A model generated the notes under the pieces. That model was given only the letters and a program-made list of their open reading frames with translations. It had not been told where the DNA came from and did not search any database. DNA of 64,000 bases from Gordonia insulae (lineage in GTDB: Bacteria; Actinomycetota; Actinomycetes; Mycobacteriales; Mycobacteriaceae): NCBI RefSeq assembly GCF_003855095.1, contig NZ_CP033972.1:5456001-5520000 (forward strand), written 5' to 3'. This document shows, in pieces, positions 1 to 64,000 of the stretch. Made by a program: the position numbers and the translations under genes. Numbering within the stretch: position 1 is the stretch's first letter; each line of letters begins with the position of its first letter.

Positions 1-767
1 TGGGCGGTGGTGGATTTGAGTTCGGCCGCGGTGCCTTGCGCACGCACGGTGCCGTGGTCGATGACCGTGATCCGATCGGCGAGCGCATCCGCCTCCTCGA
101 GGTACTGGGTGGTCAGCAGCACCGTGGTCCCCGACGTCACCTGCGTCTCGATGACCTCCCACATCTGGCGTCGTCCACGCGGATCCAGTCCGGTGGTCGG
201 TTCGTCGAGGATGATCAGATCGGGCCGGTTGATGAGGGCGCCGGCGAGGTCGAGGCGTCGGCGCATGCCACCGGAATAGGTGCGCATCGGGCGGTCGGCC
301 GCGTCCTGCAGTGCCAGTTCGGCGATCAGTTCACGAGCACGTTCGGCGGCCTCGCGCCGTGGCTGCCCGTACAGCTGTCCGACCAACCGCAGATTCTCGA
401 AACCCGTGAGAGTGCCGTCCACCGCGGCATATTGGCCGGAGACCCCGATGCGGTCACGAACCGTGTCGGGATCGGCGAGGGCGTCGAGGCCGCAGACCTC
501 GACCTCGCCCTCGTCGGGGCGCAGCAGGGTCGCGACGGTGCGGACGGTGGTGGTCTTCCCCGCGCCGTTGGGGCCGAGCAGGGCGTGCACGGTGCCGGTG
601 GGCACGGTCAGATCGAGGCCGTCGAGGGCGTGCACCCGGGGCCCTCGACCGAACAGGCCGGAACGGTAGGTCTTTCGGACGCCGCGCAGTGCGAGGGCGG
701 CGCCGGCTGCGACGTCGCCTGCAGTGGCGGTGTCGGTCTCGTCGATGTGTTCGGTCGCCTCAGTCAT
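1..767 (-). CDS. DrrA-type ABC transporter ATP-binding protein (3' end outside window)
   Basis: The ATPase subunit of an ABC exporter of the daunorubicin-resistance (DrrA) type, probably exporting the product of the upstream NRPS. About 255 codons are visible. The Walker A motif GPNGAGKTT lies near residue 75, the signature [12 protein letters not shown] and Walker [14 protein letters not shown] follow, and then the H-loop region [11 protein letters not shown] typical of DrrA. The ATG at 765-767 overlaps the mbtH stop by 8 bases, so the two are translationally coupled in the NRPS operon. The C-terminus lies beyond base 1; a DrrB-like permease gene would be expected next. The exporter role is family knowledge; the substrate is inferred from context only. 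Confidence 0.9.
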
Positions 768-1020
768 CCTGTGACGTCCCATGGCCGCCCTCACTTCCCG
801 TTGTTGCCGCGGCCGCCTCCATCGCACGGATCAGGCTGGCCGGGCGCATGTCTCGCCAGTTCTCCTCGACGTAGGCCAGGCAGTCGTCGTGACCGCCGGG
901 TCCATGGACCCTGGTCCAGCCGTCGGGGACGGGGGCGAACTCGGGCCACAGCGAATGCTGGCCTTCGGCGTTGACAAGAACGAAGAACACACCTTCGGTG
1001 TTGTCGAACGGGTTGGTCAT
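760..1020 (-). CDS. MbtH-like protein (NRPS adenylation partner)
   Basis: An 86-residue MbtH-like protein. These proteins bind NRPS adenylation domains and are often needed for their folding or activity. The family signature is visible: N-terminal NPFD, then [20 protein letters not shown] with W25, followed by GW near residue 35, and the C-terminal [10 protein letters not shown]. The length is slightly above the usual 70-75 because of a short hydrophilic tail. The ATG at 1018-1020 overlaps the end of the NRPS gene by 4 bases (ATGA), and its own stop overlaps the ABC ATPase start. The family assignment is firm; the partner is taken to be the adjacent NRPS. Confidence 0.95.
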
Positions 1021-4000
1021 GCTTCCTCCTCGGTGACAGTGGTGCCCTGGTAGATGGAGTGCTGATGGACAGGTGGCGCGTCGATGACGTGTGCATAGCC
1101 GGTGACGTTCTCCGGCAGCAACATCCGCGCGTGTGTGGAGTCGATGACCACCTCGTGGATTCGGCCCGAGACATGCGCGCGCCAGTCGTCGACGGCGGGC
1201 CGCCCGGCCGGCGGATCGGCTGCCGCCGTCACGAACGTCATGTCGCCGTCGAACGTGCCGGGGCGCCAGTGCGCGGCCAGCGGTGTCGCCTGCCGGAACG
1301 TCTCGTGAACGGCGGCGAACTCGTCGGCGCCGAGACCGCCCAGCGGGCCACCGGCGGAACGCACCGCCTGCCAGGCCTGCTCCACGGTGGGTTCGCCCTC
1401 TCCGGTCGACAATCCGAACTCGGCCAGCAACTCGGCCACCGACTGCTCGGTCGCCAGACCCGGACGATCCGCGAGCACGAACGAATCGAGCAGTACGAGT
1501 TGCGCGACCTCCGCCCCCGCCGCCGCCAGCTGAATGGCCATCTCGTGGGCGATGAGACCGCCGAGCGACCACCCGACGAGGTGATACGGACCGTGCGGGG
1601 CGACCTCGCGGATGCGGGCCACGTAGTCGGCTGCCAGGGTGGTGATGGACTGTGCCGCAGGCTCTCCGGAGAGCATCGGGTTCTGCAGTCCGTACACCCC
1701 GCGATCGGGTGACACATGCGGCAGCAGTGACGAGAAGCTCCACGACAAACCGATCGCCGGGTGCACCACGAACAGCGGTGGCCGCGACGGTTCCGAACCG
1801 GCGGCGGTGCGGCGCAACGGCAGCAGGGGCGCGAGTCCGGTCGCGGACATCGATGCACTCCCACCGGCGCTGTGGCGTCCGGCATGCGAGGCGGCGGCAG
1901 CCAGTTCGGCCGGCGTCGGCGCCGCGAACAGGCTCTGCACCGGGACCTCGCAGCCCAGGACGTCGCCGAGCCGGGAGGCGACCGTGGTCGCCATCAGCGA
2001 GTTGCCGCCGAGATCGAAGAATCCGTCGTCGGCACCCACCGCGTCCTCGTCGATACCGAGAACGTCCGCGAACACGGCGGCGACCTGCTGTTCGACGCCC
2101 GGCCGGGGCGCCCGCGAGGCCGACGGGGTGGACGCCACCGGCAGTGCGTCCCGGTCGAGCTTGCCGGTGGGCGTCAGCGGAACGTCGGTGAGCCGGGTCA
2201 GTGACGTCGGGAGCATGTGCCGCGGCAGACGCGCGCCCAGGTGCTCACGCACCGCGGACTCATCGATCGGATCACCGTGATAGGTGGTGACGTAGCTGCG
2301 CAGGGTGGGGGCGCCGCCCGACTCGTCGACGACGGTGACCGCGTAGTCGATCGACGGGTGTGACGCCAGGGCGTCGTCGATCTCGCCGAGCTCGATCCGG
2401 AAACCGCGCACCTGGACCTGGTCGTCGGCGCGGCCCACGTATTCGATCCGGCCGTCGCCGGTCCACCGGACCAGGTCGCCGGTCCGGTACATGCGGCGGC
2501 CGGCGAAGCCGTCGCCGGTGACCATCGGCGCGGGTACGAACCGTGTGGCGGTCAGTTGGGGGCGGCGGTGATAACCGCGGGTCACCTGATCGCCGATGAG
2601 GTAGAGCTCACCCACCACGCCTGCGGGTACCGGGTGCAGGCGACGGTCCAGCACCAGTGCGGCGACACCGTTGTTCGGGGTGCCGATGGTCAGGCGACCG
2701 TCGCCGGTCAAGGGCTCACTGTGGGTGGTGATGACCGTCGTCTCGGTGGGACCATAGACGTTGATCATGGTGCGGCCGGGCGCCCACCGCCGGACCAGCT
2801 CACTGCCGAACGCCTCACCGCCGACGGCGATGGTGCGCAGCCGCGGGACCGCGGCCGGGTCCATGCTGGCCACCGCGGCAGGGGTGATGAACGCGTGACT
2901 GACCCGATGCCGTTCGATGAACCGCTCGAGGTCCACGCCGCCGTAGACGCCGGGCGGGACGATCGCCAGGGTGCCGGCCCCCGCCGCGGCGAGCAGGAAC
3001 TCCAGCACCGAGGCGTCGAAGCTCGGCGACGCGAAATGCAGGACACGCGAGTCGGGTTCGGGGCGCATGCGGGTGCCGAGTTCGTGGTAGACGGCGGCGA
3101 GGCCGCTGTGCGGGACCAGCACACCCTTGGGTCGCCCGGTGGAGCCCGATGTGTAGATGATGTAGGCGAGCTGGTCGACCCGGATGGGTGCGGCGCGCTC
3201 GCTGTCGCGGATCGGTGCCGGCGACGAGTGGCCCAGTCGTGTCCGGGTGGACAGATCGTCGAGGACCAGCGTGGGCAGGTCATCCCCGAGTGCGGTCAGG
3301 TTCGACGAGGTGGTGACCACCATGGTGGTCCCGCTGTCGTCGATCATGTGTCGAATCCGCTCGGGCGGATACGTCGGGTCCACCGGCACGTAGGCGGCGC
3401 CGGTCTTGATGATCGCCCAGATCGTGACGAGTGCCGGGATGGAGCGGGGGATCGCCATCGCGACAACGCTTTCCGGCTTGTCGCCGACACCGCGGCCGAG
3501 CAGCACCCGCGCGAGCCGGTTGGATCTCGCGTCGAGGTCGGCGTAGGTGATCGCATCACCGTCGGTGACCGCGGCCCACCCCTCCGGATTGTGGCGGACC
3601 GCGTCGGCGAGCAGGTCGCCGAACGTGGCGGGTGCGGTCGCGGGTGGCACCGCGACCGGACTGACCTCCGCCACCTCGAGCGGATCGGTGATGCGCACAT
3701 CGCCCACCGCGCGGAACGGGTCGGCGATCACGGCGCGGATCACCCGCAGGAATCGCGTCACCGCCTGCTCGGCCTGCTCGGCGGAGTAGCGATCGGTGGC
3801 ATAGGTGAGTTCGACGGCGGCCTCGGGCGCACCCGACGACATCCCGGTCACGGTGAACTGCATGTCGAACTTCGCGGTCCGCGTGCCGATCTCGTCCAGA
3901 CGCAGCCGGAGATCCGACGTGACGGGCAGCCATTCGTCGGTACCGGCCGACGACTCGGCGTAGTCATGCACCGACAACGCTGTCTGGAACAGCGGGTGGC

Positions 4001-7000
4001 GGCCGAGTTCGCGGGTCGGGTTGAGATCGGCGACCACATCGTCGAACGGCGCGTCGAGGTGGTCGAGCGCGTCGAGATCGTCGGCCCGGGTGGTGTCGAG
4101 CAGAGCCGCGGCCGTGTCCGCCGGGTTCATCCGTGTCCGCAGGGCGAGGGTGTTCACGAACATCCCCACCACTCGGTCGTAGCCGACCGACGTGCCGCGC
4201 CGCGGAGCCCGGTTGGCGACCGGGGTACCGATCACGAGATCGTCGCCGACGCCCATGCGGTGCAACAGGATCGCCAGAGCGGTGTGCAGCACCGAGAACG
4301 GCGTCGCCGACCGGGCGCGGGCGAAGTCGGCGAGCCCGCTGCGCAGGTCGTCGTCGAGCGTGCGGACGACGGTGGCACCCGTGTGGTCGTCCGCATGGTC
4401 GCGGCCGGTGTCGTCGCCGCCGGGGATGGCGGTCTCCGCCGGTGCATCCGCGAGGACCTCAGCCCAGAACGCGCGGTCCTGTGCGGTGGTGTCCGCGGAC
4501 GCATCGTCCGTACCGACCTCGACCGCGTAATCGCGATAGTCGACCGCAGCCGGCGTCCACGCGACGTCGCGACCCTCGGCCCGCTCGGTGTAGGCGGCGA
4601 CGACGTCGGAGATCAGGATCGGCAGGGACGCACCGTCTGCGGCGATGTGGTGGATCACCAGCAGCAAGGTGTGGTCCTCGGACCCGTGCCGCAGGAGCGT
4701 CGCGCGCAGCGGAGCCTGCGAGGTCACATCGATCGGGCGCATGTACTCGCCGATCTCGCCGGAGTCGCCTCCGGTGTGCGGTATCGCCGTGAGGTCGCCG
4801 ATCACCGACTCGGCGTCGTCGAGGACGACCCCCACCGGTGCACCCTCGCACACCGGATACACGGTGCGCAGCGCGGCATGTCGGCTGACGACGTCGACGA
4901 GCGCGCCCCGCAGGGTCGCCTGGTCCAGTCGTCCGGTGAGGCGGATCGCGAACGGCATCAGGTAGTCGGTCGCATCGGGTGCGGTGCGGGCCAGCGACCA
5001 GAGTCGTCGCTGAACGGGGGCGAGGGGAATCCGCGTCGGCCGCGGGCGATCCGGATCGGGAATCCGTGCCTGCGAGTCGGCACCGGCGATTCCACCGGCG
5101 GGGAGCAGGCCGGCGAGCGCCTCGTCGTCGGGGATCGCGTCGGTGGGCACCATCGCGGCCAGGCCGGCGATCGTGGGTGTGTCGAAGATGTCGCGCACCC
5201 GCCAATCGACGCTGCCGAACGCGTGATTCAGACGACTGGTCAGCGTCGTCGCCTGCAGCGACGTACCGCCCAGCCCGAAGAAGTCGTCGTCGGGCGACAC
5301 CGCGGCGGCATCCACACCGAGCACCTCGGCCATCACCGCGACGATCGCCGTCTCGGCGCGGCTCGACGGCGCGCGCCCCACCCGATCCGGGGCGATCTCC
5401 GGCTCCGGCAGTGCCGCGCGATCGAGCTTCCCGTTGGTGGTCAACGGGATACGGTCGAGAATCGTGACCGATGACGGGATCATCTGGCGTGGCAGCCGGC
5501 CGCGAACCGCGGCTCGCAGATCGGCGCCGGTCGGTGTCGCCGCGGGGTCGGTGCCGTCGTGCAGCGTCACGTACGCAGCGAGTGTGGCGTCGGCTCCGGT
5601 GCCGCGCACGAGGGTGGTCGCGAAGTCGACGGCGCTGTGCTCGGCCAGAGCCGCGGACACCTCGTCGAGCTCGATCCGGAAGCCGCGGACCTTCACCTGA
5701 TTGTCACTCCGGCCGTGGTAGACCAGTGCACCGGAGATGTTGCGGTGCACGATGTCTCCGGTTCGGTACATCACCGTGCCGGTCCCGTCGGGAGCCGCGA
5801 CGAAGCGTCCGGCCGTCAGGTCGGGTCGCCCGAGGTAGCCGCGCGCGACACCGGGACCGACGAGGTACAGCTCGCCGGGGACCATCGCGGGAGTCGGCTG
5901 CAGCCGATGATCGAGCACCAATGCGGTGCACCCGGGAATCGGTGCGCCGATGGTGATCTCGTCACCCGGGCGCAGCGGAGGAGACATGGTCGAGACGATG
6001 GTGGTCTCGGTCGGCCCGTAGCCGTTCAGGTAGCGGCGATCGGCGCCCCAGCGCTCGATCAGCGCAGGCGTCGAGGCCTCGCCACCGACCCCGAGGCAGC
6101 GCAGGTGCGGCAACTCGGCGGTGGTCGCCGCGGACAGGGCCGCAGGGGTGATGAACGCGTGAGTGACCTGTTCGGTCGCGAGGAACTCCACGAGTTCGTC
6201 GCCGCCGTAGACCGTGGGCGGCGCGATCATCATCGTCGCACCGGCCGATGTCGCCAGCAGGAACTCCAGCATCGACGCGTCGAACCCCGGGGATGCGAAG
6301 TGCAGGGTGCGATCACCTTCGGCGACCTGGTAGTGCTGCTGTTGGGCGGCGGCGAAGGCGGCCAGGCCGCGGTGGGTGACCACGACGCCCTTCGGTGTGC
6401 CGGTGGAGCCGCTGGTGTAGATGATGTACGCGGCGGAGTCGGGATTGCGCCGCACATCGCAGGGCGAGGCCGGACGCTGCAGACGTGTCCGTTCCGGATG
6501 GCTGTCGAGGTCGTCGGTGGTCAACCACCAGAGCTGATGTGGCAGTTCGGCGAAGCGGGTCGGATCGGTGATACCGAGCACGGCGTGCGAATCGTCGAGC
6601 ATGTGCCGGACCCGGTCGGCGGGATAGCGGGGGTCGATGGGCAGGAGGGTGGCGCCGGCGCGGGCGACCGCCCAGATGGCGGTCACCGACGCGGCGGACC
6701 GGTCGAGTGCGACCGCGACGACGTCCTCGGCGCCCACGCCCAGCGTGATCAGCAGATCGGCCCAGCGGGCCGACCGACGATCGAGATCGGCGTAGCCGAG
6801 TTCGACCGGACCGTCGTGTAGGGCAACGGCGCCGGGGTGCTCGGTGACGGTGCGGTCCAGGATCTCGGCCAGATGTGCCGGCTCGGTGAGCGGCGCTTCC
6901 GGTTGTGGCCGGTCCACCGTGAGCTCGAGGTCGTCGATCGGCCGGTGCGGGTCGTCGACGATGCGCCGGCTCAGTTCGACCAGGCCGGCCGCGATCGCCT

Positions 7001-10000
7001 CGACTCGGTCGCGGCTGAACACGTCGGTGGCGTAGGTGAAGCGGGCGGTGTCGCCGCGCAGTCGCAGTTCGAGGTCGAAGCGGGCTGCGCCGGTGTCGAT
7101 CTCCTCGCCGGCCACGTCGAGACCGTCGAGGCCGATGTCGACGCCCAGCGCGGATTCGGCGCCGGTGGACCCGGTTCCGGTGGTCACCGCGTCGAACGCG
7201 AGCGCGATCTGGAAGATTGGATGCCGTCCGGTCCGGGGCGGATTCACCGTCGCCACCACATGTTCGAACGGCATGTCGGCCTGTGACAGGGCCTCGAGGT
7301 CGCGTCGGCGGATCTCCTCGAGGAGATCGGCGAACGCGGCAGATCCGTCCACCGGCGTGCGCAGCACGACGGAGTTGACGAACATGCCGACCAGCTCCGA
7401 CAGCCGCGGATCGTTGCGGCCGGCGACGGGTGTGCCGATGACGACGTCCGAGGGGGTGCCGTCGACGTGGGTCCCGGGGTCGGCGTGCAAGCGGTGCAAC
7501 AACGCGGCGAACACGGCGTGGATGGTCATGAACTCGGTGGTCCGGCCGTCGGCGATGTCCGCGAGCGCGGCCCGCAATGCGCCGTCGAAGCCGACCTCCA
7601 CCACGCCGGCCGCCGGTTCGGTGTCATCGGCCGGGATCTCCGGGAGGAGGATGGGGGTGGAGTCGAGGCCGTCGAGCTCTCGACCCCACCACCCGGCCAG
7701 TTCGTCGAACCGACCCTCCAGATTCTCGGCCTGCCACCGGAGATAGTCGCGGTAGCCGACCGGGAGCGGGGTCTGCGCGGGTGATCGACCCTGACGCAGA
7801 TCCGCATAGGCGCCGGCGATGTCTCGCGCGAGCGGCGCCATCGACCATCCGTCGGCAGCGATGTGGTGCACGACGATGGTCAGCTTGTGATGCCCCGACT
7901 CCTGCTGGGCCGGATCGGCCTGCCCGGTGATGCGATGCAGGGCCACACGGATCGGGGCATGGTCCGTGAGGTCGAACGGAGTGCGACCGAGAGCTTCTGC
8001 CGCAGCGGCCCATTCGTCTTCGGCGACGTCGGTCGCCATGAGTGTCGGGCACACGTCGTCGGCGCCGCGGATCTCCATCCCGGGGCGTCCGTCGCGATCG
8101 GGATACACGGTCCGCAAGGGCTCGTGCCGCTCGATCGTGTGGCGGAGTGCGCCGTCGAGCGCGTCGATGTCCAGGTCACCACGCAGATCGAGGGCGAACG
8201 CGATGTTGTACTCGCCGGAGGCCTCGTCGGCGGTCTGGTTGAGGAACCAGAGTTGCTGCTGGGCGGGGCCGGGCGCCACCACGGTGTCGACGTCGTGGTG
8301 CAGCGATGCCAGGGGACGGGCGTCGTCGAGATCGGTTCCGGCTGTGTCGGACCCGAGCAGACGGGTCAACTCGGCGACGGTCGGGTGATCGAAGATGTCG
8401 CGGACGGCGATGCGGACGCCCGTCACGTCTTCGAGGCGGCCGACGATCTGGGTCGCCGACAGCGAGTTCCCGCCGAGATCGAAGAAGTCGTGATCGCGGC
8501 CGACCTCGCCGACGTCGAGGCCGAGTTGATCGGCGATGACCGCGGCAACAGCCCGTTCGGTGTCGGAACGGGGGGCGACATAGTCGGTGCCGACGGAGGA
8601 GCCGTCGACGGTCGCGGGGTGGGGGAGTGCGCGCAGGTCGACCTTGCCGATCGGTGTCGTCGGGATCTCGTCGAGTTCGATGATGGTGCTCGGGATCATG
8701 TGTCGCGGAAGACGTCCGGCGAGACGGTCACGGATCGCGCGGGCATCGTCGGCGCGCTGCGATGCGGTACGCGCGTTCGCGCGCGTCGCATCGTCGATGG
8801 TCACGTAGGACACCAGGCGAGCCTGGGCGCCCTCGCCGACGGTGGTGGTGACCGCAGCGGTGACGGCGTCGTCGGCGACCAGCGCGGCATCGACCTCGCC
8901 CAGCTCGATACGGTGTCCACGGATCTTGGTCTGGTGATCCGCGCGGCCGCGGAACTCGAGTTCGCGATCGGCGTTCCAGCGCACCAGGTCTCCGGTCCGG
9001 TACATCCGGTCACCCGGATCACCGAACGGATTGGCGACGAAGCTCTTCGACGTCAGTTGGCGGACCTCGTGGTAGCCGCGGGCCAGGTGTCCGCCGGCGA
9101 TGTAGAGCTCGCCGACGGCGCCGGGCGCGACCGGCTGCAACCGCTCGTCGAGGACCATCGCGGCGATACCGCGGATCGGCCGTCCGATGGTGAGCACGGT
9201 GTCGTGGGGAGTGATGTCGTCGGAGATGGTGGCGACCACGGTCGTCTCGGTGGGGCCGTAGGCGTTGAACAGCGCGCAGGTCGCCGACCAGCGTCGCACC
9301 ACCTCGGGATTCGGGTGCTCGCCGCCGATCACCAGTGCTTCGAGATCGGGCAGTTCGTCCGGCGACATGGTGGTCAGCAGTGACGGGGTGAGGAAGGCGT
9401 GCGAGATCCGGGCGGCGCGCATCAGTTCCGCGAGTTCGTCACCGCCGACCATCCCGGGCGGCGCCGCGTGCATCGTGGCGCCGGCCGACACTGCCATCAA
9501 CACCTCGAGCACGGATGCGTCGAAGCTCGGTGACGCGAGGTGCAGGGTGCGGCTGCCCGGGGTGAGACCGAACTGGATGACCTGTTGCGCAGCGAAGTCC
9601 GCCAGTCCGCGGTGGCTGACCACCACTCCCTTCGGTGTGCCGGTGGTGCCGGACGTGTAGATGAGGTACGCGGGATGGTCGACCGCGAGCGGCGCCGTGA
9701 GCTCTGCCGTGCCGATGGGCTCGTCCGGGAGTTGCGCGCGCTCCGTCTGCGTGGCCGCGTCGTCGAGCACCACCGTCGGCAGACCCGCGGGGATCGCCGC
9801 GTCGGGGTTCGAGGCCGAATCGGTCACCAGCAGTCGCGCGCCGGAGTTGTCGAGCATGAACGCGATTCGCTCGGTCGGGTAGTTGGGGTCGATCGGGACC
9901 CAGGCCGCGCCGGTCCGGGCGATCGCCCACAGGGTGACCATCCACTCCGCACTGCGCGGCAGGGACACTGCCACATAGCTTTCCGGTCCGGCGCCGTGCG

Positions 10001-13000
10001 CGATGAGTAGGCGCGCGAGCCGGTTGGCGGCCGCGTCGAGTTCGCGGTAGGTGAGCGTGGAGGTGGCGTCGCACACCGCGGGCCGGTCCGCCTCGGCGTC
10101 CACGGCGCGGGCCAGGATGCGGGTCAGGTGCTCCACGGGCCGACGTCCGGCGCCGACCGCGGGCACGAGGTGGAGTTGTTCATGCGGATCGAGCAGCGGG
10201 ATGTCACCGATCGAGATGTCCGGCCGCGCGGTGACCGAGTCGATCAGACGATTCAGGCGACTCGACAGCCCGGCGATGGTGGCCCGATCGAACAGGGCTG
10301 TCGCATAGTCGATGTCGACGCCCATGCCGGCGGGCGCACCGTCGGAGTCGGTGTGCTCGGTGAAGGTGAACTGCAGGTCGAACTTGGTCTGCCCGATCTC
10401 CACCCGGGATGCGGTGGCCGACAGCCGGTGGGCATCAGGTCCGCTCGCTTCGCTCCCGGCGCCGTGTCGATTCGGCCCGCTCGCTTCGCTCCCGGCGCCG
10501 TGTCGATTCGGCCCGCTCGCTTCGCTCCCGGCGCCGTGTCGATTCGGCCCGCTCGCTTCGCTCCCGGCGCCGGCAAAATCCAATTGGATCGCCGAGTTGT
10601 CCTCGAGGGCAACCGAGACCTGGAAGAACGGATGGATGTTGCCCGACCGGTCCGGGCTCAGCTCGGTGACGATGCGGTCGAACGGCAGGTCGGCGTGGGA
10701 GAACGCGGCGAGGTCACGCTCCCGGACATCGGCGAGGAAGCTGCTGAACGGCGCAGCCTTGTCGACGCTGGTGCGCAGCGCCAGCGTGTTGACGAACATG
10801 CCGATCAGGCCGTCGATCTCGGCATCGCCGCGACCGGACACCGGTGTGCCGATGGTGATGTCGGTGCCGGTCGACATGGTGCGCAGCAGGGCTGCGACGG
10901 CCGCGTGCAGCACCATGAACGTGGTGGCGTCGTGGTCGGCGGCGAGGGTACGCAGGCCCCGGTGGCGTGACGCCGAGATCCCCGCGTGCAGGCTCGCACC
11001 GGTCGTGTCCGGGGTGCGGGGCCGGGCCCGGTCGAAGGGCAGTTCGGTCTCGCGTGGCGCGTCGGCAAGCTGCTCGGTCCAGAACTCGAGGTCGGCGACC
11101 GCGGGTGAGTCGTCGGCGGTGTCCGCGAGCCAGGCATGGCGTGCCGCACTCACCTGCGAATAGGAGACGGGCAGGGCCTGCCAGTCCGGTTCGGTGCCGT
11201 CCCGGCGAGCCCGGTAGGCGGCCGCGAGGTCGGCGGCGAGCGGTCCCAGTGACCATCCGTCCGCGGCGATGTGATGCACGACGACCGTCAGCCGGTGGTC
11301 ATCGTCGCCGCTGCGCACCAGGCGCGTGCGGATCGGCAACTCGTTCTCCAGATCGAAAGCAGCCGAGGCATATTCGCGGACGTCGGCGATGGCCGGGTCC
11401 GCGCTCGGATCGAGGACCGGCAGGTCGACCCGCGCGTCCTGCGCGTCGACGACCACCGCGTACGCGGTGCCGTCCCGTTCGGTCACCGTGGTCCGCAGGG
11501 GCTCATGACGCGCCACCACGTCGCCGAGGGCGCGGCGTAGCGCCTCGACGTCGAGGGTGCCCACCAGGCGCACGGTGAACGGAATGTTGTAGGTGCCTGC
11601 GGAATCCGGGTCCAGACGGGTGGCCAGCCACAACCGGTGCTGTGCCGGGGAGAGCGGGACCGGGCCGTCGACCGGGGCGAATCGGGCGGGCGCGTGATCC
11701 TGCGCCGAGGCGAGCGCGACCTCATCGACCCCCTGAGCGGCGAGTGCGCGTGCGAATGCGGCGATGTCGGCGGAGTCGAACACGGTTCGCAGGTCGACCC
11801 GGTGCCCGGTGGCCCGGGTCAGGCGGGCGGCCACCCGGGTGGCCGACAGCGAGTTGCCGCCGATCGTGAAGAAGTTGTCGGTCATCGAGATCGCATCGGT
11901 ACCGAGCACCGCGCTGACCGTGTCCGCGATCAGGGTCTCCAGCGGACCGCGCGGCGGCACATGGGTATCCGACGTCGGCAGGTGCGGTGCGGGCAGCGCG
12001 CGGCGGTCCAGCTTCCCGTTGGCGGTCGTCGGCAGGTCGTCGAGCACCACGATGACCATCGGCACCATGTGTTCGGGTAGGTGACCGGCGAGGTCGGTGC
12101 GCAGGTCGTCGCCGGACAGGTCGCTGTCGCCGGCGACATAGCCGACCACCGCCACGTCGTCGGTGACGAGGTCGTCACGGACCACCACTCCCGCGGCGCG
12201 GACACCGTGCAGGCGACTCAGGGCGATCTCGATCTCCCCGAGCTCGACCCGCTGTCCGCGGATCTTGATCTGGGAGTCGCTGCGGCCCAGATACTCCAGC
12301 TCACCGTCGGCGCGCCGACGGACGAGGTCGCCGGTGCGGTAGAGGCGATCACCGCCGCCGAAGGGGTCGGCGACAAACCGGCCGGCGGTCAGGTCGGGAC
12401 GATTGCGATACCCGCGGGCCAGCTGGACGCCACCGAGGTAGAGCTCACCGGTCGCGCCGATCGGTTGCGGTGTCAGTCGATGGTCGAGCACATGAACCGT
12501 GGTGTTCCACACCGGCCGACCGATGGGTACGGAGCGCTCGTCCGGTGCGCAGTCGTCGTGGAATGTGACGTCGACGGCGGCTTCGGTGGGGCCGTACAGG
12601 TTGTGTACCGGCGCATCGGTGATCTGGCGGATGGCCGTCACCGTGTCGGGGGTGAGTGCCTCACCGCTGGTGATGATGCGACGCAGCGACCGCAGGTCGC
12701 CCCGCGACTGTTCGTCCGCGCCGAGGGCGGCGGCGAACGTCGACAGCATCGACGGGACGAAGTGGGTGGTGGTGACGGCATGTTCGGCGATGATGTCGCG
12801 CAGATACCACGGGTCGCGGTGTCCGTCGGGGCTCGGGATCACCAGGGCCGCACCGGCGATCAGCGGCCAGTAGAACTCCCACACCGAGACGTCGAAGGTG
12901 GCCGGCGTCTTCTGCAGGACGCGGTCGTCGCCGTCGAGGCGGTAGCGCTCCTGCATCCACCGCAACCGGTTGACGATGGCGCGATGGCTGATCATGACGC

Positions 13001-14915
13001 CCTTGGGCTTTCCGGTCGAGCCGGAGGTGAACAGCACGTACGCGGGGTGATCGGGACGCAGCGGCGTCGCGGGGTGCGTGCTGCGCGCGTGTCGGGAACC
13101 GTTGCGCACCTCGTCGAGGGCGACCGTCTCTCCCGGGTGATCGGCGAGCGGTGTGCCGTCGGTGGTGATCACGATGGCCGGACGCGCGGTGTCGAGGATG
13201 TGCTGCAGTCGCCCCGCCGGCTCGTGCGGATCGATCGGCAGGAACGCGCCGCCGGCGCGGGTCACCGCATGAAGTGCGACCACCTGATCGATGCTGCGGT
13301 GCAGGGCCACGCCGACCACGGACTCCGGGCCGACTCCTCGGGCACGCAGACCCGCCGCGAGCATCTCTGCGCGATGGGTGAATTCGGCATGATCGATCGT
13401 CTCGCCGTCGGCGTCGACGATCGCGACCCGGTTGCGGTACCGGCGCCCGGAATCGGTGAGCACATCGACGAGGGTGGCCTCGCCGACGCCAACGGTGTCG
13501 CCCGCCGCGTGGTGTGCAACGGCTGCGTACTCGTCGTCGCCCATCAGCGGGATGGCGGTGACCGCATCGGTGGCGTCGGTGCGCACGAATCGTTCGAGGA
13601 AGTCCACGATGCGATCGTGGTGCGCTGCGATCTCCTGGGGGGAGTACACATTCGGGTTGGCCTCGAGATCGAGCCGCATGCCACCGGTGAAACCGTCGTA
13701 GACGTTGACCGACGCGTCTTCCACCGGACCGGTCGACAGGACGTTGAGCTCGCCGCGCAGCGAGCCGAAGTCGATGTGTTCGAAGAACAACATCACGTTG
13801 ACCATCGGGCCGAAGAATCCCCGGCGCCCGCCGGGGGCGCCCAGCACATCGCCGGTGATGTCCTCGTGCCGGAACTTCTGGTGGCGCACAGCCTGTTTGA
13901 TGTCGGCGTTCACGTCGCGGAGCAGCGTCGCGACGGTCGCGGCGCGGGCTCCCTTGTCCTCGCCCGCGGTGATCCGGGCCCGGACGGGCACGACGTTGGA
14001 GGTGAGTCCGGCCGAGGTGCGCAGGATCGCCCGGTCGCGGGCGGCCATCGGGAGGCTCAGCATCGCTTCGTCGCGGTCGTTGAGGCGGGCCAGGTACAGC
14101 GCGACGGCTGCTGTGATCACCGACGCCGGACGCACATGGTGGTCGTCGGCGACCGAGCGGATCCGCCCGACGAGATCGGCGGGCAGGGTGGTGGCGCGCA
14201 CGGTGGCGGTCGGCGCCGCGACGGCGGTGCGCGACGAGAGCGAGGTGGTCTCCGGCAGTTGTCCGGCATCGTCGAGAAGATAGGCAGCCCAATGTCGCCG
14301 GTCGTCCTCGAACGCCTCGGACGTCCGGTACTCGTCGTCGAATGCGGCGATCTGCGTCATCGAGGCGATGTCGGCGGGCGGGGCGTCGGTGCCGTCGGCG
14401 ATGGCGGTGTAGTGCTGGGCGACGCGCAGCATCATGTACATCGCCGCGTATCCGTCGAACGCCAGGTGATGGCCCCAGCAGTACCAGATGTGGTGGTGAT
14501 CGCCGAGGCGCAGTAGGTAGGTCTGCAGTAGTTGGCCGGTGAAGAGGTCGGTGGGCTGCGAGCGGTGCTCGTCGATCCACGCCAGGGCCGCCGCGCGCGG
14601 GTCGTCGGCGTCACCGAAATCGCGACGTCCGAGCGTCACCGTGCGGGTGTGATCGACCACCGTCATCGGCTCGCCGTCGTGGGTGGGCGTGAGCCGCAGG
14701 AGACCGGACTCGGTCTCGGCGCAGGTGGCCGCGACGGCACGCTCCATGATGTCGGCGTCGACCGCGTCGCGGAACTCCGCATACGCGGCGACCGACATGG
14801 GGACGTCGGGATCGAGCTGCTGGGCGTAGAAGATCCCCCGTTGCGCGGCGGTCATCGGGATCGCGCCGTCGGGGTCGGTGGTGATGTCGGTCCGGATGGC
14901 GTTCTCGGTGGTCAC
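1017..14915 (-). CDS. four-module non-ribosomal peptide synthetase (C-A-T x4, TE)
   Basis: A 4632-residue NRPS starting at a GTG behind a GAGAGGGG ribosome-binding site. Domain order with approximate landmark residues: C1 (HHLAFDG, 147), A1 ([11 protein letters not shown], 632), T1 (GGNSL, 1019), C2 (HHIAADG, 1217), A2 (1753), T2 (2150), C3 (2350), A3 (2832), T3 (GGTSL, 3213), C4 (3420), A4 (3922), T4 (4303), TE (GWSLGG, 4450). All C-domain HHxxxDG motifs, carrier serines and the A10 lysines are intact. I see no epimerisation or methyltransferase domain. My hand-read specificity code for A1 is DVWHISLVDK, a serine-type code. A2-A4 read DALFVGAVVK, DALFGGGIVK and DALFAGVVIK, which I cannot assign. 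The predicted product is a tetrapeptide with Ser first. Because the enzyme opens with a C domain, an acyl or aryl cap on Ser is likely. A siderophore is possible, but no IdeR-type iron box was seen upstream. Confidence 0.93.
10441..10572. repeat. 36-bp tandem repeat inside the NRPS gene (3.7 copies)
   Basis: Three identical 36-bp units (10441-10476, 10477-10512, 10513-10548) and a 24-bp partial fourth. The length is a multiple of three, so the NRPS frame stays open and reads a 12-residue unit [12 protein letters not shown] on the minus strand. It falls at about residues 1447-1491, inside the C-terminal lobe of condensation domain C2, between [15 protein letters not shown] and [13 protein letters not shown]. 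The other C domains here carry unrelated linkers at this point, so it is probably a tolerated surface-loop insertion. Confidence 0.95.
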
Positions 14916-15337
14916 GCAATGCCCCTCTCGTCGGCGGTTGGCTCGGCCGGGTGGCCGGTGCGTAGGCCGTCTATGGGTGCTTCGCGCGAGACGATCGGGC
15001 AGATTGGTCTGAATCCGGGACGTCGGGATTCGCCGGTCGGCACGGCTCCGGGCGAGTGCGGAATGGCGCCGCGCGAGCCTGCCGGCGGACCCTATGGCCC
15101 CGAATCGGATCGCGAGGGGGCCCGGATTTGGTTGCGACCTGCGGTTTCCCCTACACTTGTGGGGTTGCCTGCGGCACAGCTGTGTCGCGAATCGGCCCGT
15201 GAACCCACTGGGATGGCCGCACTGACGTCACCGTCAGCTGCAAAACCCCAGGCAGGCGCGCGTCCGATGGTGACAGACCGTGTGCGTCGGGTCGGCAATC
15301 CGGCGGACATCAACATCCAGGTCAAGGAGATTGACGA
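14916..15337. other. intergenic region between the NRPS operon and rplN
   Basis: This 422-bp divergent region separates the NRPS GTG start (minus) from rplN (plus). It holds the rplN promoter (15128-15157), a long leader and a possible 24-codon ORF coupled to rplN. On the minus strand an RBS (GAGAGGGG) precedes the NRPS start; no clear minus-strand promoter or iron-box palindrome was recognised. The usual S10-operon neighbours of rplN (rplP, rpmC, rpsQ) are absent here. Confidence 0.7.
15128..15157 (+). promoter_or_regulatory. predicted promoter of rplN-rplX-rplE-rpsN
   Basis: TTGGTT, an 18-base spacer, then TACACT. Five bases after the -10 comes GGTTGCCTGCG, which is identical and identically spaced at the rpsH promoter (35823-35851). 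That agreement between two ribosomal promoters is the main support. The hexamers themselves were read by eye. Confidence 0.65.
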
Positions 15338-15341
15338 GTGA
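15267..15341 (+). CDS. possible 24-residue upstream ORF coupled to rplN
   Basis: An ATG-started ORF of 24 codons ([12 protein letters not shown]... ending KEIDE) whose TGA overlaps the GTG start of rplN (GTGA, 4-base overlap). The AAGGAGA just inside its 3' end would serve rplN. Its own RBS is weak. It could couple translation into rplN, or be chance. There is no similarity I recognise, including to S17, which normally precedes L14 elsewhere. Confidence 0.3.
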
Positions 15342-15706
15342 TTCAGCAGGAATCTCGCCTGCGGGTCGCCGACAACACCGGTGCAAAGGAAATCCTTTGC
15401 ATCCGCGTGCTGGGCGGTTCCTCGCGGCGCTACGCCGGCATTGGTGACGTGATCGTCGCCACTGTCAAAGACGCCATCCCGGGCGGCAACGTCAAAAAGG
15501 GTGAGGTCGTCAAGGCGGTCATCGTGCGCACCACCAAGGAGCGCCGTCGTGCGGACGGAAGCTACATCCGTTTCGACGAGAACGCCGCCGTCATCCTCAA
15601 GGGTGAGAGCGACCCCCGTGGTACCCGCATCTTCGGCCCGGTCGGCCGCGAGCTGCGTGAGAAGAAGTTCATGAAGATCGTGTCGCTGGCACCGGAGGTG
15701 ATCTGA
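15338..15706 (+). CDS. rplN: 50S ribosomal protein L14
   Basis: 122 residues, the full family length, beginning [18 protein letters not shown] with the conserved RVADNTGAK and the C-terminal RELRE...[10 protein letters not shown]14 binds 23S rRNA near the base of the 50S stalk and forms an intersubunit bridge. The start is GTG with AAGGAGA 7 bases upstream. It is the first gene of a four-gene remnant of the spc operon; rplX follows one base after the stop. Confidence 0.98.
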
Positions 15707-15707
15707 C

Positions 15708-16025
15708 ATGAAGGTTCACAAGGGTGACACCGTGATCGTCATCTCGGGCAAGGACAAGGGCGCCAAGGGCAAGGTCATCCAGGCCTTCCCCAAGGAAGAC
15801 CGGGTCCTGGTCGAGGGCGTCAACCGAATCAAGAAGCACACCGCCGCCTCGGCGAACGAGCGTGGCGCATCCTCCGGCGGCATCGTGACCCAGGAAGCCT
15901 CGATCCACGTCTCGAACGTGATGGTCGTGGACTCCGACGGCAACCCGACTCGCGTGGGCTACCGCGTCGATGAGGAGACCGGCAAGAAGGTCCGGATTTC
16001 CCGCAAGAACGGGAAGGACATCTGA
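15708..16025 (+). CDS. rplX: 50S ribosomal protein L24
   Basis: 105 residues with the KOW motif at the N-terminus ([22 protein letters not shown]) and the conserved [11 protein letters not shown]24 is an early 50S assembly protein that nucleates folding of 23S rRNA domain I. The ATG follows the rplN stop directly, so translation is probably coupled. Length and motifs are normal for an actinobacterial L24. Confidence 0.98.
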
Positions 16026-16026
16026 C

Positions 16027-16605
16027 ATGACCACCACAGAGAAGACCCAGCCGCGCCTCAAGACTCGCTACCGCGAGGAGATCAAGGACGCGCTGAACAA
16101 AGAGTTCGCCTACGACAACGTCATGCAGATCCCGGGCGTCGTCAAGGTCGTCGTCAACATGGGTGTGGGCGATGCCGCTCGCGACGCCAAGCTGATCAAC
16201 GGCGCCGTCGAGGACCTCGCGCTGATCACCGGTCAGCGTCCGGAGATCCGTCGTGCCCGCAAATCCATCGCGCAGTTCAAGCTGCGTGAGGGCATGCCGA
16301 TCGGTGCCCGCGCCACGCTGCGCGGCGACCGTATGTGGGAGTTCCTGGACCGCCTCGTGTCCATCGCCCTCCCGCGTATCCGCGACTTCCGTGGATTGTC
16401 GGACCGCCAGTTCGACGGCAATGGCAACTACACCTTCGGCCTCAACGAGCAGTCGATGTTCCACGAGATCAACATCGACAAGATCGATCGGCCGCGGGGT
16501 ATGGACATCACCGTCGTCACCTCGGCCACCAACGACGAGGAAGGCCGCGCACTGCTTCGCGCGCTGGGCTTCCCGTTCAAAGACAACTCCGTGAAGGACA
16601 ACTGA
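16027..16605 (+). CDS. rplE: 50S ribosomal protein L5
   Basis: 192 residues. L5 binds 5S rRNA and contacts the P-site tRNA and S13. Visible family sequences include LKTRYREEI near the N-terminus, the stretch [39 protein letters not shown], and the closing [10 protein letters not shown]. The ATG at 16027 was chosen one base after the rplX stop; a longer in-frame reading from 15970 overlaps rplX and adds an unconserved Arg-rich leader, so it was rejected. Confidence 0.97.
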
Positions 16606-16606
16606 C

Positions 16607-16792
16607 ATGGCAAAGAAGGCTCTGGTCAACAAGGCCAACAAGAAGCCCAAGTTCGCCGTGCGGGGCTACACCCGGTGCAACCGTTGCGGTCGTCCGCACT
16701 CGGTGTTCCGCAAGTTCGGCCTGTGCCGAATCTGCCTGCGCGAGATGGCACACGCCGGCGAGCTGCCGGGCGTGCAGAAGTCGAGCTGGTGA
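16607..16792 (+). CDS. rpsN: 30S ribosomal protein S14, zinc-binding (type Z)
   Basis: 61 residues, the short zinc-binding form of S14. Two CxxC pairs (C24/C27 and C40/C43) make a zinc knuckle, and the ending GVQKSSW is typical. S14 is a late 30S assembly protein of the head. The start lies one base after the rplE stop. It is the last gene of this block: a terminator follows, and rpsH, the usual next gene, is 19 kb away. Confidence 0.97.
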
Positions 16793-16862
16793 CTTCTCAC
16801 CCGATTTCGTAGTACGAACACGCGGAATCCGCGTGTAGGCACTACGGATTCAACAGGTTTGG

Positions 16863-16903
16863 CGAACGGCCCCACCTTCCGGACGGGAAGGTGGGGCCGT
16901 TCG
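16863..16903. terminator. bidirectional hairpin terminator between rpsN and the DUF4262 gene
   Basis: A perfect 18-bp stem (16863-16880 with 16886-16903) and a five-base loop, lying 70 bases after the rpsN stop and 3 bases after the stop of the convergent minus-strand gene. No T-run follows on either side, as is common in GC-rich actinobacteria. Confidence 0.8.
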
Positions 16904-16906
16904 TCG

Positions 16907-17512
16907 TCACCCGCGACGCTCGCGCATCGCTCGTCGCCGTTGTGCGCGATTGGGCCCCGACCCTCGGCTGATGACGCGTGGGCCGCGAACCACGCCGGTG
17001 CCCGTCCCGGAGAAGCCCTTGATCTCCTGATCAAGAACCCGCAGTGAGCAGTCCTCGTCCCACGGGTACTGCCCGAAGTCGTCGGGCCAGATCGCTTGTA
17101 GTGCGGGCGAGTCCGGGAAAAGCTCGTTGGTGAGGAGCAGGTCGTCCTTGTCGACCATCTCGATCACGCGAACCGGGACCTCGAGTGAGGTGAGTCGGAT
17201 GTCGACAGCCCGGTCGACGCATTCGCGCCAGTCATGTGTGTGGAACAGGTCGCCGAGCTCGTTGAGAACAGTGCCGCCGGTGGCGGCGTCGAGGCCGTAG
17301 ATCGCGAGCTCGGGGATGTCGTGCAGGGTGAGGCCGGACGTATAGGCGAACGAGCACTCCGGAGGGCGGCAGTCGTCCGACTGGCACGAGCACTGCTCGC
17401 TCACCGCGGTCACCGCCCATCCGCATTCCCGGATTCGGTGGATGGTCTCCTGGATCAACGGGTTGGGATGCCAGCGTCGAAGTCCCCGGATCGCGGCGGC
17501 GTGATCGGACAT
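16907..17512 (-). CDS. DUF4262 domain protein
   Basis: 201 residues. The central part (about residues 25-150) fits DUF4262, a family of unknown function, with the typical FAYTSGLTLHDIPELAIYGL. The N-terminus carries a cysteine cluster (CSCQSDDC...C) that could bind metal. The C-terminal tail is very basic (NRAQRRRAMRERRG). The ATG at 17510-17512 was preferred because AAAGGAG stands 7 bases upstream; a 50-codon longer reading lacks this. It is divergent from the decarboxylase gene, with 152 bp between. Function unknown. Confidence 0.8.
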   Translation of the reverse strand: MSDHAAAIRGLRRWHPNPLIQETIHRIRECGWAVTAVSEQCSCQSDDCRPPECSFAYTSGLTLHDIPELAIYGLDAATGGTVLNELGDLFHTHDWRECVDRAVDIRLTSLEVPVRVIEMVDKDDLLLTNELFPDSPALQAIWPDDFGQYPWDEDCSLRVLDQEIKGFSGTGTGVVRGPRVISRGSGPNRAQRRRAMRERRG

Positions 17513-17664
17513 GATTCGCTCCTTTGTTCGAAGGTGCGATCGAGTAGACCAGAGCGGTCCGACAAGGTCGTGAGCCGATGTGAGCGCTTTGTGAGAGGGA
17601 TCTGGTGAAGTCGGACAGAATTGACAGGGCCGGGGGCCTCGACGACGACTGACAGGGCGCACGT

Positions 17665-19341
17665 ATGACGACTCCGTACACCGTTGCCGACTACCTCTTC
17701 GACCGGTTGGGCGAACTCGGAGTCGACACCGTCTTCGGGGTGCCCGGGGATTTCACCCTGGGCCTCCTCGACCACATCGACGACCGTGACGATCTCTCGT
17801 GGGTCGGCACCGCCAACGAACTGGGGGCGGGTTACGCCGCGGACGGATATGCCCGCATGCGCGGGGTCGGTGTCGTGTGCTCGACCTTCGGAGTGGGCGA
17901 GCTCAGCGCCATCAACGCCGTCGCAGGCGCCTACGCCGAGCATGTGGCCGTCCTGCAACTCGTCGGGTCGCCGACCGAACCCGTGCAGGCCGCCGGGAGG
18001 CCGACACACCACTCGCTCGGCGACGGCGACTTCGACCACACGTTGCGCATGACCGTCGAGGTGACGGTGGCGCAGGCGAAGCTCACCGCGACTACCGCTC
18101 CGGGAGAGATCGACCGCGTGCTGGCGACGATGGTGGCACTGCATCAGCCGGGCTATCTGTCACTGCCGGCCGACGTCGCGGAGGCGCCCTGCACACCGCC
18201 GTCGGGAGCGCTCGCGGTACCGGCGGCGACGACGGATGCGACGGTCTTGCGCCAGTTCACCGCGGCTGCACTGCGATTGCTCGACGGGCGGTCCCCGGTC
18301 GTGCTGGCCGACATCTATGTGCACCGGGCAGGTGCACAGGACGAGCTGGACCGATTCGTCAAAGTCGGCGGCCTCCGCTACGCGTCGCTGCTATGGGGAC
18401 GACGGGTGGTCGACGAGAGCGGGCCCGGCTACCTCGGACTGTATCTCGGGGCCGCGAGCAGCCCGGAGGTCCGCGACGCCATCGAGAACACTGCATGCCT
18501 CGTCACCGCCGGTGTCTACTTCACCGATCTCATCTCCGGTTTCTTCAGTCAGCACCTGGACGCCAACGTCCGGATCGACCTGCAGCCGCATACCGCGGTC
18601 GTCGCGGGGGAGGTGTTCACCGGGATCGAGATGAGTGATGCCCTCGCCGCGTTGACGGACGTGATCCCGCCCGCCGACCCCGCCGACACCGACCCCGTCC
18701 CGACACCCGATGCGGTGCCGGTGGCCGATGCGGTCGACGCGGATTCGCCTCTGTCGCAAGCGGTGTTGTGGGAGCGGGTGGCCACCGCGCTGACGTCGTC
18801 GGACATCGTGCTCGCCGACCAGGGCACATCCTTCTACGGCATGGCCGGTCAGCATCTGCCGCATGGGGCCGTGTTCATCGGGCAGCCACTGTGGGCGTCG
18901 ATCGGGTACACGCTGCCGGCGATCGTCGGTGCCGCGGTCGCCGCGCCGGAACGACGTCCTGTGCTCCTGATCGGCGACGGCGCAGCTCAATTGACCATCG
19001 CCGAACTCGGCACCATCATCCGTCTGCGCATCCCGGCGGTGATCGTCGTCGTCAACAACAACGGGTACACGGTCGAGCGGGCGATCCACGGACCCGACAA
19101 GGCGTACAACGACATCGCTGCGTGGAACTGGACCGCGCTGCCCGCCGCATTCGGTGGTACGCCGGACACCGTCCGTGCGCACCGGGCGACCACGGCGAAC
19201 GAGTTGTCTGCGGCATTCGCGGACGCAGCCGAGCGCCCCGGCATGCTGACCCTGATCGAAGCGGTCACCGGTGAACTCGATGTGCCCCCGGTCCTGGAGG
19301 CCGTCGCGGAGGCGGCGGCGAGGGCGAACACGAAGTCGTGA
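17665..19341 (+). CDS. kdc: ThDP-dependent 2-keto acid decarboxylase (Kdc/IPDC/PDC family)
   Basis: 558 residues, full length for the pyruvate/indolepyruvate/branched-chain keto acid decarboxylase family, which converts 2-keto acids to aldehydes plus CO2. Visible features: the cofactor-activating glutamate in ANELGAGYAADGYAR (about residue 50), the HH pair in RPTHHSLGDGDFD (about 114), and the ThDP/Mg site GDGAAQLT...NNNGYTVE (about 434-470). It is similar in type to the mycobacterial kdc product. Substrate preference cannot be read; an Ehrlich-type pathway or auxin-like aldehyde formation are possibilities. It ends 36 bp from the convergent ATPase gene. Confidence 0.88.
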   Translation: MTTPYTVADYLFDRLGELGVDTVFGVPGDFTLGLLDHIDDRDDLSWVGTANELGAGYAADGYARMRGVGVVCSTFGVGELSAINAVAGAYAEHVAVLQLVGSPTEPVQAAGRPTHHSLGDGDFDHTLRMTVEVTVAQAKLTATTAPGEIDRVLATMVALHQPGYLSLPADVAEAPCTPPSGALAVPAATTDATVLRQFTAAALRLLDGRSPVVLADIYVHRAGAQDELDRFVKVGGLRYASLLWGRRVVDESGPGYLGLYLGAASSPEVRDAIENTACLVTAGVYFTDLISGFFSQHLDANVRIDLQPHTAVVAGEVFTGIEMSDALAALTDVIPPADPADTDPVPTPDAVPVADAVDADSPLSQAVLWERVATALTSSDIVLADQGTSFYGMAGQHLPHGAVFIGQPLWASIGYTLPAIVGAAVAAPERRPVLLIGDGAAQLTIAELGTIIRLRIPAVIVVVNNNGYTVERAIHGPDKAYNDIAAWNWTALPAAFGGTPDTVRAHRATTANELSAAFADAAERPGMLTLIEAVTGELDVPPVLEAVAEAAARANTKS

Positions 19342-19377
19342 GGTGTGTGCGACCGACCACACCTGCCTCGCAGGTGA

Positions 19378-22300
19378 TCAGCCGGCCGATTCGCGAGCGA
19401 TGTCGACGACCTCCTCCTCGGTGGGCGGGCTCTTCGGGTGATGGCTGAGGCACAGTGGGGTCGAGATCTTCGCGAAGCCGCCGCCCTCGCGGGCGACATA
19501 GAAGACGCCGGTCCGCAGCCTGCCGACGTCGTCGATGGAACTGCCTTTCGCACGGGCGATCTCGCGTGCGGTATCGATCTGCACCGGCGCGTTGAGCATG
19601 CCGAAGAACTGGGTGGCCGAGTTCCCGGGGATCTTGGCGTTCAAACCCTTCGGCGCCTGCGTCGCGAACACGAGGCCGAGTCCGTACTTGCGTGCCTGCG
19701 ATACCAGGGCGAGGGTGCTCTGCGAACACGCCGTCCCGCGGTCGGACGGTGCGTAGTTCTGTGCCTCATCCATGACGAAGAGTCCACCGAGGGGGCGGTC
19801 GCCGGCGGGATGCTTCTTGATCCACGCGAACAACGCCATCTGGAGTTCGTTGACGAAGTTGGACCGTTTGTCCTCGCTCGAGAGCGCGGCGAGATTGATG
19901 ACCGATACCCGTGCGCGATAGCCCGGTGACGGGGTGAGCAACACGCCGGGATCCGCGGGTGCGCCGGCCCCGCCGAAGAGTGGGTCGTTGGCGCGAGCGG
20001 CTTTCAGATTCTCGGCCATGTCCGCCGCATAACGACGAGCCTCCCGAAGTCCGCTGACACCATCGGGAAGGTCGGTCAGCAGCTCGATGAGTTCGGCGAT
20101 CCCGCCGTGGCCCTGCCGGCCGAAGTATCGGAGCGCATCCTTCAGTACCGCTTGGGATTGCGAGGCCTTCGCCGTCCGTCCGCCGACCAGGGCACGTGGG
20201 ATCAACCCGGCTGCAGCGGCCTCGACCGCCGCCTCGAACTCATCGGGATCGTCGACGACGTCGGAGAAGTCGGGCAGCGGACGGAAACTGAGAGGACGTC
20301 CCGAGGAGCGGCCCGGCGTGAACACCGCGACCTCGGTGTCGGCGAAGTACTGTTTCGCCTTCTGCTCTTCCAGTTCGCTCGACCAGGTTCGTTCACCGGC
20401 CGGCCACGGCATGCCCAGACGCGCGAGGTCGTTGTTCACATCGAGCACGATCGACGAGACCCCTTGGAGGGCGCACTCCTCGATCATGCGGCGGATCAGG
20501 ACCGTCTTCCCCGAACCGGAACCCGCAAAGATGGCGGTGTGCTTACGCAGGGCCTCGAGAGACACCGACACCGCGGGGCCGCCGGTCAGCGGGATCCCGA
20601 GCGTGATCGATGGAACCGCCTCCGCCGCAGTGTGACTGGATGCGACTTTGTTTCGATCAGCGATTGCGACGGGACTCGGCGAGGCAACTGCTGCGGCTTC
20701 TCTGAGATCGGCCGGAGCGGTCGACGGAACACCGGTGTGCGCCGACGCTTGCCGTTGCGGGGCCGGTCGTCGCGCGGGGGAGGGCGTGGGCTTTGGGACA
20801 CTCGGCGGCGGAGTTGCCAGGGGCGGCAGCAGGGAAGGCTCGGGAGCGGCATGGCGGCCGTCCTCGCCGGACCCGGACATCGGCTCGGTGACGAGCGACG
20901 TCGCCACGATGTCCCGGAGGAACGCGATCTGTCCGGCCGGATTGCGCAGCGCGATCCACTCACTGAGGAATTCTGAACGCTCCGAACGTAGTTGACGCAG
21001 CGCCATCAGAGTGCGGATGTCGTCGTCGGACCACGCCACCACGTGGCCACCGCGCGCGTGCATCTCGTCGACCATCTGAGTGGTCTTGGTACCCGACGGC
21101 CATGGCGTGCGCCGCAAGACGATCAGGGTGCGCCGCTTGCCGCCGAGGCTGAGTCCGGCGGCGGTGGTGGCATTGGCGAGGCGGGATTGGACAGAGCGAT
21201 AGTGGGTCGCCGCGATGCCCCGGAAACTCCACGATTGTTCGGAGTCGGTCTCGAGGTCGACGATACGGCGGAGCGTCCCATGGAGGTTGGCTTTCGGACT
21301 GGGCTTCGGGTCTTGCTGGAACCGGTCGGCGCCTTCGGGGAGGGCTTCTATCCACGATGCGAGACCCGCGTGGAGCAACGGCGGGACGACAGCATCTTCC
21401 TGCTCGGCCGAGACGGCTGGAGCGACATCGGCGGCGGACTTGAGCTCGTCGAATCGCCGGTCGAGTTGCGCCAGTTCGGGTTTGTCCTCGGCGACGGGAT
21501 CGATGTCGATCACGGTCGTGTGTCCGAGGCTGCGCATCTCGGTGAAAGCATCCGCCCGCAGGGATGACCCGATGTGGCGATCAACGTTGCGCATCAGCTC
21601 GCGGGGGGTGTAGTCGCGGGCTTCGGCGAGTGCCCCTTCGGTGACGGGCCAGGTGGCGTAGGGAGGTGAGAAGCCTGCCTCGGCGAAGCATGGGGCGAAG
21701 CGTTTGGCGAGCAGTGTCCGCCCGAACTCCACCGTCGTCGGTCGTTGCAGGATCGGCGGTTGGCGGAACCTGTCGACCACGGAACGCATGACGTGGCTCT
21801 CGAGGTACTGCCAGGCCGCCGTGATGCAGGAGACGACGGCGACGGTGCGGCTCATCGTCTCTCTGACGGACATGAGTCCGTGAGCCACCTTCTCGACCGA
21901 GTTCTCATCCTCGCGGCGTTCCGATTTGGCAGCTTCGATGAGGGTGTCGATCTGATCGATCGCGAGCACGGCAGCGTTGTCGAACGCGATGATGCGCGAG
22001 ATGTTCTCGACGATCTCCTGATACCCGAGCCGCGCGTTCCGGATGCCCCAGGCCGAGAGATCCTCGGCGTCGTCGATGTCGAGATGGAGGAACGACTCAC
22101 CGAGATCCTTGACGGCGAAGTCATCGGACTCGGTCAGGACGAGGGCGCGGAGGATGTGCTGGGATCGTCGGCGATGACGAGAGTGCTTGGTGTAGACACC
22201 TCGGATGAACTGGTCGAGGTGGTCAGGAGACAGCTCGGCCTCGCCCGAGACGGCGGCGATGATCTCGTCGGGCAGCCCGGCCTCACCACCCAGACGATCG

Positions 22301-22680
22301 AGGAGTTGGGTGAGCTGCGAGCGGTGCGTCGGGGTTGGGCGACTCAGATCCTCCAACAGGCCGACCAGAATCGATCTCCAGAAATCCTCACCGTCAAGCA
22401 GTTTCACCAGAAAGAAATACCCGCCGCGGGCGTGGACCTGTTCGCGGACCTGACCGAAGAGGTGAGTCTTCCCCGATCCGGCGGGCCCGCGGACCGCGAC
22501 TCCGAGTGGACTTGCGGAGGTGCTGCGAGCCGCGTCGCCGAAGGCGCGGAGGACCTCGTCCACGACGTCGTCGTGCAGCCCCGGAACGTGCAGTGGTGTT
22601 TGTGGCCCCCAGACGTCGTCCGGTGTGGTGGCCCAGTCGAGACGGATGGCCTCGAGTGCTCGTCTGGTCTGGGTGTCCAT
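19378..22680 (-). CDS. double ATPase: N-terminal AAA-like plus C-terminal HerA/DUF87-like motor
   Basis: 1100 residues. The N-terminal P-loop domain (about 40-390) has Walker A GPAGSGKTH (65-73) and Walker B VLAIDQID (238-245). A middle region (about 510-595) of unknown fold is followed by a Pro/Ala/Ser-rich linker (600-690). The C-terminal domain (about 700-1085) is HerA/VirB4-like, with Walker A AGSGSGKT (719-726), Walker B GLFVMDEAQNYAP (966-978) and the sensor-like VFATQAPKG (1004-1012). HerA-like motors are ring-forming DNA translocases that often pair with nucleases. The ATG overlaps the winged-helix gene stop by one base (TGATG), so the two are coupled. The fusion of two P-loop domains is unusual. 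I infer DNA translocation in a defence or conflict system; I do not recognise it as a named system. Confidence 0.85.
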   Translation of the reverse strand: MDTQTRRALEAIRLDWATTPDDVWGPQTPLHVPGLHDDVVDEVLRAFGDAARSTSASPLGVAVRGPAGSGKTHLFGQVREQVHARGGYFFLVKLLDGEDFWRSILVGLLEDLSRPTPTHRSQLTQLLDRLGGEAGLPDEIIAAVSGEAELSPDHLDQFIRGVYTKHSRHRRRSQHILRALVLTESDDFAVKDLGESFLHLDIDDAEDLSAWGIRNARLGYQEIVENISRIIAFDNAAVLAIDQIDTLIEAAKSERREDENSVEKVAHGLMSVRETMSRTVAVVSCITAAWQYLESHVMRSVVDRFRQPPILQRPTTVEFGRTLLAKRFAPCFAEAGFSPPYATWPVTEGALAEARDYTPRELMRNVDRHIGSSLRADAFTEMRSLGHTTVIDIDPVAEDKPELAQLDRRFDELKSAADVAPAVSAEQEDAVVPPLLHAGLASWIEALPEGADRFQQDPKPSPKANLHGTLRRIVDLETDSEQSWSFRGIAATHYRSVQSRLANATTAAGLSLGGKRRTLIVLRRTPWPSGTKTTQMVDEMHARGGHVVAWSDDDIRTLMALRQLRSERSEFLSEWIALRNPAGQIAFLRDIVATSLVTEPMSGSGEDGRHAAPEPSLLPPLATPPPSVPKPTPSPARRPAPQRQASAHTGVPSTAPADLREAAAVASPSPVAIADRNKVASSHTAAEAVPSITLGIPLTGGPAVSVSLEALRKHTAIFAGSGSGKTVLIRRMIEECALQGVSSIVLDVNNDLARLGMPWPAGERTWSSELEEQKAKQYFADTEVAVFTPGRSSGRPLSFRPLPDFSDVVDDPDEFEAAVEAAAAGLIPRALVGGRTAKASQSQAVLKDALRYFGRQGHGGIAELIELLTDLPDGVSGLREARRYAADMAENLKAARANDPLFGGAGAPADPGVLLTPSPGYRARVSVINLAALSSEDKRSNFVNELQMALFAWIKKHPAGDRPLGGLFVMDEAQNYAPSDRGTACSQSTLALVSQARKYGLGLVFATQAPKGLNAKIPGNSATQFFGMLNAPVQIDTAREIARAKGSSIDDVGRLRTGVFYVAREGGGFAKISTPLCLSHHPKSPPTEEEVVDIARESAG

Positions 22681-23345
22681 CAGACGTCCTCGATGGCGAA
22701 GAGATGGCAATCTTGTGTGCCGACTCGGACGGACGCCTGCCGCTCGTCATCGGTCAGAAGCATTTGGTCCTCCTGGGGAATGAGGCTTACACCTGGTTCC
22801 CGCTGAAGAGCGACCAGTACAGCGTCCAACTCCGAGCGATCGATGCCCGCGAGCGCCTGACGCAGTGCGAGGACACCGACCCACCGTCCAGGGCCGGACG
22901 TCACGGCGTGATACGTGGCCCGGATTCTCTGATCGAGCGGCACTGCATCCGCCGACGGCTCTGCGGAAGGTTCTGCCTCCGCCGCTGATCCACCACCGGC
23001 AACTCCGAACACCTCATGCAGTCGGAGATCGCTCGCCGCCAGGTAGCGACCGACCCCGGCCATCACCGCGTAGAGCGCGCGGATCGGGGGCAACGACTTC
23101 GGCGGGGGTGCGGCGCTGAGTTCCCGGGCACACCAGGCCCATCCGCGATCGGTGAGCGAATGGCTGAAGGCGTTGCGGGAGCCCTTGCGAGATTCGATCA
23201 GGCCCAACCGGTTCAGCTTGTCCCGGCTGGGCTTCTTCAGGTCGGGCGCGAGCGCCGCCAGGTCCGGGTTACGTACCTCGCGCGCCTCGGCCATCAGCAC
23301 GAAGAGCACGGCACTCTCCGACGGTGTCAGCTGCGGATGGTCCAT
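22680..23345 (-). CDS. winged-helix DNA-binding protein, middle gene of the cassette
   Basis: 221 residues. The N-terminal 75 residues look like a MarR-type winged helix (LTPSESAVLFVLMAEAREVRN, then KLNRLGLIESRKGSRNAFSHSLTDRGWAW). An Ala/Glu-rich linker (about 113-135) leads to a second globular part (136-221) that also reads like a small winged helix, ending in a hydrophobic motif (VRVGTQDCHLFAIEDV). Its start is one base after the nuclease stop, and its stop overlaps the ATPase start. It could be a DNA-binding subunit of the complex or a repressor of the cassette. The family of the second half is not recognised. Confidence 0.75.
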   Translation of the reverse strand: MDHPQLTPSESAVLFVLMAEAREVRNPDLAALAPDLKKPSRDKLNRLGLIESRKGSRNAFSHSLTDRGWAWCARELSAAPPPKSLPPIRALYAVMAGVGRYLAASDLRLHEVFGVAGGGSAAEAEPSAEPSADAVPLDQRIRATYHAVTSGPGRWVGVLALRQALAGIDRSELDAVLVALQREPGVSLIPQEDQMLLTDDERQASVRVGTQDCHLFAIEDV

Positions 23346-23346
23346 C

Positions 23347-24456
23347 TCATGGCTCCTCGTGATGGTCGGCGGTGGTTGGGGTCGGCACTGCGACAGCTGG
23401 TGTACGAATCCCGGAACGGGTATCCAGGACCGCTCGCAGTTCGTCGACGACGAGTCCGACGTCGGTGAGCACCTGGTGGTTGGTGTAGCGCAGGACCATG
23501 CACCCTTGACGTTGCAGAATGTTGTCGCGGATGCGGTCGGCCGCGTACTTGTCGGGGCGGCGGTGGTCGTCGCCGTCGACCTCGACGACGAGGCGGGCAC
23601 TGGGCCAGAAGACATCGACGATGGCCATCGGCAGCATCGGGTCGAGGTCGCCGATCCGTCGGTTCCACCGTCGGCCATCGGCCCAGATCGTTCTCGACAG
23701 GGCACGTTCGAGTGCCTGTTCCGCCGCGCTGTGGGGCGATGGTAGGCCCTCGCACCGCGAGATCGTGAGGACCGGTGGATCGTCGTCGGAACTCTGCGAC
23801 GCGTGCTCGACGACCGGGCCTGCGCCACCGATTCGATCGGGTCGGCCCCGCACATGCGTACAGCGGGTCACCTCCGGTAGGACGCCCGCCGACAACCACA
23901 CGGTGAGCCGACCGTGGTGGGCGAGCCAGGTGAGCCCTTCCTCCACGGCAGCCTGTACGTCCGTACCGGAAGCCTCGTCGGCGCCGACGGCAACAACGAT
24001 CGACTCGCGCCTGTAGCCGCGCCGGATCAGCCGGGCGAGTCCGCGTAGACGGATCTCGGTGGAGAACTGTGATCGTGGAACCATGCCGGCCGCAGCGGCA
24101 CGCGCCAGCTCGACGACGAACGGTCGGTAATCCTCGCTGTCCGAGCACAGATCATGTGCCAGCTGCTCCGCCGTGGCGGCGTCGACGGTCGGGCCGAGAT
24201 CATCGTCGGTGAGCCATGCGGGAAACAGTCGGATCGCGATGTCGGTCATCGCGGCGACGATCTCGTCGACGATTCCGCGCGCACTGGTCAGGTCGGTGCG
24301 CCAGTAGGCGAGGATGACGGGGATGTCGGAGCGGATGTCGGTGAGGAGGTCATCGAGATCCTGTTGCGTGACGTCGACGAGGCGGAGTACTCGACCCGGT
24401 CGCACGACGTGACTCGACCATGCGTCATTCGGGCCGCCCACGTCGCTGCTCTCCAT
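23347..24456 (-). CDS. DUF559 (Vsr-fold) endonuclease domain protein
   Basis: About 369 residues from the ATG at 24456. The C-terminal region (about 243-343) is a DUF559/Vsr-like nuclease: E246 and E250 in the first helix, D281 in IVDVFWP, the E292-x-D294 pair in LVVEVDGDDH, then DNILQRQGCMVLRYTNHQV. The N-terminal domain (about 20-200) is not recognised; it contains AYWRTDLTSARGIVDEIV and LFPAWL. A TTG at 24501 would add 15 residues. I prefer the ATG because TATATT (24505-24500, minus strand), a possible -10, directly precedes that TTG. It is the first gene of the three-gene cassette, 90 bp after narK. The nuclease role is family knowledge; a defence role is inferred. Confidence 0.8.
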   Translation of the reverse strand: MESSDVGGPNDAWSSHVVRPGRVLRLVDVTQQDLDDLLTDIRSDIPVILAYWRTDLTSARGIVDEIVAAMTDIAIRLFPAWLTDDDLGPTVDAATAEQLAHDLCSDSEDYRPFVVELARAAAAGMVPRSQFSTEIRLRGLARLIRRGYRRESIVVAVGADEASGTDVQAAVEEGLTWLAHHGRLTVWLSAGVLPEVTRCTHVRGRPDRIGGAGPVVEHASQSSDDDPPVLTISRCEGLPSPHSAAEQALERALSRTIWADGRRWNRRIGDLDPMLPMAIVDVFWPSARLVVEVDGDDHRRPDKYAADRIRDNILQRQGCMVLRYTNHQVLTDVGLVVDELRAVLDTRSGIRTPAVAVPTPTTADHHEEP

Positions 24457-24546
24457 CGCCGGTGCGGTGCTCGACACCCGCACGGATTCGTCGAAGAGCA
24501 ATATAACCGTCGACCCGGACAGGCGCTGACCGGCGGCCCGGGTATG

Positions 24547-25761
24547 TCAGGCGGGACGTTCCTCCCGCTTCCTGATCCCGAAGATGGTGAACACCAGGGC
24601 GAAGCACGCGGTGATCACCAACAGGACGAGGCCGATCGTGTAGCTGTGTGCCTCGGCGTCGTAGGTCGCCCCCAACACCAGTGGTGGGAAGAATCCGCCG
24701 AGGCCGCCGGCTGCGCCGACGATGCCGGTGACCGAGCCGACCCGGGCTGCCGGGGCGTCCCGGGCCACCCAACTGAACACAGAGCCCGACCCGAGACCCA
24801 TGCACACCGCCATCAGGACGAAGTCCAGACCCGCGGGGATCTCGAGCGGCGGTTGGGTGATCATCCACACCGCCAGGAGCGCCGCGCCCGCGGTGGAGAT
24901 CGCCGTGATGATGCGCGGCCCGAAACGATCGGACAGGATACCGCCGAGGGGGCGCGCGATGACCGCGGCGACCGCGAAACCGGCTGTGCGTGTGCCTGCT
25001 GCCTGTAGGTCGAAGTCGTAGACGTCCTTGAGGTAGGTCGGCAGGTAAGTGGAGAAGGCCACGAAACCGCCGAAGGTCGCCGCGTACAGGAATCCCATCT
25101 GCCAGGTGATCGGGAGTTTGGCCGCCGCGATGAGTTTCGGTGCGACCGCATCGCGGTTCGGCGCCCACTGGGGTGCGTCGCGCATGAACATCCACACCAC
25201 CGCGGCGACCACGACGAGGGCGACGGCGATGATGACGTGGGTCGTGACATACCCGAACCAGCTGACGAACCGGGGCGTGAAGAATGCGGACAGGGCGGTG
25301 CCACCCATACCGGCGCCGAACACACCGGTCGCGAATCCCCGTTTGGACGGGTCGTACCAGGCGTTCACGAACGGGATGCCGACGGCGAAGGTGGTACCGC
25401 CGATGCCGAGGAAGAACCCGATGACCAACATCATCGGGTAGGAGCCGAGTTCTCCTGCGACGGCGATGAGGACGACGAACGGCGCTGTCGCGATCAGGAG
25501 CACAGGAAACATCAGACGCCCGCCGAAGCGATCCGTCAGTGCGCCGGTGAGGATCCGGCCGACGGACCCGACGATGATGGGGATCGCGACGAGGATCGAC
25601 TTCTGGGACGACGAGAGGTCCAGGACTTCCGAGTACCGGACCCCGAGGGGGCCGACGATGTTCCACGCCCAGAAGCTGATGGTGAAGGCGAGTGTGGCGA
25701 GGAAGAGGTTGACACTCTGCCCGGATCGCAGGGTCGCGGGATTCGTGGACGGTGTGGTCAT
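24547..25761 (-). CDS. narK: NarK-type nitrate/nitrite transporter (MFS)
   Basis: 404 residues with about twelve hydrophobic segments. The nitrate/nitrite porter signature is visible in the glycine-rich stretches GFFLGIGGTTFAVGIPFVNAWY (about residues 110-131) and VGSVTGIVGAAGGLGGFFPPLVLG (about 338-361). These proteins import nitrate and/or export nitrite in nitrate respiration. The ATG overlaps the narI stop by 4 bases, so narK closes the narGHJI operon. Import versus exchange cannot be decided from sequence. Confidence 0.93.
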   Translation of the reverse strand: MTTPSTNPATLRSGQSVNLFLATLAFTISFWAWNIVGPLGVRYSEVLDLSSSQKSILVAIPIIVGSVGRILTGALTDRFGGRLMFPVLLIATAPFVVLIAVAGELGSYPMMLVIGFFLGIGGTTFAVGIPFVNAWYDPSKRGFATGVFGAGMGGTALSAFFTPRFVSWFGYVTTHVIIAVALVVVAAVVWMFMRDAPQWAPNRDAVAPKLIAAAKLPITWQMGFLYAATFGGFVAFSTYLPTYLKDVYDFDLQAAGTRTAGFAVAAVIARPLGGILSDRFGPRIITAISTAGAALLAVWMITQPPLEIPAGLDFVLMAVCMGLGSGSVFSWVARDAPAARVGSVTGIVGAAGGLGGFFPPLVLGATYDAEAHSYTIGLVLLVITACFALVFTIFGIRKREERPA

Positions 25762-26504
25762 CGCTGCCGATCCTTGGTTCCGACGGGAGCCCAACCGGGC
25801 CGGGACGAGCGGTTCCCGGGCGTGCGAGCGGCGTCGCGGCTCCGGTAGACGATGTAGGGCCGGAACAGATAATGCACCGGCGCGGTGAATGCATGGACGA
25901 GTCGGGTGAACGGCACCATCGCGAAGACGAGCATGCCGACCAGGACGTGGATGTGGAACCGCGCCGGAGCCTCGCTCATCGCGTGGACATCGGGCCGCAG
26001 GTAGAAGATCGACCGGAACCACGGTGACACGGTGTCCCGGTAGTTCACCCCCTCGGCGCCCGGCACCATGCCGATGAGCGTGACGTACACACCGAGTGCG
26101 AGCGCCGCGGTGAGTACGACGTACATGGTCTTGTCGTTGGTGGTCGTCGCCATGAATACCGGCCCGGTCCTGCGGCGACGATAGATCAAGATCGCGAGGC
26201 CACCGAGAGTGGCGATGCCTGCGATGATCCCGAAGCCCGCCGCGACGACGTGATAGGTGTGCTCGGACACGCCGATCGCCTCGGTCCACGATTCGGGGAT
26301 CACCAAACCCATCGCGTGCCCGATGATCACCACCAGGATTCCGAAATGGAACAGGGGCGACCCGATGCGCAGGAGCCGGGACTCGTAGAGTTCCGACGAC
26401 CGTGTGGTCCAGCCGAACTTGTCGTAGCGGTATCGCCAGATCGTGCCGCCGATGAGCAACAGCAGCGTCACGTAGGGCAGGACACCCCACAGCAGCACGT
26501 CCAT
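25758..26504 (-). CDS. narI: respiratory nitrate reductase gamma subunit (cytochrome b)
   Basis: 248 residues with five hydrophobic segments. NarI anchors the NarGH dimer to the membrane and passes electrons from menaquinol through two b hemes. Candidate heme-ligand histidines are in SPLFHFGILVVIIGHAMG and in FHIHVLVGMLVF followed by TRLVHAFTAPVHYLFRPYIVYRS. The C-terminal tail is basic. It begins 4 bases after narJ and overlaps narK by 4 bases. Confidence 0.95.
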   Translation of the reverse strand: MDVLLWGVLPYVTLLLLIGGTIWRYRYDKFGWTTRSSELYESRLLRIGSPLFHFGILVVIIGHAMGLVIPESWTEAIGVSEHTYHVVAAGFGIIAGIATLGGLAILIYRRRRTGPVFMATTTNDKTMYVVLTAALALGVYVTLIGMVPGAEGVNYRDTVSPWFRSIFYLRPDVHAMSEAPARFHIHVLVGMLVFAMVPFTRLVHAFTAPVHYLFRPYIVYRSRDAARTPGNRSSRPGWAPVGTKDRQR

Positions 26505-26508
26505 GACC

Positions 26509-27195
26509 TCACCTGACCTCCATGATCCGGCTCGCTCGCTGTGGTCCCTGCGCCGCCACGGCTATCGGGAGCAACCTCGGGTCGTACGGTTCGAGCCCGA
26601 CCGATTCGGCAGGCGGTGGCGCGCCCTGCATGGTCATCACAGCGCGACGGTCGACGGGCGACTGGCCCGGGAGCGTCGCGCAGACGGCTGCGACGACGTC
26701 CGCATAAGGAGTTCGACGATCGAGGAGAGACAGCCGCAGGAGCTCGAGGGCCGGCCGATGTTGTTGGAGGAGCCGGGAGCCGGACTGTGGGTCGACTCGT
26801 GCGGCGAACTCCAGCACGATCGGTAGGTGGTCGGGCAGTTCGCCGCCCAGGTCCACGAGGAAACCGCTGTCGCGGTAGTGCTGCTTGAACGCGCCGAGGG
26901 CCTCACCGCGCCGTCGGGTGTCGCCCGCGGTCCAGTAGGAGAGGTACAGAGTGTGCTTGCGTGACAGGTCGAAGAGGTCGATGTAGTTCTGACGCAACAC
27001 CTCCGGGGCTGAGGTCCCGAGGTGGCCGACGAAATCCCGGAGCGCCGTGATCGTCTGGTCGACAGGTTGCTCGGCGAGGGCGGCGTCGAGCAGCGGCGCC
27101 ATCGCGATCGTCTCGTCGTCCGGATAGCTCAGGCATACGGATGCCGCTTGGCGGATGACTGCCGGATCGGGTCCGCGGCGACTACCGAGTCTCAC
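26509..27195 (-). CDS. narJ: nitrate reductase assembly chaperone (delta subunit)
   Basis: 228 residues. NarJ is a cytoplasmic chaperone of the TorD/DmsD type that holds apo-NarG for molybdenum cofactor insertion and membrane docking; it is not part of the final enzyme. Family features include the N-terminal CLSYPDD, LRQNYIDLFDLSRKHTLYLSYWTAGDTRRRG (typed across residues 88-118) and GGELPDHLPIVLEF. The GTG start overlaps the narH stop by 4 bases (GTGA). Confidence 0.94.
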   Translation of the reverse strand: MRLGSRRGPDPAVIRQAASVCLSYPDDETIAMAPLLDAALAEQPVDQTITALRDFVGHLGTSAPEVLRQNYIDLFDLSRKHTLYLSYWTAGDTRRRGEALGAFKQHYRDSGFLVDLGGELPDHLPIVLEFAARVDPQSGSRLLQQHRPALELLRLSLLDRRTPYADVVAAVCATLPGQSPVDRRAVMTMQGAPPPAESVGLEPYDPRLLPIAVAAQGPQRASRIMEVR

Positions 27196-28856
27196 CGTTC
27201 CTCCGGCTGTTTGGGGAACATGCCATCCGGGACACCGTTACCGTCCCAGTTGAGCAGGTTGGTTCGCGCGGACATAGCGCGCGAGCTCGCTGCGGTGTCA
27301 CTGGTCTGTCGTTGGCGGAGAGCATGAAAGGTCTCGACCGAGACCGGTGCCGGCCGTCCGCTCGCCTCACCGAAGGCAGACGAATCGAACATTCCGGGGC
27401 CATCGTCGTAATCCAGGGAGCACCCGATCTCCTCGAGGTCGTGCGCCTGTTCCAGATGGGCCGTCGGGATCACGTATCGCTCGTCGTATTTCGCGATCGC
27501 CATCAGGCGGTACATGCGGTAGATCTGCTCTTCACTCATTCCGACGGCCGCGGGTATCGACGCGTCGGGCTCGCGCCCCAGGGTCACACCCCGCATGTAC
27601 GAGCGCATCGCGGCGAGTTTGCGCAGGACCCCTTCGACCACCGTTGTGTCGCCGGCGGTGAACAGCTCGGCGAGGTAGTCGAGCGGGATGCGCAGAGAAT
27701 TGATGGCGCCGAACAGGTTTCGGTGATCCTCCGCGTCGTGCCCCTGTTCGGACAGCAGATCGACGATGGGTGAGAGAGGTGGGACGTACCAGACCATGGG
27801 CATCGTGCGGTACTCCGGATGGAGCGGTAGGGCAACCCGATACGTCTTGGCGAGCGCGTACACCGGGGAGCGGCGGGCGGCGTCGAGCCAGTCCTCGGGG
27901 ATGCCCTCTGCGCGCGCAGCCGCGATCACCTCGGGATCCTCCGGATCCAGCATGAGGTCCAGTTGCGCGGCGTAGAGGTCCTTCGCGTCCGGCACGGAGG
28001 CGGCCGCCGTGACGGCATCGGCGTCATAGAGAAACAGACCGAGATAGCGGAGCCGGCCCACGCATGTCTCCGAACAGACGGTGGGCAGGCCCACCTCGAC
28101 GCGCGGATAGCAGAACGTGCACTTCTCGGCCTTGCCGGACTTGTGGTTGAAGTAGATCTTCTTGTAGGGACATCCGGTGATGCACTGTCGCCAGCCGCGG
28201 CAACGATCCTGGTCGACGAGGACGATCCCGTCCTCTGACCGTTTGTAGATGGCGCCCGACGGGCACGACGCCATACACGACGGGTTGAGGCAGTGCTCGC
28301 AGATCCGCGGCAGATAGAACATGAAGGTCTGCTCGAAGCTGAACTTGATTGCGTCCTCGGACTCGCGGCGCAGCTTCTCGACGACGGGGTCGAGCCCGCC
28401 CATCTCCGGTGCGCCGCCGAGATTGTCGTCCCAGTTGGCCGACCACGAGACCTTGGTGTCCTCGCCGGTGATGAGCGACTTCGGCCGGGCCACCGGGAAG
28501 TCGTCACCGAGGGGCGCGTCGACCAGTGTCTGATAGTCGTAGGTCCACGGTTCGTAGTAGTCGTCGAGGGTCGGTTGCACCGGGCTGGCGAACAGCGTCA
28601 GCAACTTCTGCAGCCTGCCGCCGGTGCGCAGCCTCAGGCGCCCCTTCTTGTCGAGATGCCAGCCGCCGCGCCACTGTTCCTGATCCTCGTAGCGGCGCGG
28701 ATAGCCCTGGCCGGGCCGTGTTTCGACGTTGTTGAACCAGACGTATTCCGTGCCCGCCCGATTCGTCCAGGCCTGTTTGCAGGTGACCGAACACGTATGG
28801 CATCCGATGCACTTGTCGAGATTCATCACCATGCCCATCTGGGCCATGACACGCAT
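27192..28856 (-). CDS. narH: respiratory nitrate reductase beta subunit (Fe-S protein)
   Basis: 554 residues. NarH carries three [4Fe-4S] and one [3Fe-4S] cluster linking NarI hemes to NarG. The ferredoxin-like cysteine groups are visible: CIGCHTCSVTCKQAW near residue 17, CEHCLNPSCMASCPSGAIYKR and CRGWRQCITGCPYKKIYFN in the middle (the W in place of one Cys is the usual [3Fe-4S] variant), and CTFCYPRVEVGLPTVCSETCVGR split over two short stretches. The ATG at 28854-28856 overlaps the narG stop by one base. A longer upstream reading lies inside narG and was rejected. Confidence 0.96.
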   Translation of the reverse strand: MRVMAQMGMVMNLDKCIGCHTCSVTCKQAWTNRAGTEYVWFNNVETRPGQGYPRRYEDQEQWRGGWHLDKKGRLRLRTGGRLQKLLTLFASPVQPTLDDYYEPWTYDYQTLVDAPLGDDFPVARPKSLITGEDTKVSWSANWDDNLGGAPEMGGLDPVVEKLRRESEDAIKFSFEQTFMFYLPRICEHCLNPSCMASCPSGAIYKRSEDGIVLVDQDRCRGWRQCITGCPYKKIYFNHKSGKAEKCTFCYPRVEVGLPTVCSETCVGRLRYLGLFLYDADAVTAAASVPDAKDLYAAQLDLMLDPEDPEVIAAARAEGIPEDWLDAARRSPVYALAKTYRVALPLHPEYRTMPMVWYVPPLSPIVDLLSEQGHDAEDHRNLFGAINSLRIPLDYLAELFTAGDTTVVEGVLRKLAAMRSYMRGVTLGREPDASIPAAVGMSEEQIYRMYRLMAIAKYDERYVIPTAHLEQAHDLEEIGCSLDYDDGPGMFDSSAFGEASGRPAPVSVETFHALRQRQTSDTAASSRAMSARTNLLNWDGNGVPDGMFPKQPEER

Positions 28857-31800
28857 CAGTAGGTCACCTCCTGGCTTCGTTTCCGGATGGTGGAGACCAT
28901 GTCGCGCTGGTTGCCGGCGGGGCCCAGATAGTTGAAGGCATACGACAGTTGGGCGTAACCGCCGATCATGTGCGTCGGTTTGACGAGGAGCCGCGTCACC
29001 GAGTTGTGAATACCGCCGCGCCGACCGGTCGCCTCGGACTTCGGCACGTCGATCGTCCGCTCCTGCGCGTGGTGGACGTAGCAGACCCCGTCCGGCATGC
29101 GGTGACTCACGATCGCGCGGCACACCACCACACCGTTGGCGTTCGTGCACTCGATCCAGTCGTTGTCGCGGACATCGATGGAGGCGGCGTCGGCGGGACT
29201 GAGCCACGCCGTCGGACCGCCGCGCGAGAGCGAGAGCATGAACAGGTTGTCCTGATACTCCGAGTGGATCGACCACTTGGAGTGCGGGGTCAGATAGCGA
29301 ACCGTGATCTGGCGGTCGCCGTCGGGGCCGAGTTTCGGTTCGCCGAACAACCGGTGCATGTCCAATGGCGGCCGATAGATCGGGAGGGACTCACCGATGT
29401 CGATCATCCAGTCGTGATCGAGGTAGAAGTGCATCCGGCCCGTGAGGGTGTGAAAGGGCTTGAGCCGCTCGATGTTCACCGTGAACGGTGCGTAGCGGCG
29501 GCCACCGGTTTCCGAGCCGGACCATTCCGGTGAGGTGATCACGGGAACCGGTGCCTGCTGAGTGTCGGCGAATCGGATGCGCTTCTCCTCGGAGCCGCGG
29601 GCGAGATCGTCGAGCACGAAACCCACGCGTCGCTGCAGCGTGCGGAATCCCTGGACCGCGAGTTCGCCGTTCGTGGTGCCGGACAGTGTCAGGATGGCCT
29701 CGGCGAGCTTGGCGTCGGTGTCGATGGCCGGGCGTCCGTCGCCGGCTCCGCCGAGCATCACGCCGTTGGCCTCGGACAGCTTCTTGTTCTGCTCGGTGAC
29801 TTCGTACGTCACGTTCTTGACGGTGAAACCGAGTGAATCGGCGAGGGGCCCGATCGTGCCCAACTTGTCGGCGATCGCCGTGTAATCCCGTTCCACCACA
29901 CTGAAGGTCGGCATGTTCCGTCCCGGACGAGCGGGTACCGCCCCGCCGGAGCCCCACCAGTCGGCCACCCGACCGTGCGGTTGGGCGACCTCGCCCGGTG
30001 TGTCGTGTTGCAGTGGGACGCTCACCAGATCGCGCCGGATGCCGAGGTGGGTGCGCGCCAGGTCCGAGAACCTGGTGGCGAGCAGGTGGAACAGGTCGAA
30101 GTCGGTCTTCGCCTCCCACGGTGGATCGATCGCCGGCGAGAAGGCATGGACGAACGGATGCATGTCCGTGGAGGACAGGTCGTGTTTCTCGTACCAGGTC
30201 GCCGCGGGGAACACGACGTCGGAGAGCAGGGTCGTCGACGTCATGCGGAAGTCCGCCGACATCAGCAGGTCGAGTTTGCCCTCCGGGGCCTCGTCGTGCC
30301 ACACCACATCACGCGGACGGGGGGCATCCGGGTCCTCGGTGCCGAGCACATTGTGGTGGGTGCCGAGCAGATGTCGCAGGAAGTGTTCGTTGCCCTTCGC
30401 CGACGATCCCATCAGATTCGAGCGCCACAGCACCAGGGTGCGTGGCCAGTTCTCGGGTGCGTCGATGTCCGAGATTGCCGGGGTCAGCGAGCCCGAGGAG
30501 AGTCCCTGTGCGACATAGCTGCCGACGCTCTCGGCGTCTCCACGCTCGACTGCTTCCTGTGCCGACTCGGCGACATCGAGCGGATTGGTCGAGAACTGGG
30601 GGTAGAAGGGCATCCAGCCCAGGCGCGCCGATTGCGCTATCGCGTCGGCGGTGTGCTCGTGGTCGAGGACCCCGCGTGACAGTGGAGAGGTCAGCGAGGC
30701 CGCAGAATAGCCGTCGGTGCGCCACTGGTCGGTGTGCATATACCAATACGACGTGCCGGTCATCGTCCGTGGTGGTCGGGTCCAGTCCAGCGCGTTGGCG
30801 AGTGAGATCCAGCCCGTGATGGGGCGGCACTTCTCTTGGCCGACATAGTGCGCCCAGCCGCCGCCGTTGCGACCCATGCATCCGGTGAGGATCAACAGTG
30901 ACAGGATCGATCGGTAGGTGGCGTCCCCGTGGAACCACTGGCAGATGCCTGCGCCCATGATGATCATCGACCGGCCGTCGGATTCGTCTGCGTTGGTCGC
31001 GAACTCGCGGGCCACTCGGATGGCCGCCTCGGCCGGAACGCTGGTGATCTCGGCCTGCCACGCGGGCGTGTACGGGGTCTCGGCGTCGTCGTAACCACTA
31101 GGCCAGTCACCCGGCAGCCCGTCACGGGCCACGCCGTACTGGGCGAGCATGAGGTCGAAGACAGTGGTGACGAGGTGCCCGCCGACGCGGCGTACCGGCA
31201 CGCCGCGATGGAGGACAGAGCCGCTGCCGTCCGGCGCGTCGAACGCCGGAAAGCTCACTGGTACGAACTCATTGCCGTCGCCATACAGACTCAGTGCCGG
31301 CACGATCCCGTCGAGATCGAGATTCCATCGGCCGACACCGGAGTCGGCGTACCGGAAACCCATGGAACCATTGGGCACGACGGGTTGTCCGGTCGCCTGG
31401 TCGATGAACACCGTCTTCCAGACGTCCTCCTCCGGGGAGCGTGCTGCGCCGAGTTCGTCGGCAGTCACGAACTTTCCCGGCACATAGCCCTTGTCCCGGT
31501 CGCCGTCGCGCTCCTCCAGGTGCACCAGAAACGGCAGGTCCGTGTAGCGGCGGACATAGTCGTCGAAGAACGGGGTCCGTTGCCGGACAAAGAATTCGGT
31601 TAGGATCACATGGCCCATCGCCATGGCCAACGCGGCGTCGGTGCCCGCCTGCGCCGGGAGCCATTCGTCGGCGAACTTGGTGTTGTCCGCGTAGTCCGGA
31701 CTCACTGTCACGACCTTGGTGCCGCGGTATCGCACCTCCGCCATCCAGTGCGCATCCGGGGTCCTGGTCACCGGGACATTGGATCCCCACATCATCAGAT

Positions 31801-32575
31801 ACGTCGCATCCCACCAGTCGCCGGATTCGGGGACATCGGTCTGATCGCCGAACACCTGGGGGCTGGCCACCGGGAGGTCGGCGTACCAGTCGTAGAACGA
31901 CGTCATCACGCCACCGATGAGCTGGATGAATCGTGTACCGACACAATGGGAGACCATCGACATCGCGGGAATCGGGGAGAATCCCGCGCAGCGGTCGGGT
32001 CCGTAGGTCTTGATCGTGTGCACATGTGCGGCCGCGGCGATCTCGATCGCCTCGTCCCATGAGACGCGCACCAATCCGCCTTTGCCCCGCGCCTGCTGAT
32101 AGGAGCGGCGGCGAAGCGGGTCCCCGACCACGTCGGCCCAGGCGAGGACCGGGTCGCCGAGCCGGGCCCGTGCCTCGCGGAACATCTCGACGAGTACCCC
32201 GCGGGCGTACGGGTACCGAACTCGCGTGGGCGAGTATGTGTACCAGGAGAAGGCGGCGCCGCGTGGACATCCGCGAGGTTCGTACTCGGGGCGGTCGGGA
32301 CCGACCGAAGGGTAGTCGGTCTCCTGGGTCTCCCAGGTAATGATCCCGTCCTTGACATACACCTTCCAGGAACAGGAGCCGGTGCAATTCACCCCATGTG
32401 TGGAGCGCACGATCTTGTCGTGACTCCATCGATCGCGATAGAAGACGTCGCCGGCACGCCCGCCACGACGGAACACCGCACGCCCGTCGTCGCTCTCATC
32501 CCACCGGGTGAAGAACCTGCCGACATCCAGCAGTGCCTTCGCCGCCTCGCCGTCCACTCCGGAAGATCGGCCCAC
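28856..32575 (-). CDS. narG: respiratory nitrate reductase alpha subunit (Mo-bisMGD)
   Basis: 1239 residues, the usual NarG length. NarG is the catalytic subunit reducing nitrate to nitrite. The N-terminal [4Fe-4S] motif with its His ligand is present (STHGVNCTGSCSWKVYVKDG, about residues 58-77), followed by QETDYP and RGCPRGAAFSWY. There is no obvious Tat signal beyond the vestigial start typical of cytoplasmic NarG. It starts at a GTG (32573-32575). It is the first gene of narGHJI-narK; the 177-bp upstream gap holds a direct repeat that may be an operator. Confidence 0.96.
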   Translation of the reverse strand: MGRSSGVDGEAAKALLDVGRFFTRWDESDDGRAVFRRGGRAGDVFYRDRWSHDKIVRSTHGVNCTGSCSWKVYVKDGIITWETQETDYPSVGPDRPEYEPRGCPRGAAFSWYTYSPTRVRYPYARGVLVEMFREARARLGDPVLAWADVVGDPLRRRSYQQARGKGGLVRVSWDEAIEIAAAAHVHTIKTYGPDRCAGFSPIPAMSMVSHCVGTRFIQLIGGVMTSFYDWYADLPVASPQVFGDQTDVPESGDWWDATYLMMWGSNVPVTRTPDAHWMAEVRYRGTKVVTVSPDYADNTKFADEWLPAQAGTDAALAMAMGHVILTEFFVRQRTPFFDDYVRRYTDLPFLVHLEERDGDRDKGYVPGKFVTADELGAARSPEEDVWKTVFIDQATGQPVVPNGSMGFRYADSGVGRWNLDLDGIVPALSLYGDGNEFVPVSFPAFDAPDGSGSVLHRGVPVRRVGGHLVTTVFDLMLAQYGVARDGLPGDWPSGYDDAETPYTPAWQAEITSVPAEAAIRVAREFATNADESDGRSMIIMGAGICQWFHGDATYRSILSLLILTGCMGRNGGGWAHYVGQEKCRPITGWISLANALDWTRPPRTMTGTSYWYMHTDQWRTDGYSAASLTSPLSRGVLDHEHTADAIAQSARLGWMPFYPQFSTNPLDVAESAQEAVERGDAESVGSYVAQGLSSGSLTPAISDIDAPENWPRTLVLWRSNLMGSSAKGNEHFLRHLLGTHHNVLGTEDPDAPRPRDVVWHDEAPEGKLDLLMSADFRMTSTTLLSDVVFPAATWYEKHDLSSTDMHPFVHAFSPAIDPPWEAKTDFDLFHLLATRFSDLARTHLGIRRDLVSVPLQHDTPGEVAQPHGRVADWWGSGGAVPARPGRNMPTFSVVERDYTAIADKLGTIGPLADSLGFTVKNVTYEVTEQNKKLSEANGVMLGGAGDGRPAIDTDAKLAEAILTLSGTTNGELAVQGFRTLQRRVGFVLDDLARGSEEKRIRFADTQQAPVPVITSPEWSGSETGGRRYAPFTVNIERLKPFHTLTGRMHFYLDHDWMIDIGESLPIYRPPLDMHRLFGEPKLGPDGDRQITVRYLTPHSKWSIHSEYQDNLFMLSLSRGGPTAWLSPADAASIDVRDNDWIECTNANGVVVCRAIVSHRMPDGVCYVHHAQERTIDVPKSEATGRRGGIHNSVTRLLVKPTHMIGGYAQLSYAFNYLGPAGNQRDMVSTIRKRSQEVTY

Positions 32576-32598
32576 AGTTGTCCACCATACGATCGAAG

Positions 32599-32651
32599 CG
32601 AATCCGGTTGGTGAAATGCGAGAAATCGGCCGATGAACGAATCCGGTTGGT
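32599..32651. promoter_or_regulatory. direct-repeat pair upstream of narG (candidate operator)
   Basis: Two identical 14-mers, CGAATCCGGTTGGT at 32599-32612 and 32638-32651, 39 bases apart start to start, in the narG upstream gap. Placement and exact repetition suggest a regulator site for the nar operon. The regulator is not known. Confidence 0.45.
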
Positions 32652-32752
32652 CAGTTGATGCTCTCCTCCCGGTGCGAATTCGGCCTGAGCGTCGTACCTC
32701 TCAGGACGACATCGAGCCGGTGAGGTTTGTCTCGTTACTGTTGCGGCGCCGT

Positions 32753-33085
32753 TCATCTCGTGATGACGGTCAGCAGTACCGCCGAATCCTGTTGCGCGGT
32801 AAGCCCATGACGCTGAGCAGGGATCACCACGAGGTCGCCGTCGACTCCCTCCCACTGTTCGCCGTCGTCCGTCGTGATCGTCACGTGTCCACGCAGTACG
32901 TGCAGGCTTGCCTCGCCCGGGCTGTCATGGTCGGTGAGTCCCTGGCCTGCCACCAGCGCGATCACCGTCTGTCGCAGACGGTGGCTGGAATTCCCGTACA
33001 GAGTGTGGGCGGCGCGTCCGCTCCGAGCAGAGTGGGCCGATGTCATGAGCTGGTCGACGAGTTCGGGGAGGCGTGTGCTGTCCAT
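32753..33085 (-). CDS. small cupin-domain protein
   Basis: 110 residues. The C-terminal two thirds form a single small cupin barrel: HDSPGEASLHVLRGHVTITTDD (about residues 53-74) fits cupin motif 1, and GDLVVIPAQRHGLTA fits motif 2. The N-terminal helix (LPELVDQLMTSAHSARSGRAAHTLYG) is common in small cupins of actinobacteria. Function unknown; metal-binding sensor or enzyme are both possible. It is co-oriented with narG 177 bp downstream. Confidence 0.75.
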   Translation of the reverse strand: MDSTRLPELVDQLMTSAHSARSGRAAHTLYGNSSHRLRQTVIALVAGQGLTDHDSPGEASLHVLRGHVTITTDDGEQWEGVDGDLVVIPAQRHGLTAQQDSAVLLTVITR

Positions 33086-33169
33086 GAACTCATTTTCCTC
33101 GCCCGGGACCTCCGGAGGCGGGGTTCGGCCGAAGTCACCCGCTGCGCTGTGCCCCGGGAAACCGCGCCG

Positions 33170-34237
33170 TCACAACGCGACCCGCAGGATGCGGTCGTCT
33201 CCGGGCGACGGTCGGCCGCGGCCGTCGGTGTTGCTGGTGCCGACCCACAGCGAACCGTCCGGTGCCGCCGCGACGGCCCGCAGTCGGCCCACCTCGTCGG
33301 TCAGCAGGGCGGACGGGTCACCGGCGGACTCGCCGTCGAGCGGCACCCGCCAGAGTCGGCGGCCGCGGAGTGCGGCGACGTAGGCGGTGTCGCCGACGAT
33401 CGCGAGGCCGGCGGGAGAGGCCTCACCGGTCGACCACGTGACCGCCGGCGCGACGAACCGGGGATCGTCGGAGTCGCCCTCGACCTCGGGCCAGCCATAG
33501 TTGCCGCCGCGCCGGATGAGATTGAGTTCGTCTCGGTCGTTCTGGCCGAACTCGCTGGCCCAGAGGCGGCCCGATCCGTCGAAGGCGAGGCCCTCGACGT
33601 TCCGATGGCCGTAGGACCAGACCTCGTTGCCGAACGGGTTGCCGGCCGCGGGGCGGCCCTCGCGGTCCACCCGGAGGATCTTGCCGTTCAGTGCGCGGAC
33701 ATCCTGGGCCACATCGGGCTGTGCCGCGTCGCCGACCGCGACGTAGAGCAGACCGTCCGGGTCGAACAGCAGGGCACCACCATGGTGGTTGACCGCTGTG
33801 TCGAGGCCGGTCAACAGTGGTCGCGGTTCACCGATGCGCCGGCCGTCGAACGCCACCCGGACCAACCGGTTGTCGCGGTCTGAGGTGAGGTAGAGGTACA
33901 GCGCCGATTCGTCGCCGGGTGCGACTGCGATGCCCTGCAGCCCGCCCTCGCCGCGCGGCGCCACGCCGGAGACGTCGCCGATCGTCGTCACGGTCCCGTC
34001 CGGAGCCACGCGGACGATCGTCGCGTCGTCGCGCTGGGTGACCAGCGCGCTGCCGTCGCGCAGGAAGGCGATCGCCCACGGGACGTTCAACCCGGACGCG
34101 ACAGTGGTCACACCTGCGCGACGGTCGGGGGAGCTCCCCGGTGTGAAACTCGGCGGGGCAGACGACTCGGTGCCGCATCCCCCCAGCAGGGCCAGACCGC
34201 CGAGGGCGCCGACGATCAGGAATTCACGACGGTCCAT
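33170..34237 (-). CDS. PQQ-type sugar dehydrogenase (GSDH) lipoprotein
   Basis: 355 residues. The N-terminus is a lipoprotein signal (MDRREFLIVGALGGLALLGGC; lipobox LLGGC with C21, also a weak Arg pair). The rest is a six-bladed beta-propeller of the glucose/sorbosone dehydrogenase family, with GLNVPWAIAFLRDGSALVTQRD, RGEGGLQGIA, NHHGGALLFDPDGLLYVAVGD and GHRNVEGLAFD, which include the usual active-site His and cofactor contacts. Members oxidise sugars outside the membrane with PQQ; many actinobacterial homologues have no proven substrate. Confidence 0.85.
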   Translation of the reverse strand: MDRREFLIVGALGGLALLGGCGTESSAPPSFTPGSSPDRRAGVTTVASGLNVPWAIAFLRDGSALVTQRDDATIVRVAPDGTVTTIGDVSGVAPRGEGGLQGIAVAPGDESALYLYLTSDRDNRLVRVAFDGRRIGEPRPLLTGLDTAVNHHGGALLFDPDGLLYVAVGDAAQPDVAQDVRALNGKILRVDREGRPAAGNPFGNEVWSYGHRNVEGLAFDGSGRLWASEFGQNDRDELNLIRRGGNYGWPEVEGDSDDPRFVAPAVTWSTGEASPAGLAIVGDTAYVAALRGRRLWRVPLDGESAGDPSALLTDEVGRLRAVAAAPDGSLWVGTSNTDGRGRPSPGDDRILRVAL

Positions 34238-34289
34238 GGGTCAATACTGCCGCAGCCGGGCCGCTCATTCCCGCCTCGTCGGCCGGCGG

Positions 34290-35057
34290 TCACCGCCCGA
34301 CGGACGCGGTGGCCGCGGCACGTTCGACGGTGAGCAGGCTCTCGGCATGATGTTCGGCGTGATAGGCGGCGCCACCACCGCGGACCCCGAACAGCCGCTT
34401 GCTCCACACCAGCCACACCACCGCCGCGACATTGACCGTCAGCAGGAGCAGGCGTACGACCGTGACCCGCTCGGTGAGTTCGTAGATCTCGACGGGCAGG
34501 AAGACGCTGGTCACCACCACGGCGAAGTACTCACCCCACCGCTTCATGAACCACAGACCGCCGGCCTCGACGAACTGGCTCGCGGCGTACACGATGACGG
34601 CGATCCCGATCCAGACGATGGTCGTGGTGGACAGCGTGAAGGATCGCTCGATCCACTGCACCATCTTGGAATCGTCGATGTTCCAGCCGACCTGCTCCGC
34701 GAGCGGGCGCAGCAGCGGCATCTCGTCGTCGAATCGTGCCTGCAGAGATTCCTGGCTGTGGCGCAACCCGATGATGAGAATGCCCGCAGCCAGCAGGAAC
34801 AGGCCTCGGACCAGACGTTCGACGGCGAGCAGTCGCATGATCACCAGGTCGCGGAGCAGCCGGCCGCGCGGCACCTCGGGGGCGTGATCGGCCGGTCCCG
34901 TCCGACGGGCCGGACCCGGAACGAAGGTGCCGCACCTCAGGCATCGCCACGTCTCGCCGGCCGCGGTGGTGACATGCAGTCGGTCGCGGAGTCGGGGTTC
35001 GTCGGGGTCATACGTCTCGTGGCCGCGCATGCCGCAGGAGAGCAGTTCCCAGTTCAC
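34290..35057 (-). CDS. DUF2127 family membrane protein
   Basis: 255 residues with four probable membrane helices (about 75-97, 143-163, 172-195, 203-220). The N-terminal 45 residues contain CGMRGHETYDP and a CLRCG pair that could bind zinc. The membrane part fits DUF2127, a family of unknown function. The C-terminal tail is His/Ala rich. It is divergent from the EthD-like gene. Confidence 0.75.
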   Translation of the reverse strand: MNWELLSCGMRGHETYDPDEPRLRDRLHVTTAAGETWRCLRCGTFVPGPARRTGPADHAPEVPRGRLLRDLVIMRLLAVERLVRGLFLLAAGILIIGLRHSQESLQARFDDEMPLLRPLAEQVGWNIDDSKMVQWIERSFTLSTTTIVWIGIAVIVYAASQFVEAGGLWFMKRWGEYFAVVVTSVFLPVEIYELTERVTVVRLLLLTVNVAAVVWLVWSKRLFGVRGGGAAYHAEHHAESLLTVERAAATASVGR

Positions 35058-35149
35058 CTGCGTAGATTACGGTCCGCGCCCGTCGGGTCCCGGCCGGTTT
35101 CGGCCGAACGGGTTCGTGTCCGACGGTTCGCTGGATACCCTCACCGACC

Positions 35150-35815
35150 ATGACCAAGGTGATGGCGGCGGCCTGGGGTGACGGTCTCGACGGCCGGCTG
35201 CGCGATCCCGATCTGCCGTCCGCATGCGCCGATGCGGGCGCCACGCGACTCCAGGTGAACATCTCCGACGATGCGGTTGCGGGTGCGATGCGCATCGCGG
35301 AGCTCACACCGCCGATCGACGGTGTGATCAGCATCTGGGCCGATGAGCCTGCTGGGGTGCTCGACGTGCTGTCGGCGCGGGTGGGCCGACTGTCCGCCTG
35401 GGCCGTCGAGGAACGCGCGCCGCTGAATCCGGTGCTGCCCGCCGCCGGCCGGCGGATCGACGCGCTGAGCAACGTCGCCTTTCTGCGTCGCCCGCCGGAG
35501 CTGTCGAGAACCGAATGGCTGCATCGCTGGCTCGACGACCACACCCAGGTGGCCATCGACACCCAGGCGACTTTCGGCTACTACCAGAACGTCGTGCTGG
35601 GCCCGCTCACCGATGGCGCGCCCCCGGTGGACGCGATCGTCGAGGAACTGTTCCCGATGGCCGCGGTGTCCGATCCGCACGCGTTCTACGGCAGTGGAGG
35701 TGACCAGGCCGAGCTCGAGGATCGTCTCGGACGGATGCTCGCGAGCGTGGCGAGATTCGGCGCCGACCGCAACCTCGACGTGGTGCCGACGTCGCGGTTC
35801 CAGTGGGAGCTGTGA
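35150..35815 (+). CDS. EthD-like dimeric alpha/beta-barrel protein
   Basis: 221 residues, read as an EthD-domain protein because of FLRRPPELSRTEWLHRWLDDHTQVAIDTQATFGYYQN split across residues 106-142, which has the spacing of the EthD ferredoxin-like fold, and the closing EDRLGRMLASVARF. EthD-fold proteins include small oxygenases and accessory proteins of ring or ether degradation; the substrate here is unknown. It stands alone just upstream of the rpsH promoter. Confidence 0.6.
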   Translation: MTKVMAAAWGDGLDGRLRDPDLPSACADAGATRLQVNISDDAVAGAMRIAELTPPIDGVISIWADEPAGVLDVLSARVGRLSAWAVEERAPLNPVLPAAGRRIDALSNVAFLRRPPELSRTEWLHRWLDDHTQVAIDTQATFGYYQNVVLGPLTDGAPPVDAIVEELFPMAAVSDPHAFYGSGGDQAELEDRLGRMLASVARFGADRNLDVVPTSRFQWEL

Positions 35816-35822
35816 CGGTGAT

Positions 35823-35851
35823 TTGGGTCTGGCCAGCGACTTCTCTACACT
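35823..35851 (+). promoter_or_regulatory. predicted promoter of rpsH-rplF-rplR-rpsE-rpmD-rplO
   Basis: TTGGGT, a 17-base spacer, then TACACT, directly after the EthD-like gene. The first transcribed bases GGTTGCCTGCG match those of the rplN promoter at the same spacing. The promoter leaves an untranslated leader of about 200 bases. Confidence 0.7.
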
Positions 35852-35910
35852 AGAACGGTTGCCTGCGCTCTGCGGTCTTCCCCGGGGCGCGCACGCCACA
35901 ACCGAATAGT

Positions 35911-35944
35911 CGCCGGTGCCGGTGAAAAGCCAAGGGCATCGGCG
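35911..35944 (+). promoter_or_regulatory. stem-loop in the rpsH operon leader
   Basis: CGCCGGTGCC (35911-35920) can pair with GGCATCGGCG (35935-35944) over ten bases with one G-U. A further GATCA/TGATC pair lies about 60 bases on. In other bacteria S8 represses the spc operon by binding its mRNA; this leader precedes rpsH and is a candidate target, by inference only. Confidence 0.35.
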
Positions 35945-36059
35945 GCAAGAACCTTATTTACAACTATCCACTTCGTGGAAGGCCCACCGCAGGTCAGGGA
36001 TCATTTTCCCGTGATCGGCGCTGTATGGGAACCGCTACGAGAAAGGTTGACGGTCAACC

Positions 36060-36458
36060 ATGACCATGACTGACCCGATCGCAGACTTCTTGACACGTCT
36101 GCGTAACGCCAACTCGGCGTTCCATGACGAGGTGACCCTCCCGTCGTCGAAGATCAAGGTGAACATCGCCGAGATCCTGAAGCGCGAGGGCTACATCACC
36201 GACTACCGCATCGAAGATGCCGAGGTCGGCAAGAGCCTCGTCGTCTCCCTGAAGTACGGCCCCAGCCGTGAGCGCAGCATCGCCGGCTTGCGTCGCGTCT
36301 CCAAGCCCGGCCTTCGGGTGTATGCAAAGTCCACCAACCTGCCCAAGGTTCTGGGCGGCCTCGGCGTGGCCATCATCTCCACGTCGTCCGGCCTGCTCAC
36401 CGACCGTCAGGCAGCCAACCAGGGCGTGGGCGGCGAAGTCCTCGCTTTCGTCTGGTAG
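36060..36458 (+). CDS. rpsH: 30S ribosomal protein S8
   Basis: 132 residues, beginning [20 protein letters not shown] and ending with the conserved [21 protein letters not shown]8 binds the central domain of 16S rRNA early in 30S assembly and in several bacteria represses its own operon. It is the first gene of the second part of the spc operon. GAGAAAGG lies about 12 bases before the ATG; the second ATG, two codons in, is an alternative start. Confidence 0.97.
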
Positions 36459-36470
36459 GGGAGAGCTGAC

Positions 36471-37007
36471 ATGTCGCGAATCGGAAAGAACCCCATCGAG
36501 ATCCCCGCGGGCGTCGACGTCACCGTCGACGGCCAGCACGTGAAGGTCAAGGGCCCCAAGGGCGAACTGAGCCTGACCGTGTCGGAGCCGATCTCGGTCG
36601 CCAAAGAAGACAACAGCATCGTTGTCACCCGTCCGAACGACGAGCGTCGCAGCCGTGCGCTGCACGGTCTGTCCCGGTCGCTGGTGAACAACCTGGTAGT
36701 CGGTGTCACGCAGGGCTACACCACGAAGATGGAGATCTTCGGTGTCGGTTACCGCGTGCAGGCCAAGGGCAAGGACCTCGAGTTCGCCCTCGGCTACAGC
36801 CATCCCGTTCCGATCGAGGCACCCGACGGCATCAGCTTCGCCGTCGAGTCGCCCACCAAGTTCTCGGTCACGGGTATCGACAAGCAGCAAGTCGGCCAGA
36901 TCTCGGCGAACATCCGCCGCCTGCGTCGTCCGGACCCCTACAAGGGCAAGGGCATTCGCTACGAGGGTGAGCAGATCCGTCGCAAGGTCGGAAAGACGGG
37001 TAAGTAA
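36471..37007 (+). CDS. rplF: 50S ribosomal protein L6
   Basis: 178 residues, normal for L6. It begins [17 protein letters not shown] and carries the C-terminal signature [21 protein letters not shown]6 binds 23S rRNA near the factor-binding site. It starts 12 bases after the rpsH stop with GGGGAGAG as ribosome-binding site. Confidence 0.98.
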
Positions 37008-37010
37008 GCC

Positions 37011-37415
37011 ATGAGTGATACAGCAACCAAGAACACCCGCAAGCCGCTGGGCCGGGACGCGTCGACCCGTCGTCGCACCGCGACCACGAATCGGCACTTC
37101 CGCCTGCGCAAGAAGGTCAACGGCACGGCCGAGCGTCCGCGCCTGGCCGTCAAGCGCAGCTCGCGTCACATCCACGTGCAGCTCATCGACGACCTGGCCG
37201 GCAAGACCCTGGCCGCGGCGTCGACGATCGAGGCCGACGTGCGTGCCGCCGGTGGCGACAAGTCCGCGCAGGCCCGCAAGGTCGGCGAACTGATCGCCGC
37301 CCGCGCCAAGGCCGCCGGTGTCGAGGCCGTCGTGTTCGACCGTGGTGGCAAGGACTACCACGGCCGGATCGCCGCGCTCGCCGACGCCGCCCGCGAGGGA
37401 GGGTTGAGCTTCTGA
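37011..37415 (+). CDS. rplR: 50S ribosomal protein L18
   Basis: 134 residues. L18 binds 5S rRNA with L5. The core ([28 protein letters not shown], residues 36-63, and [24 protein letters not shown]) is conserved. The N-terminal 20 residues are a lineage-specific Arg/Lys-rich extension. Its TGA overlaps by one base the ATG of a 20-codon ORF that leads into rpsE. Confidence 0.97.
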
Positions 37416-37477
37416 TGAGCACAATCCTGATGACCATCTACACCAGCACTACCAACATGACCGGAGGGGACCTCTGA
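37415..37477 (+). CDS. 20-residue ORF bridging rplR and rpsE (TGATG at both ends)
   Basis: ATG at 37415-37417 overlaps the rplR stop by one base; 20 codons ([20 protein letters not shown]) end in a TGA that overlaps the rpsE ATG by one base. The rpsE ribosome-binding site (GGAGGGG) lies inside the last codons. This is the exact geometry for ribosomes to re-initiate from rplR through to rpsE. The peptide itself may have no function. Confidence 0.5.
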
Positions 37478-38133
37478 TGCCCGGACGTCAGCGTGACGGC
37501 GGAAACGGACCCGCCGGAAACGACAACAACGCGAACGCAGCAGGCGGCGGCAACGACCGTCGTGGCGGAGGCGGCGGCCGCGGCCGTCGCGACGACCGCG
37601 GAGGACGCGATCGCGAGGACCGCAACCAGCTCGAGCGCGTCGTCGCAATCAACCGTGTCTCCAAGGTGGTCAAGGGTGGACGTCGGTTCTCCTTCACCGC
37701 TCTCGTGGTCGTCGGTGACGGCCAGGGCATGGTCGGCGTCGGCTACGGCAAGGCCAAGGAAGTTCCCGCGGCCATCCAGAAGGGCGTCGAAGAGGCTCGC
37801 AAGAACTTCTTCCGCGTGCCGCTGATCGCGGGCACCGTGACCCACCCGGTCCAGGGTGAGGCCGCAGCCGGTGTCGTGATGCTCCGTCCGGCCAGCCCCG
37901 GTACCGGTGTCATCGCCGGTGGCGCGGTGCGTGCCGTGCTGGAGTGCGCGGGCGTCCACGACGTCCTCGCCAAGAGCCTCGGCAGCGACAACGCGATCAA
38001 CGTGGTGCACGCCACCGTTGCCGCGCTGAAGATGCTGCAGCGCCCCGAAGAGGTCGCCGCACGTCGTGGTCTGCCGATCGAAGATGTCGCACCCGCGGGC
38101 ATGTTGCGTGCCCGCGCCGGCCAGGGAGTCTGA
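37477..38133 (+). CDS. rpsE: 30S ribosomal protein S5
   Basis: 218 residues. S5 lies at the mRNA entry channel and affects decoding accuracy. The core ([22 protein letters not shown], about residues 50-71, then [15 protein letters not shown] and the C-terminal [12 protein letters not shown]) is standard. The first 45 residues are a long Gly/Asn/Arg/Asp-rich disordered extension, longer than in E. coli but common in actinobacteria. The start overlaps the preceding 20-codon ORF. Confidence 0.97.
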
Positions 38134-38138
38134 TCGAC

Positions 38139-38321
38139 ATGGCAGAACTCAAGATCACCCAGATCAAGGGCACCATCGGTACCAAGCAGAACCAGCGTGA
38201 CAGCCTGCGGACCCTCGGACTGAAGGGCATCCGCAAGACGGTCACCCGCGAGGACACGCCGATCAACCGCGGCCTCATCAACGTGGTTCGGCACCTCGTG
38301 ACAGTCGAAGAGGTCAAGTAA
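38139..38321 (+). CDS. rpmD: 50S ribosomal protein L30
   Basis: 60 residues, standard length. The signature [20 protein letters not shown] then [10 protein letters not shown] is present. L30 is a small 50S surface protein absent from some bacteria. The ATG is five bases after the rpsE stop; its TAA overlaps the rplO ATG (TAATG). A longer reading upstream in the same frame lies inside rpsE and was rejected. Confidence 0.97.
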
Positions 38322-38761
38322 TGACAATCAAGCTCCATCACCTTCGCCCCGCACCGGGCGCGAAGACCGAGAAGACCCGCGTGGGTCGCGGTGAGGGCTC
38401 CAAGGGCAAGACCGCGGGGCGTGGCACCAAGGGCACCAAGGCGCGCAAGAACGTGCCTGCCGGCTTCGAAGGTGGCCAGATGCCGATCCACATGCGGCTG
38501 CCGAAGCTGAAGGGCTTCACCAACCGTAACCGGGTCGAGTACCAGGTCGTCAACGTCGGCGACATCGCCAAGCTGTTCCCGCAGGGCGGCACCATCGGCG
38601 TCGACGAGCTCGTCGCGGCCGGTGCGGTTCGCAAGAACCAGCTCGTCAAGGTGCTCGGCGACGGCGACCTCGGCGTCTCGGTCAATGTCACCGCAAACAA
38701 GTTCACGGCCTCGGCCAAGGAGAAGATCGCCGCTGCCGGTGGCAGCGTCACCGAACTCTGA
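38321..38761 (+). CDS. rplO: 50S ribosomal protein L15
   Basis: 146 residues. L15 is an assembly protein of the 50S subunit. The Gly/Lys-rich N-terminal tail ([23 protein letters not shown]) and the [19 protein letters not shown] motif are visible. It overlaps rpmD by one base and closes this operon: a 12-bp terminator hairpin follows 20 bases after the stop. Confidence 0.98.
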
Positions 38762-38781
38762 GCCAGCCGGATACCGTCGGC

Positions 38782-38810
38782 GGCCGGCAACACTCACGGT
38801 GTTGCCGGCC
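38782..38810 (+). terminator. hairpin terminator after rplO
   Basis: GGCCGGCAACAC (38782-38793), loop TCACG, GTGTTGCCGGCC (38799-38810): a perfect 12-bp stem without a T-run. It separates the rpsH-rplO operon from secY-adk-map. Confidence 0.75.
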
Positions 38811-38879
38811 CGCCGGCGGTGTCGCCGTTTGGCCGTCCACGCGACGCCCAACGGTCAAGGCGGACATCGACTCGTCGCG

Positions 38880-38908
38880 CTGACGAGGCCCGATGTCGTG
38901 ACTGTTAG
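38880..38908 (+). promoter_or_regulatory. possible promoter of secY-adk-map
   Basis: CTGACG, 17 bases, TGTTAG. The fit is modest, but a promoter is expected in this 243-bp gap after the rplO terminator. The secY ribosome-binding site AGGAGG (38994-38999) lies five bases before its GTG. Confidence 0.35.
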
Positions 38909-39004
38909 AGTTCAAGCGTTGTCTTGACGCTTCGATCAACGTCGATTGCCGAGCACGTGGGGGGACGTGAGTCCGCCTCCCGTGGTCGTTCCTAGGAGGA
39001 GTTA

Positions 39005-40330
39005 GTGCTTTCCCCCCTCGTCGCGGCCTTCCGGACGCCCGATCTGAGGAAGAAGATCCTCTTCGTCATCGGCATCATCGTGCTGTATCGACTGGGTGCG
39101 ACCATTCCTTCCCCAGGCGTCGACTACAAAGCCGTCCACGCGTGTCTCGACGAGGTGTCGCACGGCAGTTCGGCGAACATCTACTCGTTGATCAGCATGT
39201 TCTCCGGCGGTGCGTTGCTGCAGCTGTCGGTGTTCGCGATCGGCATCATGCCGTACATCACGGCCAGCATCATCGTGCAGCTGCTCACCGTGGTCATCCC
39301 GCGGTTCGAGCAGCTCCGTAAGGAAGGCCAGTCCGGCCAGGCGAAGATGACGCAGTACACCCGCTACCTCACGGTGGCGCTGGCACTGCTCCAGTCGACC
39401 GGCATCGTCGCCCTCGCCGACCGCGGGCAGCTCCTGCAGGACTGCTCGCAGGCCGACCAGATCCTCAACGACCAGTCCATCTTCGGTCTCGCGATCATCG
39501 TGCTCGTGATGACCGCGGGTGCGTGTGTGGTCATGTGGTTCGGCGAGCTCATCACCGAGCGCGGCGTCGGCAACGGTATGTCGCTGCTGATCTTCGCCGG
39601 TATCGCGGCACGCATCCCCGCCGAGGGCAAGACCATCCTGGACACCCGTGGCGGACTCGTCTTCGGACTCGTCTGTGTGGCGGCCCTGTTGATCGTCGCC
39701 GGCGTGGTCTTCATCGAGCAGGGCCAGCGCCGAATCCCGGTGCAGTACGCCAAGCGCATGGTGGGCCGCAAGATGTACGGCGGATCGTCGACCTATCTGC
39801 CGCTGAAGGTCAACCAGGCGGGTGTCATCCCGGTGATCTTCGCCTCGTCGCTGCTGTATCTCCCGCAGCTGATCCTGCAGTTGACGCAGGGCTCCAGTGG
39901 TGAACAGTCGACCTGGCAGCGCTACATCAGTCAGTACCTGACGGACCCCAGCAGCTGGGTCTACATCCTCGTGTACTTCCTGATGATCATCTTCTTCACC
40001 TACTTCTACGTCGCGGTCACCTTCAACCCGGAGGAGCGCGCCGACGACATGAAGAAGTACGGCGGCTTCATCCCCGGCATCCGTCCGGGGACACCGACCG
40101 CCGACTACCTCGGCTATGTGTTGAGTCGCATCACACTGCCGGGTTCCATCTACCTGGGTATCATCGCGGTACTGCCAAACCTGTTCCTCGAGATCGGTAA
40201 CAGCGGTGGTGTGCAGAACTTGCCATTTGGGGGCACGGCCGTGTTGATCATGGTCGGCGTTGGTCTGGACACGATGAAGCAAGTCAACAGTCAATTGATG
40301 CAACGCAAGTACGAAGGATTCCTCAAGTGA
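39005..40330 (+). CDS. secY: preprotein translocase subunit SecY
   Basis: 441 residues with about ten membrane helices. SecY forms the protein-conducting channel of the general secretion pathway. Family signatures include the N-terminal [19 protein letters not shown] (residues 14-32), [15 protein letters not shown] (plug/TM2 region) and the cytoplasmic [19 protein letters not shown] start with a strong AGGAGG. Its stop overlaps the adk GTG start (GTGA). Confidence 0.98.
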
Positions 40331-40881
40331 GACTCGTGATACTCGGCCCCCCCGGCGCTGGCAAAGGTACTCAGGCGGAACTGCTTTCCGAGGCATTGGG
40401 CATTCCCCACATCTCCACCGGAGACCTCTTTCGTGCCAACATCTCCCAGGGCACCGCGGTGGGCATCGAGGCGAAGCGCTACCTCGACGCCGGTGACCTC
40501 GTGCCGTCGGAGATCACCGTTGACATGGTGCGTGCTCGCGTCGGCGAGCCCGATGCCGCAAAGGGTTTCATCCTCGACGGCTTCCCCCGTTCGACCGACC
40601 AGGCCGACTCCCTGAAGGACATCCTGGCCAAGCTGGACACCTCGCTCGACGCGGTCCTCTCATTCCGGGTCGACGAGGACGTCGTGGTCGACCGCATGCT
40701 GGCCCGTGGCCGCGCGGATGACACCGAAGCCGTGATCCGTAACCGGATGGGCGTGTACACCAAGGAAACCGCTCCGCTGCTGGAGTACTACGGCGAGCAG
40801 GTCAAGACGATCGACGCGGTCGGCGACGTCCAGGACGTGCATCAGCGCGTACTGAGCGCGCTGGGTGCCGGCGTCTCCTGA
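40327..40881 (+). CDS. adk: adenylate kinase (short LID form)
   Basis: 184 residues. Interconverts ATP+AMP and 2 ADP. P-loop [10 protein letters not shown] at residues 7-16, ISTGDLFR in the AMP-binding part, [10 protein letters not shown], and the [18 protein letters not shown]. The LID is the short form without a zinc site, as in mycobacteria. GTG start overlapping secY by 4 bases. Confidence 0.97.
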
Positions 40882-40917
40882 CACCCGCTCGACTGACGAC
40901 GGAGAGCGGTCGCGCCC

Positions 40918-41715
40918 ATGGCATTTCGTAAACCGAAGCCGGTTCCTTTCCGGACCGCCGGTGAGGTCGACGCCATGGCCGCGGCCGGTGCCGTGGTGGG
41001 TGCCGCGCTCGTCGCCGTCCGCGCGGCAGCCGGGCCCGGCGTGAGCACCCTCGACCTCGACGAGGTGGCCGAGACCGTCATCCGGCAAGCCGGCGCGGTG
41101 CCGTCGTTCAAGGGCTACCACGGCTTTCCGGGATCGATCTGCAGCTCGGTGAATGACGTCGTGGTGCACGGGATCCCGTCCGCCGACGTGGTGCTCGCCG
41201 ACGGTGACCTCGTCTCCATCGATTGCGGCGCGATCCTCGACGGCTGGCACGGCGACTCGGCCTGGACCTTCGGTGTCGGCGAGATCTCCACCGCGGACGC
41301 GGATCTGTCGGAGGCGACGCGTCTGTCGATGGACGCGGGTATCGCGGCGATGGTGGAGGGCGCGCGTCTCACCGACATCTCCCATGCGATCGAGCAGGGC
41401 ACCCGGGCCGCCGAGCAGAAGTTCGGCCGGTCGTTCGGCATCGTCGACGGTTACGGCGGACACGGCATCGGCCGGGAGATGCACATGGAGCCGTTCCTCG
41501 CGAACGAGGGCAAGCCCAACCGCGGGCCGGTGCTCGTCATCGGGTCGACGCTCGCGATCGAGCCGATGCTCACCCTCGGTACAACCGCGACCAGCGTGCT
41601 CGACGACGACTGGACGGTCGTCACCGACGACGGGTCTCGCTCGGCGCATTGGGAACACACCGTCGTGGTCACCGGCGACGGACCGCGGATTCTCACGGTG
41701 CGTCCCGACGCCTGA
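40918..41715 (+). CDS. map: methionine aminopeptidase type I
   Basis: 265 residues. Removes the initiator Met from nascent proteins. The two-metal site residues are visible: D in SIDCGA, D in HGDSAW, H in [13 protein letters not shown] in AIEPML and E in HWEHT. The N-terminus lacks an SH3-binding extension, so it is the short bacterial form. It lies 36 bases after adk in the same operon; a second map gene is common in this order. Confidence 0.96.
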
Positions 41716-42046
41716 ACGGTTGAGCATCACTGAGGCCGACCTGTCGCGCCCGTGCGGTGAACTTCTTTCGTCGAACGTGCTGCGCGACGATGAAATCTGG
41801 TTTAAGCTCCTCACAACTCGCGAGAGTGCGAGGGGGATGCGCCGGTTGGGGTGCCCTTGATACGTTCGATCCGTATGTCCTCCACCATGTACCCGGACCC
41901 TGTCCGGGAGCGGTAGTAGCCCAACGACACTCATGTCATCGAAATCCCATGTCATCGAAACGGCGTGGCCGTCGCGTAAAACCGGCTCACCGGCCGGGTC
42001 TGTTGTTACGCTGACCTCCTGAAATCCGGAGGCGAAAGGCCGTGCG
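41716..42046 (+). other. gap between map and the membrane esterase gene
   Basis: 331 bp without a gene. It holds a 7-bp hairpin (CCCGGAC/GTCCGGG, 41892-41908), which may terminate the secY-adk-map transcript, and a direct repeat CATGTCATCGAAA (41932-41944 and 41948-41960, period 16) that may be an operator for the following pair of genes. CGGAGGCGAAAGG provides a likely ribosome-binding region before the ATG at 42047. No promoter hexamers stand out. Confidence 0.5.
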
Positions 42047-43339
42047 ATGGGCGACGTCGGCGAACTGTCCATCATCGACGGATGGGTTCCGCTGGGCATC
42101 TGGATCGTGGGTCTGCTCGGCTTCGCCTGGCTGATCATCTATCCGCGGTTGCGCTATCTCGTCATCGTGGTTCCCGCGGCGATCGCGGTCACCATCGTGT
42201 GCACCGTGATCGCGAATTACGTGGTCGAGAAGGTCTGGCATCCGTTCCCGGAGCCCATCCCGACCGCGGTCTACGTGTGGGGCGGTGTCGCCCTGCTCGG
42301 TCTCCTCCTGGCGGTCGCGAGGTTCATCGTCGGGCACGGCATCATCCAGAAGTTGGTGACGGTGATCGCCGGCGTCCTGGCGATCAGCTTGGGGCTCGCG
42401 CACATCAACATGAGCTACGACGCCTATCCGACAGTGGACACCTTGCTGGGTGATGTCGGTGCGCAATCGGTCTCCCTGCAGGAACTCGACGACGTCGACA
42501 CCAAGGTGGTGCCGATCGACAAGTGGCACAAGCCTTCCGAGATGCCCGGCGAAGGTCGCATCCTGACGGCCGCCATCCCGGGCGTGAAGTCGGGGTTCGA
42601 CGCGAGGCCGGCCAAGGTCTACCTGCCCCCGGCGATCTTCACCAGCCCGGCACCCCGGCTGCCGGTGGTGGTCCTGATGGCCGGTCAGCCCGGGTCCCCG
42701 GACGACTGGCTGCTCGGCGGGCAGCTGGTGACCACGATGAATGCGTTCGCCAGTCGTCATGAGGGGCTCACCCCGATCGTGATCGTCGCCGATGCGACCG
42801 GCACCGAACTCGGCAACCCGCTCTGTGTGGACTCCACTCTCGGCAACGTGGCCACCTATCTGACCGCAGACGTCGGTGCGTGGGCGAAACAGAATCTGCG
42901 CGCCGCGGACACCGAACGCACCAAGTGGGCTGCATCGGGCTTGTCCTACGGCGGCACCTGCGCGCTGCAGCTGGCCACCAACTTCCCCGAGCTCTATCCG
43001 ACGTTCGTGGACATCTCCGGGCAGCTGGAGCCGACCCTGGGCAGTCGGCAACGCACCATCGACGTCGCGTTCGGCGGTGACGCCGCGGCCTTCCGGGCGG
43101 TCAACCCGATGGACCTGATGACCACCCGCCGTTATCCGAACTCGGCCGGCGCGTTCGTGGTCGGCAACACCGACGCCGAGTACAAGGCGGGGGTCCGCAC
43201 CACCTACGAAGCCGCGCGAAAAGCCGGGATGGACGTGCATTATTCAGAGGTGCCGGGCGGACACTCCTTCGCGGTGTGGTCGGCGGGGTTCCGGCAGCAG
43301 CTGCCCTGGCTCGCCAAACGATTGGGGATACCTGAATGA
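42047..43339 (+). CDS. membrane-anchored alpha/beta-hydrolase esterase, likely aminoacyl-lipid hydrolase
   Basis: 430 residues. Three to four N-terminal membrane helices (about 14-35, 42-66, 78-99, 105-122) are followed by an extracytoplasmic esterase domain of the Ag85/esterase-D type (about 195-425). The nucleophile serine is in SGLSYGGTC (about residue 303), and the catalytic His is in PGGHSFAVW. Its 3' end overlaps the MprF-like gene by 4 bases (ATGA). Aminoacyl-lipid synthases in Corynebacterium and Enterococcus have neighbouring hydrolases of this general kind, so hydrolysis of alanyl- or lysyl-lipid is my inference. A mycolate-related esterase is an alternative. Confidence 0.75.
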   Translation: MGDVGELSIIDGWVPLGIWIVGLLGFAWLIIYPRLRYLVIVVPAAIAVTIVCTVIANYVVEKVWHPFPEPIPTAVYVWGGVALLGLLLAVARFIVGHGIIQKLVTVIAGVLAISLGLAHINMSYDAYPTVDTLLGDVGAQSVSLQELDDVDTKVVPIDKWHKPSEMPGEGRILTAAIPGVKSGFDARPAKVYLPPAIFTSPAPRLPVVVLMAGQPGSPDDWLLGGQLVTTMNAFASRHEGLTPIVIVADATGTELGNPLCVDSTLGNVATYLTADVGAWAKQNLRAADTERTKWAASGLSYGGTCALQLATNFPELYPTFVDISGQLEPTLGSRQRTIDVAFGGDAAAFRAVNPMDLMTTRRYPNSAGAFVVGNTDAEYKAGVRTTYEAARKAGMDVHYSEVPGGHSFAVWSAGFRQQLPWLAKRLGIPE

Positions 43340-45507
43340 GCGCACCCGCTGACTCGCCCGCGAGCGGCTCGTCCGCGACCGCCGCCGACGGCACCGATGA
43401 CACCGATCGGGGTGCGGTCGTGCGGCGACTACGTGCTTTCGGATCGACGGTCGTCCGGCTCCCGTTCACCCTCGCCCTGTGGGTGGTGATCTTCGGTCTC
43501 GGTCTCGTCACCGGGGCGTTGTGGGATCACGCGTCGCACAAGTCCTGGTACGTCGACGTCGCGTTCGGTCTGCCCGCGCTCGAGGAGAACAAGTGGTGGA
43601 CGATCGTCACGTCCTCGGTGTTCGAGCCGAGCCCCGGCAAGTACGTGATCGCGCTGATCCTGGTCGCGGTCGGGATCGGTTGGGCGGAGTGGCGTCTCGG
43701 AACGGCACGGGTGGCGATCGTCGCCATCGGCGGAAAGATCGGCGCCGAACTGCTGTCGGTCCTGCTGGTGTGGTTCTTCAGCCGTGACTTCACCTCGTGG
43801 CAGTGGGTCGACCACATGGCCGGTACCCGCGGGACGGGCGTGATCACGATGGTCGTCGCCGCGGTCGCCGTGGCCTCGGCGACCTTGCGATCGCCCTGGC
43901 GACTCCGGGTCCGCGTGTTCCTCGGGGCGGTCGTGGCCATCACCTTCCTGTTCGAGGGCACCTTCGGCACGGTGCAATACGTCCTCGCGGCACTCATCAT
44001 GTTGCCGATCGGGGAGCAGTGGTTCAGTACCGCTGAACGCGGATACCTGCCGCGCACCCGCCGTGAGGTCCGCATGCTGGGGTCGGTGGGGATCCTGTTG
44101 ATCGCCGGCGCGAACCTGATGGTCTTCTTCTTCCCGGCGAGCGGACCGCTCGGCCCCACCGACGCCAACGACGAGTCGACGGTCTCGATGATCGTCATCC
44201 TGGTCATCAATCTCCTCATCGCCGACCAGTTGCGTCGCGGACGGCGGTGGGCCTGGTGGGTCGCCGTCGTGCTGGGTCTGCTCAACGTGTTGCTGACCAT
44301 CCTGGTGGTCGCCCTGGTCGCGTTCACGAACTTCGACAGTGAGGGCGGGGTCACCGTCGGCACCACCCTGTTGTGGGCGGTGGTCCTCGCGATCCTGATC
44401 CCCGGCCGCTTCGCGTTCGCGGTGCCCTGGCGTACCAGGCGCAGCGGTTCGGTCGACGGCGATCCCGTCGACCGCGTCAAGGAACTCCTGCACTCGCACG
44501 GTGGCGGCACGATGTCGTGGATGATCACCTGGCCCGGTAACGAATACCTGTTCTCGGCCGCCGCGAACAGTGTCGTCGCCTATCAGCGGCACATGGGAAC
44601 GATGCTGGCACTGGCCGATCCGGTGTGCGACGAGGACGAACTGCGCCGCACCATCGCCGGGTTCATCGACCACGCCGAGAAGAGCGGCAAGACCCCGTGC
44701 TGGTTCTCGGTGGGGGCCGAGACCGCCCGGATCGCGGACGAACTGGGCTGGCGCAGTCTGCAGATCGCCGAGGACACGATCGTCGACCTGCCGGATCTGG
44801 CGTTCAAGGGCAAACCGTGGCAGCACGTCCGCTCGGCGATCAACAAGTCCAAGAAAGAGAACATCACCTTCCGGCTGGTGGTGCTGGCCGACGAACCGTT
44901 CTCCATCAAGTCGCAGGTGCGGGCCATCTCAGAGGAATGGGTGGGCGACAAGGGCCTGCCCGAGATGGGGTTCACCCTGGGCAGCGTCGACGAGGCGATG
45001 GATCCCGAAGTGCGGGTGGCGCTCGCGGTCGACGACACGGGAAGCGTGCACGGCGTGTTGTCGTGGTTGCCGGTCTACGGTGCCGTCGGAGCCGACGAGG
45101 AGCGCACGGTCCGTGGTTGGACGCTCGACGTGATGCGCCGTCGCACCGACGGATTCGGCCCGGTCATCGAATACCTGATCGCGTCGTCGGCGATGGCCTT
45201 CAAAGACGAGGGGGCACAGTTCATCTCACTGTCCGGAGCGCCACTGGCGCGCAGCGACGACGCAGCGGAGGCGGAGCGGATGGACCGCCTGCTCGACAGC
45301 CTGGGGGCGGCGATGGAACCGTTCTACGGGTTCCGCTCTCTACACGCGTTCAAGAAGAAGTTCAGCCCCCGCTACGAACCGGTGTTCCTGTCCTTCCGCG
45401 ACGAGAGTGATCTTCCCCGAATCGGTTTGGCGATCTCGCGGGCCTATCTGCCCGACGCCACACCCACTCAACTGGTGCGCCTCGCCGCATCCGGTGGCCA
45501 CGACTGA
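43336..45507 (+). CDS. MprF-like aminoacyl-phosphatidylglycerol/lipid synthase
   Basis: 723 residues. The N-terminal half has about nine membrane helices and looks rhomboid-like (WWTIVTSSVFEPSPGKYVIA, near residue 93). The C-terminal half (about 370-715) is the DUF2156 catalytic domain of lysyl/alanyl-PG synthases, with double GNAT-like fold features (GTMSWMITWPGNEYLFS; KPWQHVRSAINKSKKENITFR; EEWVGDKGLPEMGFTLG; HAFKKKFSPRYEPVFLSF). These enzymes move an amino acid from a charged tRNA to a membrane lipid, lowering surface charge and giving resistance to cationic peptides. In M. tuberculosis LysX this domain is fused to a LysRS; here no synthetase is fused, but an AlaRS-like gene lies 16 bp away, convergent. 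Confidence 0.87.
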   Translation: MSAPADSPASGSSATAADGTDDTDRGAVVRRLRAFGSTVVRLPFTLALWVVIFGLGLVTGALWDHASHKSWYVDVAFGLPALEENKWWTIVTSSVFEPSPGKYVIALILVAVGIGWAEWRLGTARVAIVAIGGKIGAELLSVLLVWFFSRDFTSWQWVDHMAGTRGTGVITMVVAAVAVASATLRSPWRLRVRVFLGAVVAITFLFEGTFGTVQYVLAALIMLPIGEQWFSTAERGYLPRTRREVRMLGSVGILLIAGANLMVFFFPASGPLGPTDANDESTVSMIVILVINLLIADQLRRGRRWAWWVAVVLGLLNVLLTILVVALVAFTNFDSEGGVTVGTTLLWAVVLAILIPGRFAFAVPWRTRRSGSVDGDPVDRVKELLHSHGGGTMSWMITWPGNEYLFSAAANSVVAYQRHMGTMLALADPVCDEDELRRTIAGFIDHAEKSGKTPCWFSVGAETARIADELGWRSLQIAEDTIVDLPDLAFKGKPWQHVRSAINKSKKENITFRLVVLADEPFSIKSQVRAISEEWVGDKGLPEMGFTLGSVDEAMDPEVRVALAVDDTGSVHGVLSWLPVYGAVGADEERTVRGWTLDVMRRRTDGFGPVIEYLIASSAMAFKDEGAQFISLSGAPLARSDDAAEAERMDRLLDSLGAAMEPFYGFRSLHAFKKKFSPRYEPVFLSFRDESDLPRIGLAISRAYLPDATPTQLVRLAASGGHD

Positions 45508-45523
45508 GCAACGCCGTGACGGG

Positions 45524-46963
45524 TCAGTCGTGCACGCCGAGTTTCGTGGCGGCCTGCGACCGCTGACGCTGCTCCTCGCGCCGCGCATCAAACTCCGCAC
45601 GCCAGTCCTCCGCCAGGGTGAGCCCTTGTCGCTGAGCCTCTTCGGTGCTCAGCTCGACCGGGAAACCGAAGGTGTCGTTGAGGATGAAGAAGTCGCCTCC
45701 GGTGATCGGGCGCTGTTCCTTGGCGATGTGTCGCAGTTCGCGCAGGCCCTTGTTGAGCGTGCGGCGGAATGCGCGTTCCTCCTTCTGCAGGACCTTCGTG
45801 ATCGTTTCGCGGCGGTCCCCGACCTCCGGGTACGCGTCGGCGTAGAGGCCGGCCACGATGTCGACGAGCGGGGTGAGGACGTTGTTCTCGATGCCCAGTT
45901 CGGCGGCGAAACGGATCGCCCTGCGCAGCAGGCGGCGCATCACGTAGCCCGCCTCCTTGTTGCTGGGGGTGACGCCGTCGGCAGCGAGGAACACCGCACC
46001 GCGCACATGATCGGTGACGATGCGCATTGCGTGCGTCTGCTCGTCGTAGCTCTTGCCGGACAGCCTCTCCAGCTCCTCGACGATCGGCCACAGCAGGCTG
46101 ATGCGGAACACGTCCGGTGAGTCCATCGCCGCGGCCGCGATGCGTTCGAGGCCACCGCCGTAATCGACGTTGCGGTTGGGCAGTTCGGCGAACGTCGCCT
46201 CGGCCGGGGAGCCGTCGGTCTGCTCGTTCGGCATCCGGCGGTACTGCATGAACACCGAGTTGCCGATCTCCAGATACTGTCCGCCATCGGAGTTCTGGTG
46301 CGGGAACCGGCCGTAGGCGGTGTCGTGGGTGACCTGGGGGAAGTAGTAGAACACCTCGGAGTCGGGGCCGCCCGGGTCACCGACCAGCATGGCGTCCGGC
46401 CCGCCACCACGCGACCACCAGTTCTTGTCCTGATAGAACGCGATGCGGGCGCCCTGGTTACCGACCTCGTTGCCATGTTCCTCGGTGATGAGGTCGACGG
46501 TCTCGTGCGAGATGCCCGCCTGCGCGAACAGTCGGGTCCAGATCTCCGCACTCTCCTCGTCCCGGGGGATGCCGTGTTCGTCGTCGCCGGCGAACACGCT
46601 CACGTAGATCCGTTCGGGGTCCAACCCCACGACGTCGACGAGGAAATGCCAGAACATCGGGATCTGCTGCGACTTGAAGTAGTCACCGAGACTCCAGTTG
46701 CCGAGCATCTCGAAGAAAGTGGTGTGCCGGTTGTCGCCGACTTCCTCGATGTCCTGGGCGCGGACGCAGGGTTGGACGTCGGCGAGACGGGTGCCTGCGG
46801 GATGCGGCTCGCCCAGGAGGTAGGGCAGCAGCGGCTGCATCCCGCTGCCGGTGAACAGCGTGGTCGGGTCGTCGCGGGGGACCAGCGATGCGCGTTCGAT
46901 GAGACTGTGGCCGCGTTCGGTCATCAGCTGCAGGTAGGCGGTGCGGATCTGCTCGGCGTCCAT
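45524..46963 (-). CDS. AlaRS-related protein: catalytic core only, no editing or C-Ala domain
   Basis: 479 residues. It aligns by eye along the whole aminoacylation core of alanyl-tRNA synthetase: LVPRDDPTTLFTGSGMQ, motif 2 RHTTFFEMLGNWSLGDYFK (about 80-98), EIGNSVFMQYRR, motif 3 GGGLERIAA, and the tRNA-recognition helical part (IVTDHVRGAVFLAADGVTPSN, then GYVMRRLLRRAIR). It ends where the classical 461-residue E. coli core fragment ends, so the editing and C-Ala domains are missing. That fragment of the E. coli enzyme is known to charge tRNA-Ala. The housekeeping alaS must be elsewhere. Beside the MprF-like gene, it is a good candidate for making Ala-tRNA for lipid modification (inference). 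It is a complete ORF, not a frameshift remnant. Confidence 0.85.
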   Translation of the reverse strand: MDAEQIRTAYLQLMTERGHSLIERASLVPRDDPTTLFTGSGMQPLLPYLLGEPHPAGTRLADVQPCVRAQDIEEVGDNRHTTFFEMLGNWSLGDYFKSQQIPMFWHFLVDVVGLDPERIYVSVFAGDDEHGIPRDEESAEIWTRLFAQAGISHETVDLITEEHGNEVGNQGARIAFYQDKNWWSRGGGPDAMLVGDPGGPDSEVFYYFPQVTHDTAYGRFPHQNSDGGQYLEIGNSVFMQYRRMPNEQTDGSPAEATFAELPNRNVDYGGGLERIAAAAMDSPDVFRISLLWPIVEELERLSGKSYDEQTHAMRIVTDHVRGAVFLAADGVTPSNKEAGYVMRRLLRRAIRFAAELGIENNVLTPLVDIVAGLYADAYPEVGDRRETITKVLQKEERAFRRTLNKGLRELRHIAKEQRPITGGDFFILNDTFGFPVELSTEEAQRQGLTLAEDWRAEFDARREEQRQRSQAATKLGVHD

Positions 46964-47016
46964 CGCCGTATTCTCCCAGCCGGAACGCGATCGGTGCGGC
47001 TCAATCGGCGATCCGA

Positions 47017-47907
47017 TCAGGCGCTGCGATGTCCTGGCCGCGGTGTCTCGCCGTCCGATGCCCGGGCCGGGGGGCCGGAGACGGTGACGCGATCCGGGCG
47101 TGTGTAGACCACGAGGGAGTCGTCGCGGACGAAACCGAGGAGGGTGATGCCGCGCTCGTCGGCGAGATCGGCGGCCAGTGACGACGGAGCAGACACAGCG
47201 GACAGCATGGGCAGACCGGCCATCGCGGCCTTCTGCACGAGCTCGAAGCTGGCCCGTCCGGACACCTGGAGGATGTGCCCGCGCAGCGGCAGCAGGTCGC
47301 GGACCAGGGCCCAGCCGATCACCTTGTCCACGGCGTTGTGCCTGCCGACGTCTTCCCGGAGCACGAGCATCTCGCCGGTGTGCCCGTCGAAGAGGGCCGC
47401 GGCGTGCAGGCCGCCGGTCTTGTCGAACACCGCCTGTCCGTCCCGCAGCCGTGCGGGTAGGGACAGCATGGTGGCGCTGTCGACGACGAGGTCGTCATCG
47501 GCGGAGGTGAACGCCGACCGTGTGACCACCGTGTCGATACTCGCCTTGCCGCACAGCCCGCATGCGCTGGTGGTCAGGAAGTTGCGGGTGACGTCGGGAG
47601 CCAGGGGTGCGATGTGATCGGCGATCGCGACGTCGAGCACGTTGTAGGTGTTGACGCCCTCGTCCGTGGCACCCGCACAGTATCGCGCGGTACGCAGATC
47701 CTCGGCCGAGGTCAGGACGCCCTCGGACACCAGGAACCCGGCTGCGAGTTCGACGTCGTCGCCCGGGGTGCGCATGGTGACGGCCAGCGGCGATCCGCCC
47801 ACCCGGATCTCCAGCGGTTCCTCGACGGCCAGGACGTCGGCGCGCGTGGTGGGCTCCGCGCCGGTCCGGATGCGTGTCACCCGCCGTCGAGCGGTGATGC
47901 GTCCCAT
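47017..47907 (-). CDS. fdhD: formate dehydrogenase accessory sulfurtransferase FdhD
   Basis: 296 residues. FdhD passes sulfur from a cysteine desulfurase to the molybdenum cofactor of formate dehydrogenase. The active CGLCGK motif (about residues 116-121) and the conserved TGGLHAAALFD and VLREDVGRHNAVDKVIG are present. The ATG follows directly on a 49-bp gap after dtd. No formate dehydrogenase gene is in the window. Molybdenum cofactor use links it loosely to narG. Confidence 0.95.
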   Translation of the reverse strand: MGRITARRRVTRIRTGAEPTTRADVLAVEEPLEIRVGGSPLAVTMRTPGDDVELAAGFLVSEGVLTSAEDLRTARYCAGATDEGVNTYNVLDVAIADHIAPLAPDVTRNFLTTSACGLCGKASIDTVVTRSAFTSADDDLVVDSATMLSLPARLRDGQAVFDKTGGLHAAALFDGHTGEMLVLREDVGRHNAVDKVIGWALVRDLLPLRGHILQVSGRASFELVQKAAMAGLPMLSAVSAPSSLAADLADERGITLLGFVRDDSLVVYTRPDRVTVSGPPARASDGETPRPGHRSA

Positions 47908-47956
47908 AGCCGTTCAGGCTACCCCCGTGGCGCCGTCGGTCCGGGCGAGCGGTCGA

Positions 47957-48406
47957 TCAGACGTCGAGGATGACGGTCACCGGACCGTCGTTGACCAGGC
48001 GCACCCGCATGTGCGCTCCGAAGCGCCCGGTGGCGACTGTGGCGCCGGCCTGCCGCAATGCTGCGACGACCGCATCGACCAGGGGCTCGGCGACCGGTCC
48101 GGGCGCCGCCGCGTTCCACGACGGCCGACGTCCCTTGGTGGTGTTGGCATACAGCGTGAACTGGCTGATCACCAATATCGGGGCGTCGGTGTCGGCGGGG
48201 GAGCACTCGCGGCCGCCGTCGCCGTCGAGGATGCGCAGCCGCCAGATCTTGTCGGCGAGCTTCGCGGCGAGCTCGGGGGTGTCGTCATGGGTGACCCCGA
48301 TCAGGGCGACGAGTCCGTGCCGGCCGTCGGTGAGGTCGAGTTCGCCGACCGTCTCCCCGTCGACGACGACGGCGGCCTCGGTGACGCGTTGGACGACTGC
48401 ACGCAT
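47957..48406 (-). CDS. dtd: D-aminoacyl-tRNA deacylase
   Basis: 149 residues from the ATG at 48404-48406 (a TTG two codons earlier is unlikely). DTD hydrolyses D-aminoacyl-tRNAs and is also known to clear Gly mischarged on tRNA-Ala. The two active-site motifs are intact: SQFTLYA (about residues 77-83) and NDGPVT near the C-terminus, the latter carrying the chirality-checking Gly-Pro. The start MRAVVQRV is the normal family start. It lies 1 kb from the editing-free AlaRS-like gene. Confidence 0.95.
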
Positions 48407-48467
48407 GGGCAACAGGGTGCCACGGCAGCGGGACCGGAGCGAGCGCCGACGTCGCTCGGCGATCCGC

Positions 48468-49310
48468 TCACCGTGACGGCAGACCCCGTTCCTCGAGGTG
48501 GCGGCGCAGCTGGTCGCGTCCCTTCAGGCTGTGCCGGTCGGCGAGGCGCGCCAGCACGGGCGTCGTCCAGTCGGCGTCGCGACCGTGCTCCGTGTTGTAG
48601 CCGCGCAACCGGACGTCGTAGTCGGCGATGGCGGAATCCCGTGCGGGATCGTAGGTCTCCCGATGCAGCACCACCTCCTGTGGCAGGCGAGGTTTGATCC
48701 CCGCCGATTCGGCCGGGTCGGGTACGCCGACCGCGAGGCCGAAGGTGGCGAAGACATGGTCGGGCAGGCCGAGCTCGGCCGCGACCTCGGCGGGACGATT
48801 GCGGAAAGCGCCGACGAACACCGTTCCGAGGCCCAGGGATTCGGCTGCGAGCGCGGCGTTCTGGGCGGCCAGCGATGCATCGACGAAGCCCAGGATGGTC
48901 GTCTCGAGGTAGTCGGTGGCCCCGAGTTGGGTGCGGTGCTCGGCCGCGAGTCGTGCGGCCCGGCCGAGATCGGCGAGCCATACCAGGACCAGAGGCGCGC
49001 ACCGCAGGAACCGCTGATCGCCGGCGAGCGCGGCGAGCCGGCTCCGACGGTCGGCATCGCGCACCGCGATCACGCTCCACGCCTGCAGGTTCGACGACGT
49101 CGACGCGGACTGGGCGGCGGCGACGATCGACGTCAGCTGCGCGTCCGTGACCGGTGCATCGAGGAACTCGCGGACCGAGCGGTGAGCGAGTTGCTGATCG
49201 ATGGTCGGGGTCCGATGGGCGAGCGAGGTCAGGTCGGGGTCGCGATAGCGCCGGCCGACCAGATCGGCGGACCCGATCGGTGTGGCGGGGGTGGGTGCGG
49301 TCTGCGTCAT
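48468..49310 (-). CDS. FRP/NfsA-type FMN oxidoreductase (flavin reductase or nitroreductase)
   Basis: 280 residues. Belongs to the nitroreductase fold, closest in look to flavin reductase P/Nfs[21 protein letters not shown] (residues 45-64), [19 protein letters not shown], the Arg in [10 protein letters not shown]...[13 protein letters not shown]. These enzymes use NADPH to reduce FMN. As the last gene after an FMN-dependent monooxygenase and a sulfonate-type transporter, it probably supplies FMNH2. The ATG at 49310 has GGAAAG upstream; a 28-codon longer reading is not conserved. Nitroaromatic reduction is an alternative role. Confidence 0.82.
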
Positions 49311-49409
49311 GACTACTTTCCGGAGGTCGGTACGAGGATGGGAGGTGCGGCCGGTGCACGCCGACGTCGGACACGTGGCCTCACCGGAGCGCACATGCGC
49401 ACTGTCCGC

Positions 49410-50771
49410 TCAACCCGCGTGCGATGCTGCGCGGTCGCCGGCGAACTGGCTTGCGGGACGCGGAAGGTCGAAGTGTTCGCGGAGGGTGGTGCCGGTGTAC
49501 TCGCTGCGGAAGAGTCCGCGTCGACGGAGGAGGGGGACCACCGTTTCGGTGAACACCTCGAGCCCGCCCGGGTAGTACGGAGGCATCACGTTGAAGCCGT
49601 CGGCGGCGCCGTGGGTGAACCACTCGGAGATGGTGTCGGCGATCTGTTCCGGCGTGCCGGTCACGACCCGGTGCCCGCGGGCGCCGGCCAGTCGGTGCAG
49701 CAATTGCCGCACCGTGGGCCTCTCGCGCTCCACGATGCCGGCCACGACCTGTTTGCGGCTGCGCTTGTTGTCGGTGACGTCGCCCGCATCGCCGAAGATG
49801 TCGATGGGGACCGGCGCGTCGAGGTCGAGCGTCGACAGATCGACCTCGGTGATGCCGCGCAGTTGGTAGAGCCCGTAGGCGGGCACCGTCAGCTCGTTGA
49901 ACTCCCGCTCGAGGTCTCGCGCGGCCCGTTCGGTGTCCCCGATGAACGGACTGATCCCGGGCAGGATCTTGACATGGTCCGGATTTCTCCCCAATGCCTC
50001 TGCGCGCGCACGGATGTCGCCGTAGAACGCCTGCGCGTGACCGAGTGTCTGGTGCGCGGTGAAGATGGCCTCGGCGTACTGCGCCGCAAACGCTCGCCCG
50101 TCGTTGGAGGCACCGGCCTGGACGAGGACCGGATTGCCCTGCGGGGAGCGAGGCGCGTTGAACGGGCCGCGCACCTGCAGGTGCTTGCCGACGAACTCCG
50201 CCCGGTGGATCTTGTCGGTGTCGGCGTAGAGGCCGGAGTCACGGTCGGCGACGATCGCATCGTCCTCCCAGCTGTCCCACAGGCGTAGTGCGGCATCGAC
50301 GAATTCGCGAGCCCGCTCGTAGCGGACAGCGGGATCAGGGTGGGTGGGGAGGCCGAAGTTCTCCGCGGCCGCGTCGGTGGACGTGGTCACGATGTTCCAG
50401 CCCGCGCGACCTCTCGACAGGAAGTCGAGGGTCGAGAACAGCCGCGCGAGGTTGTACGGCTCGTAATAGGTGGTCGAGGCCGTCGCGATCAGGCCGATGC
50501 GTTCGGTGGCGGCGGCGACCGAGGCCAGCAACGTGATCGGTTCGAGCCGGCCGGCCGTGCTGTAGCGCGCCTCGCTGCGGAGCGCCGGCCCGTCCGCGAA
50601 GAAGATCGCATCGAACTTCGCGGCCTCCGCGGTCTGCGCGATCTGGTGGTAGTAGTCGGCGTCGAAGATGCGCTCGGGTTGGCTCGACGGATGCCGCCAG
50701 GCGGCCTCGTGGTGCCCGGCGGGGTAGATGAACGCATTCAGGTGGAGCTGACGTGCCGATGGTGAACTCAT
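49410..50771 (-). CDS. FMN-dependent monooxygenase of the NtaA/SnaA/DszA family
   Basis: 453 residues, full length for this branch of the luciferase-like superfamily. These are FMNH2-dependent monooxygenases of two-component systems, acting on sulfur compounds, nitrilotriacetate or sulfones. Family motifs: HLNAFIYPAGHHEAAWRHP at the start, FDAIFFADG, TERIGLIATASTTYYEPYNLAR (about 90-111), SRGRAGWNIVTTS, PVLVQAGAS and GFNVMPPYYPGG. It starts 6 bases after the ssuB stop, so an organosulfur substrate (alkanesulfonate, sulfone or dimethyl sulfide derivative) brought in by the transporter is likely. The exact substrate is not readable. Confidence 0.87.
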   Translation of the reverse strand: MSSPSARQLHLNAFIYPAGHHEAAWRHPSSQPERIFDADYYHQIAQTAEAAKFDAIFFADGPALRSEARYSTAGRLEPITLLASVAAATERIGLIATASTTYYEPYNLARLFSTLDFLSRGRAGWNIVTTSTDAAAENFGLPTHPDPAVRYERAREFVDAALRLWDSWEDDAIVADRDSGLYADTDKIHRAEFVGKHLQVRGPFNAPRSPQGNPVLVQAGASNDGRAFAAQYAEAIFTAHQTLGHAQAFYGDIRARAEALGRNPDHVKILPGISPFIGDTERAARDLEREFNELTVPAYGLYQLRGITEVDLSTLDLDAPVPIDIFGDAGDVTDNKRSRKQVVAGIVERERPTVRQLLHRLAGARGHRVVTGTPEQIADTISEWFTHGAADGFNVMPPYYPGGLEVFTETVVPLLRRRGLFRSEYTGTTLREHFDLPRPASQFAGDRAASHAG

Positions 50772-50777
50772 GAATTC

Positions 50778-51539
50778 CTATCCGTTCGTGGATGTTTCGA
50801 CACCGAGAGCCTCCAGGAGAGCCTCCCGGTGGGCGATGAATGCGGGATCGCGCAGCGAGCGGCGCGTACCCAGATCGGTGAGGTCGCGGTCGGCGACGAA
50901 GCGTCCGTCGTCGAGGACCAGCACGCGATCGGCGAGGGTGACGGCCTCGTCGACGTCGTGGGTGACGAGCAGGACGCCGGGGCGGTACTTCGCGCACAGG
51001 TCGCGCAGCAGCGCGTGCATGCGCAGTCGGGTGAGAGCGTCCAGCGCGCCGAACGGCTCATCGGCGAGCAGGAGGTCGGGACGCCGGACGAGTGAGCGCG
51101 CGAGTGCGGCCCGCTGCTGTTCGCCGCCGGACAATTCGTTGGGCCACGCGCGTTCCCGGCCGGCGAGGCCGACGTCGTCGAGGGCGGTCTGTCCGGCGTC
51201 CCGGGCATCGCGGCCGGTGAGTCCCAGGACGACGTTGGGTAGGACGCGGGCCCAGGGGAGCAGCCGGGAATCCTGGAAGACCACCGATGTCTCGCGCGCG
51301 ACCTCCAGTTCGCCGGAACCGGCGACGCCGTCGTCGAGGCCGGCGACCGCGCGCAGCAGGGTGCTCTTGCCGCTGCCGCTGCGACCGAGGAGCGCGACGA
51401 ACTCACCCTCGGCGATCGTCAGGTCCAGGCCGTCGAGAACGGTGCGTTCGCCATAGCGACGTGTGAGATCGTGTGCGGCGAGGACGGTTCCGGTGCGCGT
51501 GTCATCGCGGGTGCTCAGCTGCCCAGTGACCGGCGCCAT
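50778..51539 (-). CDS. ssuB: sulfonate-type ABC transporter ATPase
   Basis: 253 residues. Walker A LLGRSGSGKSTLLRA (about residues 51-65), Q-loop VVFQDSRLLPWARVLPNV typical of SsuB/TauB, signature LSGGEQQRAALARSL and Walker B LLLADEPFGALDALTR. It couples ATP to import through the permease gene, whose 3' end it overlaps by 25 bases. The monooxygenase gene follows 6 bases after its stop. The Ssu naming rests on family likeness and operon content. Confidence 0.88.
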   Translation of the reverse strand: MAPVTGQLSTRDDTRTGTVLAAHDLTRRYGERTVLDGLDLTIAEGEFVALLGRSGSGKSTLLRAVAGLDDGVAGSGELEVARETSVVFQDSRLLPWARVLPNVVLGLTGRDARDAGQTALDDVGLAGRERAWPNELSGGEQQRAALARSLVRRPDLLLADEPFGALDALTRLRMHALLRDLCAKYRPGVLLVTHDVDEAVTLADRVLVLDDGRFVADRDLTDLGTRRSLRDPAFIAHREALLEALGVETSTNG

Positions 51540-52390
51540 GACAGTGCCCTCCTCTCGATGGCCCGGACCACGGTGTCACCGACGAGCCCGAATACGGCGT
51601 AGACGACGAGACCGACGACGACGATGTCGAGTTGCCCGTAGACGCGGGCCTGGTTCATGAGATAGCCGACCCCCTGGGTGGCGTTCACCTGTTCCACGAC
51701 GACGAGGGCCAGCCACGAGATCGTGACCGCGAGGCGCAATCCGGTGAAGAAGCCCGGCACCGCGCCCGGCAGCGCGACCCGTCGGATGAACTGCCACTGC
51801 GAGAGTTTCACCGTCTGGGCGAGTTCGGCGTAGCGGACGTCGACGCCGCGGAGCTGGGCGTGTGTGTTGATGTAGACCGGGATCAGCACGCTCGTCGAGA
51901 TGATGATGATCTTCATCTGGTCCCCGATGCCGAACCACAGGATCGCCAACGGGATGATCGCCAATGTCGGGATGGCGCGCTTGATCTGGATCGGGCCGTC
52001 GATGACCGCTTCGCCGATCCGGCTGAGGCCGGAGATCAACGCCAGCACGACCCCGAGGGTGACGCCGATGGCCAGCGACACCGACGCCAGTTTCAGTGAG
52101 GCGAGGATGTTCTCCGGCAGGCGGCCGTCGGACCACAGCTGCGATGCCGTGTCCAGGATGGTCAGCGGCGCGGGCAACGTGCGGTCGTCGATGAAGCCGA
52201 CGGCGGACCCGACGATCCAGACGCCGAGCAGGATCGCCGGCCCGAGAAGCCAGCCGCCGGGGATCGGGCGCCCGGGCCCGAGGCGCCGCGGTCGCTTCGT
52301 CTGGTGCCGACTCTCGAGGGCCGGGCTGCGAGTAGTGGTGGGCCCGGTCGCGATCCGGGTTGCCGTCGACTCGACGGTGGCGGCGGTCAT
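51515..52390 (-). CDS. ssuC: sulfonate-type ABC transporter permease
   Basis: 291 residues. About six membrane helices after a 40-residue Thr/Arg-rich cytoplasmic leader, with the EAA loop (LAQTVKLSQWQFIRRVALPGAVPGFFTGLR, residues about 198-227) that contacts the ATPase. The ATG at 52388-52390 overlaps the substrate-binding gene by 4 bases. A longer upstream reading lies inside that gene and is not membrane-like. Confidence 0.9.
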   Translation of the reverse strand: MTAATVESTATRIATGPTTTRSPALESRHQTKRPRRLGPGRPIPGGWLLGPAILLGVWIVGSAVGFIDDRTLPAPLTILDTASQLWSDGRLPENILASLKLASVSLAIGVTLGVVLALISGLSRIGEAVIDGPIQIKRAIPTLAIIPLAILWFGIGDQMKIIIISTSVLIPVYINTHAQLRGVDVRYAELAQTVKLSQWQFIRRVALPGAVPGFFTGLRLAVTISWLALVVVEQVNATQGVGYLMNQARVYGQLDIVVVGLVVYAVFGLVGDTVVRAIERRALSWRRSLGS

Positions 52391-53517
52391 CGGGTCACGT
52401 CCTCGGGTGTGCGGGTGGCGCCGTACCGTTTCACCGCGGCGTCGACGACCGGCGCGAATCTCAGGTCGAAGAGGTCGGTGGCGGTCACCGGTTCGGGGAG
52501 TGCGTCGGCCTTCTCCAGCAGATCGATGGTGCTCTGCTGGCGCGCGATGAGCGCGTCGTCGAGCGCCGGGATCGCGGTTGTCCCGTTGCTCTGCAGGATC
52601 TTCCACCCATCGGCCTCGCTGACCTTCTGGTCGTCGACGTAGTACGCCTTGATCCATTCCGCGGGGTGGGTGTTCGTCCATTGGAACGCCTGCACCAGGG
52701 TGGTGACCAGGGCGCGGAGTGCGGCGGCCTTGGCCGGCTCGGCCAACGACTCACCGCGGGCGTAGACGTAACTCAGTCCCTGACTGATGGTCCCGGCGAC
52801 CTCGGGGTCGACGAACGATGCTCCGTCGGGACCGTAGTCGCGGAGATAGCGGGTCAGTCGTGGCTCGTTCAGCGGCGCGACGTCGACTTCCTTCGCGCCC
52901 AGCGCTTCGGAGAACTCCGCCAGCTGCAGGCGTACCAGCTCGACGTCGTCGGTGCTCAGACCCGCGTTGGCCAGTGCGCGGAGCACGACGACCTGCTGCG
53001 CGGTGCCCTCGGCGTAGGCGATCTTCTTGCCGCGCAGATCCTGCAGCGACGTGATCGCCGGGGCGCCGGGCCGGGTGGCCAGCGACATGCTGGACGGCTT
53101 GATCTCGCGGCCGAGGATGATCGGTACCTGCTGCCCGGTCGACGCGGCGTGGATCGGCGGGACGTCTCCGACGGGGGCCACATCGGCGGTGCCCGCCCGG
53201 AATGCCTCGAGCACGGCGGGGCCGCCGGTGAAGTTGGCGTACTCGATCGTGAACGGCAGCGTCTTCTCCAGGCCGCTCGCACGGAGCAGGACCTGGATCT
53301 GGTTCTGCTGGTCGGCGACGGTGATCGTCGTGCCGGCTGGGATGTCGGTCGGGAGCGGGACGTCGGTGTTGAGTTCGGGACCGTCCTGCGACGAGCAGGC
53401 GGCCAGTCCGACGGTCACCACGAGCGCGGTGAGCAGGGTCAGGAAAGGTTTCCGGGCAACGCGTTTCGGCGTGCGGGCGGTGGGTTCGAGAGCTGTCGGT
53501 CTGGGCCGGGCGTTCAC
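52387..53517 (-). CDS. ssuA: sulfonate-type ABC transporter substrate-binding lipoprotein
   Basis: 376 residues. N-terminal lipoprotein signal with hydrophobic segment about 25-40 and lipobox LAAC (Cys at about residue 41). The mature part is a SsuA/ThiY/TauA-type periplasmic-binding fold: FTIEYANFTGGPAVLEAFRAGTADVAPVGD (about 88-117), ILGREIKPSSMSLA, LRGKKIAYAEGTAQQVVVLRAL. GTG start with ACGGAGG upstream. It is the first gene of the five-gene operon with permease, ATPase, monooxygenase and flavin reductase. Confidence 0.88.
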   Translation of the reverse strand: MNARPRPTALEPTARTPKRVARKPFLTLLTALVVTVGLAACSSQDGPELNTDVPLPTDIPAGTTITVADQQNQIQVLLRASGLEKTLPFTIEYANFTGGPAVLEAFRAGTADVAPVGDVPPIHAASTGQQVPIILGREIKPSSMSLATRPGAPAITSLQDLRGKKIAYAEGTAQQVVVLRALANAGLSTDDVELVRLQLAEFSEALGAKEVDVAPLNEPRLTRYLRDYGPDGASFVDPEVAGTISQGLSYVYARGESLAEPAKAAALRALVTTLVQAFQWTNTHPAEWIKAYYVDDQKVSEADGWKILQSNGTTAIPALDDALIARQQSTIDLLEKADALPEPVTATDLFDLRFAPVVDAAVKRYGATRTPEDVTR

Positions 53518-53664
53518 GTCTGGAGTACCTCCGTAGACGGTTCGGGGACATTCGTCTCATGCGTCGATTGACCACCATGACCCGCGAGCACCCCGCGACC
53601 AACCGTTACATTCCCGGTGGGCTTTTGTCGGATCGGCCGACCCGTCGGCCGCCGACACCACGAA

Positions 53665-53708
53665 TCGGCGAAGGCGCCGAGGGTGTGGACCCTGGGCGCC
53701 TTCGCCGA
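53665..53708. terminator. long hairpin terminator downstream of the SIMPL gene
   Basis: A 14-bp perfect stem (53665-53678 with 53695-53708) continues after a G-G mismatch into AGGGT/ACCCT with a GTGG loop. It lies 52 bases after the stop of the minus-strand SIMPL gene and upstream of ssuA, so it probably isolates the ssu operon. Confidence 0.75.
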
Positions 53709-53759
53709 ATGAGGTTGTCTGCCGACGTGGTTCGAACTGCCCGCGTCTCGGGCCCGCGC

Positions 53760-54488
53760 TCAGCTCAGCGCATACGTGACCGTGACCGAGAACGTCAGGG
53801 TCTGTTCGCCGGGTTCGACCGGCACCGGTGCGGCAGCGGCCATCGAATCCCGTTGCAGTGGTGCCGGCTGATCCTGCCCGCTCGTCTGCTCGGTGATGGT
53901 CTGCACCTTGCCGAGTGAATCGCCGGCCAGCGACGCGTACTGCTCGGCCCGTGACCGGGCGTCGTCGAAGGCGGCCTCCCGGGCCTGCTTCATGAGTTCC
54001 GAATCATCGTCGATGGCGAACGAGACGTTGCTGATCCGGGTGTTGTCGCCGCCCGCGGTGGCCGCGGCGGCGAGGACGTCGGAGGCCTTGGCGATGTCGC
54101 GGATGGTCACCCGGATCGTGTTGGTGGCCTGGTAACCGGAGATCTGGCTCGAGCTCCCGGGGGCCGGGTTCGAGTACTGCGGACTCAGATTCACCTGCTG
54201 TGTCTGTACGTCCTTGCGTTCGACCCCGGCCGCGACCACCGCGTCGGTCACCTTCGCGACCTGGGCGCTGGACTCGTTCAACGCGCTCGAGACGTCGGCG
54301 CCGGAGGCCTCGACGCCGATGTCGGCACGCAGCGTGTCCGGTGTGCCGGTGACCTTTCCGCTGCCCACCACGGTGACGGTGCGGGGGTTGTCGCCGCCAC
54401 CGTCACTGCCGCAGGCAGACAGCCCGAGCGCGGCGATCGCGGCGATTGCCAGCGCGAGCAGACGGGCGGGGTGCCGTCGGCCGTTCAC
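53760..54488 (-). CDS. SIMPL (DUF541) domain lipoprotein
   Basis: 242 residues. GTG start at 54488, overlapping the preceding gene stop by 4 bases. Lipoprotein signal VNGRRHPARLLALAIAAIAALGLSAC split at its hydrophobic core, with lipobox LSAC (C26). The mature part is a SIMPL/DUF541 domain (TVTVVGSGKVTGTPDTLRADIGVE, about 36-59; SQISGYQATNTIRVTIRDI, about 107-125). Family members are secreted or envelope proteins of uncertain role. A longer reading upstream lies out of frame with its neighbour and was rejected. Confidence 0.82.
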   Translation of the reverse strand: MNGRRHPARLLALAIAAIAALGLSACGSDGGGDNPRTVTVVGSGKVTGTPDTLRADIGVEASGADVSSALNESSAQVAKVTDAVVAAGVERKDVQTQQVNLSPQYSNPAPGSSSQISGYQATNTIRVTIRDIAKASDVLAAAATAGGDNTRISNVSFAIDDDSELMKQAREAAFDDARSRAEQYASLAGDSLGKVQTITEQTSGQDQPAPLQRDSMAAAAPVPVEPGEQTLTFSVTVTYALS

Positions 54489-54871
54489 ACCGGCTCCTTG
54501 AGGAGGAGCCCGAGTGCCCAGCCGACCAGCGAGATCACGATGGCACCGAAGATGGCCGACCAGAAGAAGCTGTCGACCTGCAGTCCCCAGTGGGTGGTGT
54601 TGCGGGTGATCCAGGCCGTGATCTCCAGCATGAACGCGTTGATCACCACGTGGATGAGTCCGAGCGTGAGGATGTAGAGCGGAATGGACAGGATCTGCAC
54701 GACCGGTTTGATGAAGGCGTTGACGACGCCGAAGATCAGCGCGACCACGACGACGATGCCGAACTTCTGCGCATTGGTCGAACCGCCGACGAAGTCGAGG
54801 CCGGGAACGATCAGAGTGGCGATCCACAGGGCGAATCCGGTGAATGCGGAGCGAATCAGGAACGCGGACAT
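54485..54871 (-). CDS. four-helix membrane protein of the 'phage holin family' (YvlD-like)
   Basis: 128 residues from the ATG at 54871; four hydrophobic segments (about 6-24, 35-58, 62-86, 100-125). The pattern ALIFGVVNAFIKPVVQILSIPLYILTLGL (about residues 40-68) is the typical core of this widespread family. The family name is historical; nothing here suggests a prophage. The upstream 30-residue Arg-rich extension is probably not translated. Function unknown. Confidence 0.8.
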   Translation of the reverse strand: MSAFLIRSAFTGFALWIATLIVPGLDFVGGSTNAQKFGIVVVVALIFGVVNAFIKPVVQILSIPLYILTLGLIHVVINAFMLEITAWITRNTTHWGLQVDSFFWSAIFGAIVISLVGWALGLLLKEPV

Positions 54872-54941
54872 GGGCACAGTGTGCCAGGCGAGAGGCCGGA
54901 TCGACCGGTCACCGGGCAACCGGATCGCCCACGCCGTCGGT

Positions 54942-55289
54942 TCAGTGCGGCTCGATCTCATCCAGGCGGGCGGTGACCATCGCGCGGATCGCGTCGTCGG
55001 GGAGCGGTGCGTCGGGCTGGAAGCGGATCGTGCCCTTGGCGAGGTCGAATCCGTCGAGCATCGGCGCCGCCGCCGACACCGCCGCCGGGCTGAACGGGTA
55101 GACGCCGATGTGCCCCTTGGCCCGCATCACCGACAGCAGCGGTTTGTCACGGTGGACCAGGGCGGGCATGCCGTAGCCCGTGCCCTGCCGCGCGTCGGGG
55201 ACGAGGTCCCGGGCGATCGCATAGACCCGCTCGACCGCCGTGCGGTCGTCGGGGTCGAGGCCGGCCAGATAATCGTCGACGGTGCCCAT
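54942..55289 (-). CDS. DUF1801 (YdhG-like) protein
   Basis: 115 residues. Fits DUF1801: MGTVDDYLAGLDPDDRTAVERVYAIAR at the N-terminus (shown over two stretches), then GYGMPALVHRDKPLLSV, GHIGVYPFSPAAVSA and KGTIRFQPDAPLPDDAI. Related to the Bacillus YdhG/frataxin-like fold, sometimes called iron chaperones; the role here is not known. It starts 5 bases after the MarR regulator stop, so the two are probably one transcript. Confidence 0.82.
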   Translation of the reverse strand: MGTVDDYLAGLDPDDRTAVERVYAIARDLVPDARQGTGYGMPALVHRDKPLLSVMRAKGHIGVYPFSPAAVSAAAPMLDGFDLAKGTIRFQPDAPLPDDAIRAMVTARLDEIEPH

Positions 55290-55294
55290 CGTTC

Positions 55295-55771
55295 CTATTC
55301 TCCCTTCCGATCACTCCGGGTTGTCACGCGTTCGCGATGACGATCGGTGAGGTCGGACATCGCATCGAGCAGATCGCGCAACGTGTCGAGCTGCGCGATC
55401 GTGTAGTCGTCGAACAGCCCCTGCCCCTCGGTGACCATCGGCCCGTAGGCCGCCCAGACCTGCTCCCGCCCTTCCTCGGTGAGCTCGACGAGGACCCGCC
55501 GCCGATCCGTGGTCGACGGGACACGGCGCACGAATCCCTTGTCGGCGAGGCGATCGATCAGCGCGGTGGTCGCGGCGGGCCGCAGTCCGGTGGCGACGGC
55601 GAGTTCACCGGCGGTTCGCGGTGCCTCGCTCAGCCAGTCGAGGCAGCGGAGGTCGGCCGGACCGACCCCGAGGCGTCGGCCGACGGCATCGTCGAAGGAC
55701 TGCACCGTGCGCTGATAGTGCTGCAACGCATGGCCGACATCGTCCATCGCCGCTTGACGGAGGCGGGCCAT
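55295..55771 (-). CDS. MarR family transcriptional regulator
   Basis: 158 residues from the ATG at 55769-55771, which has AAAGGAAACC upstream. MarR winged helix: LSEAPRTAGELAVATGLRPAATTALIDRLADKGFVRRVPSTTDRRRVLVELTEEG (about residues 52-106, quoted in conserved pieces TAGELA, LIDRLADKGFV, DRRRV). Divergent from the FAD monooxygenase gene with a 71-bp gap full of palindromes, so it most likely represses both itself and that gene. Confidence 0.88.
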   Translation of the reverse strand: MARLRQAAMDDVGHALQHYQRTVQSFDDAVGRRLGVGPADLRCLDWLSEAPRTAGELAVATGLRPAATTALIDRLADKGFVRRVPSTTDRRRVLVELTEEGREQVWAAYGPMVTEGQGLFDDYTIAQLDTLRDLLDAMSDLTDRHRERVTTRSDRKGE

Positions 55772-55781
55772 GGTGGTTTCC

Positions 55782-55831
55782 TTTCGAAATACAAAAGATT
55801 CGATTTCCGAATCATACGGGTTTCGTACGAA
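55782..55831. promoter_or_regulatory. palindrome cluster in the MarR/monooxygenase divergent promoter
   Basis: TTTCGAAA (55782-55789), the inverted repeat GATTCG/CGAATC (55797-55813) and TTCGTACGAA (55822-55831). The stretch is also AT-rich compared with its surroundings, as expected for overlapping divergent promoters. Likely MarR operators; which one is bound is unknown. Confidence 0.55.
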
Positions 55832-55842
55832 GGGATTCTGAC

Positions 55843-57039
55843 ATGCTGGCAGTGGTGGTGGGTGGTGGAATCGCCGGTCCGGCGACCGCGATGGCGCTGC
55901 AGGCCGTCGGGGTGGACGCGGTGATCCTGGAGGCGCGGGCCGCGGGCCGCCGCGGCGGCTCATGGTTCACCATCTCGCCGAACGGGCTGGCCGCCCTCGC
56001 CGCCATCGACGCATTGGACGTCGTGCGCGGGCTCGGAGTACCGACGCGCACCAACGTGATGATGGGGGCGACCGGGCGGGAACTCGGCGTGCTGCCCCTC
56101 GGAGCGCCCCTCGACGACGGCACTCCCGCCCTCTCGTTCCGGCGTCCCGACTTAGCGGCCGCCCTGCTCGACGAGGCGCGGCGACGGGGGATCGAGGTGC
56201 ACGACGCGGCGCGGGCGGAGTCGGCGACGACCACCCCGGACGGTGCGACGGTGGCGGTGGCCGACGGGCGACGGTTCGAGGCCGATCTGGTGATCGGTGC
56301 GGACGGTATCCACTCCGTCGTACGCGCGGCGATCGATCCGGACGCGCCGGCAGGTCGCTACGTCGGCCTGACCAACTTCGGCGGGATCACCCGCGACACC
56401 CCGATCGCGTCGACCCTGCCGCCGGACTCCTGGTACTTCGTCTTCGGTCGTCGAGCGTTCTTCGGGGCGTTGCCGACGCCGGCGGGCGACGTCGTGTGGT
56501 TCGCCAACGTGCCGCGGGAGCCGATCTCACCGGCCGAACGCGCTGCCACACCCGTGGACCGGTGGCAGGAGATCCTCACCGACCTCGCCACAGGAGACCA
56601 CGGTCCGTTCGCCGAGCTGATCGGTGGCGGGGAGCTCGAGCTCGTCGCCGACAACACCTATGACATGCCATCGGTGCCGGTGTGGCATCGCGGTCGGCTC
56701 GGGCTCGTCGGAGACGCGATCCACGCACCCGCGCCGAGTTCGGGGCAGGGAGCATCGATGGCACTCGAGGACGCGGTCGAGATGGCGTCGTCGATCGCTG
56801 CCGCGGACTCCGTCACGGGCGGATTCGCCGCGTTCGAGGCGACGCGACGCGCGCGTGTGGAGAAGGTGGTGGCGGTCGGTGCGCGTGCGAGCAGCACCAA
56901 GACTCCGGGCGGTCTGCGTCGGGTGGTCAACGACGCCGTGATGCGCCTGGTCTTCCGCTACGCGGTCACCGAGCGGTCGCAGGCGTGGATGTTCGATCAC
57001 CGGGTCCGGCTGGATCCCGTCGGCGGCGCCGGGACGTGA
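55843..57039 (+). CDS. FAD-dependent monooxygenase (UbiH/PHBH-type)
   Basis: 398 residues. Group A flavin monooxygenase: [12 protein letters not shown] (FAD ADP-binding, residues 7-18), [14 protein letters not shown] (about 148-161) and [20 protein letters not shown] (about 286-305). These enzymes use NAD(P)H and O2 to hydroxylate or epoxidise substrates, often aromatic or drug-like. Divergent partner of the MarR regulator, which suggests induction by its substrate or a toxic phenolic. The ATG at 55843 was chosen by the FAD motif position; a longer reading would cross the MarR gene. Confidence 0.87.
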
Positions 57040-57073
57040 CGGTCTCCGCGCTGAACCGGCTGCTCCTGGCGGT

Positions 57074-57102
57074 TTGGACTGTTCTGCCTGTTCGCGTAAC
57101 AT
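57074..57102 (+). promoter_or_regulatory. predicted promoter of infA-rpmJ-rpsM...
   Basis: TTGGAC, 17 bases, TAACAT, followed by AGAAC as at the rpsH promoter. It gives a leader of about 200 bases before infA. Of the 271-bp gap before infA this is the only strong signal seen. Confidence 0.65.
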
Positions 57103-57310
57103 AGAACGTCGGTGTGCGTCGCACGCCGGTCCTTGCGTGTCATCCGGCCGTGTGCCGCTCGACGACGAGGGTCGACGAGCTTGCACTCCGATGGAACCGG
57201 TCAGCCGATTCGGTGCCATCACACTAACGGATAAACACGGTTTCAACCGGGCTTCCCACGCAGGTCAGCATCGCGTACGCCCGGGTGAGCAGCCAAGGAT
57301 CGCGGAGGAC

Positions 57311-57532
57311 ATGGCGAAAAAAGACGGGGCCATTGAGGTCGAGGGACGAGTCATCGAACCCCTGCCCAATGCGATGTTTCGCATTGAGTTGGAGAACGGT
57401 CACAAGGTTCTCGCCCACATCAGCGGCAAGATGCGGCAGCACTACATCCGCATCCTGCCCGAGGACCGGGTCGTCGTGGAACTCTCGCCCTACGACCTCG
57501 GTCGTGGGCGCATCGTTTATCGGTACAAGTAA
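57311..57532 (+). CDS. infA: translation initiation factor IF-1
   Basis: 73 residues, standard. IF-1 occupies the 30S A site during initiation. The OB-fold sequence is clear: [20 protein letters not shown], then [21 protein letters not shown] and RIVYRYK at the end. GGAGGAC lies just before the ATG. First gene of the alpha-operon block. Confidence 0.98.
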
Positions 57533-57607
57533 GACTTCCCCGGAACACGGGAAAGAACAACCGACGGGCGCGGCATTGTCGTGCCCGACATTCAAGGAGA
57601 AGCCGAC

Positions 57608-57721
57608 GTGAAGGTTCAGCCGAGCGTCAAGCCGATCTGCGAGAAGTGCAAGGTGATCCGTCGTAACGGTCGGGTCATGGTGATCTGCGAAAACCTGCGC
57701 CACAAGCAGCGTCAGGGCTGA
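57608..57721 (+). CDS. rpmJ: 50S ribosomal protein L36 (zinc form)
   Basis: 37 residues with a GTG start: [19 protein letters not shown] followed by [18 protein letters not shown]. The zinc ribbon ligands CxxC...C...H are complete, so this is the zinc-containing (C+) form. AAGGAGAAGCC lies upstream. A separate zinc-free L36 is often kept elsewhere in this order for zinc starvation. Confidence 0.96.
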
Positions 57722-57809
57722 TCACGGCAACCCTCCGGGTCGCTTGAAGGACAACTGAATACCAGGAAGCCCTCCCAGCACCAGCGTCGACACACGCGTC
57801 GGCGCCCAC

Positions 57810-57857
57810 CTTCGGTTCAGAGGCCGAAGCCCGAGAGGCCGGACACAACGGTCCGGC
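57810..57857 (+). promoter_or_regulatory. two stem-loops between rpmJ and rpsM
   Basis: CTTCGG/CCGAAG (57810-57829) and GCCGGAC/GTCCGGC (57838-57857) lie in the unusually long 193-bp rpmJ-rpsM gap, 60-100 bases before rpsM. In E. coli the S4 protein represses its operon through a structure before rpsM. A similar role is possible here but is inference only. Confidence 0.35.
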
Positions 57858-57914
57858 AACAGTTTCGGGACGGACTGGGAGCAGACCTCTGAAAATGAAA
57901 AGGAAATCCGCCAC

Positions 57915-58283
57915 ATGGCACGTGTTGCTGGTGTGGATCTCCCCCGCGAAAAGCGGCTGGAGATCGCACTGACCTATATCTACGGAGTTGGACGTACCAC
58001 CTCCAAGGAGATCCTCGAGGGTACCGGCCTGTCCGCCGACCTTCGGGCCAAGGATCTCACCGACGCAGACGTCGCAAAGCTGCGTGAGTACATCGAGGCC
58101 TCGGTGAAGGTCGAAGGTGACCTGCGTCGCGAGGTGCAGGCCGATATCCGTCGCAAGATCGAGATCGGCTGCTACCAGGGCTTGCGCCACCGTCGTGGCC
58201 TGCCCGTCCGCGGACAGCGCACCAAGACCAACGCCCGCACTCGTAAGGGCCCGAAGAAGACCATCGCCGGGAAGAAGAAGTAA
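57915..58283 (+). CDS. rpsM: 30S ribosomal protein S13
   Basis: 122 residues. S13 sits in the 30S head and contacts tRNA and L5. [20 protein letters not shown] (residues 1-20) and the C-terminal [20 protein letters not shown] are standard. Its TAA overlaps the rpsK ATG by one base. Confidence 0.98.
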
Positions 58284-58690
58284 TGCCTCCTAAGTCACGT
58301 AGCGCAGGCCCCAAGAAGGGCGCACGCCGTCGCGATAAGAAGAACGTCCCGCACGGCAACGCACACATCAAGTCGACGTTCAACAACACCATCGTGTCGA
58401 TCAGCGACCCCAACGGCAACGTCATCAGCTGGGCGTCGTCGGGTCACGTCGGCTTCAAGGGCTCGCGCAAGAGCACCCCGTTCGCGGCTCAGCTCGCGGC
58501 CGAGAACGCTGCACGCAAGGCCCAGGAGCACGGCGTCAAGAAGGTCGACGTGTTCGTCAAGGGACCGGGTTCGGGTCGCGAGACCGCCATCCGGTCGCTG
58601 CAGGCAGCCGGCCTCGAGGTCGGCACCATTTCCGATGTCACCCCGCAGCCGCACAACGGTTGCCGTCCGCCCAAGCGGCGTCGGGTCTAG
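58283..58690 (+). CDS. rpsK: 30S ribosomal protein S11
   Basis: 135 residues. S11 forms part of the mRNA exit channel of the 30S platform. Signature segments [52 protein letters not shown] and [13 protein letters not shown] are all present. TAATG coupling to rpsM. Confidence 0.98.
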
Positions 58691-58714
58691 CGGGAAAGGG
58701 AGGAACTAGAAACC

Positions 58715-59320
58715 ATGGCTCGTTATACCGGCCCCGCAACAAAGAAGTCCCGTCGTCTTCGCGTCGATCTCATCGGCGGCGACCAGGCGTTCGAGCGTCG
58801 CCCCTACCCGCCCGGCCAGCACGGCCGTTCGCGGATCAAGGAGAGCGAATACCTGCAGCAGCTGCAGGAGAAGCAGAAGGCCCGCTTCACCTACGGAGTG
58901 ATGGAGAAGCAGTTCCGTCGCTACTACGAAGAGGCCAATCGGCGCACCGGCAAGACCGGTGATCAGCTGCTGCAGATCCTCGAGACCCGTCTCGACAACG
59001 TCGTGTACCGCGCCGGCCTGGCCCGGACCCGTCGTCAGGCCCGCCAGATGGTCACCCACGGACACCTCACCGTCAACGGTGTGAATGTCGATGTGCCCAG
59101 CTACCGCGTCAGCCAGTACGACATCATCGACGTCCGTCCGAAGTCGCTGCAGACCGTGCCGTTCCAGATCGCCAAGGAGATCCAGGGCGATCGTCCGGTT
59201 CCCGGTTGGCTGCAGGTGGTCCCGTCGACCCTGCGCATCCTCGTGCACAACGTGCCCGAGCGCGCGCAGATCGACGTCCCGCTGCAGGAACAGCTCATCG
59301 TCGAGTTCTACTCGAAGTAA
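58715..59320 (+). CDS. rpsD: 30S ribosomal protein S4
   Basis: 201 residues. S4 is a primary 16S rRNA binder and affects accuracy. MARYTGPATKKSRRLRVDLI starts the protein. The S4 RNA-binding domain is LDNVVYRAGLARTRRQARQM (about residues 93-112). It lacks the N-terminal cysteine cluster of zinc-type S4. AAAGGGAGGAA provides a strong ribosome-binding site 24 bases after rpsK. Confidence 0.98.
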   Translation: MARYTGPATKKSRRLRVDLIGGDQAFERRPYPPGQHGRSRIKESEYLQQLQEKQKARFTYGVMEKQFRRYYEEANRRTGKTGDQLLQILETRLDNVVYRAGLARTRRQARQMVTHGHLTVNGVNVDVPSYRVSQYDIIDVRPKSLQTVPFQIAKEIQGDRPVPGWLQVVPSTLRILVHNVPERAQIDVPLQEQLIVEFYSK

Positions 59321-59398
59321 ACGCCCGACAGCTCATCTGCTGTTCGGTTCACCCTCGAGGCCGTCAAATAGCGGGCGGCCAAAGGAGAGAAACACGAA

Positions 59399-60451
59399 AT
59401 GCTCATCTCACAGCGACCCACCCTCACCGAGGAGATCATCGCCGACGACCGGTCGAAGTTCGTCATCGAACCTCTCGAGCCCGGTTTCGGTTACACCCTC
59501 GGTAACTCGCTTCGGCGTACGTTGCTGTCGTCCATCCCGGGCGCGGCGATCACCAGCATCCGCATCGACGGCGTGCTCCACGAGTTCACCACGGTCCCCG
59601 GGGTCAAGGAGGATGTCACCGACATCATCCTGAACCTCAAGGGCCTCGTGGTCAGCTCCGAAGAGGACGAGCCGGTCACCATGTACGTCCGCAAGCAGGG
59701 TCCGGGCACCGTCACCGGCGCCGACATCGTGCCCCCGGCCGGTGTCACCGTGCACAATCCTGATCTGCACATCGCCACCCTGAACGACAAGGGCAAGCTC
59801 GAGATCGAGCTGGTCGTCGAGCGGGGCCGTGGCTATGTGCCGGCCGTGCAGAACAAGGCGTCGGGTGCCGAGATCGGCCGCATCCCGGTCGACTCGATCT
59901 ACTCGCCGGTGCTCAAGGTGACCTACAAGGTCGAGGCCACCCGTGTCGAGCAGCGCACCGACTTCGATCGGCTCGTGCTCGACGTGGAGACCAAGAACTC
60001 GATCACCGCTCGGGACGCGCTCGCTTCGGCGGGCAAGACCCTGGTCGAGCTGTTCGGGCTCGCCCGGGAGCTCAACGTCGAGGCCGAGGGCATCGAGATC
60101 GGGCCGTCGCCGGCCGAGGCGGATCACATCGCGTCGTTCAGCCTGCCGATCGAGGATCTCGAGCTGACCGTCCGGTCCTACAACTGCCTCAAGCGCGAGG
60201 GTGTGCACACCGTCGGCGAGCTGGTTGCCCGGACCGAGTCGGATCTGCTGGACATCCGCAACTTCGGTCAGAAGTCGATCGACGAGGTCAAGGTCAAGCT
60301 GCACGCGCTGGGTCTGTCGCTCAAGGACAGCCCGGCCAGCTTCGATCCGTCGCAGGTGGCCGGTTACGACCCGGCGACCGGAACGTGGTCGGATGACGCG
60401 TCGTTCGACGCCGATTCCGGTGAGGATTTCGCGGAAACCGAGCAGCTGTAA
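59399..60451 (+). CDS. rpoA: RNA polymerase alpha subunit
   Basis: 350 residues. N-terminal assembly domain (about 1-235; [20 protein letters not shown] near residue 25) and C-terminal domain (about 250-320; [20 protein letters not shown] and [15 protein letters not shown]) that contacts promoter UP elements and activators. The tail after 325 is acidic. It follows rpsD by 78 bp in the operon, with AAAGGAGAGAAA before the ATG. Confidence 0.98.
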
Positions 60452-60513
60452 AGGCTGTCATCCAAACCCTGACTTCCGGTCGAGAGATCGTGAGTTTCTT
60501 CTAGGAGAAGACA

Positions 60514-61164
60514 ATGCCCAAGCCCACCAAGGGTGCCCGTCTCGGCGGGTCGGCCAGCCACCAGAAGGCGATGCTGGCGAATCTCGCCACGTCGCTCTTC
60601 GAGCACGGCCGCATCACCACCACCGAAGCGAAGGCGAAGCGGCTGCGCCCGTACGCCGAGAAGCTGATCACCCACGCGAAGGCCGGTTCGCTGGCTCATC
60701 GTCGTGAGGTGATGAAGGACATCCGTGACAAGGATGTCGTGCACACGCTGTTCGCGGAGATCGGTCCGTTCTTCGCGGAGCGTCCCGGCGGCTACACCCG
60801 CATCATCAAGACCCTGCCGCGCAAGGGCGACAACGCCCCCATGGCAGTGATCGAGCTGGTGCGCGAGTCGACCGCGAGCAGCGAGGCCAGCCGCGCAACC
60901 CGCGTCGCGGCCTCCAAGAAGGCGGCCGAGGACAAGCTGGAGGCGACCGAAGAGGTTGTCGCCGAGCCTTCGGACGCCGGGAGCGAAGCGAGCGGGTCCA
61001 GTGTTGCCGACGCCGACGCCGAGAACGTGGTGGAGGCCGTGGAGGCCGACGCCACCGACGCCGAGGTCGAGAACGCCGACGCTGTTGCCGAGGCCATCGA
61101 TGACCAGTCGAGTGCGGCGACGGCGGATGACGCCGCAGCCGACGAGAAGAAGTCGGACGACTGA
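60514..61164 (+). CDS. rplQ: 50S ribosomal protein L17 with long acidic tail
   Basis: 216 residues, against about 127 in E. coli. The first 120 residues are normal L17 ([59 protein letters not shown]). The rest is an Ala/Glu/Asp-rich, probably disordered tail. Extended L17 tails are common in actinobacteria. Inside the tail, at 60975-60995, lies the same core word as in the NRPS tandem repeat, on the opposite strand relative to that gene's repeat as written. Followed by a strong terminator. Confidence 0.96.
60975..60995. repeat. single copy of the dispersed GAGCGAAGCGAGC word
   Basis: 21 bases identical to part of the 36-bp unit at 10441-10572 (reverse-complemented). It contributes residues GSEASG to the L17 tail, the same peptide as in the NRPS. 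The core GCTCGCTTCGCTC contains a mirror repeat (CTCGCT-TCGCTC). Confidence 0.85.
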
Positions 61165-61175
61165 GTCCACAGCAG

Positions 61176-62057
61176 TTGTCAGAACCCGCCGTCACCGCAT
61201 CAGGTGACGGCGGGTTCTGTCGTTTGCGCCTCGACGTCTCCTACGACGGCACCGACTTCGCCGGCTGGGCCCGGCAGATCGGCCAGCGGACCGTGTGCGA
61301 CACGCTGGAGTCGACGCTGTCGACGGTGTTGCGGGTGCCGATCCGGCTGACCGTCGCCGGACGCACCGACGCGGGCGTACATGCCACGGGCCAGGTCACG
61401 CACGCCGACGTCGCCGAGTCGGCGCTGGACACCCGGTCCATCGCCGGTGACCCGTCCCGGCTCGTGGGCCGGCTCGCCAAGATGCTGCCCGACGACGTCC
61501 GGGTGCGGCGGATCGAGCGGGTGACCGATGACTTCGACGCCCGGTTCTCGGCATTGCGCCGCCACTACGTGTACCGGCTCACCGACGCCCGCTGGGGAGC
61601 CGAGCCGGTGGATGCGCGCACCACCGCGACGTGGTCGCGGCCGCTGGATGTCGAAGCGCTCAACGTGGCCTCGCGGAGCCTGGTGGGGCTCAACGACTTC
61701 GCCGCGTTCTGCCGGCGCCGCGAGGGGGCCACCACGATCCGCGATCTGCAGCGATTCGACTGGACCGTCGACTCCGACGGCGTGTTCATCGGCCGGGTGA
61801 GTGCTGACGCCTTCTGCTGGTCGATGGTGCGGTCGCTGGTCGGTGCGGTGGCCAGCGTCGGCGACGGTCGGCGTGACATCGAATGGTGCCGCGGGCTGCT
61901 GGGCGAGACCGAACGCAACAGTCGCATCCCGGTCGCCGAGGCGCGTGGCCTGTGCCTGGTCGGGGTCGACTACCCGGCCGCGGGCGACCTCGCCGCCCGC
62001 AACGAGATCACCCGCGACGTCCGGACGTCATCGGGTGGGGGCTGCTGCGGCGGCTGA
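61176..62057 (+). CDS. truA: tRNA pseudouridine(38-40) synthase
   Basis: Up to 293 residues. TruA modifies U38-40 in the anticodon arm. The catalytic Asp is in [14 protein letters not shown] (about residues 61-74), with [16 protein letters not shown] before it. The 5' end is uncertain: the longest reading starts at a TTG (61176) and runs through the rplQ terminator hairpin. A second in-frame TTG at 61224 directly precedes the conserved RLDVSYDG. The C-terminus ends in SSGGGCCGG, an odd Gly/Cys tail. Confidence 0.9.
61181..61218 (+). terminator. strong hairpin after rplQ, overlapping the truA 5' end
   Basis: A perfect 16-bp stem (61181-61196 with 61203-61218) around the loop GCATCA, 16 bases after the rplQ stop, followed by TCGTTTGC rather than a clean T-run. 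It covers codons 2-15 of the longest truA reading. Confidence 0.75.
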
Positions 62058-62079
62058 GCCGCGCGCGGCCGACCGCGGG

Positions 62080-62784
62080 TCAGGTCGCCGTCGGTGGGAT
62101 ATCGGCTCCGTCGATGTCCGGGGCTTCGGTGAGGTCGACGAGCTCGGTGCCGAGATCCGTGAGGAATGCGACAATCATGTCGCCCAACATCTTTCGCTGA
62201 CCGGGGCGTTGATCGGCGGCGGTGAGGTCGCGGCCGAACAATGTCTTGAACGTGTAGCGGTTGGCCACCCGGAAGAAGCAATAGCTGCTGATGGCCAGGT
62301 GCACATCGAGCGCGTCGACGTCGGTGCGGAACAGACCGCGGTCGCGGCCCACCTCGAGGATGCGACCGAGGATGTCGACGGCTGGGCTGCCCAGCTCCTG
62401 GACCGCGGCCGAGTTCTTGATGTGGGCGCCCTTGAGGATGTTCTCGCCCGCGACGATGCGGATGAAGTCGGGATTGCGGTCGTGGTGATCGAAGGTGATC
62501 TCCGCGAGCTGCCGGATGGCGGTGACGGGGTCGTCCTCGATGTGGCTGACGCGCTGTTCGAGGCGACGGATCTTGCCGTAGGAGGTCTCCAGGACGGCTT
62601 GGTAGAGACCGTCCTTGTCGCCGTAGTAGTAGTAGATCATCCGCTTGGTGGTGTGGGTCTTCGCGGCGATCTCGTCCACCCGGGCGCCGGCATAGCCCTT
62701 GTTCGCGAATTCCTTGGTGGCCACGGCGACGATGTTCGCCTTGGTGCGTTCGCTGTCGCGGCGGCGGACGGTCTCGGTGGTCAC
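62080..62784 (-). CDS. TetR family transcriptional regulator
   Basis: 234 residues. N-terminal helix-turn-helix: IVAVATKEFANKGYAGARVD then EIAAKTHTTKRMIYYYYGDKDGLYQAVLE, quoted in parts. The ligand-binding half resembles the TetR_C (YcdC/RutR-like) group, with FDHHDRNPDFIRIVAGENI. GTG start. A 20-bp element with TGAAC/GTTCA arms lies just upstream. It stands upstream of no co-oriented gene here, convergent with truA; the regulated gene is not evident, though aroE lies just upstream on the same strand. Confidence 0.85.
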   Translation of the reverse strand: MTTETVRRRDSERTKANIVAVATKEFANKGYAGARVDEIAAKTHTTKRMIYYYYGDKDGLYQAVLETSYGKIRRLEQRVSHIEDDPVTAIRQLAEITFDHHDRNPDFIRIVAGENILKGAHIKNSAAVQELGSPAVDILGRILEVGRDRGLFRTDVDALDVHLAISSYCFFRVANRYTFKTLFGRDLTAADQRPGQRKMLGDMIVAFLTDLGTELVDLTEAPDIDGADIPPTAT

Positions 62785-62788
62785 CTGA

Positions 62789-62808
62789 TGAACTCTATCG
62801 TTCGTTCA
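62789..62808. promoter_or_regulatory. candidate TetR operator
   Basis: Arms TGAAC (62789-62793) and GTTCA (62804-62808) around a ten-base centre, four bases upstream of the TetR start codon. Position suits autoregulation. Confidence 0.4.
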
Positions 62809-62830
62809 TTGCCGGCGCCGTCCTCGACGG

Positions 62831-63769
62831 TCACGCACTCCGCGGCACGGCGGCGTCCTCGGCGGCGATCAGATCACGGATGTGGCGCGTCATGCGCGCG
62901 GCGTCGGGCTCGATGCCGTGGAACAGATGCAGCGCGTCGACGGCCTGATGGACGGCCATCCCGTCGCCGGTGAGGGTACGTGCGCCGACTGAACGTGCGT
63001 TGGCGATCAGTTCGGTGACGACCGGCCGGTAGACGACCTCGGCGACCCAGAGATCCGCACGCAGGGTGCCGGCCGACACCGCCATACCGGGGTGCGCGGC
63101 CATCCCGATCGGGGTGGCATGGACGAGACCGTCCGCTCGCGCGATCAGCGTGTCGGCGTCGTCGACGCCGCCCGCGGTGACCGTCGTGTCGACGAACAGC
63201 GGCCGCAGCGACTCGGCGAGCGCCCGGGCCCGCACGGGGTCGGCGTCGACGATGTGGAATCGCCCGACCCCCCGCGTCAGCATCGCGTACGCGACCGCCG
63301 CACCTGCGCCGCCCGCGCCGAGTTGGACGACGGCCGAGCGCGAGACGGGGTCGGGACTCTCGTCGCCGAATCCGAGGTCGAAGTTGCGTGCGAATCCCGA
63401 CCAGTCGGTGTTGTGGCCGATGCGGCGGCCGTCGTCGAACACCACCGTGTTGACGGCCCCCAATCGCTCGGCCCCGGGCGACAGCTCGTCGAGGAGATCG
63501 AGCACACGCTGTTTGAACGGATGGGTGACGTTGAGTCCCCGCATGCCGATCGCCTGCGCGCGGTCGAGGACCGCGCCGAGGTCGAAGGTCGGTGCGTCGG
63601 CGGGCGGAACGTCGAGGACGAGGTAACTGTGGTGTAGCCCGTGAGCCGCGGCCTCACGTTCGTGCATCGGTGGTGTCAGGGAGTGCGAGATGCCCTGCCC
63701 GACCAGAGCGCAGACTGTTGCTCCCTCGTGGATTCGGCTTGCGGCGGTGGCGAACTCGGAGTGGAACAT
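62831..63769 (-). CDS. aroE: shikimate (or quinate) dehydrogenase
   Basis: 312 residues. NADP/NAD-dependent reduction of 3-dehydroshikimate. Substrate site: GQGISHSLTPPMHE (about residues 24-37) and LNVTHPFKQRVLD with the catalytic Lys; NTDWSGFARNF; nucleotide site QLGAGGAGAAVAYA (about 134-147). The start at the ATG 63767-63769 fits the family. The preceding gene ends 40 bp upstream on the same strand and looks like an MFS transporter, so this is more likely a catabolic quinate/shikimate enzyme than the biosynthetic AroE. Confidence 0.85.
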   Translation of the reverse strand: MFHSEFATAASRIHEGATVCALVGQGISHSLTPPMHEREAAAHGLHHSYLVLDVPPADAPTFDLGAVLDRAQAIGMRGLNVTHPFKQRVLDLLDELSPGAERLGAVNTVVFDDGRRIGHNTDWSGFARNFDLGFGDESPDPVSRSAVVQLGAGGAGAAVAYAMLTRGVGRFHIVDADPVRARALAESLRPLFVDTTVTAGGVDDADTLIARADGLVHATPIGMAAHPGMAVSAGTLRADLWVAEVVYRPVVTELIANARSVGARTLTGDGMAVHQAVDALHLFHGIEPDAARMTRHIRDLIAAEDAAVPRSA

Positions 63770-63809
63770 GAGTCTCTCTCGTGGTCGGGCAGGGCGATGA
63801 GCGGGACGG

Positions 63810-64000
63810 TCAGGCCGGCGAGCCGTTGAGCACGCGTCGCTTCTCGGCGGCGTCGGGTGCGGCGGGCCGCACACCGAGCTGCATCGTGTCGGTCTTGTGG
63901 GTCTCCACCGCCGTGGATGCGGCCGCTGCTGCGATCAGGGCGCAGACCGCGACGACGATCGCGACCGGGACCCAGCCCATGCGGCCGTCACCGAGGATCG
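63810..64000 (-). CDS. C-terminal end of a probable MFS transporter (5' end outside window)
   Basis: About 62 codons before the TGA at 63810-63812. They encode one hydrophobic helix (GWVPVAIVVAVCALIAAAAA) and a short hydrophilic tail rich in Thr/Arg. The pattern fits the last helix of a metabolite:H+ symporter of the shikimate/benzoate type, which would suit the adjacent aroE. The call is weak because only the tail is visible. Confidence 0.4.
   Translation of the reverse strand, partial: ILGDGRMGWVPVAIVVAVCALIAAAAASTAVETHKTDTMQLGVRPAAPDAAEKRRVLNGSPA

Follow-up and report, generated by a model that had tools for sequence, protein, structure and literature searches.

The closest described counterparts of the cassette analysed here are the HerA/FtsK capture systems, put forward in a 2024 Nucleic Acids Research paper that we take to be the work of Krishnan et al. 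Known from prediction (Nucleic Acids Res 2024, PMC10853773), these systems are described in the main text of the paper as combining an Orc/CDC6 AAA domain, an inactive REase insert, an active REase, a HerA/FtsK motor and a winged-helix-turn-helix (wHTH) component, with the parts occurring in one or several chains. The same text proposes that the AAA domain sets the machine on DNA and that the motor intercepts the invader, during segregation or transfer (PMC10853773).

A nearly identical parts list is found in Gordonia insulae, in a window of 64,000 nucleotides (positions 5,456,001 to 5,520,000 of contig NZ_CP033972.1), which is the whole stretch of DNA analysed and to which all coordinates below refer. 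The genome of this organism is a single 5.96-Mb contig, and the nearest homologues with a name come from Gordonia. Three consecutive genes, all on the minus strand, occupy window positions 19378-24456:

23347..24456, minus strand: DUF559 (Vsr/PD-(D/E)XK-type) nuclease, assigned by PF04480 and an alignment of 25 sequences
22680..23345, minus strand: double winged-helix DNA-binding protein of 221 amino acids, with two winged helices in the structure model
19378..22680, minus strand: AAA+HerA ATPase of 1100 amino acids, assigned by Pfam AAA_16/AAA_22 and DUF87

Domain architecture and described relatives

The tight packing of the three genes reported in the initial annotation holds in order, strand and spacing: a single base (23346) separates the nuclease and wHTH genes, and the wHTH and ATPase genes overlap by one base within TGATG. 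A TATATT box before the first gene had been read as the cassette's own promoter, a reading without support from a promoter scan, which shows no sigma-70-like site. Since the same strand carries narK, which stops 90 bases before the cassette, transcription by read-through from the narK side is possible.

The nuclease is about 364-369 amino acids long, with a start codon uncertain by about five codons and an identical database protein of 364 amino acids. An uncharacterised N-terminal half (about residues 1-230) precedes the nuclease domain (245-344), and the protein matches Pfam DUF559 (PF04480) at E 1.7e-12 and 47.6 bits, above the gathering cut-off of 20.6; its matches in PADLOC 2.0.0 are weak only. 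The E..E..D..ExD set first noticed as intact is indeed conserved, with E246, D281, E292, D294 and H298 invariant and E250 nearly so in an alignment of 25 nuclease homologues, and with the ExDG..H motif present in 53 of 54 nucleases examined.

The model of the wHTH protein (mean pLDDT 89.7) contains two winged helices, at residues 8-76 (MarR-like) and 137-218, where one or two had been anticipated, and a fold search with residues 1-78 matches the first to MarR-type folds. By sequence, the protein gives nothing above the curated cut-off in Pfam and no match in PADLOC 2.0.0. An IF3_N match in Pfam and calmodulin matches of its profile in the PDB were taken as noise.

The ATPase chain consists of an AAA domain (about residues 1-387), a middle domain (about 400-597), a disordered linker (597-687) and a HerA/DUF87 motor (688-1100). 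Both P-loop motif sets lie where they were first placed, with GPAGSGKTH at 65-73 and a Walker B ending in DQID at 242-245 in the AAA domain, and AGSGSGKT at 719-726 and MDEAQ at 970-974 in the motor. Fold searches with residues 7-387 and 686-1090 return DndH-C, HerA, ORC2 and TnsC; the nearest folds of the HerA domain are DndH/HerA, with VirB4 and TrwB also among the matches, and the N-terminal AAA domain is modelled with an Orc/Cdc6- or TnsC-like fold. The description of the chain as an AAA-like and HerA-like fusion stands for both ATPase domains, with the AAA part now refined, but it had overlooked the folded middle domain. Against PADLOC 2.0.0, the HerA part is matched by mad8 (E 2.9e-17) and by a number of HerA models, while weaker matches link the AAA part to Avs2 and residues 514-555 to mREase_II (E 0.0097).

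Residues 428-549 of the middle domain are modelled in an alpha-beta-beta-beta-alpha-beta order, and the domain is possibly a degenerate or inactive REase-like fold. Sequence comparison gave no match in the PDB and none that convinces in Pfam, and no wHTH is seen after this domain in the ATPase chain. A relationship of the middle domain to DUF559 was rejected (hhalign probability 0.1 percent).

No model in PADLOC 2.0.0 names the nuclease/wHTH/ATPase set, and no name for the trio was seen among the papers that literature searches listed, with most subscription papers and all preprints outside their scope. The initial annotation could not name the combination and in this overstated its novelty, since nearly the same parts were predicted in 2024, as the text of that paper sets them out (PMC10853773). 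Shared with the capture systems as described there are the Orc/Cdc6-like AAA domain, the HerA/FtsK motor, the wHTH, an active nuclease (predicted here) and possibly a degenerate nuclease-like insert; of six features by which membership is judged, three, namely the HerA/FtsK ATPase, the Orc/CDC6-family AAA+ and the wHTH component, are found in the cassette. The described systems are further marked by an active REase from one of two families and by a HerA domain that falls in clade 2, 4 or 5 of the published tree. The cassette differs in carrying the AAA, middle and HerA domains in one chain, and in a nuclease that is of the DUF559 type and often absent. Furthermore, the inactive REase of the described systems sits between the AAA+ domain and a C-terminal wHTH, whereas in the cassette no wHTH is seen in that place. 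The terms DUF559 and Vsr are absent from the text of the paper, whose tables may include these loci (PMC10853773). By analogy, we regard the cassette as a putative unnamed variant of the HerA/FtsK capture kind, which would work like a capture system.

Other HerA-based systems are more distant. In DndFGH and DptFGH, DndH is a protein of about 1700 amino acids with SWI2/SNF2, TRD and REase regions before HerA, whereas the cassette ATPase has 1100 amino acids and no such matches, and its nuclease is separate and small; the DndH PADLOC model aligns with the ATPase at E 0.018, over 962-1009 only. MADS supplies the strongest PADLOC match of the HerA part, mad8, but the three cassette proteins match no other mad model and so lack the MADS gene set. 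Unlike SIR2-HerA and DUF4297-HerA, the cassette has a DUF559 partner, a motor fused to an Orc/Cdc6-like AAA domain and a third, wHTH protein. BREX-Related Capture (BRC) similarly joins HerA/FtsK with an Orc/Cdc6 AAA and a wHTH-type DNA-binding protein, but is built from seven components, PglZ and a STAND NTPase among them (PMC12839542), against two or three genes here. The HerA-NurA repair pair differs as well, as Pfam finds no NurA in any of the three proteins and the cassette is not generally conserved (full ATPase in 10/31 Gordonia genomes).

A mixed insertion interval in the ribosomal operon

Between S14 and S8, the spc operon is split by a 19-kb block in which the cassette lies together with nar genes, a TPP enzyme gene and a DUF4262 gene. 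The interruption of a ribosomal operon reported at the outset is real, with rplN, rplX, rplE and S14 on one side and S8 on the other:

15338: rplN, left of S14 (tblastn)
15708: rplX, left of S14 (tblastn)
16027: rplE, left of S14 (tblastn)
16607..16792, plus strand: S14 (type Z), anchor on the left (tblastn queries from the annotated ribosomal proteins of Tsukamurella, gene calls)
24547..32575, minus strand: narK and nar operon, interval cargo outside the system (Pfam MFS_1 for 24547-25800; synteny in other Gordonia genomes)
36060..36458, plus strand: rpsH (S8), right anchor (gene calls)
36471: rplF (gene calls)
37011: rplR (gene calls)

The names rpsH (36060), rplF (36471) and rplR (37011) are presumptive assignments recognised from sequence, as are the nar gene names for 24547..32575.

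Each of the ten Gordonia copies is placed in the S14-S8 interval by one anchor or by both. In G000, G001, G009 (with L007), G021 and G027 the two anchors are seen, in G021 at a distance of about 50 kb; G006, G022, G025 and G030 show the S14 side alone, and G026 the S8 side alone. In nine Rhodococcus-type genome loci (L016 by the rpsQ side only) and a Tsukamurella record the cassette instead sits between rpsQ and rplN, a second break of the same ribosomal super-operon. A search for boundary repeats and attachment sites across window positions 16700-36100 yielded short or imperfect repeats and, beyond S14, a single perfect hairpin of 18 bases (16863-16903); none of these was taken as a boundary.

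The cargo of the interval was scanned with PADLOC at E 1e-10, using 96 of 111 non-redundant representatives. The scan matched 117 PADLOC families, while a control of 96 proteins, drawn at fixed positions from other parts of the Gordonia genomes, matched 8, a contrast that is inflated because one Cas protein matches dozens of models and because cargo resembling the window's flanking genes had been removed beforehand while the control was unfiltered. The 25 cargo families listed include type I-G CRISPR-Cas and PD-T4-6, with weaker matches to MADS and AriA models; the control contained no CRISPR-Cas. The interval of G023 (L105) encodes Cas1g, Cas8g and Cas3g, and that of G028 (L109) has matches to MzaC, MzaB and PDC-S27.

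Among other actinobacteria, 96 of 328 representatives of the cassette neighbours gave 90 PADLOC families in a scan run without a control. A Phytohabitans copy (L077) lies beside Cas3g, and a Paractinoplanes copy (L041) beside a DrmMI/type IIG-like enzyme. Hand-picked proteins had no PADLOC match in 12 of 20 cases for the interval cargo (6/10 and 6/10) and in 5 of 10 for the cassette neighbours. Because the other cargo is metabolic, the interval is a mixed hotspot. A location near known defence genes is borne out in part, by the Cas3g and DrmMI-like neighbours and by the Cas and Mza genes of the interval, and weakened by the metabolic cargo and the many unmatched proteins.

Patchy distribution and a detachable nuclease

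Conservation across all related species would have pointed to housekeeping, and a different pattern was found. Matches occur in 12 of the 31 Gordonia genomes (G. insulae included), comprising 10 full ATPases and two weak HerA-like matches; the full ATPase is absent from 21, all at least 90 percent complete, whereas rplE is found in 31/31. At the family level, 39 of 61 genomes show some match and 13 a full-length one, among which G086 has an internal stop; G039 holds a further ATPase copy broken by several stops, and the remaining matches are short HerA-domain ones. As the ATPase is patchy while rplE is present throughout, the cassette is accessory, and a housekeeping role was rejected because of its patchiness in both the genus and the family.

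A species-level genome scan (E up to 1e-3) returned at least 510 stretches with some relative. The best 80 of these were examined and yielded 79 near-full-length ATPase loci, L083 ending at a contig edge; more distant HerA proteins may be among the stretches beyond them. Together with three plasmid-collection records (one of 11.9 Mb) and the window, whose duplicate L001 was dropped, the scan loci make up a set of 84.

The wHTH gene adjoins the ATPase gene in 83 of the 84 loci, the exception being L083, truncated at its contig end; in L049 the wHTH match is spread over two reading frames. The nuclease, on the other hand, is found in 55 loci and missing from 29. Upstream sequence can be read in 80 loci (L034, L036, L053 and L083 have less than 0.9 kb of it), and in 25 of them the absence is clear. 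The wHTH+ATPase pair is the stable core and the nuclease is detachable, so that co-occurrence holds almost throughout for the pair and in part for the three-gene unit. The same order of the three genes is found in several actinobacterial families and an alphaproteobacterium, and a Methylobacterium megaplasmid carries all three in order; because it recurs in such distant genomes, this order is more than chance. In the HerA domain, all 84 loci carry the Walker A, DEAQ and QARKYG-type motifs; in the AAA domain, a pattern for the first Walker A fits 82/84 (all but L079 and the truncated L083) and a strict one for its Walker B 68/84.

On a FastTree phylogeny of 82 ATPases (L079 and L083 left out by start pattern), 79 of which were scored, the pattern of the nuclease requires no fewer than eight gains or losses. 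Among copies without the nuclease, seven pairs (L034 belongs to one) show omega of 0.077-0.108, inside the range of 0.036-0.227 for the 25 closest pairs. These low values indicate that the nuclease-free pair is maintained, not decaying, and that the core is useful without this nuclease. A search of 20 whole genomes of nuclease-free loci, with about 86 first-look candidates scored per genome and with L030, L042, L049, L064 and L084 left out of the 25, found no full-length orthologue of the nuclease in trans: matches reached 58.2 bits at best and nearly all of them lay in the generic DUF559 domain, and two of the 20 genomes gave nothing, while 4/4 controls gave E at most 5.8e-113. Those 20 genomes hold many generic DUF559 genes.

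Pairwise identities across 54 three-gene loci (L046 and the duplicate L001 dropped) correlate with Spearman coefficients of 0.58 for nuclease-ATPase, 0.44 for wHTH-ATPase and 0.29 for nuclease-wHTH; lacking a species-tree control, this co-variation was left out of the evidence. No relatives were found in phage records or viral contigs, which, with three plasmid records only, gives little sign of mobility.

Predicted function and competing explanations

We consider it rather probable that the cassette is an anti-invader system of the HerA/FtsK capture type, directed against plasmid or phage DNA. Loading of the complex onto invader DNA of a particular or unusual kind would fall to the protein with the two winged helices and to the Orc/Cdc6-like AAA domain, the HerA domain would form a hexameric ring that pumps DNA, and the DUF559 nuclease, where present, would cut what has been captured. 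Should the middle domain prove to be a degenerate nuclease fold, it could serve as a docking or DNA-holding platform. Complex formation, translocation, the target and antiphage activity are all predictions of this model. The purifying selection on nuclease-free pairs is the main fact that the capture model leaves unexplained; in such pairs capture alone may be effective, another nuclease of the cell may step in, or the pair may have a second role.

A broader proposal can be made more tentatively, and we hold it to be possible rather than probable. The loci may represent a widespread, unnamed defence class with a two-protein core, a wHTH reader and an Orc-AAA/pseudo-nuclease/HerA chain, in which ring capture would itself disable invader DNA and the nuclease would have been recruited in some lineages, and which would reside in insertion points of the S10-spc operon of Mycobacteriales.

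Within the capture reading, the cassette could act as a restriction-like barrier chiefly against plasmids or conjugative DNA, its winged helices reading transfer-specific DNA. The VirB4 and TrwB matches of the HerA domain are in line with such a barrier, as is the interception during segregation or transfer proposed in the text of the capture paper (PMC10853773). However, folds of the VirB4/TrwB type match HerA-like motors in general and no observation here separates plasmid from phage targets, so that we regard this narrower role as somewhat unlikely.

The selection that keeps nuclease-free pairs would also suit a wHTH+ATPase machine for DNA maintenance, repair or segregation, akin to HerA-NurA or FtsK, with the nuclease as an occasional accessory, and the HerA fold is common to repair HerA. 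Six mycobacterial nuclease-free loci (L024, L025, L026, L030, L032 and L042) moreover have the same upstream gene, as for a stable chromosomal gene; judged by its sequence, this neighbour is putatively FAD-dependent reductase-like. Yet such a machine would be hard to reconcile with the 21 nearly complete Gordonia genomes that do without a full ATPase, with the repeated gain or loss of the nuclease and with the defence genes nearby, and we judge it improbable. Least probable is a mobile-element remnant or cargo whose ATPase serves transfer without any defence role, for although the cassette occurs in insertion intervals and on the Methylobacterium megaplasmid, it is missing from the phage records and viral contigs searched and its make-up is fixed at two or three genes.

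For the capture system that we favour, the wider interest lies in the motor. HerA-type motors recur in bacterial immunity, and their own contribution is often unclear; close pairs with and without the nuclease occur naturally here, such as the nuclease-free L056 and its nuclease-bearing sister L033, whose ATPases share 94.6 percent identity, so whether capture alone protects is directly testable. Nor is the cassette rare, as the 79 near-full-length ATPase loci among the best 80 relatives attest, and the ribosomal-operon interval is a simple place in which to seek further actinobacterial defence genes.

Interruptions of the ribosomal operon

Two features of the window lie directly against or within the ribosomal genes:

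1017-14915, minus strand: reading frame of 4632 aa, directly upstream of rplN
24547-32575: nar operon including narK, inside the spc ribosomal operon between the S14 and S8 genes

The 4632-aa frame, probably a nonribosomal peptide synthetase, directly precedes rplN. Neither rpsQ nor the S10 genes were detected within the 64,000-nt window, so the rpsQ-rplN junction is interrupted too. In Tsukamurella tyrosinosolvens (locus L003), the stretch between rpsQ and rplN holds the cassette, a VapBC pair and a DEAD helicase. Here the S10-spc ribosomal genes belong to NZ_LR134464 (L003 5879-21945), a 224-kb record that bears the label plasmid 22.

Contents of the S14-S8 interval in other Gordonia genomes

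A nar operon with narK occupies the same S14-S8 position in several further Gordonia genomes. A protein of 580-1147 aa recurs in this interval in six Gordonia genomes (L086 14554-17994, L101 5226-8627 and relatives), often accompanied by a neighbour of 150-200 aa; the L086 copy has no match among the defence-gene profiles of PADLOC.

Known defence genes are also present in the ribosomal interval. In Gordonia genome G023, the S14 side of this operon carries type I-G CRISPR-Cas genes for Cas1g, Cas8g and Cas3g (L105 1645-10467, contig C73), and genome G028 carries MzaC-like and MzaB-like genes along with a PDC-S27 match (L109 1592-9202).

Broken and extended copies of the cassette

Some copies of the cassette genes are, or may be, disrupted. 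The ATPase copy at G039:C2:921009-923546 contains several internal stop codons and is an accessory gene in decay, and the match to the winged-helix gene in L049 (9374-10001) falls in two reading frames, the result of a frameshift or a sequencing error.

Other copies are extended. In genome G025 (L106 4369-11632), the nuclease, winged-helix protein and full ATPase are followed by a second ATPase reading frame of approximately 650 aa, which matches the AAA and middle parts only and not the HerA motor. Rhodococcus sp. IEGM 1381 (L019 610-9579) encodes a single nuclease followed by two winged-helix-ATPase pairs in tandem, an arrangement suggesting that two reader-motor units may share one effector.
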